DNA of 64,000 bases from Turritopsis dohrnii. Taxonomy: Eukaryota > Cnidaria > Hydrozoa > Anthoathecata > Oceaniidae. The notes beneath the pieces were generated by a model. That model did no database searches. It was given only the letters and a program-made list of their open reading frames with translations, and was not told the DNA's origin. Both the position numbers and the translations under genes were made by a program. The stretch lies in assembly GCA_027922465.2 (NCBI GenBank), contig BQMF02000300.1, forward strand, positions 310,001-374,000, given 5' to 3'. Shown here piece by piece: positions 1 to 64,000 of the stretch. Positions within the stretch are counted from its first letter, which is position 1, and each line of letters opens with the position of its first letter.

Positions 1-69
1 GGAAAAAACGATACAACGTTTCATTTAATGCTCTTGTTACTATTGCAATAAAAATATAAATGAAATAAA

Positions 70-593
70 AGATTTTTGAAGAATGGGTTAGAAAGCAGGA
101 CAAGAACTTTGAAAAAGAAGTGGCGTTTATCATTTACAACTGATTTGACGAAAGTTTAGCCTCTCAGAGTCTTCTTTAGTTTTCTTATCATTTAGGAAAT
201 TAGCCTGGTTGTTCTTATGAAGCTTCTGTTACATAACACGAATATTTATAGATAATGAACTGAATCGGTAGTTTCGTACGAGGAAATCAAAAAATCTTTC
301 TATCTGTCAAGAGAGCCAATCATTTGTTTACTTCGTTTGCGCAATATCCTAATATTAGTCAGCTGCAAGGTCCAGACCCGACATATTAAGGTCACATATT
401 GACATCAAATGAAAGTTTTAACTCAATCGATCTTTATTTCCTGCCACCTAACACAACAAAAGTTTTACAGCCGTTGGTCCAACGGGTGATTCGAACTTTA
501 AAGGCTAAGGAAGGAAGATTATTGCTGTTATCGAGGTTATCGAGAGTTGTCGAGGCTATTGTTTTGTTAAAAAAATTATCGACCTCAATATGA
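70..593 (+). pseudogene. Tigger/pogo-like DDE transposase remnant
   Basis: Two blocks in the same frame recall the DDE domain of pogo/Tigger transposases, the class II 'DDE_1' family related to CENP-B and Jerky. The first, at about 78-145, reads EEWVRKQDKNFEKEVAFII, like the segment that precedes the second catalytic Asp. The second, at 399-593, reads LPPNTTKVLQPLVQRVIRT, close to the family signature LPPNTTSxLQPxDQGVI. In that signature the Asp of QPxDQG is replaced by Val (QPLVQR), and stops separate the blocks, so this is a dead fragment. No terminal inverted repeats or start were found, and the window edge may cut the element. Family assignment is from memory of the motif; a related DDE transposase is the main alternative. 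Confidence 0.65.
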
Positions 594-829
594 AACATTC
601 TCCAGTCGGAACGAATTTAAAAGCCGCGGAATAACAGAGAATTAACCAAATTTAGCTTAAAAACTGCGTAAGAAAACTATAAAATTCACAAAAGGCTCCA
701 CTAAAGGTGCACTTCGGTAAAGTGACGGTTTCCTTAAAACAATCAATGTAAAGAAACTATTCTGGAAGTCATAATAAATGTTATGAAGTAGTTTATATAG
801 ACAAACAAGTCATTGTGTACACAGATTCC
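594..829. other. AT-rich spacer, nothing recognised
   Basis: No ORF, repeat or RNA-like structure was recognised between the transposase remnant and the start of the satellite array. Confidence 0.5.
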
Positions 830-1271
830 TTAAGCAACGAAATTCGTTCATGATAGCATTAATATAATTAAGGGTGAGAAAAACCCAAATATCTGATACT
901 AAATTGAACTTTGCGCAAACTAGTACAAAAAGAAATTCTAATTATGTTTATAATCAAACTTGAGACAAAGAAATTCCACTAAGTATATAGCAACATTGAG
1001 AGCATTTGAATATTCAACTAAATATTTGAACGTATGTTTAAGGAATAAAAATGGGTAATGTAATACTGATTGGTTAAAGGGTGACACATATAACACCTTT
1101 AACTTACAAGATACTGTCTTTTCAATAACAAATAGGCCTATTCAGTATTAAAAACAAAGGTACTATAAAAATACGGGCAATAAAGTGCAAAAATTATTAG
1201 ATCACATCCATAACAATTAAAATGTAAGTATTTCATCGTCATGTACCTTATCGTCAGTAATTTGTTTTCTA

Positions 1272-1480
1272 TTTTTTTTTTTTTTTTTTTTCAAGTTTTT
1301 TCAACGTCTTTGAGTCTGGGCACCTCAATACCAAACGACGGGCCTTTTTTTACCACACAGACTGCTTCATGCTATGGCAATTCATAACGAGAGTACACCT
1401 CAAGACCAATATCCTCGGGAAGGATTCAAACCCACGACATTAAGAACGTGAGCTCTACGATTTATCCAAACAGAAGCACC
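1272..1480 (-). mobile_element. tRNA-derived SINE, copy 1
   Basis: Read on the minus strand, the element starts with a tRNA-like head. A degenerate A box lies near 1457-1470 and a B box GGTTTGAATCC at 1422-1432. It then runs through about 130 bp of body to a poly-A tail, seen as the T-run at 1272-1291. Length, Pol III box order and tail are those of a tRNA-derived SINE. A second, diverged copy with the same B box and body lies at about 10862-11077, which supports a dispersed family. It sits inside the satellite array. Confidence 0.7.
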
Positions 1481-1817
1481 TAAAGAACATTTAAGATTGA
1501 ACACTACAATATAATAACCATTTGTAATAGTACTACAGAAATTTTAGCGTTTTCCACTACTCTGGCCACTCACATCCACACTCAGGTCAGCGCATAGAAT
1601 TGCTTTCCTAAAAGAATAATCCATGTCTACAAAAATGTTCTCAAGTAATTTATATAACAAATCAATTAATGAGTAAAGAGATTGTATTAGCATTAAAATT
1701 GGAATTGATTGATGTTGATACAATTAAAGACAACAAAAAACAATAAATATGATATCAACTTAAGGCATGCTAAAAGTAAATACAGCAGAAATAAAATAAT
1801 ACATTTTACAATCGCCA

Positions 1818-2120
1818 TTTATTTATTTATTTATTATTATTTACCCAGGATGAACTCTTCAGTTCCTTAAGGTACTGTTATTAACGAGGCTACTGCGAAG
1901 GAGGTGCTAGAGCATTTAAAGCCCCCATTTGGGCTACGGAAACTGTAACGAGGCCAACAGCTCAACTAGACAACCACCTTAGATATCAATCCCGCTCTCA
2001 AGCTGAGTTTTGAGCTGAGTGGATTGATTCACACTGGTCGCTGGCATGACTCGGCCAGGGATTGAACCCAAAACCTCTTAAACAGAAAGCGAGCACTCTA
2101 CCACAAAGCTACTAGTCGGC
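1818..2120 (-). mobile_element. tRNA-derived SINE of a second family
   Basis: On the minus strand the A box TAGCTTTGTGG (2101-2111) and B box GGTTCAATCC (2059-2068) match the Pol III consensus boxes closely, with the roughly 30-bp spacing of a tRNA head. The 3' end is an A-rich tract (AAATAAATAAAT type, 1818-1840). The body differs from the SINE at 1272-1480. Satellite sequence resumes on both sides (…ACAATCGCC before, TCAGGTCATAT after), matching the uninterrupted copy near 10565-10590, so the insertion boundaries are reasonably well defined. Confidence 0.75.
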
Positions 2121-2156
2121 TCAGGTCATATCTTACAGGGAATGCCCAATAACTAA

Positions 2157-5100
2157 ATGGTATCAACATCAAAATCTTGTGATGTGATCAAAAAATCCAT
2201 AATGGCAGCGAGAAGGGCGGACGTGTTCTGCGCTTTTCTTGTTATGATATTTGTACTGACATTTTGCATTAAGAAAGATAGTGTTACTTCACCAGTTGGC
2301 TTAAATGATACTATTAATTTGGAAGATGATGTCTCTAAAGTATCAACACACATTACGAGCAGCTTATTCTGTGAGAGAAATTTTAAAAGAAGGTTGGTTT
2401 TCTCAAAGAAATGTCTACTTATGTTTGTTATTCTGTTGGCTGGGGATATCGAAGTTAATCCTGGACCAAGGTCATTTTATGACCAGATAAACTCAAGCTG
2501 CACGAACAGAGGTTTAAAATTTTTCCACCAGAACATTCGTGGGTTATCTGGCAAGATAGACTTGGTTAAAGAAGTTTTTCTGCAATGTAAACACATAGAT
2601 GTCTTTGGGCTTTCTGAAACTTTTTCTGCTCAGAATAATGTTGAAACTGACTTTAATATTCCTGGTTATTCCTTTATTGCTCGTGATCGTAAATCTGGTA
2701 TTGGAGGAGGTGTAGCCGTTTACATTAAAAATGGAATTAATTTCAAAGAGAGAGACTACCTCTATAGTGACGATATTGAGGGTGTTTTTATCGAAATATT
2801 TCCACCAAAGTCCAAAAGTTTCATCGTCGCATTTGTTTACAGACCACCGGATACATCACTCCACTTATCAAAAAACTTTCAACAAAAATTGTTTGAACTT
2901 TTGAATAAACTTGAAAGTATCGAATCAATTATCATGGGGGACATTAATGTCGATTATTTGAAAAAGAATGATCACCAAACAATTAAAAGCTCCTTCAACG
3001 ATCTTGGATACCATCAATTGATAACATCGGCCACACGCATTACCCAAGAGACTGAATCATTAATTGACGTTGTTCTTTCAAACGCGTCATACAATATCTC
3101 GAACACTGACGTAATTGTTTCTGATTTAAGCGATCATAACTTGATAACATGCACTCGCAAGATGAATAATATCAAATTTCAGCCATCAATAATCACATTC
3201 AGAGATTTCTCCAATTATAACATTGATCATGTCAAAGAAGAGCTTGTAGAGGCTAATTGGGACTGTGTTTACAATGCCTTAACTCCTGAGTCTGCATACA
3301 ATAACTTAACATCTATTCTTCTGAACACGCTGGATAACCATGCGCCTTTTATATCCAAGAAAATAAAAGGCAAACCGTCACCTTGGCTTAATGTCAAAGA
3401 ATCAATGAATAGAAGAGACCAACTACTCCGCAAAGCCCAAAAGTCTAAATTAGATTCTGATTGGTTTGCTTATCGCCGATTGAAAAACTTTCTGACTAAC
3501 TTGATTAATCGAGCAAAACGGTCTTTCTTTAAAGAAAAACTCAATGAATGTCGCAATAAATCTGACAAATTTTGGAAGATTATCAAGGAGATTTCTCCAG
3601 TAAAACGTTCCTCAAATGTCACGTCTAAATCATTCGATATTGACAGCGAAACAGTCACCGACAGTCAATCTATTGCTGATGGTTTCTGCTCTTTCTTTTC
3701 TAACATCGCTTTCAACCTTAAACGTGTCGCATTCCCATTTGTGAATTGTGTTTGGAACTTTGATCCAAATTATTCCTGTGGTATTAACTCTTTCCAATTT
3801 ACACCGATTTCTGATGTCGAAGTTCTCAGCTATTTGAAAAAACTAAAACGTAAAAGTGCTACTGGTCTTGATCGTATACCAAGTTGCTTCTTGAAAGATG
3901 TGGCATTCGTATTGGCAAAGCCACTTACTCATGTGATTAATCTTTCACTCAAAATGGGACTTATACCTACCCAACTGAAGAAAGCAAGAATCAATCCTGC
4001 CCATAAATCTGGTAATCTCAAATCGTTCGATAATTACCGTCCTATCAGCGTGCTTCCTGCATTATCAAAGATATTCGAAAAGTGTGTATCAAAGCAACTT
4101 AGTAACTATCTTGAAACAAATAATCTTCTATCGGATTTCCAATATGGCTTTCGTTCACATCGTTCAACTGAAACGGCTGCCACTTATCTTACAGACAGAA
4201 TTCGCTCAGCAATGGACAAGGGTGAATTTACTGGGGCAATATACATCGATCTAAGTAAAGCTTTCGACACTATTAGCCATTCTATCCTGCTCAACACCTT
4301 ACAGAGATATGGAATCTCAGGCATTGCACTCGACTGGTTTACTGACTACCTCTTTAATCGCACTCAACAGGTGTCTTACCTTGGAAAACTATCAATCGCA
4401 CACCCAATTCATTGCGGCGTACCTCAAGGTTCAATCTTAGGACCTCTCCTGTTCATTGTTTATTTTAATGATGCATCAAAGATTATTAAGAAATGTGAAG
4501 TTCTAATGTATGCTGATGACACTATCATTTACTGCTCTCACAAAAATATGGACATCATACAAGAACTCCTGACTTCGGATTTTACTTCTCTAACATCTTG
4601 GCTACGTTCTAATTGTTAATACTAAAAAAGGGAAGACTGAATTAATGATTTTTGGTACCAACAGTCGTCTTAGTAAACTTGAAGACTCGCCCATCAAGAT
4701 TACACACAATGGTATGGAGATCTCTAGAACTACCACCTATAAATACCTTGGTATTCTGTTAACACCATCAAGAAAGCTTCGACTAGAGTACGTCTCATCA
4801 AAAGAGTACGTAAATACATGGATACCAAAACTGCATCTTTGGTTTACAATTCTATGGTGCTACCTTTGTTTACATATTGTTCACTTTGTTTATATGGTGC
4901 TACACCACCGTACTTGAAGCAAAGGATTGATAACCTAGAGTCGAGAGCTGAAAGGATAATTGAGTCTCCCATACCAAGACGTGAAACTGTACTAAAGAAA
5001 CGAATCTGCTTGTCTGTACATCGTTGTCTATACAATAATAAGACATGTGGGACATTTGATGATTATTTTAAATTCAACTCTCACAGTTATTCAACAAGAA

Positions 5101-5249
5101 ATAATGGAACTAAATTATCTATTCCACATATAAAACTTGAAACTGCTAGAGCCTCATTTAGATATCAAGGAGTCCAACTATTTAATTCCTTGCCTAAAAA
5201 AGTTCGATCCGAGATAAACTTTAATACTTTTAAAAATTTACTTTCTTAA
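2157..5249 (+). pseudogene. LINE endonuclease-reverse transcriptase, two frameshifts
   Basis: The first 820 codons (2157-4619) are open. In order they hold a hydrophobic segment (residues 23-38, likely signal or membrane), a 2A-like motif GDIEVNPGP (96-104, DNA about 2442-2468), and the APE endonuclease with HQNIRG, LSETF, RPPD, GDINVD and SDHNLI motifs (about 115-345). The RT follows, with RPISVLP, YIDLSKAFDT, GVPQGSILGP and YADD. A frameshift near 4612 ends the ORF. The sequence continues in another frame (4645 to about 4770: KYLGILL), then returns to the first frame (about 4780-5249) after a second shift with loss of roughly 20 codons. The Met at 2157 may belong to the flanking satellite; the next Met is residue 16. 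Confidence 0.88.
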
Positions 5250-5311
5250 TTTTTTACACTTTTTTAGTTTTTTGTTCATTCAAGACCATTTCAGGCCTAT
5301 TAGTTGTCATA

Positions 5312-5695
5312 CAGGGTGTCACTTAAAGCGTCAGTTTGTTTGGATTTTTTCCTTCTTATTTCATTTACAGAGAAATCCATCATCAAATTGATGCTTTTCC
5401 GGAACACTTTGTTTTTCTCGTACACTTCGTATTCGTTATCCTACATTTTTGCTCAGAGTGTCCCATCAGTGTCAGTTTGTTCGGATTTTTCCCTTTACTT
5501 CAATTACAGTGAATTCCATCATCAAATTGATGCTTTTCTGGTATACCTTGTGTTTTTGCGCTTCACTTTGTATTTTATCCTATAGTTCATTACACAGGGT
5601 GTCCATGATAGCATCAGTTTGTTTGGGTTTTTCTCTTTCTACTTCTATTTACTGTGACACTATCCATCATCAAGTTGATGCTTATTTTGACTCGG
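5312..5695 (+). repeat. Triplicated 142-bp repeat in the LINE 3' UTR
   Basis: Three units start with CAGGGTGTC or CAGAGTGTC at 5312, 5454 and 5595. Each contains GTCAGTTTGTT near the start and CATCATCAAATTGATGC about 70 bp later, a short near-palindrome (ATCAAATTGAT). The third unit is shorter. Tandem repeats in the 3' UTR are common in non-LTR elements. Confidence 0.8.
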
Positions 5696-8415
5696 TTTAG
5701 TTCCCTGCTTTTTGTTATCGGCTTCCTTTAGTTAAGTATTTTACTTGTTTTCAATATTTTAACCATTTTAACTTTATATATCAGGGCCACCTAGATAACA
5801 GTGTAAATTTACTACTGAGTTTTTATCCTGTATAAAGATTCGTAATAATAATAACAACAATAATAATCTTATTTCAAAAAGAATATATGAACATATTTAA
5901 CACATGTTTATGTATAAAAATAAATTGGTAATATAATACTGATTGGTTCACGGGTGACACAAATGACACCTTTAACTTACAAGATGCTGTCTTTTGAATG
6001 AAAAGTAATCGTATTTAGTAATCAAAGTAGAAATACAATTAAATGCTGGCAATAAAATAGAAACGTTGTCTGATCACATGCATATCAATTATATTGCAAC
6101 TAATTCCCCGTAGTAAAGTTCATCGTCAGTCAGTGAGATAAAACTCCACAATATGATAAGCATTTGTCATGATATGACAAACATGATGGTGTCATCAACG
6201 CTTCTGAATCCACACTGATGGAAACGCACACAATTACAGTAGCAAAAGAGTTATAAATGTTAGTTTTTAGTCAATTATTTTTTATGGTGAGACAGACATT
6301 TTAAAGTTTTTAACTGCAAAGATTCTAGACTGTTTGTAAGCGCACAGAAATTTACTGGAAAAAGAGTAACCAATATGTAACTGTTCCGAAGTAATGTATG
6401 AACTAAATTAGTCAGTGTATAAGAAAATTGATTGTATTAGCATTGAAACTGTTATTTATTGATGTTTATGCATACGGTAAAAACGATAAATCTGATATCA
6501 ACTTAATGAATGATAACATAAATACAGCAGAAACAACATAACACATTTTATAATCGGCATAGAGACATATTTTACAAGGACAGTCCAATATCGAAATGGA
6601 AAGAATGGTAACATTTAAAATAAAATGAAAATTTAACATATGTTTGCATAAGAATCAAATAATAATGTATTACTGATTGGTTCAAGGGTGACACATATGA
6701 CACCTTTAACTTACAAGATGCTGTCTTTTGAATGATAAATAATCGTATTTAGTAATCAAAGTAGAAATACAATTAAATGCTGGCAATAAATTGAAAACGT
6801 TGTTTGATCACATGCATATCAATTATAATGTAACAAATTCGTCGTAGCAAAATTTATCGTCCGTAATTTAGATAAAACTGCACAATATGATAAGCATTTG
6901 TCATGATACGACAAACATGTTGGTGTCATCAATGCTCCTGAATCTACACTGATGCAAGTACACACAATTACAGTAGCAAAAGAGATAATAACTATCGAAA
7001 TATTTGTTTTGAACAAGTTTATAATAATCAACTCCTTAGTTTGTGAAGAGATCCTCTTAGCATCAAGATTCTATTTTAGTGATACTATTATAATCAAAGG
7101 CGACAAAAACCCACGTATCTCATGCTAAATTGATCTTTGTGCAAACTATCATCAAAAGAAATACTAATGCTGTTGAAAATCTCCATTGAGACATTGTATA
7201 AAGAAATTTAAATAAGTATGTAGTAAAATAACAGCATTTGAATATCCAACTGAAACTTTCCACATACGTTGGGAGAATAATAAATGGGTAATGTAATACT
7301 GATGGTGAAAGATGGACATAAATGACACCTTTAACTTACAAGATGCTGTCTTTTGATAAGTAAATAATTTTTTTCAGTATTCAAAACAATTGTACATATA
7401 AATGGTGGCAATGATTTATTCCATCACATGGATATTAATTAAAATGTAACTAATTCGTCGTCATTTAACTTATCGCCAGTAATTTTCAATTTATAACTGT
7501 TATCAATTTAATGTGTTTTCAATGTAAATAGAGCAGAAATACTATAATACATTTTACAATCGGCATAGAGACATATTTTACAAGAATAGTCCAAAAACAA
7601 AATGGAAAGAATGGTAACATTTATAATAAAAATGAATATTTAACATAAGTTTGCACAAGAATCAAATAATAATGTATTACTGATTGGTTCAAGGGTGACA
7701 CATATGACACCTTTAACTTACAAGATGCTGTCTTTTGAATGATAAATAATCCTATTCAATACACAAAGTAGAAACGCAAATAAATGCTGGCAATAAATTG
7801 AAAACGTTGTTTGATCACATGCATATCAATTATAATGTAACAAATTCGCCGTAGCAAAGTTTATCGTCCGCAATTGAGATAAAACTCCACAATATGATAA
7901 GCATTTGTCATGATACGACAATCATGTTGGTGTCATCAATGCTTCTGAATCCACACTGATGTAAACGCACACAATTACAGTAGCAAAAGAGTTATAAATG
8001 TTAGTTTTTAGTCAATTATTTTTTATGGTAAGACGGACATTTTAATGTTTTTAACTGCAAAGATTCCACACTGATTGTAAGCGCACAGAAATTTACTAGA
8101 AAAAGAGTAACCAATATGTAACTCTTTCGAAGTAATGTATGAACTTAATTAGTCAATGTATAAGGAAATTGATTGTATTAGCATTGAAACTGTTATTTAT
8201 TGATGTTTATGCAATTAAAGGCGACAAAAAACGATAAATCTGATATCAATTTAATAAATGCTCAATGTAAATACAGCAGAAATAACATAACACATTTTAC
8301 AATCGGCATAGAGACATATTTTACAAGAACAGTCCAATACCGAAATGGAAAGAATGGTAACATTTAAAATAAAAATGAGAATTTAATATATGTTTGCATA
8401 AGAATCAAATAATAA

Positions 8416-9421
8416 TCTATATATTAATAGCCGATTCTCCGTCTGTCTGTTTGTTTGTTTGTTTGTTTGTAAGTCACGCAAAATGGTAGATTGAGTTGTG
8501 AGCAAAATTATTTCTTTTTTTGTGTGCGACGTGAGTTCGAAGCAAATACATTGCAACCCCAATCGAACATGACTTTTTTTGGCTGATGAACTAATAGGAA
8601 TAACGTTTTGTTTTTATTATTATTGTTAGTTTTATATTCCACGCTGACTTGGCTTTGAAAACAATACATCAACTAAATACAAAGAAACTAACTGATTAAA
8701 CATTTTGGACAAAAAGCAGCAGTGGCAGAACGTGGCAGCATGTTCGGTTTGCCAGTGTATCCTAACGCTTGCCTGACTGTCTGAGACGGGTGAACTTTTT
8801 TTCGAGCAATCAAAATGTTTAAAAACCGATAGGTAAAAAAAGAGTATCATGAAACAAAATATTTTTTTTTTGTCTTAATAGTTATTTTAATTTCTTTTAA
8901 TCGATTTCTTTTAATCTATTTTAATCTGATCGAACGTTTTTGATTCACTTCATTCATTTAGCACGTGCATTTTTTTGTCCTCCCGTGTGATCTTTTTAAG
9001 AGAAACCATTTTTTCACCTACTTCTGACAGCACCCATGTTAGAGCGCGTAAAACAAAAGCTAATAATAAGTTGAAAAGTTTTCTCTCTCTGCGTTTTGAG
9101 TATATTGTTAAACTGATATTTGATTGATTTAAAATCGCAAAGAAAAACCACGTGAAGTTCACGTTGGGAATGTATTGTGTAAAGCAAGAAAGTCTACTAA
9201 CATTTTAAATGCGACCGCGACAATGAACGGCTGAGTTAAGAACATGCAAGATTTGAAACACCAGGAACGTATTTCTCTTCACGTGCAAACGAGCTTTATT
9301 TAGCGATAAAGCCAGCAGCAAAGAAAGTCTTATCGCTGGTTTTAAGTGCAATAATTTGGAGCAGGTGGTGATACAACGCAGGCTGAACATGGGTGGCGAG
9401 CGACGCCACCTTGGTGGCTAG
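8416..9421 (+). mobile_element. Non-autonomous Helitron, 1006 bp
   Basis: The element starts TCTATATATTAATAGCC and ends GCCACCTTGGTGGCTAG, that is, a hairpin (GCCACC/GGTGGC) running straight into CTAG. Flanking bases are A on the left and T on the right, as expected for Helitron insertion between A and T without target duplication. The satellite array supplies paralogous empty sites: AATAATGTATTACTG is uninterrupted near 6661, 7670 and 9800. There is a (TTTG)n microsatellite near the 5' end. No Rep/helicase ORF is present, so mobility would depend on another element. A longer relative lies on the minus strand at 48966-50853. Confidence 0.9.
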
Positions 9422-10861
9422 TGTATTACTGATTGGTCCAAGGGTGACACATATGACGCCTTTAACTTACAAAATGCTGTCTTTTGATAAGTAAATAATT
9501 TTTTTCAGTATTCAAAACAATTGTACATATAAATGGTGGCAATGATTTATTCCATCACATGGATATTAATTAAGTTGTTACTAATTCGTCTTGATATACC
9601 TTAACGTCAGCAATTTTCAATTTATAACTGATATCAATTTAATGTATTTTCAATGAATATACAGCAGAAATACTATAATACATTTTACAATCGGCATAGA
9701 GACATATTTTACAATAACAGTCCAATACCTAAATGGAAAGAATGGTAACATTTAAAATAAAAATTAATATTTAACATATGTTTGTATAAGAATCAAATAA
9801 TAATGTATTACTGATTGGTTCAAGGGTGACACATATGACACCTTTAACTTACAAGATGCTGTCTTTTGAGTGTTACATATTCCTATTCATTATTCAAGAC
9901 AATAATACAAATAAATGCTAGCAATAAATTGAAAACGTAGTTTGATGACATGCATATCAATTATAATGTAACTAATTCGTCGTAGCAAAGTTTATCGTCA
10001 GTAATTGAGATAAAACTACACAATATGATAAGCATTTGTCATGATATGACAAACATATTAGTGTCATCAACGCTTCTGAATCCACACTGATGTAAACGCA
10101 CATAATTACAGTAGCAATAAAGTTGTAAATGTTTATTTTTTAGTGAATTATTTGTGGTGGCAGTGAATTTGTCGTGGTGGTAGGCAGACATTTTAATGTT
10201 TTTAACTGCAAGAATTCCACACTGATTGTAATCGCACAAACTTATACTCTAAATAGAGTTATAAGTGTCAGTTTTTAGTCAATTATTTCTAATGGTAACA
10301 GAGAGATTAAGTCTTGAACTGCAATGAATCCGCACTGATTATATAATTATAGTTACATAATTATATTTGAAGTAGAGTAACCAATATGTAAATAAGTGTT
10401 CCAAAGTATTATATAAATGAATTCAGTCAATTAGTAAAGAGACTGTATTAGCATTGAAATTGAAATCGATGTAAATACAATTAAAGAAAACGAAAACCGA
10501 TATTGATATTAATTTAATGTATCCTCAATGTAAAAACAGTAGAAATAAAACAAAAATACTTTTTAGAATTGCTATCAGGTCATATTTTACAATGAATGTC
10601 CAATAACTAAATGGTAAGAACAGCAACATTTAAAATCACAATGGACATGTTTATCTAAGAATATATTGGTAATGTAGTACTGATTGGTTCACGGGTGACA
10701 CAAAATGACACCTTTAACTTACAAGATGTTGTCTTTTGAATAATATATTATCCTATTCAGTATTAAAAGGAATGGTACGAATAAATGGCCATACTTTGCC
10801 AACAGTATTAGATCACATGCACATTAAATACGATGTAACTAATTCGCCGTTTTGTACCTTT

Positions 10862-11077
10862 TTGTCATTAATTTTTTTGCAATTATTTTTTCAAGGGACA
10901 CTTTTTGAGAATGGACCTCCCGATTTCTAACGACTGTCCAATCTTACTACACAGACTATATGATCTTACGGCATTTAACACTGAGAGCAGCTCTTAACAC
11001 TGATGTCCTTGGGGTGGATTCAAACCCACGACAATTAAAACGCCAGCTCTATCTCTTATCCAATCGGTCACAGCTCC
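10862..11077 (-). mobile_element. tRNA-derived SINE, copy 2
   Basis: This is a diverged copy of the SINE at 1272-1480. It has the same B box on the minus strand (GGTTTGAATCC, at 11016-11026), the same flanking CCCACGAC context and a T-rich tract at the left end corresponding to the poly-A tail. It is embedded in satellite sequence between the cores at 10678 and 11243. Confidence 0.6.
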
Positions 11078-11310
11078 AGCATGTGATTGGATTGATCTTT
11101 TCTATATTCTAGAGTGTAATCACAATGTTTGCAATCACTTTTGAAACATTGCACCAAGAAATTCCAATAAGTCAATAGTAAAATTGACAGCATTTGAATA
11201 TACAGCTGAATATGTTTAAGGTATATTAAGTGGGTATTGTAATACTGATTGGGTTAAGGGTGACACAAATGACACCTTTAACTTACAAGATGCTGTCCCT
11301 GAATGAATGC

Positions 11311-12201
11311 ATGTGGGAAAAAGATAGATTTAATAATGGCCTTCTAGAAATGGTCTTTGTTCACTTACAAAAGTTTTTATCCGTAGGAATCTCTAGATAG
11401 TCATTTTTTACGCGGAAGTGGAGGGCACAATTATGAGATTATGGGACTCATTTCAGTAATGTGCAATAAGTGTAATAATTGTGACAGTGATAATGATTGA
11501 GCACAAGAGATTCTATTGTGATGGTATAGCATATTGAGAACGAGGCCGAGTGTGATAGAAAATAAACTCGGGAAAGGTCTATTGTTTTATCATTCTTACC
11601 TCTATTACTTATCACTGCTCCATTACCCTCATTGCGCGACGTCAGATCTACGGAGAGAAGCCATTGTACTGCAGTACCAAATGAGAGCATAATCCAAGGG
11701 CCTAAATCTTGAAATCTAAAGGGAATAACTGATATTTCCTAGGTTGCGGTCTGAGGGGTACAATTAGGGCTAAATTTAGATTTAATCCCGTATTGTCATA
11801 CTACTTGACAATATTTCCGTAATCTTTCCATATGTTGTATACATACAAACCCATACATTTCCTTGATCAGCATTTCGAGCTCTTTCTCAATGTAGTACTT
11901 TTACTAATGAATTTGTGAAAATTGTTTCACTGTCTTAAAATTTTAGCGATCCCAACGATTGAAGCGTTTGTTTCTACATCCATTTCTTTATCAACAAGGG
12001 GTGGTGGGTAGGAATTCCGTTCAGCTACAGTGTGCTAGTTTATTTTTAAAAACACCGCTCCTCCCCCCAAACGACGCGCACCACTACTGTTTTCTGTCGC
12101 CTATAGTTCGTAGAAAATCGCTTTAGACGCCCTGTCATGCTTGCTAGCTTCGGCTAATTATGGCGATCTCTAATTTAGATTGCCATGTTTAACATTAGTA
12201 T
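11311..12201. other. Spacer between satellite and hAT, nothing recognised
   Basis: No gene, repeat family or structured element was identified. The last satellite core decays after about 11300 and the next clear boundary is the hAT terminal repeat at 12202. A short reading frame near 11448-11690 on the minus strand has no recognisable motif. Confidence 0.5.
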
Positions 12202-12216
12202 CAGCGCTTAAAATAA
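12202..12216 (+). repeat. hAT terminal inverted repeat, transposase 3' side
   Basis: CAGCGCTTAAAATAA is identical to the inverse complement at 16000-16014. It begins with the CAG common in hAT elements and is directly preceded by TAGTAT. Confidence 0.9.
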
Positions 12217-12755
12217 GAATTTTACTTCTGCCGGTCTTATGACCGTCGGATGTCCTAATTAGCCGGCCACAACCTCAAGTTCAGCGGTCAAATAGTAAAT
12301 TGTATATTTACATTTTTTAAGTGGACAAATCAATGAAAAAACCTATGCTTTTGTCAGTTTTTGTTCTAACACAAATTATTATATAACAGAAAAAGAAAAT
12401 ACAATTATAAGAAACGCATTGCGTAACGATATAAATAGATCAAAACGTTACAAACTTTCTGCATTTTTCTTTTACCTAAATGTTTTGAAGCAGGTTTTTA
12501 CTTTCGTTAAATAAGATGAATTAATAGAACATGTATAAACAAGTTTCAGACGAGACATTCGTTTACTTATTAATCATTCATGAATTGATCATAGTGTCTA
12601 GACACGACAGCACAACGCTATGATTCACCTGTTGAATATTATTTTTCCAACGATGCTTCCTTCGTATTTGATAATGATAAGTGTGACTTATTGTGTCCAA
12701 AAAGATAAAACCAAATATAAACGAAACACAAATTATTTAGTCCCGTTCATTCGAT

Positions 12756-15304
12756 TTAATTCGTGTCGACCGAAGATTCATCATCGTCCACAGATTCTTC
12801 TTCCGACGACGAACAATCTAAAAGGGTGACTATTCCACGTTCCTTTCGAACACGTTGTTTGTAACACTTGCGTTGCTGTTGCTGTGGCCTTCTTGATTTG
12901 CATCCATCATGCCATAGTTGCATGGCTGGTAAAGGGTTAAATGCGGATAGTTCAGGCCCCTCCATACAAATGCGTAACAAGGCACTTAGCCTGCTTTGCT
13001 TCAGGGAGTTTCTGTTATCCGTTTTTACGCGTCTCATCAACGAGAACAGCCGCTCAACTTTTGCGTTGGATGTTGGTAACGAGAATAACAACTCCACTAA
13101 CAACAAGACAAACTTCCACTCGTTTCGTTTACTGGACTCGAAAATGCGTCTCCAAACGATCCTGTAATCATTTGATTGAGGTGCAAGATATTTAACAGCG
13201 TATTCAACCAGCAAATGCCACTGTTCCACTACATCGTTATAACTCCCATTATAGCCGGCTGATCTAAGTGGTGTGTCGTAGAAGGAGAAAAGATTTTCGA
13301 GTGCGTCATCGGCAAATTCTTCGTTGTTATCATGTTCAACCCAGCCTTCGGTATTCAAAATAGTAGTCGCATACTTTGCCGGAACTGATTTCTCATTTTC
13401 AAGACGTTCATGTAACGCCGCCTGAATCAACCCTAACCATTCGTCTTTTATGTTTACAGCTGCATTCTTGGCTTGATCCAGATGCTTCAAAGGAACACCT
13501 TGAAAACATGTGCGACCCTCGTCATTGTTTTCGAGGCTGGCCAGAAATCGTCGCACAGTCGGTAATTCGTCGTAAGATTTACGTGAAAGTCTTTCCATTT
13601 GCTTTTTTGCTCTATCGATGACTGATCGTGTTCCAACGATTTCCACATCTTCCGCCTGGAACGCTTTTGACAAAATCTTTGCAGGTTGCAATATTTCAAT
13701 GCTTATACATGCCATCAGCGGTATCCTTGCTTCAGTATATTTGGTATACCACCCTTTAAACTTTGCTCGATCTTTCGATGGATACGACTTATCCTCTGCG
13801 AGGTTTGCAAGATGTTGCATGTATACACCATATTTGTCAGCAATCATTTCCAACGCAGCAACTTTGTGCGCAATCCATCTTGTTCCTTAAGTTATGCAAA
13901 AGGAAGTTTGAAATAGGAAGATAAAAATGCTTCAAAGAAGTTTTGGTATGAATTCAATCTTCTTATAAAACCAGTACAGTAAGAACGGGGATTGGATACG
14001 GAAATAAAGTCATAACGTGAAAACTTACCAGACGCCTTTTTAGGGCGTTTACCACCAACTTTAAATTCAACTGCATCTGCGTATACTGCCACCAGTTCCT
14101 CCAGCTGTCTTATTTTTTTTGGAGATTTTTTGTATAAATAGTGTAGTCTCAACAACAACTCGTCAACATCAACGAACGCAGTTTGACCTAAGCTGTCTTT
14201 TAGTGCTAGCTCTAAACGATGGGCCACACACCATCCGAAAGTTAACCAGGAACAATCTCTTTGTAATAATGTAGCCACACCTTCTTTTTTGCCACAATTG
14301 ACAGATGCACCATCCGATCCGTATCCTACGATTTTCATGCGCCAATCGCAAATGCCAACCACACTCTCAACAGAAAATTGCAGAGCGTTAACTAATCCGT
14401 TAGCGTCAGCTGTCACAAGATCGGCAAGATCCACGTAATTAATTTCTACCGCAACCTGTTGACTTCCTGTTGGAATAGGATTGAAGGTGACGAAGAATAT
14501 GGCTTCTTTCTCTTTGATGCTGGCATCCGTTGAACCATCCATCAACACACTGAAGAAGTTTGATTTGTTCAATTTATCATGTAAATCCTTTATTAAGCTA
14601 TCAGAAATAAAATCCACCATAATCCCACATGTCGTATCGTTAATGTAACTTGTCCCTAAATCAACACCGTGTTTTGCTTCTAATAAACATATTTGTTTAT
14701 ACTTCGTCAGAGGAAGCTCTTCCTTCGCAATAAAATACGCTATCTCAAACTTCTTCTTGCTCTTTTCAAAATTAACCATGTTTGCCACGTCAAACCCTCG
14801 AACCAAAGATGTTTGTCCTTCACTATATAACGCTTCCGACCTACTTGAAAGGTCTCTTACTCCAAGACCCTTGCCTTTTAGATACATGTTGTAGGCTCGC
14901 TTGTGTGGTTCTGTTGTAGCATGAGCCAGAGGTGCTGAATGTTTCAGTCGAATACAACCATGCCGTGACCAAGCATAATTGAAATTAGGTAACGAAGAAA
15001 TTTCAGCTTCATATTTGCGACATAGGGAGCAACTTAGTGATTTGACCTGCCCTTTATTTTTCTCATCTAAATTGACTTCCAACCAAGCTGAGGCATCATA
15101 AACCAGTAATGTCGTCAATTTCCAATTCTCTGCGGTTTTAGCTTGGAGTATTCGTGGTTTGTTGGTGTGCTCCTTTGGCGTTTTTTTTTCTTCGTTTGCA
15201 TCTTTACGTGTCCTGCTACCACCAAAAAAAGCATGGATGTTACTCTGTGTTTTTTTGGCGGAGATTTCTTCTAAATCATCATTCTCACTTACTCTTTTAG
15301 CCAT
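12756..15304 (-). CDS. hAT-superfamily transposase, two exons
   Basis: Predicted exons on the minus strand are 15304-14029 and 13885-12756, with intron 14028-13886 (GTAAGT…AG, 143 bp), giving 801 residues. Without splicing, exon 1 runs to a stop at 13892. Splicing creates GTRWIAHK, a motif expected at this point in hAT transposases, which strongly supports the intron. Visible features are Cys92/Cys95 with downstream His residues (BED/TTF-type finger), MDGSTD with a candidate catalytic Asp256, GYGSDGAS with Asp331, and CVAHRLELALKD. Near the C terminus lies LPTSNAKVERLFSLM, the hAT dimerisation segment, followed by a Ser/Asp/Glu-rich tail. It resembles the ZNF862/C17orf113-type branch. The start is the first Met, 696 bp inside the terminal repeat. 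Confidence 0.88.
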
Positions 15305-15999
15305 TTTCTCTTATGCAATGAATTATAACAACTTTATACTGTTGTTCTCTGGCTCGTTCGTTCTATTTTGTTCTCACACCTGTGCGTGCGCGTAAATTTT
15401 ACTTCGAAACAAATGCAAACAAAAGTGAAAGAAAAAAAAGTTGTATTTTAAATTTTGAGCTATTATGTTCATTCAAACGAATATGATTAGGAGACTGGAA
15501 ATTAAATTGCAGCGTTCGAATTAGCATATCGCGATGGAATAGTAGCGATGTAATTTTATCAAAATATGCTTACAATCACGATGGTTGCTTGCTTTCCTTG
15601 AAATGAGTAAGTAATATTATTGTATTAACAAAAATCTTTCTTACGATTAATAATAACAACAATATTTTTATTGATTTAAAAGGAAGAAACATATGTGCAT
15701 ATCCGTTGTTTACATTCTATGCATTGCTTCGAACACTTTATTCTCAAGCGATTTCTAAAAATACTCTTTTGAAAATAGAATCATTTGCTACGTGCAAAAT
15801 TAATTTTGGAAACAGTTATGTTTTATCGAAGATGAAGTGTCTTGATAAAGTATTAAAACAAAAATAAACATGAATATAGAATCACACTGTTGTCGAAAAA
15901 ACGATCACCTACATATACCGCCGGACATATGGTCACTAGGAACGGACTTCTGGCCGACCAAGCATCCATATTCGCCGGACATTGTCCGGTGACCGGCCG

Positions 16000-16014
16000 T
16001 TATTTTAAGCGCTG
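16000..16014 (-). repeat. hAT terminal inverted repeat, transposase 5' side
   Basis: This is the inverse complement of 12202-12216 and is directly followed by TAGTAT. Inside it lie inverted CCGG motifs at about 15920-15998 (for example GGCCGGTCACCGG on the minus strand) that may be subterminal transposase-binding repeats; that role is inference. Confidence 0.9.
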
Positions 16015-18446
16015 TAGTATTTATTTGAAATACTTGTATGTTTTTGGTAATCTTGACAAATATATGTCATACTGATTGATTGATTGATTGATTGATTGGT
16101 TAATCGTAATTTAAAGCGGGAGAAATTTTTAGCAGATATAATTCAAGATGGCGTTTTCACAACGATTGTTAGAAAAGGTAAATAAAAGTATACAGGTTTG
16201 ATGTAGTGTAAATAGTGCCCTTGTTGCTCTGGAACCTAAAAAGTCTTTTTTTCGTCCAGTTGAGCTAATATAAATGTCATTTATTTTGTTTATTACATTA
16301 CTAGATCTTAAACAAATCAACATAAACACCCTTCACACCACACTTCCCCTCTCTCCCAGCAGCTGTATATATATGTTTTAATTTCCCTTGTACGTTATTA
16401 TATATTTTGTGCTAAGGGGCACATAATAACAGTTACAATATGTTTCATTTCATGCTAAAACAGAAAATGTATGACCATATATAATGTCTTGGAACATGCG
16501 AAAGGTCAATTTTTATGTGTTGTGTGCAATTTTTCTTTATATAATAATGTATGATGGCTTGTGCACTGCACATTTGTGCAGTCTGTTCCTGGCTACAACT
16601 ACCGTAGATTTGCCTGGAGTTGAAACTGTACCTTGAGTTAAAACGAAAGTAAACAAACGAAATTCCAGAGTATTCCGCAGCTGAACTGAAAAAACTTCAT
16701 CCAGTTGATGGAATCTCTGACGAATGTGACTCATCCGAAATTTTCCACGGTGTGTTTGAACGAAACTGCACTGGAAACAGCTTTGGAACACGTATATACA
16801 TGTACTTTCAAAGGGTTTTTTACAATTTAAAGTATATGCAAAACTTTATTAATAAAGCTTTCATTCTGTTTCTCGTCTTCTTTAGAAATTTTTTGTATGT
16901 TTATTTTTTAAAAGATTCTATTTTATACATGACTAATTTTTTTTCAAGGCCATGTCCACATTGATTTGTGAGTGTGTAAGAATAGGACGGATTCAGAATG
17001 TGAGAACTTTAAATGGCATGTAGAAAGGCTTTTAAAGAAGCATACATCAAGCAACTTTAAATCAATTCAAGCACCTGTTCGTTGCTGTTGATAAACTTTT
17101 TTATAAACACGAAAGAAAACATTTATGATTTAGAAACATCTCAAAACAAGAACAAGGGCATTAGCAGCAGTCAAAAATTAAGACTTATTGAGGGCTTGAA
17201 AAATGGTGCTTGTGCGTTCGCCAGGAACGTTGACTGATAAAAAAATTTCTAGTTACGTACGAAGATTTTAATGAATTTGTTTGCACAAACGCCAATGTAA
17301 CCTTCCCATTTCATATTCGAAAAAGTAATATACAATTTTTACGTTATTGAAACCACAAGTAGTACAAATTTGAATTTATACACGTCATTAGAACTTCCTT
17401 TAAGAAGTCGTTAAGTATAAAGAAAAAGGCAATCAGTCTCCTGTGTCTAGGGTTCATCCCCCTTGCTTCACTATCCTCCATTACCTCTACGATCACATTA
17501 CGAAAAGTTGTTAGACATCTTGAATACCACGTACAGTCCAAGAAATAATTGTGTACATTGACATACTGTCTAGTTAGATCTACTTGTCAAGCTCAATTAT
17601 TGAAGTATTTAAATAAAAACATTTCAGAATGACTCCACCTTCAGACATAACAGTTGATGGCGTTAATCCTGGCTAACCCCTTGAGAAGTCAATTTAAGAA
17701 TTAAGAATTGCCTGTTTCTTCGTATACTATACTGCACAACATCTTAGTTTTACAGCATTATAATATTAAACATGGACACGGATGTAGTAACGGACAGGAT
17801 TACTCACAAAAATAATGTCTCACAAAAACCCTCTTTTGCTTATATCTCCCAAAATAACCATTTTTAAGACGAAAAGCTTTGCAGGAATGTATTTGTAATG
17901 AGTGCAATAAACAATTTGAGATCAAGTTCATAGGTGGTCGTTAGTTCTCCTTTAAATAAAATAGTTTTTTTATGAAAAAAAGTCATTATGGTAAAGGAGG
18001 CTTTAAGATTCTAAAAAATTAAAATATTGGTTGGTAAAAAGAAAAATACATTTTTATGGAATTAAGTAATATTAGTACTAGTTTTTATTTGTGTAAAAAA
18101 CAAGGCAGGATGTTCATGAAAATAATTGCTAATGTTATTATTTCTAAATTTCAATTTTCAACTTTAAGGCCCTAAATAAGATAAGTTATAGTAAACATTC
18201 AGCATAAAACAAGGCTGGTATGTAGAAAATACTTCTGTATTAGATTTCAACCCTTTGTACAATTTTTCATGATTTCATTTCAAATTGATACATTACAGTT
18301 ACTGTTCATTATGATTAATGTGGAATGTTCACAAACTCACCTCCTTAGAAAATTTAAGATACTATATAATGGACAACACATTAAGTCCAGTCATGCTAAA
18401 TTGGGTTTTAGAAAATTCCAATCAACCTGTAATATTTTTTTAGAGA
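16015..18446. other. Upstream region of the SET-recombinase gene
   Basis: This stretch separates the hAT from the first certain exon of the large gene. It holds a (GATT)n microsatellite at about 16075-16098 and the possible first coding exon at 16148-16177. Nothing else was recognised. A CpG-rich promoter or TATA box could not be identified with confidence. Confidence 0.45.
16148..16177 (+). CDS. Possible first coding exon of the large gene
   Basis: AAGATGGCG gives an ATG in a good eukaryotic context. Ten codons (MAFSQRLLEK) run to a GTAAAT donor in phase 0. The exon containing 18447 has an acceptor AG at 18442-18443 and its sequence AGA-ATG is in the matching phase, so splicing would extend the protein by 11 residues. 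This is inference from splice logic only; the alternative is translation from the ATG at 18447 or 18462 after a non-coding leader. Confidence 0.4.
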
Positions 18447-21400
18447 ATGTCTCCTATTGCCATGGCGGAAATGTATGTAAAACTTGGAAAGGATCCTGAA
18501 CATATTCAAAAAAAGTTTATTAATGCTGCAAAAGGTATATATATTATGTATAAGATATAGTTAATTATTTTTCCTTTCTTATTTGGCAGAAAAGATGACA
18601 GCATAAACTTTTTGTCGTTTGATTTCATGATGGCACTTTTTATCAAATGGAATTCTTTGCGATCACACTAAAAATGACTTCTCATGCAGGACATTTTTAA
18701 AATTAACGGATTTGCACCTCTGTATGTTCTTTTTATGGCTTTCTTTTTAAAACACAGAAAAAAAAATTGTTCTTTACAAAAATTGTCATACCAAAAAATA
18801 CTATACCTGAAAATTGATTTATTTATTTAATTATTATTCATGATAACACTGTTTTTTAAAAGCACTGAGACTGAGCAATGACTACCTTTTCAATGTAGGT
18901 TGGGGAGTATTTGCCACCTGTAAAATACCAAAAGGAAGCTTTTTGGTTGAATATCGTGGTGAGATTATTTCAAAACATGAGTCCACAGTGAGAGAAACAA
19001 GATACAAGAAGTTGGGAAAAGGAAATTACATGTATACTTTCTGTCATAATGGTGAAAAAGTGTAAGTTTGTCAATGTAAACTTTATGTATTGCATAGGAG
19101 ACATTGACTATTAATGTGAAAGTATACTATGCACATGAACAAGAGTATTGAGGAAACGCAAAAAAAAAAACAGTAGTTAGTGGTATGAGTGATAAGGATG
19201 AGGATAATGTCATGCTTGATTCTAGCAGAGTGGAAAATCTGGAATAATATCACTATAAAACATTTGATTATTTCAACTCTTTACAAATGTACACAAAGTA
19301 AGATTGAGTTACATATATTAAATGTAATTAAAACATTTAAAACATTATGTATCAATAAGGTCAATCTGGAGACATGAGTTTCAAGTTTAAATAAATGAAT
19401 TCTGCATTTATTTTGTTCTTTCCATTCAGTTAGGTAAGCATTAATGCTATAACATCATCATTCATTATTTCTCCTTTAGACATGCCTTATGTCTTGATAT
19501 TGTTCACTTTTGATACTTTGTACTGTAAGGCCCATAATTCATTTGTCAACATTTAGGTGTGATAATATTTGCAAGTTTTATTATTTAGGTTGGATGCCAC
19601 AAAGGATGATGGTTCCTTAGGCCGTTTGGTGAATGATTCACTTTATTATGCTAATGCAAGAATGAAAAAGATTGTTTGCTTTAAAGAACCAAAATTATGT
19701 TTATTTGCCATCAAAGACATAGATAGTGGTGAAGAGATCTCTTATGATTATGGTGTTCCTGATCTGAAATGGCGTGAAAAGGTACACTTATGTTATGTTT
19801 CATTCTGAGCATTCTTTTAAAAGCTATTTTCTTGGCTTTGAAGCCCTAAATCCCAAGCATAAGCAGTATAATCTACAAGGGGTGGGACCACAAAATGCTA
19901 GTATCTTTTTCAGTACATATAACTTTATAATGAAGTGACATTAAATCATAACTGTAAAGTCTTGTAGCAAGTTCATAGTTAGGTTAACCTCCCCCAAGAA
20001 AGATTTGGATGATTTGTTGATGTTGAGTACATTTTCTTTTTCATGCATAGTGGATGTGTTTAGTGTAGGGTACTACAGAATGCCAGTTGACATTTTTGTC
20101 GATTTCTTCGGAAATGTATGTAGACTCTTAAAACTTTGCATTATATTTCTCAAGTTAGTTTGCATGTTTATTCTACTTTTCCAGTTTTTGGCATTACTTG
20201 CCAGACTTTTGATTACAAAATGTTAGTCAAAAGGACTACAAAATGCTAATATAATATGAGAAAAAAAATGGAAAATTGAAAAAGTTTTAAGTTATTAGTT
20301 TTGTGTCATTGCAAACAAGGTATAATGGGGGTACGTTTAGGTGAAGTTATTGCATTGTATCTCTTACAGTGAAATTACAATAAAGTGGCTTCATTTCAAG
20401 ATGAAAGTCTTCATGACACAATGGTTAGAAATTGTTATTATTGAATAGAAGAGAGAAATAGAATAGAAATAGAGAAAAAAGTTAAGTTAGAAAATAATAA
20501 TTCAAAAATTATGGGAAAGTATGAAGTAAACTCAAATTGAAGCCAGCATCAATTTCAAAGTTAAAAATTTTGAAAGATCAGCAGAAAGCCAGGGAAGAAC
20601 AACCAGCAAATGCAGTCTTATTTTGTCAACAAAACAACTGTAGAGGTTATACAGCAGTTAAAAGTGGACTCTTCCCTTTAATCAAAGACTGTAGGACTAT
20701 AAATAAAAGATTGGATGGTGGTTCTATTGAAGACGAGAAAGAATACTACAGGTAATGTTATATACCTTTTAATGCTTCATTTGTTGTGATTGTTCACTTT
20801 ATACTGTACTGGATTTTTGTACTGAACTATATTTTGAAAACTATCACAGATCATTCTTTGATTCTAAAGTAAGATTTCCATTTCCTTCTAAGCATCCTGA
20901 CTAAAAGTGAAAAAGAACAATTGGTGCGCCATATCAAAAATAAAAATAGATGTTTGCAAAGCATTGACAGGAAAGAGGTTACAAGATTAATAATCAACAC
21001 TCTTGCATTGAGACAGCATTTACGGAGAAAGACCCATGGAAGAGTTGATAAAAAACTTTCAAAACATGCTGAGGATGCCTTAAAGCGGAAGTGGTTAGTA
21101 ATCTTTACCTATAAGTTAAGTGAGCCTGAAAAGTATGACGAAAAACAGAGGGACCAACTGAAACCAATCGAAATCAGTGAATGTAAAATTGGTATGTGGG
21201 TAAAGGTTGTATACGAAGGAGAAATATTTCTTGGAAAGGTGCAGGGAAAACAAAACATTGATGTTGAGGTCCAATGTTTGGAGCATCCTTTTGGTATCAA
21301 TCACCACCAAGACATGGAAAAAGAGCCAGTTTACTACAACAAAGTGTTTTCATGTGATGGCTGTAAACCCAGACTTGAAAAAGTTGGACGGACATGGAAA

Positions 21401-24400
21401 TAGACTTACTGATTTAATTATTATGGATCATTAATAGACTTCCAATTTCCTTCAAATTAGGGTTTTATTGTCACCAGGTTACATATTTCTACATTTATTA
21501 AAAAAAATTATTCTCTTGATAATTATACTAATTATAGTAATACGAAATTTTCAATACAAAGCCTCTTGAGGACATGATAGGCACGCGTTTAAAGAGGACT
21601 GAGCTTTATTTAGAGGGGTGAACTGTCATAATTCATAATGGCAGTACTCCAGCTCGGATAGGTGGGCTTTTTTCAAGATTTTATTGAATTAAGTCATTGT
21701 CATAAGATAAAGGTCTATTTTTCACTCAATTTTAAAGTTCTCATATACAGTTTTCAAATGAATAAGAAAAATGTTTCATTACATCAATGGATTCTATTTT
21801 ATTAACCACATAGTAAGCACTAGCATTTTGTAGTCTTGCTCCCTGTAGATGTTTTTTTTTTAATGTTTGATCTTAATAGTTATTAAGACCTACTTTACAC
21901 TATTTACTTTCAAATCAGGAGAAGCAGGAATATGAAAAATATCAAAACATGGTAAATAAAAAAAAGAGTGGTAGAAAAAAAAAGAAAGAAGACACTTTTG
22001 CTGAGGTATTTACTATGTTATTGCTGTTGTTGCTAATAATATGGAATGTGTGACAAACAACTAGAATATAATGGTACATAGTGCTGTATTTCAAAACTGA
22101 CTTTCAACAACAATTAAAGAGGTAGAAACAAGTATTTGCTTCATGGCTTCTGTAATTGTTTCATTCCACATTCTATTGCATTGATGTATTTCAGGGGTTT
22201 TTTTTAAACAAATTTTTTATTCCTTGATTGGACGAATGAAATTGATTTGAACGGTAAATGGTACATGTACGTCTATTCTGTCGAAAAATAAAATTTGTCA
22301 GATGTTCTGTAAGATTTTACATAAATTTTATATGTATTTCTTATCATTCTTCTTGATTGTTAGGGTATCTACTTTAATACTGACTAGTGTTAACAAAATT
22401 TCTTGTTTTAAGGGTCATTTGGTATTTAAAATTTCCCTCTTAACATCATCTAATTATGTTTTCTTTTAGCTCAATACTGATGTGCAGGAAAGTACGACTA
22501 GTGTAATAGTGGTACATGAAGAACTGCCCCAATCTACTCTTCCACACACCCCTGCTGTGCGTAAAGTATAATATTAGTCATCTGCAATTTTGCACATAAA
22601 GCATAATTTCATAAGCTCTTTTTATTGTAAAAAACAAGCTTTAAAAACTGTTTATTATCTAATATGTTTTCTTTTAGCTCAATACTGATGTGCAGGAAAG
22701 TACTACTAGTGTAATAGTGGTACATGAAGAACTGCCCCAATCTACTCTTCCACACACCCCTGCTGTGCGTAAAGTATAATATTAGTCATCTGCAATTTTG
22801 CACATAAAGCATAATTTCATAAGCTCTTTTTATTGTAAAAAACAAGCTTTAAAAACTGTTTATTATCTAATTATGTTTTCTTTTAGCTCAATACTGATGT
22901 GCAGGAAAGTACTACTAGTGTAATAGTGGTACATGAAGAACTGCCCCAATCTACTCTTCCACACACCCCTGCTGTGCGTAAAGTATAATATTAGTCATCT
23001 GCAATTTTGCACATAAAGCATAATTTCATAAGCTCTTTTTATTGTAAAAAACAAGCTTTAAAAACAGAATCCTCTGGCCATGGGAGGAAACATTATATGG
23101 AATTGTTAAAGCAACATCAGTTGAGCCACCACCCCTCTCCCAATTAAGCAACATCCTCGAGGGTTCCAGTTTATTTTCTTTACTTCTCTTGAAACATGGT
23201 CATACAGAATTGCACCAGTCTACATCATGAGTTTATTATCTTTGTTACAACTGGAGGTCTAATTTTTTTGTAGAAAGGTATTAAAATACAAACATCAGTA
23301 AATAAATTTAGTAGCAAAAATAGATTCATAACTTGCTTTGACTATTATTTCATAATGATGTATTGAATACTATATTATTATTGTACAAAATTGAGTATGA
23401 TTGAGCAAAATGTAAATTGTGTTTTTTATGTTTATTTATTTATTTCAAGATGGCTATTTTTCATGTCTACAGGGACATGCTGGTGTTATTGTGATTTGTT
23501 TTCTCCCAAGGCCAGTAAAAAATGGAATTTATTTTCCCCTACTGAAATGACTGTGTATTACAGTTTATTGAACCTATTTTTCATTTAAGGCTGCACTGAT
23601 GCATGTAGATTTTGATGATGTCAATGTCCATCCTGCAGAAAATGTAAGTAAAATTTTTCAACAAACAAGGAACTTCAAAATATGTTTGAGTGGAATTACC
23701 TGAATATTATGATGAATGATGAAAAAACTGTAGTGAAATAAGAATTCATCTAAGTCAGCTGCAACTGCTTTCTCTCACACTATGACCTTGAAAATTTGAT
23801 GACATAAAATGTTAATGTTAAAACAGTGGGTCAGTGGTTGGAGATTTATAAGTTCAATTACAACAAAATTGTAAAATCTGTAATTGATTTTTAAAAGTAA
23901 GTTTGTTAACCTTTGCTTAGTCTTGGAATGGCCTTTTAGAAAGTTGTAACAAATTAGAGTATTTAGTTATTCAAGAAAAGGGTCAACTATTCAAATGTTG
24001 AGGTAAAGTACTCAAAAAGTAAATAGGATAGGATTTAATATTGAATCACCAAAACAATATAAAAATAACTTGTGTGCAATTGGTAGGTATTAAAGTAATA
24101 AAATCTAGTTGCCAAACCAACAAATACCATTGTGAAAACTTGATTTATCATCAATCACTACACCTTCATATTAATGATAGCCAACAAGTAAAATTTTTAT
24201 TGTTTCCTTGTATCATTGGTATGTTGATGCAATTTATTTATACCTGCAAGGAGGGGTGTACCATGGAATCTTAATTATTTGACAATACTTAGTCTTAGTT
24301 TGCAATTTAAACATTTTGTTTCTATTTAGGATGAGTTAAAAGATTTAGTGCACAAGATAACTAGTAAGTGATTCATATTGCAGTTTTTATTTTGGGGGGT

Positions 24401-27400
24401 ATTTTTACCACTACTTTCAATTATAACATAAAAAGCATAGATCTCATGAGAACACTAACTAATTATACTGTAATTATCCGAATAAGGGCTGATTAAGGGC
24501 CCAGCCTAAGGAGGGTGGCCAGCACTCCTAAGAACTCCTAAATATCTGAAAAACGAAATATCCTCCTAAATTCTCATAAATAACAAGATTAATATTCAAG
24601 AAAGACTTCTTAAAATCTCCTTACAAATGTGTGCAGTAGGTTACTAGATTTTTTTCTGGTCCTTAGTTGTTCTTTAGAAGTAATCTGTGTCAATTATTAA
24701 TGTTTTTGTTATTGAAGTGAAAGGAGTAATAATTTATCTAAAAGTGTTGAAAAATTAATATTGATAGGACCTTTAGTTTTGTTCGTACTTAAAGACATAC
24801 CTGCTAGTTTCACTGATGCTTGTTTGTTTTCATTAAGCTTTGTATTAAAAATGAAATATTAGCTTGAAATCATTTTAATCATGTCTGTATAGTATATGTC
24901 TAACTTTCAAGATATCTGGTTTGCAGAGGAAAAATTTATGCCTGGCTTAATTGATACTTGTTTTGAGTTGTCAGAGCAGATTTTCAGTTGCTGGCCGAGG
25001 TCTGAATCAAGTTGAATCCTATATGAGAGGTGAGAAGCATATGCAGAGCCTTACAATAATCCAGCTAGTACAAACAGAGCCTTCTGAGTTCTAAATCTAG
25101 TAGTGCAATAGAAGAACCATCTGTTGTAAAAGAGAAAGAGAAGAAAAGTCCATTGAAGAAAGATACAGTTAAAGCAGAAATAATGTGGACGTTTTGTCCA
25201 ACAGATATTCATATTAGAAAGTCAGATTTATCTTATCAACTTTCAATGTAAGAAAAACTAGCAATGATTGATTGTTTGCCTCTTTCTTTATTTAACAGGC
25301 ATTTCTCCTAAAATCTACTAAGTTTTCCATGCTTTTTTAATGCATTTATGTTGGTTTCTCCTAAAATATTAAAAAATCTCATAAAAACCACTAAATTCTC
25401 TGAAATTTTACAATTTCAAATTGGCCACCCTCTCTAATACGTGCCCTGGTAATTTCCATAAAGTTCAATAACCACCTAGCACTTATTAAGCGCCCTCCTC
25501 AAAAAACTCCACATGCTGTGAAAAACTGGACTCTTACTTTTTACTTACTTATATCGAGAATACAAAAATATGTAGTTTATGTTTTTAACATTTTTTCTTT
25601 TAAACATGTATTATATTGTTTAAACTAAAAACTAAAGAACCTAATAAGACCCTAATAAAACTAAAAAACACTAGTAAGACGAAACCTCAGTTTTTGTTAA
25701 ATGTTTTTTTCAGTTTTTAAACCAAAGTTTACTGAACCCAATAATTTATGACAGCTACTTAAGCTTGATTTTATTGTCTACCAATTGATGCTTTAATAAG
25801 CCCATAACAAAACGGAATTAGTAAACGTTAGCAAAACACATAAATGCCTACTAAGTCTTAATTTGAAAACCAAGGTAAGTATTGACAAACTACTATGTTT
25901 TCAGGTGTAGATTTCATGATTGATGCAGTAACTATGGAAAAGCAATCAAAAACTGTGATAACATTAGAGCCTGAGATGTGTATGGCTCCATCTGAGAAAG
26001 AATTATTTCGTAACACAGACTCCTCACCAGTGAAGGTAGAACTTTTTTAATAATCTTCAACTTGGTCAGTTAACACCAATTCAGGTTTTCTTATATACCT
26101 GTTGTTCAGTTTTTATTCATTAAACTTGTGTTTCATTTCTTGTCTTAGGTTGTGACAATTCCAACATGTAAGAAAAAAATTCTTGATGACAAGTTTGTTT
26201 TTGATTTCAAGGATTTTAATATCTCATCTGTAGTTGGAGAAGGTAGATTTGCTAAAGTAGTCAAAGCTACATGTCCACATATTTCTTCAAAATTGGCACT
26301 GCGCAGTTTAAAGTTGTCAGAAGCTGCTGCAGTTAACAAAAGAAAGCTGCAGAAAGAAGTAAAACAACTAGTCAGTATGGACCATAAAAACATTGTGAAG
26401 TGTTTTGGTGTTGTTTTGGCCAAGAGTATGTTTGTTCTTGAGTACTGTGGCATTGAATTTGATGTTGATGGTGAACAATGCACAATCCATTCTCTGCTTG
26501 GACTATTGCGTACTTTTGGAGATGACCTCCTCATTAACCTCCGTTTATCTGCTATCTCTGATGTAGCAGCTGGCTTAGCTTATCTCCATAGCCGTTCTTT
26601 GGTTGCTGGTGATTTGAAGCCAGCAAATGTTTTGATCAATGGTAGAGATGTTGAAAATGTGACATTCAAGTTATCAGATCTTAATTTTGATAGATCATCC
26701 TTAACAAGCACTTTGAAATCATCTTTTGCTGAAACATCTCAAAAAGAAATTGTTTACACAATGTTGTACTTAGCTCCAGAACTTATTTCGTCCGAGTTGG
26801 GCTTTTATGGCAATCAAAACTCTAAAACTGATATTTTTGCATTTGCAATACTGATGTTTGAGGTCATGTTTCCAGAGGAAGATATCAATATCTTTTGCAG
26901 CCCAATTAAATATATGGAAGCCTTGAGAAATGGCTGGAGGCCAGAAGTTCCAATTTTGGGTGATGAATATTTAACTCCAGTCATTGATATCATGAGAAAA
27001 AGTTGGAATCAAGATTCCAGGGAAAGACCTTCTTCTCAAATTATTCAAGAAGTGGTGCTGAAGGCTACTGAAAATTATTTTCCGAAAAAAACAGTGCATG
27101 TAGGTATTTAATATTAGTGCCATGTAACTACAATGCAACATCTGCAGTTCACTAAATCAATTACAATATCATAGGAAACATTCTTAACACCTACTGGTCA
27201 TGAATCTGCTGTTGTAGAGATTGTAAAAACAATGGTAGATAAGATAGTTTCTGCAGAAAAAATAGAAGTGAGTGTTTCAGAATTTTGTGACAAGTAAAAG
27301 TAAAACTTTTTGATATTTGCTCCAGTTCTAAAGCTCTAAATCTTATTATATTTTTTGAAAGTCATAGTTGCAACATTTCTAAATGGTTAATAATTTTTAA

Positions 27401-30400
27401 CACTATAGGTTGCAAGTTTGGCACCCATACTTTCTGAAAATATCTGTTCCAAAGTTGTTTCTGAGACAATGCAAGGATTGTTAGGAAATGTTGAAGAGCA
27501 GGTATCCATTATTGTGTCTGTTGCATGATTTCTAAACATTCGTTATAAATTATTCAATATAGAGGATAGCTAAATGTTGTTTATCCTCTTAGTCTATTCT
27601 CTTAGATTGAAGAAGGTTTAAATGATGATATAGACAATCAGGTATTCTTTCAATTTCCTTTTGCCATGATATTTCTCCATTTTCCTTTTCTGATAACTCC
27701 AAAGTGCTAATGTAATATGTTCTATGTTTGTGATTTGGTTTTCTGTTTCCTGTAATATTCAAGATCATAAACATGTCTAACTTTCATAGTCCTTAGACAA
27801 TGATTCTGGTCTTCATGGTGATTTTCCAGATATTGATAACACAGATTTAGTAAGTATTAATTACTTTTTGATAGTGATAGATCTTTTAGGTTTTTTAATA
27901 ATCAATATTAGGGTGTGAATGTCATTGAATAAGATTAAGGATTTTTTTAGGAAGACAATGAAAACCATTCAGTGTCAGATTTAGTAAGTATTAATTACTT
28001 TTTGATAGTGATAGATCTTTTAGGTTTCTTAATAATCAATATTAGAGTGTGAATGTCATTGAGTAAGATAAAGGATTTTTTTAGGAAGACAATGAAAACC
28101 ATTCAGTGCCAAATCATCTAGAATCAACTCCGGTAAGTTTTTATTACGCTTTTCACCAACCATTGCCATTATATTTTAACTGTAAAATGTACGTTTTTAA
28201 AGAATTTCACTTTCCATAATTATCTGAAATAGCCCCTCCCAACCTAAACAAGTGCCGTTTCCAATGTGAAAAGGTTCCTTTAAAATATTGTGATCTCTGT
28301 TGGATAGTAAGTAAGAATAAGAATGAATAAGTTGTCTTTAAAATAAGAAAATCTTGATACCCTAAGCCCTGTTGGTTTGAGAGGATTGAATGTAATAACA
28401 AAGGGTCTGTTAGCAAAAGCATGAAGCTAAAGCAAACCCTTTATATCAGGAAACTGTACGAAATATGCCCAAGTAATGTGGTGTAAACCCTGTCAGGTTA
28501 ATTTAACAGAGGAAAATGATGAATGGCTTCTCATGTTAGATGTATTAACCTTTGTTGCAAGTCTTGTTCTTGTTGTCAATTCGAATTTATCACTATCAAA
28601 AATCTGCATTTGCATTCAGGTTTTGAAGCAACAATTGACTTCAATTTAGCTTGATGGGGTATTGCAAGAGAATTCACTCACTGAATTGTTCTTATCTTAC
28701 TAAAAAATCCCAGCGAAGTGTCCACTGGCCTGTTCTTGCTTTCTTCTTCCTCTGACGGTTGTGTTCCGATGAAATTGTTCCTATAAATAATATTTGTAAC
28801 ACCAGCTTGAGATATAGAGAGAAGGGTATATCCCAATTTGGTTGTGAACAAAAACAAAGACCTAAAACAAATAAAGTTTTGCATTTTTATTTTGAAAAAC
28901 GATGCAATTTCTGGCATTTGCTTGGCAAATGAGCTCCCTGCCTCAAGTGTACCCCATCAAATAAATTGTTGATAATCATTAATGCTTATTCACATAATTA
29001 CAGTTAACTACAGTTTCTTTCACTGCGCAAACCTCCATTATCTAGACAAAAGCATAACAGTGAACTTGTTTCTTTTTTAAGGTCAAAATTAAAGGAAAGA
29101 AAAAGCCGTATAGATTTTGTATATTTTGCAAATGTTGGACTTCGTATTTGCGACGTCACATTGTTTTAAGACACAAGGCAGACCCAGAGGTGAAGGCTGT
29201 TCTTGGTTTATCTAAACCAAAACAACTAAAAGCCTTTCAAGTTTTTCGCAGGAAAGGGATATTTGAAGTTAATGTTGCTGAGGCAAAGAAAGCTAAACCA
29301 TGTTATGAACGTGAAAGGAAAGGAAGAAGACATGCAGATACTGTTTACTGTAGTCACTGTTTAATGTTCTGTTCGAAACGATTTTGGGCAAATCATCAGA
29401 AAAATTGCCAGAAAAACTCATGTAAAAAGGTTTTGCCAATACAAGCTGATCTCCTCAATTTGCCTGAAAAAGTTAAAGTTAGTGAAGATTTTCGCAACCA
29501 CATCTTGTCAAAGTTTCGTTCGGATGAAGTTGGAAAGATTTGTTACCAAGACAACGCTATTATTAAGATTGGATCAGTTTTTTATAATAAGGAAAAGAGA
29601 AAAGTCAGTAAAGCAATTCAAGTTCGTAAGTCTGTTCGAAATGACATGAGGCGTCTGGCAAATATTTATTTGATCTTTATAACTCATGAAGACATCCAAA
29701 GAATAAATGGAGATGCAAGTGATTTGTTTAATAGACAGAATTTTGAGAGCCTAAGAGAGTCAATTGAAACCTACACATCAGTTGGAGATAGAACTATCAA
29801 AGCTGGATTAAAGCAAAATTTATTTTATTTGCTAAAAAAAGCTGCAAAAGTTTTCAAAGGTATTATGAAATTGCTATCTCAACATAAATGTTATCATTAC
29901 TTAAACAAATGAATATTTCCCTTAAAATCTTAGGAATTTATTTGACCGAAAAAAAAGATAATGAAGCAGATGAAATTGACAAATTTATAAGTATACTGGA
30001 AATGTGGGAAGATTATATTTTCGGTGATGCCACTTATGAACTGAACAAGAACAAAAATGTGAAATTGAGAAAGCCATCAGCTTTGCCACATGAGGACGAT
30101 GTAGAGAAATTCAAGAACCATGTTATTAATCGAATGCAAGAAATTACCAAATCCTATGAATGGCTTGATTCACAGAAATTTACTGAGCTAAGAGATATAG
30201 CATGTTCTCGCTTAACATTACTTAATGCGAGGAGAGGTAACATTATTAATAGTTGCAATCACTGAAAGTGATAAACCTATTCTTAACACAAAATATGTTG
30301 CAAAATAAGGTAGTTGTGAAAATTAATTCAAACTTTACATTTAAGGCGGAGAGCCAGCACGCATGCTACTTGAAGAATATAAAGAGGCAGTTAATAATGC

Positions 30401-33400
30401 ATGGATAGATAAACAGAGATTAGGAGACTTAGATGAAATTGACCAAAAGTTGGTAGAAACCTTCAAAATCAGCTATATGACTGGTAAAGGAGCTAACCAT
30501 CTGGTCCCAGTATTAATCCCTCCAGATACCATTAAAGCTTTAGAGATTTTGGCTGATCCAAAGATTCGGAATGATGTAAATGTTGCTGCTGATAACCCAT
30601 TTCTCTTTGCTGGTACAAGGTCTTCGGAAGGTCACACATCAGGTTGGCATGCTGTTCATAGCGTGGTTGATAAGCTGACGTTGAAACATCCTGAAAATTT
30701 CAAGGCTACATCCAATCGTCACCGTATAAGTACATTGTTTTCTGCACTTGATCTGTCTAGCAATGACAAAGAAATCTTTTTTAAGCATATGGGGCATTCT
30801 GGGAAAATTAATGAAAATACTTATCAGGCACCACCAGCAGTACTGGAGATCACAAAAGTTGGAAAGCATCTTCTAAGAATGGATGGAGGTCAGTTTTTCA
30901 TTTAAGTTTGTTTTTAATAACTTTCCTTTTTAAGGAGATACATTATTTGACAATTATATGCATTAGAAAATTTCGTCATTTTGATTTCCAGGATAGTTAT
31001 TGATATACTTACATACTTGGCAAATGGATAAATACAATGCACTTGAGAGAATTCTTCTGCATGTATAGAAAAAGTGCACAATTTTCGAATATTACTATTG
31101 TCATTGTTTTCATGAGACTAATTTGTGACCTGTGAAACTAAATACTGAATGGCATGCAAAATCTCTGTATTTGAAATGTTATCAAAGAGAATACTTTTAC
31201 TTTCTTATGGCCTATATTAGAACCAAGTAAATTAAGCAGATTGAATGGAACGTAAATTCAATTAAAGATCACAACGTGATTTATGAACATTTTTGGTTTA
31301 CATCAATACACATTGTTCAATTTTAGTATTCTAGCCTACATCTGGATGTACTTGACATTTATCTTTACTTCAGCACACAATGTGTTTGACATAAACTCTG
31401 AGGAAAAGAAACAAACCGCTGCAACTGCATTTGTGGAAGAACTCGCTCCACCAGCTGGTAATAAGTAGTTTCTTGTCATGTACACTTTATTTATTTTATT
31501 TATAATAATATTTATACAGGATAACCACAAGTTATGCTTTTATGGAAGTAACAGGACAGTAATAAATATTTGTAAATTTTATTTGGTATGTTCATATAAT
31601 CTATTTCAGAACACAATGTGATAAGACAAAAACATGCAGGCAACAAGAAACAGACCGCTGCAACTGCATCTGTGGAAGCACTCGCTCCACCGGCTGGTAG
31701 TAAGTAGTTTCTTGCCATACGTACACAAATTTTGCTCTTGTCGAGGTAACGGCAAAAAAGTAAATATTCTTGTATTTTATTTGACATGTTTATATATATC
31801 CATCTCAGAACGCAATATAATAGGACAAAAACGTGCAGGAGACAAGAAACAAACCGCTGCGACTGCATCTGTGGAAGCACTCGCTCCACCGGCTGGCAGT
31901 AAGTAGTTTCTTGCCATACGTACACAAATTTTGCTTTTGTCGATGTAACGGCAATAAAGTAAATATTCTTATATTTTATTTGATATGTTCATATACATCT
32001 ATTTTAGAACGCAATGTAATAGGAAAAAAACGTGCAGGAGACAAGAAACAGACCTCTGCAACTGCATCTGTGGAAGCACTCGCTCCACCGGCTGATAGTA
32101 AGTATTACACAAGTTCTGCTTCGTTGAAAAGTTTCCGCTTTTAGACTGTGTTTTTTTTCATCAACAATTTAGCATGTCTAATTGAAGGCTTCATAAAATT
32201 TAGAGAAAAAGTATAAACTAAGGGTCCGTTCAAATATGTTTGATCGGGCCAAGGGCGAAAATTGTGACGGTGATTGCGATAACGATGAGGAAGATGACTG
32301 TGACGATGATTGCGATGAGGACTACGATAATGAGAAGGACTACGATGATGAAGATGATATGGATGAGTATTCTGAGGATGAGATAGACAACGCAAAACCT
32401 GCATTTAAAAGTCGTAAGTCCATAAAATGTTTATCTTTAATTCATTCTCCTTAAAAGATATCCTTTTTTCTTAAGAAATTTGTGTAATGAGTTTAACCTA
32501 ATGTTGCATATTTTCTTTTCATTTAGAAGGAAAATTGGTTCCTAAAGTACCTCTTAATGAAGACAAGATTCCAAGTATTATTATACTTTTTATTTTTGTT
32601 CCATAACTTCTATCTTAATTGATATATGATTAAAATATCAGAAATTGGTCACACCGTAAGTAATAGATGGCGCCCTGTTAAAGAGGAGACTCATAATGAT
32701 TCCGTGGAATTTCATCGAATAACCTTTTCCCCTCTTAAGGCGGGTTTTCAGTTGTGCGCTGTAGTCGCGCGAATGAGCGAAGAGCTTTTTGATTCGATCA
32801 GTAGTTCAAATAATTTGAACTACCAGACGAATGAGTTAGCGTCAGCCAAAATTCGTTCATTCGCGTAACAGCGAATCAATAAGAGACCATTTAAAACACA
32901 TTGTCTAAACAGACAGACGGTTTTTGACAGACTTCGTTGGCGACAGAATTATTTTGCAAACAATGCAGTGTGTGGAATCAAGTCTTTCGCCATGATATGT
33001 TTAATGATGTTGTTTTAGGGAATGAGTGTTGTGTCATGTTGCAGTTGGCACTACATGAACTAGTACATAAAAGATTCCTATACATGCCATTGTAAGATTA
33101 TGACATGTAAAGGGATTTAAATCAGAAAGCAACTATCGACTTGACCGACTGACCGACTGTACTAATTTATTTCACCGCGACCAGATGGATCGGCAGACGT
33201 TCGAATAGGAATGTATACTCCATGTTTTAAGACGGAGACGTTGCACATACAAGACCCGTAGGTGATTGTGGTCTTATTCATTATTCTTACCAAATGAGGT
33301 CTTTGTCGGTTACTACCTGTTACAATTTGAGAGAAAGACAGATCTAGGTTCAATTTACAGAGATTCTAGAGAGATAATACGTTTTGAATTCAAAGTTAAA

Positions 33401-34446
33401 AAAAAAAACAATGATGTTATCAAGAGAAAAAAAACATGCCTGTGCATAATCAAGTGAATGATGATGATACATCATACATCATCGAGTGGAAGAGCATATA
33501 TAATTTTTATATGTTACACTGATCAGATTAAAGTTCAAGTTTGCATTTTATTGTTTTTAACTTTTTCCCATGTTCATCAGGCCTAACACATTGACAGTTA
33601 TATCCTTTATCACATGACTTGTTTCATCCCATCAAAGTTACTCTGAACCAGGCTAATTTTCTTCATGAAATAGATTTAGGCGTTAGTGCCATTCTTATCC
33701 AGAACTCCTTGATTCTTCGATATGCGGGTATGAGACTTTAGCGAAGGCCAGTAAAAATTGCTCCATGTTACGACGGCCATTTGATAACATGTTGGAAAAG
33801 ACTCTTCAAACAGAAAATGAAACTGGTTTTCCAAGTCTTTGAGAACGTAGACAAAACATAGCGTTTCAAGAGACCTGCATATTGTGAAAATTATCAATTG
33901 TTTATTTTCAGATCAAAGAACCTATCACGCATGGTCGAAAAGGGAAGAGGAAATGTTGCTTGTTCGATTTGCGAAATATATTTCCAGTAATACTATGCCA
34001 GGTATGTATTGGATAACGAAGTTAAATGTAGATAGCCAATTTGTTTCTTTACGTATGTTGACTAAACAAGGATTTGGCCTTGGTTTTTTGTGGAACTCGA
34101 TCGGCAAGATTAAGTTTCATGAAAAAGGAAAGGACAAGATCCATGTATTTTCCCTATGATTCGAACACAATAATTCAATGGGCAACTCTTTCCCCTCGAA
34201 TAAGCACCCGATTAATGAAAAAAGTTTGTAAACGTTTAGCAAGCTGCATTCTATTAAGTAGGCAATTGAATTGCAACAAACTTCTAACGTGTGTGCTTAA
34301 TTATAGGGAAAAATGAAATCTTAAAGTATATGAAGGCGGAGAAGATCACTACTCCATACACAATCGTCCGAACTAAATTGACGAATGAACGGGTTAAAAC
34401 TGAACGTTTAAGAGTGAAGAATTTAAAAGAGCTCAATATCCATTAA
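18447..34446 (+). CDS. SET / pseudokinase / tyrosine recombinase fusion gene
   Basis: Predicted exons: 18447-18534, 18899-19061, 19589-19781, 21919-22005, 22470-22556, 22678-22764, 22887-22973, 23590-23643, 24330-24363, 25905-26035, 26149-27099, 27175-27267, 27409-27501, 27606-27641, 27790-27849, 27951-27983, 28085-28132, 29082-29859, 29934-30236, 30346-30888, 31374-31457, 31610-31699, 31809-31898, 32008-32097, 32204-32413, 32527-32574, 33912-34001, 34307-34446. All have GT/AG borders and compatible phases, giving 4791 nt and 1596 residues without an internal stop. Domains in order: KMT5-like SET (about 30-147), kinase fold with altered motifs (about 354-645), C2H2 and CCHC fingers (788-806, 865-884), Crypton-type tyrosine recombinase (about 1040-1316), repeat exons (1317-1434), acidic stretch (1435-1504), SANT-like tail (about 1520-1596). 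Probably nuclear. Either a domesticated Crypton-derived gene or a mobile gene with captured domains. Exon skipping or a split into two genes cannot be excluded without RNA data. Confidence 0.75.
18899..19781 (+). other. KMT5-like SET domain (exons 2-3)
   Basis: Exons 18899-19061 and 19589-19781 encode KGWGVFA, VEYRGEII, LDATKDDGSLGRLVNDS, ELYDYG-like EISYDYG and a Trp-rich end. Order and spacing match the SET fold of KMT5A/SET8 (KGRGV, VEYxGxxI, DAT, RLINHS, YDYG). Members of that family transfer methyl groups from S-adenosylmethionine to lysine, classically histone H4 K20. Here the NHS cofactor-binding motif reads NDS, and no pre-SET or post-SET Cys cluster is visible, so activity is uncertain. 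The domain is only about 118 residues long, close to the minimal SET core. Confidence 0.8.
19873..21848 (+). mobile_element. Pogo-like DNA element inside intron 3
   Basis: Imperfect 33-bp terminal inverted repeats bound this segment: both begin CTACA and share ACAAAATGCTAGT (left 19873-19905, right inverse of about 21816-21848; roughly seven mismatches). AT flanks both ends. The inner motif ACTACAAAATGCTAAT at about 20234-20249 is a subterminal repeat. The element carries a degenerate two-exon ORF (20537-21403) and lies wholly in the intron between the SET exon 19589-19781 and exon 21919-22005, in the same orientation as the gene. Confidence 0.7.
20537..21403 (+). pseudogene. Internally deleted transposase, two exons
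   Basis: Fragments 20537-20751 and 20893-21403 join through a GTAATG…AG intron to read EYYSILTKSEKEQLV, then IKNKNR and LSKHAEDALKRKW, typical of the N-terminal DNA-binding region of DDE transposases in fish and cnidarian genomes. The sequence then jumps to a C-terminal module (GMWVKVVYEGEIFLGKV, FGINHHQDMEKE, KPRLEKVGRTWK). The central catalytic DDE core is absent, so this is an internal-deletion derivative. No ATG precedes the first block; the frame simply opens at 20537. A small domesticated protein is possible but less likely. Confidence 0.6.
22449..23065 (+). repeat. Tandem triplication of an 87-nt exon
   Basis: Three near-identical units of 208-209 bp each contain acceptor TTCTTTTAG, an 87-nt exon (starts 22470, 22678, 22887) and downstream intron. 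The exons differ at one base (ACG/ACT). Each encodes LNTDVQESTTSVIVVHEELP followed by nine residues. Using donor GTGCGT (for example 22557-22562) each exon is 29 codons and phase 0 on both sides, so any copy number keeps the frame. The stronger-looking donor GTAAAG four bases downstream would give 91 nt and a stop at the start of the next copy, so it is disfavoured. Confidence 0.85.
23644..24329 (+). other. Intron, nothing further recognised
   Basis: AT-rich intron between exons ending 23643 and beginning 24330. No repeat or ORF with recognisable motifs was found. Confidence 0.5.
24511..25432. mobile_element. TIR element in intron, 922 bp
   Basis: GAGGGTGGCCA at 24511-24521 and its inverse complement at 25422-25432 bound the segment. 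CTAA occurs just outside both ends. Near 25060-25255 a plus-strand stretch reads SSAIEEPSVVKEKEKK and then VKAEIMWTF, similar to the N-terminal region of transposases I recognise from cnidarian and fish elements, so it may be a decayed autonomous copy. It lies in the intron between exons 24330-24363 and 25905-26035. Confidence 0.5.
26149..27099 (+). other. Pseudokinase-like domain, single 951-nt exon
   Basis: The exon adds 317 residues carrying a protein-kinase fold: glycine loop VVGEGRFAKVV (366-376), alpha-C KLQKEVKQLV, catalytic loop AGDLKPANVLI (490-500), then DLN (514-516), YLAPELI (544-550), DIFAFAILMFEV and a C-lobe Arg (RERPSS). Three canonical positions are changed: the VAIK Lys is Arg389 (LALR), HRD is AGD, and DFG is DLN. 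The catalytic Asp492 and metal-binding Asn497 and Asp514 remain. By family knowledge these changes usually abolish or weaken phosphotransfer, so a scaffold or regulatory role is more likely. Encoding a whole kinase in one exon, among much smaller ones, suggests insertion of an intronless copy. Confidence 0.78.
27850..28117 (+). repeat. Tandem duplication of a small exon, 134-bp unit
   Basis: Units 27850-27983 and 27984-28117 are nearly identical, including intron sequence GTAAGTATTAATTACT and the start of the exon (EDNENHSV). The first exon is 33 nt (27951-27983); the second is longer (28085-28132, 48 nt). Both are phase 0 on each side, so the duplication preserves the frame. Confidence 0.85.
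28133..29081 (+). other. Intron before the recombinase exons
   Basis: A 949-bp intron separates the kinase/linker half from the zinc-finger and recombinase half. Nothing was recognised in it. In particular no stop codon, polyadenylation context or new start supporting two separate genes was evident, although this cannot be excluded by eye. Confidence 0.5.
29082..30888 (+). other. Zinc fingers and Crypton-type tyrosine recombinase
   Basis: Exons 29082-29859, 29934-30236 and 30346-30888 encode a C2H2 finger (Cys788, Cys791, His801, His806), a CCHC-type finger (Cys865, Cys868, His880, Cys884) and a tyrosine-recombinase fold. Recombinase motifs are LNARRGGEPARM with the box I Arg created across the 30236/30346 splice, a following beta-strand region, SNRHRIST with Arg1260/His1261/Arg1262, and HMGHS…NENTY with His1286 and nucleophile candidate Tyr1295. 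The order R-H/R-H-Y is that of tyrosine recombinases. The finger-plus-recombinase architecture matches Crypton-like families seen in fish and cnidarians. Catalytic residues appear retained. Confidence 0.8.
31374..32097 (+). repeat. Four tandem copies of a phase-1 repeat exon
   Basis: Exons 31374-31457, 31610-31699, 31809-31898 and 32008-32097 are spaced 236, 199 and 199 bp and share KKQT(A/S)ATA(S/F)VE and LAPPA. Copies two to four begin with HNVI or RN(V/I)IG and use donor GTAAGT. The first copy has ATAAGT at that position and is assigned the GTAATA donor six bases upstream. All are symmetric phase-1 exons of 84 or 90 nt, so copy-number change leaves the frame intact. The repeats extend a Thr/Ala/Pro-rich linker after the recombinase domain. 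Confidence 0.82.
32204..32413 (+). other. Acidic Asp/Glu-rich exon
   Basis: The 210-nt exon is chosen with acceptor TTTAG at 32199-32203 because it alone gives the phase needed from the preceding exon and keeps the acidic frame. It encodes a run dominated by Asp and Glu with regularly spaced Cys (for example ENCDGDCDNDEEDDCDDD). Such stretches are typical of nuclear proteins that contact histones or basic partners; that role is inference. Confidence 0.6.
32575..33911 (+). other. Intron with a MITE
   Basis: A 1337-bp intron. Apart from the inverted-repeat element at 32756-32876 and a short GATGATGAT/ATCATC palindromic patch near 33460-33485, nothing was recognised. Confidence 0.5.
32756..32876. 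repeat. Short palindromic MITE-like element
   Basis: Two imperfect arms of about 58 bp face each other. GCTGTAGTCGCGCGAATGA at the left corresponds to the inverse of TCATTCGCGTAACAGC at the right, and the centre is AGTTCAAATAATTTGAACT. Foldback structure and size resemble a MITE, but no clear target duplication was seen. Confidence 0.5.
33912..34446 (+). other. SANT/Myb-like C-terminal segment and stop
   Basis: Exons 33912-34001 and 34307-34446 encode HAWSKREEEMLLVRFAKYI, TMPGKNEILKYMK and a basic tail ending at TAA 34444-34446. The W…E…L…F…I pattern followed by PGK is like the SANT-like tail that follows the recombinase domain in related mobile-element proteins, which supports assigning these exons to the same gene. 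Confidence 0.65.
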
Positions 34447-34659
34447 GGAGGTGGACGTGATCGTATCGACAGATTTGCTTCTCATAGCTAATAAGTTGGC
34501 GAACATTTGTTTTGTAAATTTTTGACTTCTAAGTAAAGTAAAGTTACATTTTATCGAAAAGATTTTAACTTTTAAATTACCTTTCGTTTTTATTATCGGG
34601 TTAATGGGATTAACAACGATAAACATCAGTACATGAATGTCATTTTTGCCAGTCCCACG

Positions 34660-34665
34660 AATAAA
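34660..34665 (+). terminator. Candidate polyadenylation signal
   Basis: AATAAA occurs 214 bp after the TAA stop of the large gene and is followed by a GT/T-rich stretch (TTGTCTTTCATGTG). It is the first clear signal downstream, but AATAAA is frequent in AT-rich DNA. Confidence 0.4.
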
Positions 34666-35685
34666 GATTGTCTTTCATGTGTCGAATTAAGTACATGGCG
34701 CACCTTAAAATGTGCAAAAGCTACATTTACAATGAGCACAGATGGCAGTGTAGTGCATAATAGGGAGTTTAAGAAACTACGAAGACGTGAGGAAAGAAAA
34801 CAAAATAAGTAGACTATTATCAAATGAATGTTTGAAGAATTGACTTTTGTTAGAGAAACTATTCGACAGATAAATTCATAATGACTGGAAAGTTATCAAG
34901 TTGAGAAAAAATCTGCATGAGAAAAAAAATATTTCACCCTAAAATCACGTCCCCGTTGTCAGCACGACTTCAAAACATGACTTTTCACGTTGTGTATGAA
35001 ACGTGCGAATTTGCTAATGATCTAATTATCTCACAAAATTTTCTCAGTAGTGCCGTTGTAAAAAGTAAATGAATTCCGCAAAGAAACAAAGCTTTTGTTT
35101 CGAGTCACGTCGCCGTCTTCGTTACCGTTGCAACTTCTTAAACTCCTAAATTTTGGTGCTAGGAATGCGTGTAGAATGGATTTTAGTCCGAACTTCACTC
35201 CAAGAATTCACTATCTCATTTATATTAACCAATAGTTAATCTAAGTTTTGATAATTCGCGACTTGTTAGTCGAAAACTACAAATGGGAATAATTTCTTCT
35301 AGCCATTTTCAGTAAATTTTTCCCCCTATTTCCCCCTTTATTTTGATCATACCTTTTATTAGGTCCATCAGAGCATCCTGTTTACTAATCGATAGTATCC
35401 CGCAATAAAATTTGACATTTCTTATATGTCACCAATTATGGCTAAATAGTGTTAAAAAATTTAAGGCGACATTGAAATCCGACTTAAAAATTTGTGGCGA
35501 CACGCTTTGAACCAACTTGCAACTATCAGACATTAAAGATCATAGATGGCCTCTGCATAATGCAAAGACCCTTGTAAAAGAAAAAGTTGGCGACAAAAAT
35601 GTCGTTATGAGTTTTTTTTATTAGAATAATGTTGTCAACCTTAATTTACATTTTCAGTAATGTCGACTAAATGTGTAAATTAGTA
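34666..35685. other. Intergenic, nothing recognised
   Basis: No ORF with recognisable motifs or repeat family seen. A (TA)n microsatellite starts at about 35686. Confidence 0.5.
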
Positions 35686-35719
<34 letters not shown>

Positions 35720-35753
35720 AAATGTCCAGTGTGTGTGTTGTGTTTGAATTATT

Positions 35754-35823
35754 AATTTTCGATATCTTACATATCTTTATCAAGTTTTTGAACTTGATAA
35801 AGATATGTAAGATATCGAAAATT
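35754..35823. repeat. Perfect 33-bp inverted repeat, 4-nt loop
   Basis: Arms 35754-35786 and 35791-35823 are exact inverse complements (CGATATCTTACATATC / GATATGTAAGATATCG within them) around a TTTG loop. The structure sits between (TA)n tracts 43 bp before the Helitron start at 35866. It could be a small foldback element, a cruciform-prone palindrome or a pre-miRNA-like hairpin; nothing in the sequence discriminates these. Confidence 0.85.
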
Positions 35824-35865
35824 CGTGAAGACATGTGTTTTTAACTGTTCATATATATATATATA

Positions 35866-38502
35866 TCTTATTATAATAATCCGCGATTGTGCATCCCACT
35901 TTTATTTTAGAGAGTGACATATTTGTTTTTTTTTCACGGTCAAAACCTTCTTATTTTTTCCCTTTTCGTCGTAAAACCACGTCAAGGCGAGAATGCTTTT
36001 TTTGGTTTTCCGCGATTAGTATATGCTCCTCCGTTTTGTTATTTTTGGTTTGCGCAGTGGAAATCAGCCGAAAAACGTCTTTGGAGGAGTGCGAGCAATG
36101 CAATGTTAATCGTTCGAAATTTGTCAACGATCATTTCGTGAGCAAGAAACTTCGTGAAGAAGACGTGTTTCTTTTTGTATACGAATATTTTAATTTAAAT
36201 TTGATTGTTTTAGGCAGCAAATCGACGAAAGAACTGACGAAGAAACACAGGTTTGTATGCACGAAGGTATTGTTATTATTATAAAACGTTTTATTATCGT
36301 TTGTTTACAATGAAAAATCATATTTAGATATACAGAAGAAGTGCAGTGAAGTTTTTAAAAATTAGCTGCAGAAAGATCGAACGAACAAAAGGTATTATTA
36401 TAAAACTGTTATTTTTGATTAATAGAAGAACAAGTTAGTATTTAAATGTATTTAAATGTTTGTTTACGTTTTAGTTATCAATTTATTGTTAAACTTTTAT
36501 TGTTATTGTATTTTAGATTTTATTTTAGATTAATAAAAGAACAGGTATAACCACATGCTTAGGTGAGTTTTTAAACAGATGTTGTTTTTTATATATAGGT
36601 TTTTTCAGAGGAAAACGAAACGAAGAACGAGATGAAGAAAGTCTATTTTTATTTTACGAGCTGTTTACGTATTTCTTTTTATAGTTATCAAATAGTTATG
36701 GGAGTGCAGGAGTAGAGTAGTGTAGATGAAGTTGAAGTTGTTTAAAAATGGCTGCAGAAAGGATGCTGTTTATTTACATTGGTGAAGAAAATGGTTATAC
36801 TTCTTTTTTCGGAGAGAAATTGTTTGGAAAAGATATAAAGTAATATACGTAAGTACATGAGTCAAACGGATTTAGTAAATACAGCGTTAAAAGAGAGTAA
36901 AAACAGAGTTAAAACGATCAAATCATTAAGATGCATGTCCCTTGAGAAGTCAATGATTTGTTTTGGTAACGAAGTTGCTGTTCCTTATTTTATTTAATTC
37001 AAAATGGCTCCACAGTTATGAAGTGAAGTTACGAAGAAAGCATTTTTATGACTTTCACTGTATAAAAATGGTATTGGAATTTCAATAGAAAGCAAAGAGA
37101 AAGTGTATCTTTACATTAGGAAAGTATGCTGGAAAGTTAATCGAGTGTTATTAATTTGTTTACAGGTATGAAATACAGAAAGTAAAAGAGTTTAGAAGTG
37201 TTTGATAATGGCTACAGAACATGATCAATATTGTTTACTATCATGATGATGTGAATTGGTATTGAAAGGTAAAGTTATCTAAACTAAATAGTTAACTAAA
37301 TAGTATCTATTTAGTTAAACACAGTTAGATTAGTGGATAAATAAAGGATAAGAGGGATGTTTAGTTTACTGTTGTGTTTTGAATTTTCCAGCAGAGAGGA
37401 GCTTTGAACTGGAAATAAAAAATGGCTCCACGAATGTTTTCATATGTTAAAAATTTTTCAGCTATACTAATTCTGTCATCACGTTTGTGTTTTTAATTAT
37501 TATTTTTAAGGTTAATACATTTTCAAAGTTTCTTTTACTTTGTTTTGTTTTTCTTTAGATTTCGTCATAGCATGATTAGATTTTTTGTATATGTTTTTTT
37601 AATGTTTTGATCTGTTAAAATAGAAATGAAGCACATGATGGGTTATAATGTCGAGAGGGTTACTTAAGATTTACTTACTTAATGACTGTGCAATGAAACT
37701 ATCTTACAAAAAATAAGTGTTGTTGGCTGTATTTTTCTTAAGTTTATATTTTATCGCGTTTATGCATATTTTGTGTTATGGTAATCGTTTACGTACTATG
37801 CCTAGGTATATAACTTTGAATTTATGATTTTATTTGTGACTTTTTATCTTTTGTGTAAATTTTTCTTCTTAGTTATTGTTTTTAGGATAAATACGTACTT
37901 GAATTTCCTTTTTTTTTTTGTTTCTTTTTTTTTTCGGTATTACAATTGAAACATTATTCTTTTAGGCAATAATAAAAAAAGCATAAAGAAATGAAACTCA
38001 TGGTTTTAATCATGATGTTGATGGTTTTGGGAAGAACTAACTATATCATTTCAAAAATTCATTAATGGTTGCAGTCCAGAAGTAACTTTTGAACAAAAGA
38101 AAAAGTTGGAAGGTATCATTTTTGTAATATTATTCAATGTTTGGTTTTGTATGTCTTAGTAAACAGTTCTGTGTTATATATTGCATATTTTTACATTAAA
38201 GTTACTTCTCTTCTGCGTATGAATATATATTCTGAGCCATGTTGCTATTTGTTTCTGTTTTAAGTTTTCTGAATGTAAGAAATGAATTAAAAAATTAATG
38301 CCTGAAAAGAAACTTTTCCAAGAGTTAAATTCTGCGACACAACGCATACTGAACATGGGTGGCGAGCGACGCCTCCTGGGATGTTTTTGAGTTGCGATTC
38401 TATGATTTATTTTTTCATCACAGGGTACGTACACAGGAATGGTGGATTTGACCTAATGTTTTCGAAGTTAAGTTCGGTAAAAAGTTTTTACCCGGGATAC
38501 TA

Positions 38503-38503
<1 letters not shown>
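35866..38503 (+). mobile_element. Non-autonomous Helitron, 2638 bp
   Basis: Begins TCTTATTATAATAATCCGCG and ends with hairpin GGTAAAAAGTTTTTACC, an 11-nt spacer and CTAG (38500-38503). The left flank is A, the right flank T, within a (TA)n tract. No Rep/helicase ORF. About 130 bp before the end it retains a GC-rich terminator of the other class (ACATGGGTGGCGAGCGACGC, near 38355) that lacks its CTAG, so it carries two terminators in series. Its first 400 bp and last 250 bp closely match the minus-strand Helitron at 54233-57067. Short ORFs near 35889-36284 are shared with that copy but have no recognisable domain. Confidence 0.85.

Positions 38504-38542
<39 letters not shown>
38504..38542. repeat. 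(TA)n microsatellite
   Basis: Continuous TA dinucleotides immediately after the Helitron end; together with the TA tract before 35866 it was probably one tract split by the insertion. Confidence 0.8.
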
Positions 38543-38547
<5 letters not shown>

Positions 38548-39624
38548 CTAATATCATCAAGTCATTGCTAATATTATTAATACTGGTCAAATTATAGAAG
38601 CCATAGTTCCATTTTCCTTAGATTTTTGGAAACCTCATTTTTTCAAAGAATCTCCAAAGTTTTTATGATAGTCCTCCACAAAATATGCAAAACTCCTCCT
38701 CGAATATACTCAAATCTCCTCCTTTTTTGATACTGAAAGTATGTGCGAACCCTGGGAAGTGTTCAGTGTGTTTTTTGAACATGTCCATAACTTTAGGGTG
38801 TTTTGACATGTGTCTTCTCAACAAAAACAAAACAAATTTTGTATATATATATACCTCATCTATTTTGCTCTTCTTTGATGGTGGTTCAAGTTTCTTCTCG
38901 AGTTCTTCAAATTCAGGTTTTGTATCTACAGTATTGATGTGTGGGTATTTCAGTTAAAAAAATAGAATTTAAAGTCCCTTATTTGTATGTAATAGATTTT
39001 GTGTTCAATGAAAAAAATCCTTGTTCTTTCTTCTTGTCCTTCCCATTTCCCGGAGAAAATTTCCCCGAACCCTGACCACCTAGGCCTTTTTCGGGAGATT
39101 TTTCCTGATACTTTTTACTTGTAATTTAGTTATTTGTTGAAAAATATACCTGCTAAAGCCAGTATAACAACGTCGAAGTACTCTCTTTTATATTTCACTG
39201 CACATTTGTTGTCTATCGTGACATCACCAAAAATTGTTGAGATCACGTAAATTTCCATGCTCTGGTCAACATTGAACCTCACCAGCGCATATTTGGATAA
39301 TTTCGGTATCCTTCTCGTAGTTTTGGCAACCAGTTAATTATATCCGAGCTGATGAATCGTGTTGTGATAAACATAAAATTATACCCGCTCTGATGAATTG
39401 TGTTGTTATGATAAACAATGTTTTATTCTTGGGTGGTTTTTACTAGCACGCGTGATTTAAAAAATAAGCAAATTTGAGTGTGAATCGAAAATTGATAGAA
39501 GATACTGCATTGCGTAGTTGTGTAAGTACGAGGAGAAACCAGGTGTTAAGAATTCGAATTTTTAAGATATGCCTGGAAACATAATTTCATGTAAACATTA
39601 AATCGTGGCTAAACAATTACAGCT
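38543..39624. other. Intergenic, nothing recognised
   Basis: Contains a short TA microsatellite near 38843 and CCCGGAGAAAATTTCCCC-type patches near 39050. No gene or known element recognised. Confidence 0.45.
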
Positions 39625-40792
39625 ATGGATGTTGATGTGAATTGCGATATTGAGGAATCCACCAAAATTACTGAATTTCTTTCAGACGAATGCGGATGTC
39701 AGTATGGTCCTAGCAAAACGAGCTGTATAAATCAATTTTCCCGATCTGCTGTAGAGTTCTCAAGGAACTCAATGAAGAGTTGACGACAGAAGAAAAAGAC
39801 CTTTTTATTCTGTCTTATTTATTCACTGCCCGGCCATCAAACCTAATTGGAAAAACTAGTACATACATACATTATTCTCTTCATGGACACCAAGTTTGCC
39901 GAACAACATTTCTTTTTATAGTCGATGTATCGCTGAAGAAATTTACAAACTTGTGCAAACACTACGATACCAATGGAGTACAACCCAGAATTCATGGAAA
40001 TACAAAACGCACACGACTTTGATACGAAACAATACGTTAAAACATTTATCACAAACTATGCAGAGGAACATGGCGTAATTTTACCCGGTCGGATACCCGG
40101 TTTTAAGGATTCTTCTGTGACCTTGCTATCATCTGCAGAAATGAAGAAGCAGATCTGGGAATTTTATAAAGAATCGTGTTTAAAGGCAAATACATAGTTT
40201 GTGTCATATTCTCGTTTCACTCTTCTTTGGAGTGAGTTGATACCTTCTGTTGTCGTTGCCAAGCCCATGAGTGACCTCTGTGCAACATGTCAGGCTAACA
40301 ATACCTTGGTTTTCTGAAGTGCCAATAAATCAATGGAGGAGAAATCTGCCACACTATTGGAACAAATAAAACATTTAGAAAAGGCTAAAAAGGAACTAGA
40401 TTATTATAGGAGCCAATGTTCCTTGGCAAGAGAAGATATTCAGAAAAGGATTAACTACATCCCACAATCCAAGAATCCACCTTGCTCATTTGATGGCACA
40501 GCACACTACAGCTGGGATTATGCCCAGCAACTCCATTATCCCCAAATCCTGTTCCAGCCAGGAACCCTTTATTTTAAAACTCCCAGAAAATGCAATGTTT
40601 TTGGCATATGCAATGATGGAACAAATATTCAAACAACATACCTGATAGATGAAATTGTTCACACAGGGAAAGGTGCCAATGTCACTATATCTTTCATACA
40701 TAACTACTTTTTGGAGCATGGAGCTGGTGGGAAAGTAGCTAACATTCATGCTGATAATTGCGCAGGTACGTACCTCCCTAAAATAAGGATAC

Positions 40793-42205
40793 CTTATATA
40801 AAAAAAAAAGTCGGGATTTATTTTAGTCGGGGAAAATTTTGGGCGGGGAAAAATTTAGTCACCTCGAGAAATTTTAGTCACTTTTCCCCGACCAAAATTT
40901 CGAAATTAGTCGCTTTTCCCCGACTAAAATTTCTAAATAAGTCACTTTTCCCTGACCAAAATTTGCAATACAAGTAGAAAATGGAACACAATTTTTGTCG
41001 ACACTTTCAATTTGAACTAAAAATTATATTACAAAACTAGTATCCCGGGTAAAAACTTTTTACCGAACTTAACTTCGAAAACATTAGGTCAAATCCATCA
41101 TTCCCGTGTACCTACCCCGTGACGAAAAAGTAAATCATAGAATCGCAACTCAAAAGTGTACCTGTGTTGTAGAGCTATGTTGTAGTAACTCGCATAAAAG
41201 TTTTTTATGGGTTTTACCTGCGAAAATAATGTGTTAAATCCTGTGTGCGAACCCCGTGACGAAAAATTAAATCACCGAATTGGAAATGGAAAGTGTACCT
41301 ATGTTGTAGAGCTCGAAAAACTGATCAAAAAAGTGTATGGGATCGTTTCGCTACGATCAACCTTTGCGGAGATATCGTCGATTAAAGATTTTGATGACGT
41401 CATATCCGCAGTACCAAATTAAATTTAGACCCACATGATGCGTCACCCTATCACCCGTATCGCTGACCCTAAAAAACGTCAGTTATCCCTATTGGTTCTC
41501 GAGATATTTCCCCAAAAACGTCGCGTTCGATTGGGGATGCAATGCAATGATTCCCCGTGATCATGAAAAAAACTGACGTCAAATGATGCCACGTGCTTTT
41601 GGAATGATCGTGAAAAAAGTGTCTCTCGCTCTACGTGGTTTTACGCGCACATAAGAGGACGATGACCGCAAATTAAAACTAAATATATCACTCTCTAAAA
41701 TAAAAGTGTGACACACAGCGCGGATTATTATAATAAGATAACTAATTAAGAGTTCAATCTAATACAATAACAGTTTTTGAGATTTGATCGTCATTATTTT
41801 CATCACTGGCATCCATATTGCTTTCACAAACATCAATTATATCTTCACTGACATCCATTTTATTTTCACTGACATCAATTTTGTTTCCCTTAATCGTAAC
41901 AGAAAAATCTGTATCGTCCTCATTGACTGATTCAACTTCATTCGATTCCCCTTCCTTTGCTTGACCGTCATAATTCCAGTCGAAAATCGATAGATAGACT
42001 CTACTTGAGATTATCAAAAATCGGGGAAAAGTTTCGGTTGGGGACTAAAAAATCGGGGAAATGTTTTGGGCGGGATTAAAAAAACCGGGGAAAATTTTTG
42101 GACGGGGAAATGAAAAATCGGATGAAATTTTTGGACGGGGAAAATTTTAGTCACTAGCCCAAAAATTAGTCACTTACCCCCGACTTTTTTTTCCCCAATA
42201 AGGTA
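40793..42205. mobile_element. Foldback element of G-rich minisatellite arms
   Basis: Both ends carry A-rich tracts followed by GTCGGG (left about 40793-40820, inverse at about 42180-42205). They lead into arms made of roughly 30-bp units such as AGTCACTTTTCCCCGACC, in inverted orientation at 40830-40975 and 42010-42170. The centre holds a Helitron (41037-41738). It lies entirely inside the intron of the transposase pseudogene. Boundaries are approximate. Confidence 0.55.
41037..41738 (-). mobile_element. Non-autonomous Helitron, 702 bp
   Basis: On the minus strand it starts TCTTATTATAATAATCCGCG (41738) and ends GGTAAAAAGTTTTTACC plus 11 nt plus CTAG (41040-41037). Flanks are A and T. Its interior shares the block GTTGTAGAGCTCGAAAA… (41305 onward) with the elements at 53694-54232 and 48966-50853. 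No coding capacity. Confidence 0.85.
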
Positions 42206-42810
42206 CATGCTTTGACAATGGAGGTTTTCGCTATCTAAAATGTTATTGCTGTTTAGTGCAAAATAAAAACAACTTTGTGCTGTGGTACCTGGTTTGGCGC
42301 TGTATGGTTGGCCTTCATCACCACATCGAGTATTCGTTTATGTTAGTTGGACATACCAAGTTCAGTTGTGACAGATGTTTCGGGGTTCTGAAAAAACAAA
42401 CATCTGTCACTGAGCTTTGGACATTGTATGATATCGCACGATGTTGTGATAACTCTGGATCATGCAATAAAGCAAAACTTGTTGGTACTCACACTGGTAG
42501 GGTGCTTGTACCCACATATGACTGGGTATCAATGCTTTCCAATTATTTCAGAAGAGTCGACAAAATAACTTCCTTTCACCATTTTCATATTAGTTACTTA
42601 GAACCAGGAACAGTGTATTGCCATGAAAGCCTCGAATCTGATCCTGTCAAAATCAATGTCTTAAAGAAAAATGTGAACTTTGAATTTAAAGAACCAGAAG
42701 TTATAGAACCAGATGGCTTTTCTCCTGCTAGGATGAACTACCTATATAACGAAATAAGACCATTTTGCGCCGAAGGAACAGAAGATGCTGTTGCACCTAA
42801 GCCATCGTAA

Positions 42811-43611
42811 TTTTGTTTCTTTCTTGAGTATGAGTAAGGCAAAACACCATTAAATATTCTGAATAAAAAAGTTCTGTACATGGGTATAAAAGGAACTCAG
42901 AGTTTTCTATTGGTGATGTGGCTGGGAAGTCTATTTGTTTTTTGCGATTAATTACGTTATTATTTGTTTACATGAAAGATTATGCAAAAATTTTACTTAT
43001 TGAATAAAATGTGAGCGCATGGTGCTTAGAATACCTGTCCGTTTTCATGGTGTTAAATTTAAAACAAAAACGTGATTTTTTTCCCTTACTCACACCTGAG
43101 TGATACAAGAAGTTGTTTCCAATTTTTTGAAAGTTCATCACTTTATTATTGTAGTTTAGATGAAAAATATCAATTGTTAGAGGAAATAGAGAATAAAAGA
43201 AACACGAGAAACAAATTTTCTTTTACTTTTCCACAGGCTATAACGGTAATCAACGATTGAAACAGATAACAACATAGACTCAAGGCATAAATTACTAGTA
43301 ACTGCACGCAACTTAATGTTTTCTTACCCAGCGTGAAATTTGATGCGTAAACATGCTAGTTGTCATTTTTTTGTGGATTACTGTATTTTCTCAAATAGAA
43401 GCCGAACTCGAATAGAAGCTGCAGTTTTGATATTGAACTGATGAGCCTATTATCACTTGGGATCATATTGGTGAAATAAAATAATATGTATTATTGACAC
43501 TAGCCTAATAGAAACTGCCCTCAAATAGAAACTAAAACACACACAAGAAAACAAATTATTTAAAAAACAAAATACGGTATTCGTCAATACCAAACTTTAG
43601 GATTCCTGGAC
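42811..43611. other. Intergenic, nothing recognised
   Basis: No ORF with recognisable motif or known repeat. AT-rich throughout. Confidence 0.45.
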
Positions 43612-43800
43612 TTTAGGGCCGATTTTAGGATTTACAAGAATCGATTTTAAGACTTACAAGAATCGATTTTAAGATTCATTAGAAGAATCAATTTTAAGAT
43701 TCACAAGAATCGATTTTAAGATTCTAAATTTGGAAAAATCGATTTACCTAAATCAATTTTGGGATTTCAAAATCCAAAAATCGATTAAGCGATTTAAATC
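43612..43800. repeat. Minisatellite of AATCGATTTTAAGA units
   Basis: ACAAGAATCGATTTTAAGA recurs at about 43638, 43663 and 43707 with degenerate copies around it. The unit contains the palindrome ATCGAT, and the 3' part (AAATCGATT, GCGATTTAAATCGC) is also palindromic. Confidence 0.6.
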
Positions 43801-43844
43801 GCTTAAACGATTGTTATCCTTTTCCCTGAAATCGTCACATATAT

Positions 43845-43984
43845 AATCTGAGCCATGTTGCTATTTGTTTCTGTTTGAAATGAATTAAAAAATTAATGCC
43901 TGAAAAGAAACTTTTACATGAGTTAAACTCTGCGACACAACGCATACTGAACATGGGTGGCGAGCGACGACGCCTGGGCGGCTA
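43845..43984 (+). mobile_element. Helitron 3' fragment
   Basis: The sequence from about 43852 (CTGAGCCATGTTGCTATTTG) to GGGCGGCTA (43984) matches the 38235-38375 part of the Helitron at 35866-38503, ending in the GC-rich terminator. CTAG appears as CTA directly followed by the next element's TC. The 5' part of the element is missing. Confidence 0.6.
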
Positions 43985-44102
43985 TCTTATTATACTAATT
44001 CGCGTTGTGTGTCACACTTATCATTGCCCATTTTCATTTTATTTTTCGTGAACTGGACGCATACTGAACATGGGTGGCCAGCGACACCGCCTGGGCGGCT
44101 AG
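43985..44102 (+). mobile_element. 118-bp mini-Helitron
   Basis: Starts TCTTATTATACTAATTCGCG and ends ACCGCCTGGGCGGCTAG, so it keeps both canonical ends in only 118 bp. It is directly preceded by the Helitron 3' fragment and directly followed at 44103 by another Helitron start, giving a head-to-tail series on the plus strand. Confidence 0.75.
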
Positions 44103-44460
44103 TCTATATACTAATCACAAGTGTGCATCCGCTTTTTTCACGCTTTCACTCTCTAAAATTTCGGGTCGTTTTAGCAGTCACTTATTCATAATGGATTGTC
44201 AGACCACGGCGGTTAATATTTTTCTACGATTAGTATAGAGGAAAACATTGCATTGCATTTAATCGTTTCAAATGTTATGATTATTCGCGAGATCAAGAAA
44301 CAATAGACAACAACGAAAGTATTGCGCGAAGATTTATTAATGTTTTTAGGGTAAGTATGCTTTAGAGATTTTTAATTAAAAGAGTGAAGAGTTTTTCTCT
44401 ATTGACATAAGATATTTTTAACCATGGGAAACCATTGCATTGCATTTTCAATTTATACAA
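44103..44460 (+). mobile_element. Helitron 5' part
   Basis: TCTATATACTAATCACAAG at 44103 and the following 350 bp match the 5' region of the minus-strand Helitron at 52387-53693 (shared GTGTGCATCCGCTTTTTT, TTCGGGTCGTTTT, ATTCGCGAGATCAAGAAAC). No matching CTAG terminator was identified downstream, so the 3' boundary is unknown. Confidence 0.6.
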
Positions 44461-44879
44461 TTTATGTAAAAAGTGAAAAAGGTGGACGCACAGTGCGTAT
44501 TTTTTTTTGATGAATGAAAACCCGTAATCTACACGCTGTTCAAAACGGGATACTACATTCTAAACACTTAAACTTTATCATACTAAGCCTTTTTCTCTGT
44601 TCTGCTCACATAGATTAAAACCAGTAAACGAGTTACAGTACACGAGTTACTAGTTTGATAACTAAAATAACTAAATTTTACTATGATTTTACAGCAACTG
44701 ATAACCTACACAGGCACTACCTTTCTTTTAATAATCTAAAATGATCGACCTTGGTATGTGTACAAACCTGTGTTTCTTCGTCATATTCACAACCGATAAT
44801 GAAAATCCGTTATTAACGAACTAATTTTTTTCAAATTGTCAGCCAATCAAATGAGTGCATCTTAAGAATTTTCTTTTAT

Positions 44880-45042
44880 TAGTCAATGAAACTGATCAGC
44901 GGCGGGCTTCCCCATATACTAATCGTAAAAAAACTCTGTCACCTCTGCAAAAAGGGAAAAATAAGGTTTTGATCGTTTAAAAAACTAAATATGTCACTGT
45001 CTAAAAAAAGTCTAGCACACAACGCGTGTTAGTATAATAAGA
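44880..45042 (-). mobile_element. Helitron 5' end, minus strand
   Basis: Reading leftward from 45042 the sequence is TCTTATTATACTAACACGCG, the same 5' end class as 35866 and 57067, preceded by A. Its 3' end was not found, so the element is truncated or has an unrecognised terminator. With 44103 it forms an inverted arrangement of two 5' ends. Confidence 0.5.
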
Positions 45043-47224
45043 TTATTTAATGCCAGTATATTTTGTAAAGTTGATATATTAATACACAGTTTAATTTACT
45101 TCATTCTTTTGTTTAAAGGGGGTATACACGTAAAGATTCTTGAAAAACTTTCTTTTTAGCTTTTGTTTGACGCACTTAAACAAACTCAAACTCACATTCC
45201 CACCTGTTGTAATTTGAATAGAAAAGTTGGCGAAAGAATCAAATTGATTTGATTTTCTACCAATTTTTGGTCATGAATACACCTGAAAACACCTGGTTAA
45301 AACAAAAAACCTTTATGTGTATACCCCTGTTAACGACTTAAATATTGCTTTGATCTTTGCTTTTTACTGAAAAAGGACAGGAAAAGTTGTATTTTCTATG
45401 AACTAAAAGTATCGTTAGTATGTTTTCTTCATTTGATAAAGCTTTTGCTCAAGATGCTCAAGTTTCATAAAGCCAGCAATAGACATAATCATATATTCTT
45501 TTAGTTATTTAGTATTTTATAAAAAAAGAAAATTGTACCATCTTAAGCATTAATGCATCATGCGACTGGGTACGTTATTTGTAAAGCCAAATGAATTTCA
45601 AAACAAATAATGGTTACAGCATTGCAATCACATATAAACAATACAGAACCAATACAACAAGCGTGTTCAAATGGTTGAGCAGGGATCCCTCACACCAATC
45701 ATCTTCAGCGCTTGTGTGGGAATGGGTCCAGAATGCAAAGCATTCTTCACGTGCTCAAACTTGTTGCCAAAAAACAAAGCCAAGCAATGAACAACATTTG
45801 CTAATGGATTCAACACAAAATGTCTTTCGCACTTGCGAAGTCACTTATTCGTTGTATAGGGGGGACAGGGAAGACATGGAGTGAAGATCCACTAGTAAAA
45901 TATCTTCAAAATGAGGCGAGAGATTATGAAACTCTCAAAAAACTTCTTCTTAAAAAAAATTGAGAATTTTTTTATTTATTTCTTTGTATTCAAAAATTTG
46001 ATTCAATGTAAAACAGTAATAAGGATGTGAACTTCATGTCAGTTAAATGTATAATCTGGGATAACAAAAGTAGTTTCACTAATATGATTAAAGATATTAT
46101 AAAAAAAACAAAATTTAAAAACCTTTTATGTTTAAATGAAGAACAAAAGTGGATTTTGAAGCATAGTACTGAATGCAATTAAAGTAGTTCTAATGATTTT
46201 ATTTCAGCCAAAACTTAGTGAAACATCGTCTTCTTTGAAAGCTGATTGTATGTCATTCGCAACTGCCACTGAAGCGCTTGTAAATAATTATGACCTTAGA
46301 AATAATGACTGATCTGGTAAGCGCTTTGCGACCTCCAGCAATATCTTGCCAGATTTCATATATTGAACTAATGTAAGTTTAACAGTTACTATCTGGCAGA
46401 TTATCCAGCACTGCTTTTTAAATACTTATGTTTTCAGTTTGAATCCCTATTAGACAGGCAGCTGATAGCCAAAAAACGTTGGAAATGTCTGGGACAAACC
46501 CGATTTACTGTAAGACCATCATTTTCATCCTTGGAAACAAGAATCCGAAACCCGATTTTCGAAATTTTCTTTAAGGCGGATTTTAGGGTCAATTTTAGGT
46601 TCTGATGACGTCACTCCATAGGACGAAAAAATTTTTACTCAAAATTTAAGATTGTTATATATCAATCGATAGATTTTTTGATACTGATTAAACTTTCATA
46701 AAAAACATTGAAGTCAAAATTTATGTATCAAAAGTTATCAAGCTCCAAAGTTTGAATAATGACGTCATCAAACCATTAGTATAATCGCTTACCGCACAAC
46801 ATATTTGGAAGTTTTCAATGAAAACGCTTACTTAAAACTTACTTAAATCTTCGTGGGAGTAAAATTTCATGGATACTATGTAAGAATGGGCTTTTTATGC
46901 ATTGTTTACGAAGTATTCTAGTGAAAAATCCTTGAAATTGCTAAGTTTTTCCAAATAATAATATATCATTATAGAAAGAATATCTTGAAAATTTCAAAAA
47001 CCAAGAAAACCGTAAACGCAGAAATCATAATTTACAAGCTTTCAAAGTTGCTGGTAAGATATCATTTTTCAGGCAAAAATTGTAAATTGTCAAAATATTT
47101 AAGATTACAACACTGCGCGTAAAGGGTCTGAATACGGCACGAAATTTTTGGATATTTTTCGTGCAGTGCAAGTTGTAGATCTAAAAAAATAAACACATAA
47201 CTGAAAACAATCATGCTTTAGTCA
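45043..47224. other. Intergenic; one unassigned reading frame
   Basis: A plus-strand frame at 45591-45884 (97 codons, begins MNFKTNNGYSIAITYKQY, then RTNTTSVFKWLS) has a coding-like composition but no domain I can assign with confidence. Elsewhere nothing was recognised. Confidence 0.35.
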
Positions 47225-47965
47225 ATCTCGTCATCGCTATCCGTATCTCATTCTCGTATCCGTATTCTCATCGCCAGAGCTTTCGTAATTCGCTTCCTCA
47301 TCGTCATCTTCGTCATCAATTCCGTCCTTTTGGTTTACACAATCTTTGCATGACCAAAGATCAGTGCAAGGTAACCCATGAACAGGCGAGGGTCAGGTAT
47401 TCTTTTTTGCAATTACAAGTTATTGAATGTAAAAATTGCTCAGGGGCTGGAGGTAGTAACATCCATCGAATTTCAAGATTGCCATCCTCATTAAGTAACC
47501 ATCCATAGCCATCTTGGGGATCGGGTACGTCTGGAAAGCTTTCCAACGAGCCTTTCACCACAGCATTAACATACGCAACCCTTTTGCAATGTTATAAAAG
47601 AACATCTCTTGTCGGAGGGAGCTTCTGTGGCTCAGAGGCTTTCTCACTGCTGCAGAATTTATAATATCTGGCCTCGTTAACATCGGAGCACTGTTTGGCA
47701 CCTTATAGATCGCATACAAACTTTTCAATGCTGTTAAAGGACCCCAAATCGAAGATAAAGGATTTACCCACTTTTTTGAATGCATTCAAATACTCATCTT
47801 ACTTGAGCATTGTCTTATACGCCTTAACCTTGCCTAAACCATGAAAGGCACTCGTGTAATCGTTTCCTGTAAAGTCTTGCATAAAGGAAAGGGCCTTGCA
47901 ACAGTCAACTCCACGTTCTCTAGAAATTTTTCTATGTCTAAAACTAGTCGTTTGTTGCCTGCAGC
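47225..47965 (-). pseudogene. CXC-domain mobile-element protein, decayed
   Basis: On the minus strand, in changing frames, the sequence reads NKRLVLDIEKFLENVELTVA (about 47960-47905), TSAFHGLGKVKAYKTMLK, then NEARYYKFCSSEKASEP, LPPTRDVLL, and SLESFPDVPDPQDGYGWLL with IRWMLLPPAPEQFL. It ends in a Cys-rich stretch (CNCKK…CTDLWSCKDCVNQ) followed by an acidic tail. This order matches a protein family abundant in cnidarian genomes that ends in a CXC-like domain, probably mobile-element encoded. At least one in-frame stop and two frameshifts are present. Confidence 0.6.
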
Positions 47966-48965
47966 ATGTTGTTAATTAAGCCATTGAACAGTTTTACCCA
48001 GATGGAAATGAAAAAAGAGATTGGAAACAAAACTACGAGACAAATTGGGTCAAGATCTTGATTACCCTTCAAAATTACATGGAACAAACAGGGTTTTTAC
48101 ACTGATCACAGGTGATGATGATAGGTGCAATGCAAATGTTATTAGTGACATTTCCAGTGATTCTGATGCTGACGATCTAATGGATGGTGCAAGTGATGAC
48201 TTGATAAACTCAACACCAAACATTTGGAAAAAAGGAAAACTGATAATCAACCAGAATTGATCGAATTTTCTGAAACCGTTCTGCAATTTGATAATTTCCA
48301 TAGATTCAAGCCTGAGACATTTCGTGAAGGCGTAGAAATGCATATTGCTTTATTAACTACCATTGAAAAGTATTCATGGCTTTTCCATTAGAATAAAGTC
48401 TATTTCGTTAAGTCAGATCAATTTTCCTATACCTTTTGGTCAAAAGTATAACTCACAGTCAGACTTTTCTGTAGTTCTAACTTCAAACATTCGAATATTC
48501 GAAAAATGTTTATATAACTGAAGATTAAAGTTTATTTATATGTATTTAAATGGCGTCAAAAGGAGGTATTGAAAAATACAAGATTTGAAAACTGATCTAA
48601 TGCTACGAGAACCAACCATGCGTTTGATTTCACCTTTCACAGTTTTAAAGGATATTTCTGATTGACACTATCTATTTCTGACACAGGTTTCACTATGGAA
48701 TACATTGCTCTTGGCATAAGAGAAGCGCGCAGAATAGTCGATGATAGCGAGCACTGTAATGCCACACAAAAGCGTGCACTAAAAGGGAAGCGCGCAGTGT
48801 TTCTTGAAGTGCGCGCAGTTCGATCCTTCTGGGCCATCGTACATTGATGGGAAGAAATACCCCGTGAGGGTGCTTTTCGCATCCCACTCGGCATCTTCCA
48901 AAAATATTTCCCGCCAAGATGATGTTTTCGTATATTTATAATGATATTTTGCTTTTTATTTGATA
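47966..48965. other. Intergenic, nothing recognised
   Basis: Short frames on both strands (for example 48021-48260 plus) overlap each other and show no recognisable domain. Confidence 0.4.
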
Positions 48966-50853
48966 CTAGCCGCCAAGGCGGCGTCGCTCGCCGCCCATGT
49001 TCAGCATGCGTTGACTTCACGAAAAATAAAATTAAGGAATTGGCAACCGAAAGTGTTACCATGTTGTAGAGCTCGAAAACCTGATCAAAAAAATGTATGG
49101 GATCGTTCCGCTACGATCAACCGTTACAGAGATATCATTCTTCAAAGATTTATATGACGTCACAGACCCCTCCCAAAAAAATTAGACCCAAATTTTTCGT
49201 CACCCCATCGCCTGTATCGCGGACCCCAGATAACGTCAGTTAGCCCTAGAGGCAGATTCGAAATCAAATATCAAATATCAGTTTAAACAATGGTTCCGAA
49301 AAAACCAAAATTTCATGATGTGTTATTACGGTAGCAGCGAAAGCGAATACCGTATTAAAACACCCTTGGACTCCTACTACTACTCCTACTACTACTACTC
49401 CGGCCGAAACGGCAGTTTTTAGCCTACGATTTAGAGTATGCGAGTCCCTACTAAAAACTCAATATACATTCTAATGAACGAACGCAGCCTTTTTGAATTT
49501 TCGAAGGTTTTCAATCACATACATTTAAAATACGTTTTCTTTGATATTTTATCACTTAATTGATGAAGGAATTGATATTAATCAAATAGGTCTACATAAA
49601 ACTGGGACTTTTAGTTACTTTTATGGTACTGAATCAATGAACTTTGGCACTTGAAAATAGATATGTTTTTCGTGTCAGTAAAGCACAGATCAGACTTTCT
49701 TATTACTTTCTACGTTTGTTAGCTATCTGTTCTGTCTTTGAACATCAAGGTTTTCAAAAATCGAGTTAAAAAAAGGCAGTTATCTGTTTGAATTCATTTT
49801 CGGTTTCAAAAAATTATAATTCAAAACATACATTTTTTTTCTCGAAGAAACGCGTTTTTTTTTCTACATAAGTTCTTATAAAAAAAACGTACGTTATAAA
49901 CAGCTCATGCATGTATAATTCTTTTGTCTTCTAATAAATTAAATTGCTGGTGTGTTGCGATTAGACCCTATTTACACGAGTTAGTAATTTTAAACATTAT
50001 AATATCGTTTATGCCTGTTTTCCACCAGTAAGATATCTCAAGAAATAACATTTACAGAAGGTTTAAGAACTTTAAGTAAAATCTCAAATTTAAAAGTATT
50101 CTTGTGGCAAGTACTTTTGCTGCTATCGTTTTGCGCCATCTGGCTCTTGTTTGTTTTTTAAAACAATCGTTGATCAGTACAACAATACACTCAAAACGTA
50201 GAGAGAAAAAAACTTTTTATTAGCTTTTGTTTTAAAAAAGTTACGCGCTCTAACATGGGTGCTATCAAACAGGGGGAAAATGGTTTCTCTTCTTAAAAAG
50301 TTCACACGGGAGGAGAGAAAAAAGGCACGTGCTAAATGAATAAAGAGAATAAAAAAACGTTCGATCAGAAGAGCTTTATAAAAAGAAATTAAATTATTAA
50401 AAGAAAAGCAAAAAAACATTTTGTTTCATGATACTCTTTTTTTACCTATCGGTTTTTAAACATTTTGATTGCTCGAAAAAATGTTCACCCGTCCAGGCAG
50501 TAAGGCAAGGATACGTTAGGATACACTGGTAAAGCGCACATGCTGCCACGTTCTGCCACTGCTGCTTTTTGTCCAAAATGTTTAATCAGTTAGTTTCTTT
50601 GTATTTAGTTGATGTATTGTTTTCAAAGCCAAGTCAACGTGGAATATAAAACTAACAATAATAATAAAAACAAAACGTTATTCCTATTAGTTCATCAGCC
50701 AAAAAAAGTCACGTTCGATTGGGGTTGCAATGTATTTGCTTCGAACTCACGTCGCACACAAAAAAAGAAATAATTTCGCTCACAACTCAATCTACCATTT
50801 TGCGTGACAGACAAACAAACAGACAAACAGAGAATCGGCTATTAATATATAGA
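48966..50853 (-). mobile_element. Non-autonomous Helitron, 1888 bp
   Basis: On the minus strand it starts TCTATATATTAATAGCCG (50853) and ends GCCGCCTTGGCGGCTAG (48966); flanks are A and T. Its 5' 750 bp are homologous to the Helitron at 8416-9421; its 3' 280 bp match the family of 53694-54232 and 41037-41738. A (TAC)n microsatellite lies near 49376-49402. No Rep/helicase ORF. The different homologies of its two halves suggest a chimera, or that the shorter copies are deletion derivatives. Confidence 0.85.
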
Positions 50854-51739
50854 TTTTGCTATACAGGGACTGCTATACGGGGTAATACGGGGTAAAAGTT
50901 TTATTTTTTCACACTTTTATTGAAAAAAGAGGCAAATGAATTTAGTCTGACTTTTTAAATATCATTTTATTTCAAACGTTAGTTACATGTAAATCAATTT
51001 TAAAAGAATTGCGTAGAATTAAGTGTATTTTTTTGTTTATTACCCCCATCTTTAAATACTGTAGAAGGAAATGTTTTGAAATTCGAATTCAAAAATAAAA
51101 GCTTCTATGATGTAAAGCTTCTATGATGTAAAGATGGTGAGGAATGACGAGTAAAACTTGACATTGCTTTTTTGTTATATTTTGATCCTTAAAGAAAATT
51201 TGGATAATCGGGTTTTGGTTTTGGTTTATATTAAGTAGATGGCTCATGAATTTTGTATTTTCAAATTGTCCCTAGAGTTTGCATTGTTTCCATTTTTTTT
51301 TTGGCCATCAGCTGCCTGTCTATATGTTATTGTTGGTTTATGTGAACGCTCCAGTATTTTACTCATCATTATGCTGTTCGTGCTCTGTACTTTCTCTTTT
51401 CTCTTTTAAATTTTTCCTTTGACTTATCTTTGTAAGTGTTGTTTGTGACCTTTTTGTAGCACTCTTCCATTCTCTAAACGTTCCGGAGTACCCACATCTC
51501 CAATGTGGTTACAACATTCTTTTATTTCATCCTCTCCATATGATGTTCTGTCTCTGAGGTCACATAGTATCCTTGCAAAAGCTTGTATCGAAGATTTCCC
51601 ACAATCTGTTATGAAATAATAAAGTACCTTAAAGGTACTAATTCTCGCGCATACTAATTTTTCGTGGTCCAAAAATGCACGAAATTTAATACCGAATTTA
51701 TGTGCAGGCAGAGAGTGCGCGAAAAACCACTACCATATT
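50854..51739. other. Intergenic, nothing firmly recognised
   Basis: A minus-strand frame at 51424-51672 (82 codons) has no domain I recognise. The stretch 51640-51740 contains inverted CACGAAAAATT / AAATTTCGTG patches that may be the end of a small element inserted in the LINE fragment. Confidence 0.4.
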
Positions 51740-52386
51740 TTAAAAAAGTGAGCTAACCCTCATAGCACCGGATTTAGCAATGGACTTGTGAAGGTTAAAC
51801 CTAAAAGACGAACATGAGATTACTCTTCAAGCTCACAACCGTTCATAACAAACAGGGTCTCTGAAGCAATTAAAAGACAGAAGCTTATTTTTCAAAGCAT
51901 TGAAGGAAACCAATCATTTCTTTACCCCATTCAACTACTGTCCTAAGATCGACCTCCAACCCAGCAGCCATTTCAAGCTTATCAAACAAGTCCTTAGTCC
52001 TTTCAAGAGACACATAAAGAGTAGTGTCGTCAGCATAAATAGCAAGTTTACTGAGAATACAATTGGGAAGGTGGTTGATGAAAATAAGAAAGAGGGTTGG
52101 ACCAAGAACATAGCCTTGAGGCACCCCTGAATTAATAGAGTAAGAGGAAGACACTTAACACTTCAACTTGTGAAGAAGGCGACGATGCCAAACCTTGCCG
52201 GATTGTCTTGTCTCACCACAGGCATTGAGGGACTGACATACACGTTCAGAGATGACAATCAGAGCCATCAGCAGTAGAATGGTGAGAACCGAAACTGTAA
52301 TGGTGATCAGAGAACAGATTAAGAGATTCCAGATGATGGGTGATGGAAGAGTTGATCAATGATTCAAAGATCTTAATTATAACAGA
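51740..52386 (-). pseudogene. LINE reverse transcriptase, 3' part
   Basis: Minus-strand sequence, in shifting frames, reads IKIFESLINSSITHHLESL next to the junction at 52386, then SINSGVPQGYVLGPTLFLI, LAIYADDTTLYVS, VVEWGKE and RLLGLTFTSPLLNPVL. These are conserved RT blocks of a Jockey/CR1-type LINE. A deletion removes the block around the first catalytic Asp. It continues across the Helitron block into 57068-57400. Confidence 0.7.
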
Positions 52387-53693
52387 CTAGTATCCCATGT
52401 AAAACAATTTTACAGGTTTTAATTCTGAAAATGACGTCTCAAAAAATGGTGACCAAAAATTAAATCACAGAATAACGAACAGAAAGTGCATCAGTGTTGT
52501 AATTACTGTAAACTCTCTCTAATTCCCTAAACCCTAACCTTAAGAAAAAGAAACAGAAGGTGCAGGAACCATAAAATTCGATCCATAAATTTAGAGAGAT
52601 CGAATTTGGAAGTTCTAACTGTATTGCTGAATTCTAAAAGATATACTGAAACATGTACAGGATCGGTAAGCGACAACCAACCGTTATCGAGATATCGTCG
52701 ATCAAACATTTTAGTGACGTAAAAGTTCTGTTGTCACCCCTTCGTCAATTTCATTGACCATAAAAAATGTCAATTATTTTCTTAGAAGTTATAGAGATAT
52801 TTTCCAAATAACTTCCCATCTAATTGAAGAGGTAATGCAATGGTTCCCCTGATTTAATGATTCACTTAAACAGACGCAATCTAGATCAAACATTTTTCCA
52901 GGTATGCAATCAACACTGAAGCGCAGAACAAAAAGTCAAAACCCATCAAAAATAAAAATACGCGCTGTGCAGAAAATGCAATACAGAAAAAAACACTCTT
53001 CACACTTTTAATTAAAAATTTCCAGGTATTCCGGCTAAAGCATTTTTAAGTCAACACTGGAGTTATGAACAGAAAAAGTTTTTATTCAGAAGATCTGAAA
53101 CATCAAAATATTCATAATAAATCTTTCACTATACGATATATGCAGTAGTAAAAATAAATTGAGCATACAGGTAAACAACAAAAAGATTAAAATCGCTGTA
53201 ACTGTTCATGGAATCCATACCCCAATGTAAATAAAAGCCAAGCGCGAAATTCGTAAAAGTGTCAAAATGTGAATTTTAAACAATTGCGATTTTCTTTACG
53301 AACCCAGAGCGTCAAAATTAAAAACCATGATATTCATTTCTTCGATCGCGTATTATTTGAAAAGTAATGACGCAGAAACCCTATTAAACCCTATTACTAT
53401 AAGAAAAACAAAACAAACAAACAAAAAAGTTCTAAAGCGTACTTACCCTAAAAACATTAATATATCTTAATAAACTTTCGTTGTTGTCTATTGTTTCTTG
53501 ATCTCGCGAACAATCAAAACATTTGAAACGATGAAAATGCAATGTAAAGGTATCTTTCCTTATACTAATCGTAGAAAAATATTAACCGTGGTCTGGCACA
53601 CTTTTATGAATAAATGGTCGCAAAAACGACCCGAAGTTCTAGAGAGTGAGCGCGTGAAAAAAAGCGGATGCACACTCGTAATTAGTATATAGA
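52387..53693 (-). mobile_element. Helitron Y, 1307 bp, third in tandem
   Basis: Starts TCTATATACTAATTACG at 53693 directly after the CTAG of Helitron X, and ends with hairpin TGTAAAATTGTTTTACA, spacer and CTAG (52390-52387). The next base is the host T of the LINE target. It shares its 5' 350 bp with the element starting at 44103. No coding capacity. Confidence 0.85.
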
Positions 53694-54232
53694 CTAGTAT
53701 CTCGCGTAAAAGTTTTTTACGGCATTAATTTCGAAAAGGATGTGTCGAAAATAGGTGACGAAAAATTAAATCACAAAATCGTGACTGGAAAGTGTTCCCA
53801 TGTTGTAGAGCTCGAAAAGCTGATCAAAAAAGTGTATGGGATCGTTTCGCTACGATCAACCGTTGCAGAGATATCGTCGATCAAAGATTTTAATGACGTC
53901 ATAGCCGCAGTACCAAATAAAATTTAGGCCCAAATGTTGCGTCACCCCGTCACCCGTATCGCGGACCCTAAAAAACGTCAGTTATCCCTATTGGTTCTCG
54001 AGATATTTCCCCAAAAACGTCGCGTTCGATTGGGGATGCAATGCAATGGTTCCCCCGTGATAAGATAAAAATAACTGACGTCACGCCGCGTGCTATTATA
54101 CTAATCGTCAATTATCAATGGTCTAACGAAAAAATGGCCACGATTAAGAAGATTTTGACCGTAAATTTAGAAAAAACACAACACTCTCTAAAATAAAAGT
54201 GGGATGCACGATTGCGGATTAGTATAATAAGA
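53694..54232 (-). mobile_element. Helitron X, 539 bp, second in tandem
   Basis: Starts TCTTATTATACTAATCCGC at 54232 directly after the CTAG of Helitron Z, and ends with hairpin CGTAAAA…TTTTACG, spacer and CTAG (53697-53694). Nearly all of it is homologous to the 702-bp element at 41037-41738. Confidence 0.85.
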
Positions 54233-57067
54233 CTAGTATCCCGGGTAAAAACTTTTTACCGAACTTAACTTCGAAAACATTAGGTCAAATCCACCATTCC
54301 CGTGTACGTACCCCGTGACGAAAAAATAAATCATAGAATCGCAACTCAAAAACATCCCAGGCGGTGTTGCTCGCCACCCATGTTCAGTATGCGTTGTGTT
54401 GTGAAATTTAACTCGTGTAAAAGTTTCTACAGGCATTAATGTTTTAATTCATTTCTTACATTCAGAAGATTAAAAACAGAAACAAATAGCAACATGGCTC
54501 AGAATAATATATTTATACGCAGAAGAAAAGTAACTTTAATGTAAAAAAAAAATGGCAATATATAACACAGAACTGTTTACCCAGACATACGAAACCAAAC
54601 ATTACAAAATGTTAATTCAAAACAAATTGATACCTTCCAACTTTTTCTTTTGTTCCAAAGTTACTACTGGACTGCAACCATTAATGAATTTTTGAAATGA
54701 TATTTAGTCTGTTCTTCCCAAAACCATCAACGTCATGATTAAAACCATGAGTTTCATTTCTTTATGCTTTTTTTATTATTACCTAAAAGCATAATATTTC
54801 AATTGTAATACCGAAAACCTAATCATGCTATAAGAATATTGAAATAAACAACAACAAAAAAAAGAAAAAAAAAATTAAATTCAAGTACGCATTTATCCTA
54901 AAAACAATAACTAAGAACAAAAATTTACACCCAGAAGTCACAAATAAATAAAATCATAATGCCAAAGTTAATTACCCAGGCATAGTACGTAAACGATTAC
55001 CATAACACAAAATAATGCATTAACATGAAAAAATAAAAAAATAAGAAAAATTCCATGAATTAGAATGTCGCATAAACAAATACAGGTATATACATCCACT
55101 GGGGGAGCATTATCAAAAACAAATTCAAATTATGATGCTGATAATAGTAGGAACGTCAGACAGAGATACATTACACATGAAACAACAGTGAATAATTATT
55201 AGCTGGATGACGAAGAAGAACATGATCAAACTAAATACCCAAGTATTCCCAAACTCATAATATAAAGATGATACCGTCTTCGTGTCTAATTACGGACAGC
55301 CTTTGTAATTACGGACATCAAAATGTAAACAAACATTCTTGTCACGAAAATAGACATGCGTTCTTGCCAAGTTCACCACGTATAACTGAATAAAATGTTT
55401 TATGAAACAGAGCAATCCAATAGAGAGCAATTAGCACTAACACTTGAAGAATAATAGACCGTGAAAATCATAATGGCCTATATTTCAATACTCAGTAAAA
55501 AGTGTCCTCCCCCACTGTGATTGACGTACAAAAACTTTATTTATTTGACTTGTTTTATGATAATTAACTTTCTAAAAGCATGATCTAAAAACATTTTCAT
55601 TCCTCTCAATTCATTTTTAAACATAAATTTTCGACCTGTCGATATTTCATGACGGAGGTGGCCATTATTATTTTTTATCCGTAAATATGGCTACCATAGT
55701 ACACACGGAGCTCATAAAAATACGCGTGATTCTCAAGAGGGCGCAGTCTATTTCAAATCTTTAAAGTTTAGAAAAATAAATTCTAAATGGCATATTGGTA
55801 ATTTTCTCTAGTGTTCAAATAAATTTAATTATCTCTCTCTGAAGTTTGTTTTATTACAGTTTGGTTGACAGTACGTGATGTGCCGTGTTTTTAATTTACA
55901 GACGGTTGGAATTATGTTTTGATCATGTCCGTAATTACCAAGGCTGTCCGTAATTAGACACGAAGACGGTACTTTCCTAAATGACGTTTATTTGTTTTTA
56001 CTTTCTTTCTTGTGAAAAAGGAACAAATCTAAATGAATAAACCATGCAGAAGAAGACACTATAATCACATTTAAAAAGTAAAAATACGCTTAAATGAATA
56101 AAATCTATAAAGATCATGTATGATGTAGCTACAGCCAAAGAGCCTTTCAACAGCAACAGCTTACGCTTGCCTCATGGTCACAACTCTGGAACCATTTTTG
56201 TTTTTGTAAATAACAGAACAATATAATAATACAGAATAATAATAAGTAACATCACCTTTGCTAAGCATGCTGTTGTTAACAATAACAACGATGCTCCACC
56301 ACATCCAAGTTATTCGCCCCGTAAAGTTTTTCTTTCTTTTTCGTCTTTCTGTACTGATATGCTAACGAAGAAAACAATCAGTTTTTCGTATATTTATGTC
56401 CACTTCTTAATTAAATCTCTACGAAGTGGTAGCTCAACGAAAACGATAAAAAAACAAAAACATTTTACCTGAGTAAAGATCTTTCTGCAGGCATCCGTTT
56501 TTAAGTTCTAGAAACAAAAAAGGAAAGGTATTATAATAAGTAAAGTTAGTAAATAAGTAAAAGATTCTTGTACATTCTGCACTGTAAACAATAATGTACT
56601 CTACTTGATAAACCCGAAAAGAAAACGATCCCGAAACTTAAATTTTTTTCAGTTCTTTCGTCGATTTGCTTCCACACTTGTTAGTTCAATCTTCACAATA
56701 CATTTTTTCGCAGAAACTACCTAAAACAATGAAATTTAAATTAAAATATTCGTATACAAAAAGAAACACGTCTTCTTCGCGAAGTTTCTTGCTCACGAAA
56801 TGATCGTTGACAAATTTCGAACGATTAACATTGCATTGCTCGCACTCCTCCAAAGACGTTTTTCGGCTGATTTCCACTGCGCAAGCCAAAAATAACAAAA
56901 CGGAGGAGCATATACTAATCGCGAAAAATCAAAAAAATCACTCTCGCTTTGGCGTGGTTTTACGACGAAAAGGGAAAAAATAAGAAGGTTTTGACCGTGA
57001 AAAAAAAACAAATATATCACTCTCTAAAATAAAAGTGGGATGCACAAAGCGAATTAGTATAATAAGA
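54233..57067 (-). mobile_element. Helitron Z, 2835 bp, first in tandem
   Basis: Starts TCTTATTATACTAATTCGC at 57067 after host A, and ends with hairpin GGTAAAAAGTTTTTACC, spacer and CTAG (54236-54233). Like its relative at 35866-38503 it contains a damaged GC-rich terminator (near 54360-54385) upstream of the functional end. A separate TIR element is nested at 55274-55969. No Rep/helicase ORF; short frames near 56686-57020 are shared with the relative but without recognisable domain. Confidence 0.85.
55274..55969. mobile_element. Tc1/mariner-type MITE nested in Helitron Z
   Basis: 45-bp terminal inverted repeats beginning CCGTCTTCGTGTCTAATTAC, with one mismatch between arms, bound a 696-bp element. 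TA flanks both ends (55272-55273 and 55970-55971), the target duplication of Tc1/mariner elements. TAATTACGGACA is repeated within each arm. No transposase ORF. Confidence 0.85.
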
Positions 57068-57400
57068 TAGAAGACTTATAGGACAATAGCATAAAGGGTC
57101 CGATCTCTCGCCAGAGTTTTTGAAAACAGGCACAACGGAAGCAATCTTCCAACAAGAAGAACTCCAACCTAGCTCTCTCCTATTGGTAAAAATATAGGAT
57201 AAACCATTGGATCCAGATTGGATGAAAGCACTGGTCAATCCTGTCTGTATCGAGGGTAAACAACAGTGTCCCGAGCCAATGGTGGTGCATCATCTTCACC
57301 AACAAAAACAGCTGCTACTTCATCATGATGAGGTAGATTAATCGACAACGGTCCCCACCACTTCTCAAGTGCATTCTTATCTGGAGAAAAATTTAGCTGG
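57068..57400 (-). pseudogene. LINE reverse transcriptase, 5' part
   Basis: Minus-strand sequence encodes WSSSCWKIASVVPVFKNSGE and PISLLS up to the Helitron junction at 57068, the RT region immediately upstream of the block at 52386. Further 5' (57240-57400) reading is less certain (EKWWGPLSINLPHHDE). Joining across the Helitrons restores a continuous frame at the junction, showing that 57068 and 52386 were adjacent. Confidence 0.65.
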
Positions 57401-57539
57401 GTTATCATACCTTTCCTAAAAAAAGGGACCCTATAGGTAAGAAAAAACCAAGTTTCCCTTTATCCTAAAACTGAGTCCTAAAATCAACTTAGCTCATGGG
57501 CTAATACTGAAGGCACATTCAACAGATGAATTTGAGCCT

Positions 57540-57631
57540 TGTAGCACTCCCACTGACATTATTTGTATATATCTTGTTATTTCAGTTCAACATCTACATT
57601 ACATAGTAAATAATAGATGAGTACTTCTTTA
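57540..57631 (+). repeat. 5' LTR, 92 bp
   Basis: Begins TGTAGCACTCCCACTGAC and ends ACTTCTTTA. Preceded by AGCCT. The following sequence (TGTTGAACTTTTTGG) shows no TGG-start primer-binding site at the usual position. Confidence 0.9.
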
Positions 57632-57677
57632 TGTTGAACTTTTTGGACTATTGAACAATTGAGTAACTGTATTGAGT

Positions 57678-58139
57678 ATGGTTGAGATTGAATGCCCAGT
57701 ACCGGGTTGTGGGTACAAAACACCTGTTGGTGCATCAGAGACAATAGCATGTACACTGCTGTCCGCACATAGCACCATTCACATGGGACGTGCCCAGGTT
57801 GCCCATACCGGACCCAAACTCGAACGGCCGAAAGTTGATGCAGGTTTCAACCTTCAGGAGTGGAACTTATTTGTCCGCCGATGCGACGCTTTTGTGATCA
57901 GATCCGGTCTCCATGCAAATTCATGTTCGACACAATTATTTCAACGTGCTGGTGATGCCCTCGGTGACAGCCTTCTACGCACCGACCCAGACATAATATT
58001 GAAACCGACACATTTGGTTCTGGATGCTATGAAAAGCCTCGCTGTCATCACTGTCGCAAAGGGTGTCACTCGTGCTGAACTTATGACAATGCAACAACAA
58101 CGCGAAGAGCAGTTCAGAACATTTGCTGCACGGGTGTGA
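57678..58139 (+). pseudogene. Gag-like ORF, truncated by frameshift
   Basis: From the ATG at 57678 the frame encodes a C2H2-like start (ECPVPGCGYKTP…HSTIH) and a helical capsid-like region (EWNLFVRRCDAFV, QRAGDALGDSLL, KGVTRAELMTMQQQREEQF). A TGA at 58137-58139 stops it. Homologous coding seems to continue in other frames to about 58400 (AGIEDSDIRREVLGMAG). Confidence 0.7.
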
Positions 58140-58413
58140 GGTAAAGCAGAAACATGCGGATATCAAACCGTTTGTCGATGTGGTGATAATGTTGATTTTA
58201 CTGACTGTATCATATGAGATGTTCTAATCGCTGGCATTGAGGATTCAGATATACGCCGGGAAGTTCTCGGTATGGCAGGGATAACCGATAAACCCATCAA
58301 CTTCATTATTACGCTGATAGAGAGCAAGGAGATGGCAAGGAACGCTCTCCCAATGCCAACCGTGCTTCATCGTATCCTCGACATAAGACCGGATTTCTGG
58401 CAAATCCAGCCCC

Positions 58414-59784
58414 TTGCACAAACGATCCATTCAAGTCAAAGCCTATACCCTGCCTTGCTGTGGGAATTTATTTTCACAATTTACTGAAGGCCCGAACGGG
58501 GTGAACACTAAGCCACATGGACAATGCATAGACTGTTTCCGGGCAAAACGCTCAAATAAACGTCAGAAACCTAGTAAGGGAGAACAGTCAGCTACTAACT
58601 CTGCCTTTGCACAAGTTTCCAGCATCCGACCATTGTCAATGAAGCACCACATCTTTACGAAGGGAAGATGGCGGAAATCTCCATTCATGGATCTTCCAAA
58701 GAAAGAGCTTACTTTATCGGTACTTCCATCTGATTACCGTCAATTCGGCAAGAAATGTCCTGATTTCTCCCCGCGGAATATAACTGTGCTTTTGGACTCA
58801 GGAGCACAAGCAAACCTCTGGTCTATGGATGATTTCCTATCAGCTGGCTTTACGAGAAACAACCTGATACCTGTAGCAATTGACCTTGTCGCTGCTAACA
58901 AATCTATCAAAATTGAAGGTGCGATACTCATCCGATTGGCATGCCATTCTGCATGTGATCAGGGACAAAGTTGTGCAGCCATGGTGTATATTAGCAGACA
59001 AGCACAAGGATTTCACCTATCTACAGAAACTATGATTGATCTCAGTATTCTACCAGCCAAATTTCCAGCCACAGATAGAAATCCTGTGGTTCAGGTGGGA
59101 CCAATACATGATTTCACCCATGCCAGTTCTGCGTGCAAGTCTACCACATCGATATCATCTTGCTCATGTCCTCCGCGAACGACGGTTCCTGATATGCCTA
59201 GTAAACTACCGTTTGAATGTACACCAGGGAACAATAGTAAAATGAGGCAATGGTTGCTTGACTATTTCAAATCTTCCACGTTCAACACATGCCCACATCA
59301 ACCGCTCCCATGTATGACTGGTCCGCCTGTTGAAATTCATTTGAAGGAGAATACCATACCACAAGCCGTTCATACACCAGCACCGATACCACTTCACTGG
59401 CAGCAGCAAGTTCACGACGATCTTCTCTGTGATGAAGCTTTAGGCGTCATTGAAAAGGTGCCATACGGAGAGCCCGTCTTATGGTGTCACCGAATGGTGG
59501 TGACTCGTAAACATGATGGTAGCCCACGGAGGACTGTAGATTTGTTACCACTCAACAAACATTGTAAACGTGAAACATTTGCTTCACTTTCACCATTTCA
59601 TTCCGCCCGTAAATTTCCACCCAATACTTGGAAATCAGTAGTCGATGCTTGGAATGGTTTCCATAGTGTGCCATTGCGCGAAGCTGATCGGCACTTAACA
59701 ACATTCCTGACACCATTTGGTAGATGGAGGTTTTGTCAGTTCTGGAGATGGTTACAACCGCAGGTTCGATTCAGTATTGTCTGA
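58414..59784 (+). pseudogene. Protease and N-terminal RT of the LTR element
   Basis: The frame carries CIDCF-type Cys residues, an aspartic protease motif TVLLDSGAQANLW (58780-58820) and the RT start: VIEKVPYGEP, WCHRMVVTRKHDGSPRR, TVDLLPLNKH, SVVDAWNGFHSVPL and TTFLTPFGRWR. Near 59735 a small deletion removes the segment before GFVSSGDGYN and shifts the frame. Protease Asp-Ser-Gly is intact. Confidence 0.8.
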
Positions 59785-60847
59785 TTTTGAGCGTAAGGAA
59801 CGGATTACTGACGACACCCTCTATTACGATGAGGGTATGGAGGATCATTGGTGGCGAACAATCACACTCTTGCAGACCCTTGGACGATCAGGGATCATTT
59901 TGAATCCAGAGAAATTCCAGTTCTGCGATCGCACAGTTGATTTTGCTGATTTTCGTATCACAGATTCGACTATTGAGCCGTTACCAAAATACACCGAAGC
60001 GATCCGTAATTTTCCAACACCTGTATCTACTACGGATATACGCAGTTGGTTTGGCCTTGTCAATCAAATTTCTAATTATGCACAACTACGCGACTTAATG
60101 GCACCGTTCAAGCCATTTCTCAGCCCGAAATGTACATTTCAATGGACATCAGAGCTTGATCAGAAGTTTCAACTATCCAAGAAACTGATAATTGACTCAA
60201 TACTTCATGGCGTGGAGATATTTGATTATTCAAGGAAAACATGCTTAAGATCTGATTGGTCCCGTAAAGGCATTGGTTATTTTCTGGCACAGAAACATTG
60301 TGAATGTATTTCGAATTTGCCTGACTGTTGTGATGAGGGCTGGTGTGTTGTCCTCGCCGGTTCTCGCTTCCTTTCAACCACTGAGCAGAGATATGCACCT
60401 ATCGAAGGTGAATGTTTAGCCGTTGCGTGGTCGCTTGAGCAAACGAAATATTTCACACAAGGCTGTCCAGATCTGGTTGTCATCACCGATCATAAACCTC
60501 TCGTCAAGATTCTTGGTGACCGCACTCTTGACGAAATATCAAATATGCGTATATTTCGCCTCAAACAACGGACACTTCCATGGAGCTTCACAATATCCCA
60601 CCTGCCAGGTCGAACCAACGTTGCCGCTGATGCTGTTTTGCGCTATGGATTAGAATATACCATAAACTGTTCTATTCGTGATGGTGCTATTGATACTTTC
60701 AACATGTCCTGGGAACAGATTTCCACAGAGACATCGAATGATCCTATCCTATCGTCACTAAGAGACGCTATTGAATGTGGTATTCTGGAAAGTTCCTCAT
60801 CGTCAGTTTTAAGGAACTCAGTATACTGGCAGTACCGTGACTCTTAA
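59717..60847 (+). pseudogene. C-terminal RT and RNase H of the LTR element
   Basis: Continues the RT with GFVSSGDGYNRRFD and the catalytic pair in RITDDTLYYD (canonically xVDD), then NPEKFQF. An RNase H domain follows (LRSDWSRKGIGYFLAQ, EGECLAVAWSLEQTKYF, VVITDHKPLVKIL, RTNVAADAV). The frame ends at TAA 60845-60847 before the integrase. Confidence 0.8.
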
Positions 60848-60889
60848 CACATACTCTATGGTGTTGTTCTCTACCATGACCTGGTTGTC

Positions 60890-61906
60890 ATGCCACCAAG
60901 TCTACGCAAAACGGTTCTCATAATACTACATTCAGCTAACCAAGGAGTGACTTCTATGGAGATGCGTGCCCGTGCCATTGTGTTCTGGCCTGGCATGACT
61001 AAGGATATTGCATTAATATGCCAGCAATGCACAACTTGTAATGGTAATGCCTCATCAGAAGCTGCAACACCACCGCAAGAGATCTGTATTCCATCTACAC
61101 CGTTTGAGTCTACATTTGCAGACTACTTTATGTACTCTGGCTATCATTACCTCCTTGCAGGCGACAGACTATCTGGATGGGTTGAAGTTTTCAGGGCACC
61201 GCATGGAACCACTACGGCTGGAGCTAAAGGATTGATATCTGCGTTAAGATCACTGTTTGCCACATTTGGTGTACCTGAGCAACTCTCAAGTGACGGTGGT
61301 GTTGAATTTGTAGCAGGCGAAACTGAGAAATTCCTACGTCGATGGGGAGTAAGTCATCGTATTTCCTCTGCATATTTCCCACAGTCCAATGGCCGCGCCG
61401 AAGTTGCTGTAAAGAAATGTAAACGTTTACTCATGGGTAACATCAGTCCTAATGGCTCACTGGATAATGATCCATTTCTACGAGCGCTACTACAAGTTCG
61501 TAATACTCCCGAGTCTGACTCTGATGTGTTCCCAGCAGAGATCATCTTTGGATGACCGCTCCGGGATGCCTTTTCTTTTGTGAACCGGTTACCAAAGTTT
61601 TCTAACCCAGCAGTTTGACCGATATGGCGTGATGCATGAAAGAAAAAGGAAGAGGCATTGAGGACTCGATTCTCAAGGTGTGCCGAACGACTGTCTAAGC
61701 ATTCCCGTGCCCTCCCATGCTTAACAGTTGGCGATTGCGTTTTCATTCAGAATCAAACCGGTCGTTATCCAACTAAATGGGATAAGTCTGGTACTGTTGC
61801 TGAGATCAAGAATCACGATCAATATGTTGTCAAGGTGCATGGTTCTGGCCGCCTCTCGCTAAGGAATAGGCGCTTTCTCAGAAGATTCGACCCTCCTTCA
61901 CCTTAG
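60890..61906 (+). pseudogene. Integrase of the LTR element
   Basis: The frame at 60890-61555 has a partial HHCC finger (LHSANQG…CQQCTTCN, second His missing) and the DDE core with Asp in FADYF, Asp in LSSDGGVEF and Glu in NGRAEVAVK. A TGA at 61553-61555 interrupts it. The C-terminal GPY/F-like module (VGDCVFIQNQTGRYPTKW, VVKVHGSGRLSL) continues in frame 61658-61906. Confidence 0.82.
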
Positions 61907-62272
61907 CTGCAGAGCAAATCTCGCATAATCCTGCCGGCTCCACAGATGGACCCCCCCCAACAGAGGAAGCCGTACCCATTAATTGGGATACAGACATATT
62001 GACTGTACCTGTAGCCGTTGAACATCCTACTCCTACTGTTCCGTCAGAACCGCCTCTTAGGATTCCTTCGGAGCTAACCGACCATGCCATAGACAAAGAA
62101 CTACCAATACAATGTCACAACTGTCCTTGACGAGCCATCCGCCCCCTCGAAAATATATTCCAGAAACAGGGACATGACGTCCATGGCCTTATTTGGCCTT
62201 AATGACCTTAATGATCCTTTAATGGACATTGCTTTGTTGGATTTTGTTTGATGTTCCACAAACACAGGGGGA

Positions 62273-62364
62273 TGTAGCACTCCCATTGACATTATTTGTA
62301 TATATCTTGTTATTTCAGTTCAACATCTACATTACATAGTAAATAATAGATGAGTACTTCTTTA
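62273..62364 (+). repeat. 3' LTR, 92 bp
   Basis: Identical to the 5' LTR except T for C at the twelfth-fourteenth position region (CCCATTGAC for CCCACTGAC). Followed by the target duplication AGCCT. Confidence 0.9.
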
Positions 62365-62369
62365 AGCCT

Positions 62370-63734
62370 GACAAGCAGAACCAATTCTACCAGCATACAT
62401 GGGATAGGGAATTCTTGTTGCTTGTAATTCAGTGTACTTTACCATAACACTCAAGCTTCCTTTCCACACATATTTTGATTTACATGCTTCCATTGGAGCT
62501 TGACTTTTTCTTTATCAAATCCAGAATGAGAAAGAGGTACTTTAAAGCTTACCTCCTGTAAAAACATAAATTACTCTCAAAACATTGTAAATAAATTACT
62601 ATCATAGAATTCATTAATAAGAAACACTAGTAGTTATGCCTAAATGACCAAACAAAACAGATATTTTTTTAATCACAACAACAACATTGTGAGCAACGTC
62701 GCCATATTGAAAACACTGATCGAAGCTTCGCAGGAAATGATGACATCAGAGAGGTAACGAATTTGCGGACTGATTTTTGGAAGTATAGGAAAAGATGCAA
62801 ACCCCCTATAAACGTTTACTCTTCTAAACAAAAAGCTCAATAATCTCTTGAAAATTCTCAACTCACCACTGTTGAAAGATCGATACACACTTCTGTTCGT
62901 GAAACAAATCTAAATATTCCTATCATGCCAAGAATATGTGCAGTTATAAAACGTTATAATTGCAATTTATAAATATGAACAAGTATTTGCGCCACGAAAT
63001 GGAAAGTGTGCGGGTGTGGGTGGGCTGAAAAAACAAATCTATCAAAAGATGTGGCACCATTCCTGATAATACCAAAACTAATAAAAAAAGAGAAGTGAAA
63101 GACCTTTTTATAAGTTATGCCTCCTTTTGAACATGTGTCAAAATTTTAATAATTTTCTTGCAAAACGAGGCGGGAGTTCAAAGATCTATGATTAAATAAT
63201 ATAACAGATTTAATTTTCATAAACCCATGTCAGTTCCATTTTATTCCATTTCCTGACTTAAACCCAGTATAATGATCGCCAGTTTCCGGATATTTAGATC
63301 AGATGCGATTGACCACAAAGGCTGAAATTACTCGTTGTATATTTTGACCTAGGCGATTGTGGGGCCACCAGGTAAACTGCCTATAGACGGCATATTGTTA
63401 CGTTCTAGGGTTGAAAAAAGGCATTAGTTAGTCCAAATAACATTTTAGTCAATCGAAAATTTGAAACATATTGATTCACCTGTTTGGTACACTATCACGT
63501 TTGGGCAACTGACAACTTTCTCGATCTCGAAGACCAACAAGGGCTGTATAAAGATTTGGTTTCAAAAGCACAATGCTATAAAAATGTTTGTGTGTTGGGA
63601 CGCAATCTTTTCCTAAGGTAGAAGCACAGTTGGATAAGAATTTATTATTGTGATTATGTAATTTATTATTTTTGTTATTATTATTTACGTTACCATAGTG
63701 TTTTATGTTAATGAGTATTGGTTGTTACTTATAA
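62370..63734. other. Intergenic, nothing recognised
   Basis: No gene or known repeat family was identified. Short frames lack recognisable motifs. Confidence 0.45.
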
Positions 63735-63985
63735 ACCTACCATGTAAACCAAAAACAGCTAAACATGACAGCAAATGCACTCCTCCTTAGTTTTTGTTGT
63801 GATGCAATTGCCTCCACACTTATACCACGTCTCCACAGCTTAATTGCAACGACCTTATTCCCGTCCTTCGTCTGATGAGAGGTCTTCAATTTTTGACCAA
63901 CTAGAATCTGATTCTTCACCAGATCCCGAGTTCTTTTTCTTAAGTGGTTCAAATTGGAAACCAACTACTGTGTTTTTTCTTCACT
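63735..63985 (-). pseudogene. P2RX7 C-terminal-like domain, degenerate
   Basis: One minus-strand frame reads FQFEPLKKKNS, a Ser/Glu-rich stretch, then ETWYKCGGNCITTKTKEECICC. The Y/F-x-FEP start, acidic-serine linker and WxKCG…ECxCC cysteine pattern resemble the zinc-binding cytoplasmic 'ballast' domain of P2X7 receptors, which occurs as a stand-alone, multiplied domain in many aquatic animals. Two in-frame stops precede the Cys cluster, and the copy ends after CICCHV. The overlapping longer frame at 63737-63964 shows no such pattern. Confidence 0.45.
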
Positions 63986-64000
63986 CCATTTTTACAACAA

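Follow-up and report, generated by a model that had tools for sequence, protein, structure and literature searches.

Hydractinia has as many as 65 KMT5A-like genes, Hydra has 24, the sea urchin 61 and Nematostella one (PMC10368294). In the part of that 2023 paper that deals with them, most of these genes are reported to carry an N-terminal SET domain plus other domains, certain C-terminal ends are common to Hydractinia and sea urchin members, and the Hydractinia genes undergo early embryonic activation beside retrovirus-like transcripts (PMC10368294). They are treated there as predicted H4K20 methyltransferases, and that section mentions neither a recombinase nor a mobile unit (PMC10368294).

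Giant DNA elements with a tyrosine recombinase (YR) have been described in fungi as Starships. The Starship captain YR belongs to family DUF3435 and is the first gene at the 5' end of the element, and in DIRS and Ngaro elements a reverse transcriptase belongs to the YR element. Animal DNA elements with a YR include CryptonA and CryptonI, for which no terminal repeats are reported, and descriptions of animal Cryptons give them no C-terminal domain (PMC3212892). The endogenous nimaviruses of crustaceans are large, carry zinc-finger YRs and are inserted in microsatellites; those with a YR fall into groups specific for telomere repeats or 28S rDNA, whereas a DDE transposase is used by the group found in AT/TA repeats (PMC10871703).

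The locus analysed here lies in a 64,000-nucleotide stretch of Turritopsis dohrnii DNA (the window; contig C300, positions 310001-374000). It holds a gene that very probably supplies the recombinase of a giant DNA transposon with recent activity, in the form of a SET-(pseudo)kinase-YR fusion. Like the published KMT5A-like genes, it would encode a long protein with a KMT5A-like SET domain near the N terminus (PMC10368294). The unit around it resembles CryptonA and CryptonI in being an animal DNA element with a YR and no reported terminal repeats, and differs from them, as they are described, in its SET, kinase and tail domains and its size of 32-37 kb (PMC3212892). With Starships it shares giant size and the YR, which is here fused to SET and kinase, encoded in the right half of the unit and found in an animal rather than a fungus.

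Gene Model and Domain Order

From the window sequence alone, the gene was rebuilt as 30 exons between 18447 and 34446, giving 1743 codons with a single stop at the end. Exons were picked by open frame, GT-AG borders and phase consistency, and are as follows.

18447..18534, plus strand: exon 1, predicted start (gene model)
18899..19061, plus strand: exon 2, N half of the SET domain (Pfam SET, 3.3e-7; gene model)
19589..19781, plus strand: exon 3, C half of the SET domain, with GRLVNDS and ISYDYG (Pfam SET, 3.4e-7; gene model)
20543-20751, 20893-21097 and 21919-22005, plus strand: exons 4-6, charged linker (gene model; unmatched in sister loci and compared proteins)
22470..22982, plus strand: exons 7-9, a 32-aa exon three times in frame in a 208 bp tandem array (repeats; gene model)
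23590-23643, 24330-24363 and 25905-26035, plus strand: exons 10-12, linker (gene model)
26149..27099, plus strand: exon 13, kinase domain with altered motifs (Pfam, 7.3e-30; sequence; same in the sister family)
27175..28132, plus strand: exons 14-19, linker from kinase to YR (gene model; exon-17 matches in sister loci)
27790-27849, plus strand: exon 17, NDSG.HGDFPDIDNT motif (matches in sister loci and protein P0009)
29082..29859, plus strand: exon 20, two zinc fingers, then the first part of the YR core-binding domain (sequence, alignments)
29934..30236, plus strand: exon 21, YR continued as far as the NARRG arginine motif (sequence, alignment)
30346..30888, plus strand: exon 22, YR catalytic part with TGKG, NRHRIST, HMGHS and NENTYQ (alignment; fold of a relative)
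31374..32097, plus strand: exons 23-26, tandem-duplicated linker exons (repeats; gene model)
32204..32574, plus strand: exons 27-28, acidic stretch (gene model)
33912-34001 and 34307-34446, plus strand: exons 29-30, SANT-like tail and stop (tail matches in compared proteins)

A preliminary description of the window had proposed 28 exons and about 1596 codons. Its single phase-consistent chain is retained and its counts are superseded; the discrepancy may stem from tandem-duplicated exons, which form three groups (22470-22982, three copies; 27951-28132, two; 31374-32097, about four) and whose number apparently varies among genomic copies of the gene. The domains listed in that description (SET, kinase, zinc fingers, recombinase and SANT-like tail) were all recovered where it had placed them, within one phase-consistent exon chain. 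Of the domain families that it had proposed to search for, SET and kinase were matched in a Pfam scan of ten gene pieces, and no integrase family stood among the matches listed for relatives of the YR.

Outside the named domains, three sister loci each match the exon-17 motif (72.7% of 22 aa), likewise between kinase and YR, and it is matched again in P0009, ahead of that protein's zinc fingers. The SANT-like tail matches the C termini of P0012, P0010, P0009, P0050, P0121 and P0020. Exons 4-12, which link SET to kinase, found no match in the three sister loci or the compared proteins and are for that reason the weakest part of the gene model. Reading through exon 5 leads to an in-frame stop at 21401, so that a separate, short SET-only product is possible. 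The read-through (20873-21403) includes a chromo- or tudor-looking stretch at 21109-21403, for which there was no Pfam match above the cut-off and none in the sister loci or compared proteins. SET, kinase and YR are probably read from a single transcript, the strongest evidence for one gene coming from comparison with relatives, and their order goes beyond chance, since it recurs in Hydractinia, in a sister family and as 46 SET-YR pairs in the genome.

The Tyrosine Recombinase

We take the catalytic Arg-Lys-Arg-His-Tyr positions and that of the HxxR histidine to correspond to those of XerD. On this mapping, alignments of 16 and 42 proteins show Arg, Arg, His and Tyr to be invariant and Lys nearly so, in keeping with the earlier remark that Arg, His and Tyr are retained, and the same alignments have a nearly invariant Thr at the HxxR histidine position. 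Neither an integrase nor a recombinase family is among the matches listed for 42 YR relatives (25 of 26 Pfam families), a profile search against PDB sequences with the YR gave two weak, unrelated rows only, and Foldseek by itself, run on one relative, placed XerA at E 0.037 with nothing below 0.001. The identity of the YR, settled only by comparing folds, rests on the invariant residues and on the predicted structure of one relative, which has the core-binding and catalytic fold. The recombinase had been called Crypton-type; it is a tyrosine recombinase, but the label fits only in part, since a SANT-like tail is present at the C terminus in the window, P0009, P0012 and P0121, where animal Cryptons are described without a C-terminal domain (PMC3212892).

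Relatives and the SET and Kinase Domains

When the whole model was used as query, four of 6446 candidate proteins scored better than E 1e-3. Two are kinase-domain proteins with no SET; the others are P0122, a sea urchin SET-YR protein without a kinase, and P0121 (Hydractinia symbiolongicarpus LOC130629325, 1406 aa, annotated 'uncharacterized protein'), in which SET (42-148) and kinase (197-461) are followed by YR and tail. Identity between P0121 and the window is 57% in the YR (599 aa), 41% in SET (140 aa), 29% in the kinase (283 aa) and 35% in the tail (75 aa). A further search passed 51 of 5768 candidates, with SET listed only for P0121 and for P0125 (H. symbiolongicarpus LOC130645001, also 'uncharacterized protein'), which has SET-kinase and a YR that stops before its catalytic end. 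Both share with the window the order SET, kinase, zinc fingers, YR, and P0121 has the acidic stretch and SANT-like tail as well; P0121 differs in its near-canonical kinase motifs and in having no long linker between SET and kinase. The heads of P0125 and P0121 are 88% identical over 463 aa and their YRs 38%, so SET-kinase heads seem to move between recombinase lineages.

The preliminary description knew of no described protein with this combination. Annotated Hydractinia proteins do have the architecture, although they are uncharacterised and no recombinase is mentioned in the section on KMT5A-like genes (PMC10368294). No report linking SET-YR genes to a transposon was found in searches of open-licence papers, preprints excepted.

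For the SET domain of P0121, KMT5A is the first match (E 1e-20), and it is by way of P0121 that the window SET is KMT5A-like; the NHS motif is absent, with NDS in its place in the window, P0121 and the sister family. Kinases usually carry the VAIK lysine, HRD and DFG. In the window these read LALR, AGDLKPAN and DLN, the sister family keeps the odd motifs (IAIR, AGD, DLN) at 46% identity, and P0121 is near-canonical (AVK, HRD, DFD); the nearest solved relatives of the window kinase by sequence are TAK1 and RIPK1. Since the motifs are altered yet conserved, a binding role is suggested for the fold in the window lineage, and the domain more likely serves binding or regulation than acts as a kinase.

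The Mobile Unit and Its Ends

Searches of the assembly (436 Mb in 891 contigs) showed that the SET exons of the gene recur on contigs C83, C262, C422 and C660, with similarity extending far beyond the gene. This similarity defines a unit of 32-37 kb; the gene sits in its right half and points to the right end. Four full copies with differing flanks were found, of 37.3 kb in the window contig (including a private 3.8 kb hAT element), 34.3 kb on C83, 32.2 kb on C422 and 34.3 kb on C660, and the C262 copy is without its left half, everything left of window position 17373 being missing. Aligned pieces of the copies are mostly 97-99.6% identical (some 95.7-96.7%). A sixth member of the window family, at C274:454746, was seen by protein search only (YR exon 97%, kinase 100%), and its right end was not found within the 6 kb inspected. 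The parts of the unit in the window are listed below.

1..35716, plus strand: portion of the unit inside the window (alignment to C83, C422 and C660 in full, and to C262 from 17373)
2157..5246, plus strand: LINE nested in the left half of the unit, encoding an endonuclease and a reverse transcriptase (Pfam RVT_1, 2.8e-33)
12202..16014, minus strand: hAT element (Dimer_Tnp_hAT, 8.8e-6)
35670..35716, no strand: right end of the unit, AATGTGTAAATTAGTAG, then (TA)15 at 35687-35716 (end sequence shared by five copies)
38504..38543, no strand: second (TA)n tract, marking the other side of the original target (C65 and C382 junctions)

The left end lies about 1.65 kb left of the window (contig position about 308,351) and is common to the four full copies, in which a TA tract is followed by TATAGTAGATTAAGGCGACAG. 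The right end is common to five copies, C262 included: AAATTAGTAG is followed by (TA)n in four of the five and then by copy-specific sequence. The exception, C83, has no TA tract there and adjoins a short repeated element, to which the genome has at least 38 further matches; the other three full copies have TA tracts at both ends. A motif picked by eye from the unit ends, TTAAGGYGACA (one mismatch allowed), has four occurrences in the 300 bp next to the left end and one at a distance of 225 bp from the right end, compared with two to four in unit interiors of 29-34 kb; GTCGAC and GTCGCC words, likewise noted by eye, also lie near the ends. Just outside the unit, the left flank of the C422 copy holds four more motifs of the TTAAGGYGACA type (TTAAGGTGACA-like), apparently the end of another related element.

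The nested LINE is aligned in C422 and C660, and in C83 its part right of 3154 is missing. The hAT element is confined to the window copy among the four full copies, the others joining 12201 directly to 16015. No cargo genes were recognised among the ORFs scanned, and tRNA and Rfam searches gave no matches. A DIRS-like reading was rejected, the sole reverse transcriptase found in the long ORFs scanned being that of the nested endonuclease-RT LINE, which is partly missing from C83. Membership among the Starships was rejected as well: DUF3435 is not among the matches listed for the 42 YR relatives (25 of 26 Pfam families), and the gene is found in the right half and points to the right end. Outside the unit, LTR-retrotransposon remains (RNase H, integrase) lie at 58387-61552.

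Size, a zinc-finger YR, a multi-exon gene and insertion in microsatellites are features in which the unit resembles crustacean nimaviruses, and it could be read as the remnant of an integrated large DNA virus with a YR (PMC10871703). The four long ORFs outside the gene (LINE, hAT) and the ten gene pieces contain no viral family, and no relative of the YR was found in the viral_contigs set, so a viral origin appears extremely improbable; nimaviruses are moreover viruses whose YR groups have other targets, and their AT/TA-repeat group is set apart from this YR unit by its DDE transposase (PMC10871703).

The copies differ in their coding condition. An extra base and a stop interrupt exon 20 in C660, a 1-base deletion lies in exon 5 of C262, and C83 has in-frame deletions in exons 6 and 20, inserted DNA and a one-column gap in exon 19. 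The C422 copy has no indel or stop in the exons compared, that is, all except exons 7-9, 18, 19 and 23-26.

Target and Empty Sites

When the two flanks of the window copy were joined by TA and searched against the genome, the left flank matched C65 and C382 at 98-99%. At these two paralogous loci, which show the empty site, only a short TA tract separates the left flank from the sequence that follows the TA tract at 38504-38543 of the window; the tract on C65 was read as (TA)7, and that on C382 is known by alignment only. In the window, the two halves of this target are parted by the unit and by a separate 2.8 kb insertion (35717-38503). This insertion, between two TA tracts beside the unit, contains a 33-bp palindrome. 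The same search with the joined flanks of C83 and C274 returned no empty site, only their own loci and one-sided repeat matches. The junctions indicate that the unit inserts at TA microsatellites.

The features expected of a mobile element are thereby present: fixed ends (the left in four copies, the right in five), different flanks and an empty target site. Of the two explanations offered in the preliminary description, a mobile gene carrying its own chromatin and signalling modules agrees with several copies that have the same ends, different flanks and an empty site, whereas a domesticated recombinase is unsupported because the copies are dispersed and some are broken. A related explanation is that the gene belongs to a host family of expanded KMT5A-like methyltransferases with a domesticated recombinase, lying in segmental duplications by chance. 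The gene does have many exons under long-term constraint, and the Hydractinia and sea urchin genes are treated, in the part of the literature that covers them, as methyltransferase genes activated in the early embryo (PMC10368294). The units nevertheless share their start and stop points, mostly within (TA)n, and include the broken copies on C262 (exon 5) and C660 (exon 20). Fixed ends, different flanks and empty sites largely refute both the host-gene and the segmental-duplication parts of this explanation, which we consider highly improbable and set aside in favour of a transposon.

Sister Family and Genome-Wide Association

A sister family on C119, C491 and C274 (in the last, SET to YR at 407-414 kb) has SET, kinase and YR in the same order and on the same strand, with 46% identity to the window in the kinase and 49% in the YR. 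Its loci are mostly 96-99% identical to one another (about 90% near the C491 right end), and their right ends consist of a TA tract followed by different flanks. The left end is defined on C274, since similarity to C119 and C491 is lost before it is reached: within the 32 kb examined there, only two TA runs of at least 16 occur, starting at 394,336 and 419,001, and they bracket 24.7 kb with GTCGAC words at both ends.

Across the genome there are at least 136 SET matches in at least 121 clusters and at least 145 matches to YR exon 20 in at least 129 clusters. A YR lies downstream of SET, on the same strand and within 25 kb, in 46 of the 121 SET clusters, against 0.45 expected at uniform density; two same-strand pairs in the wrong order and two opposite-strand pairs occur within the same distance. 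At the search depth used, 75 SET clusters and 83 of the 129 YR clusters have no such partner. The 104 kinase clusters, whose matches include host kinases, have SET upstream in 25 cases and YR downstream in 31, compared with SET downstream in 10 and YR upstream in one. The full order SET-kinase-YR was found at 16 distinct loci (17 rows, C414 appearing twice). On C546, C651, C362 and C283 the kinase precedes SET, upstream of YR.

These counts bear on whether the YR gene alone is the mobile core, with SET and kinase as passenger exons outside the working protein. The Hydractinia heads that are far more alike than the YRs attached to them show that head and YR are separable, and the 83 YR clusters without a SET upstream point the same way. 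SET nonetheless precedes YR in the 46 pairs and in the sea urchin protein, the kinase preserves its unusual motifs across families, and pN/pS is low in the kinase, all of which makes passenger exons unlikely.

Selection

Between the window and the sister family, pN is 0.37 and pS 0.74 for the kinase (298 codons); the corresponding values are 0.39 and 0.78 for YR exon 20 (251 codons) and 0.27 and 0.79 for YR exon 22 (179 codons). Ratios are not given, since pS is saturated. These values point to clear constraint between the two families. Among the young copies, 25 nonsynonymous variants (one of them a stop) and 18 synonymous variants were counted in the exons other than 7-9, 18, 19 and 23-26. 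A synonymous share of 20-26% would be neutral; setting the neutral fraction at values between 0.22 and 0.28 gives p of 0.005 to 0.06, the variants not being independent. The purifying selection that had been proposed as a check is therefore clear at the deeper comparison, where pN is below pS, and weak among the young copies.

Proposed Mechanism and Implications

A possible cycle can be outlined from the arrangement of the unit. The YR would bind short motifs of the GTCGAC and TTAAGGYGACA type near both ends and excise the unit, probably as a circle. Recombination of the unit into TA microsatellites would follow, with strands exchanged inside the repeat. The zinc fingers and tail may help to find DNA or nucleosomes, and the kinase-like domain may contribute to binding or regulation. 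Chromatin at the donor or the target site is probably modified by the KMT5A-like SET domain, whose action could keep the element expressed or couple its movement to the cell cycle.

Taken with P0121 and P0122, the present unit makes it the simplest reading that many published KMT5A-like genes belong to this class of element, and the expansions reported for Hydractinia and the sea urchin probably contain genes of such elements. It seems likely, at a lower confidence than for the unit itself, that animals have a giant YR-transposon class of their own, Starship-like, in which the YR is fused to a KMT5A-like SET domain and often a kinase, heads are swapped and TA microsatellites are the target, and that much of the reported hydrozoan and echinoderm KMT5A expansion and its early embryonic activation is element expression.

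If this is true, large tyrosine-recombinase elements would be added to the animal mobilome, and such an element would provide SET and kinase domains with a means of spreading through genomes by copying. A transposon with a chromatin writer and a recombinase on one polypeptide would allow a direct test of how mobile DNA shapes or exploits host chromatin, and the reading can be tested in Hydractinia, a laboratory animal in which this protein architecture also occurs. The published KMT5A-like families would shift from host regulators to probable element genes.
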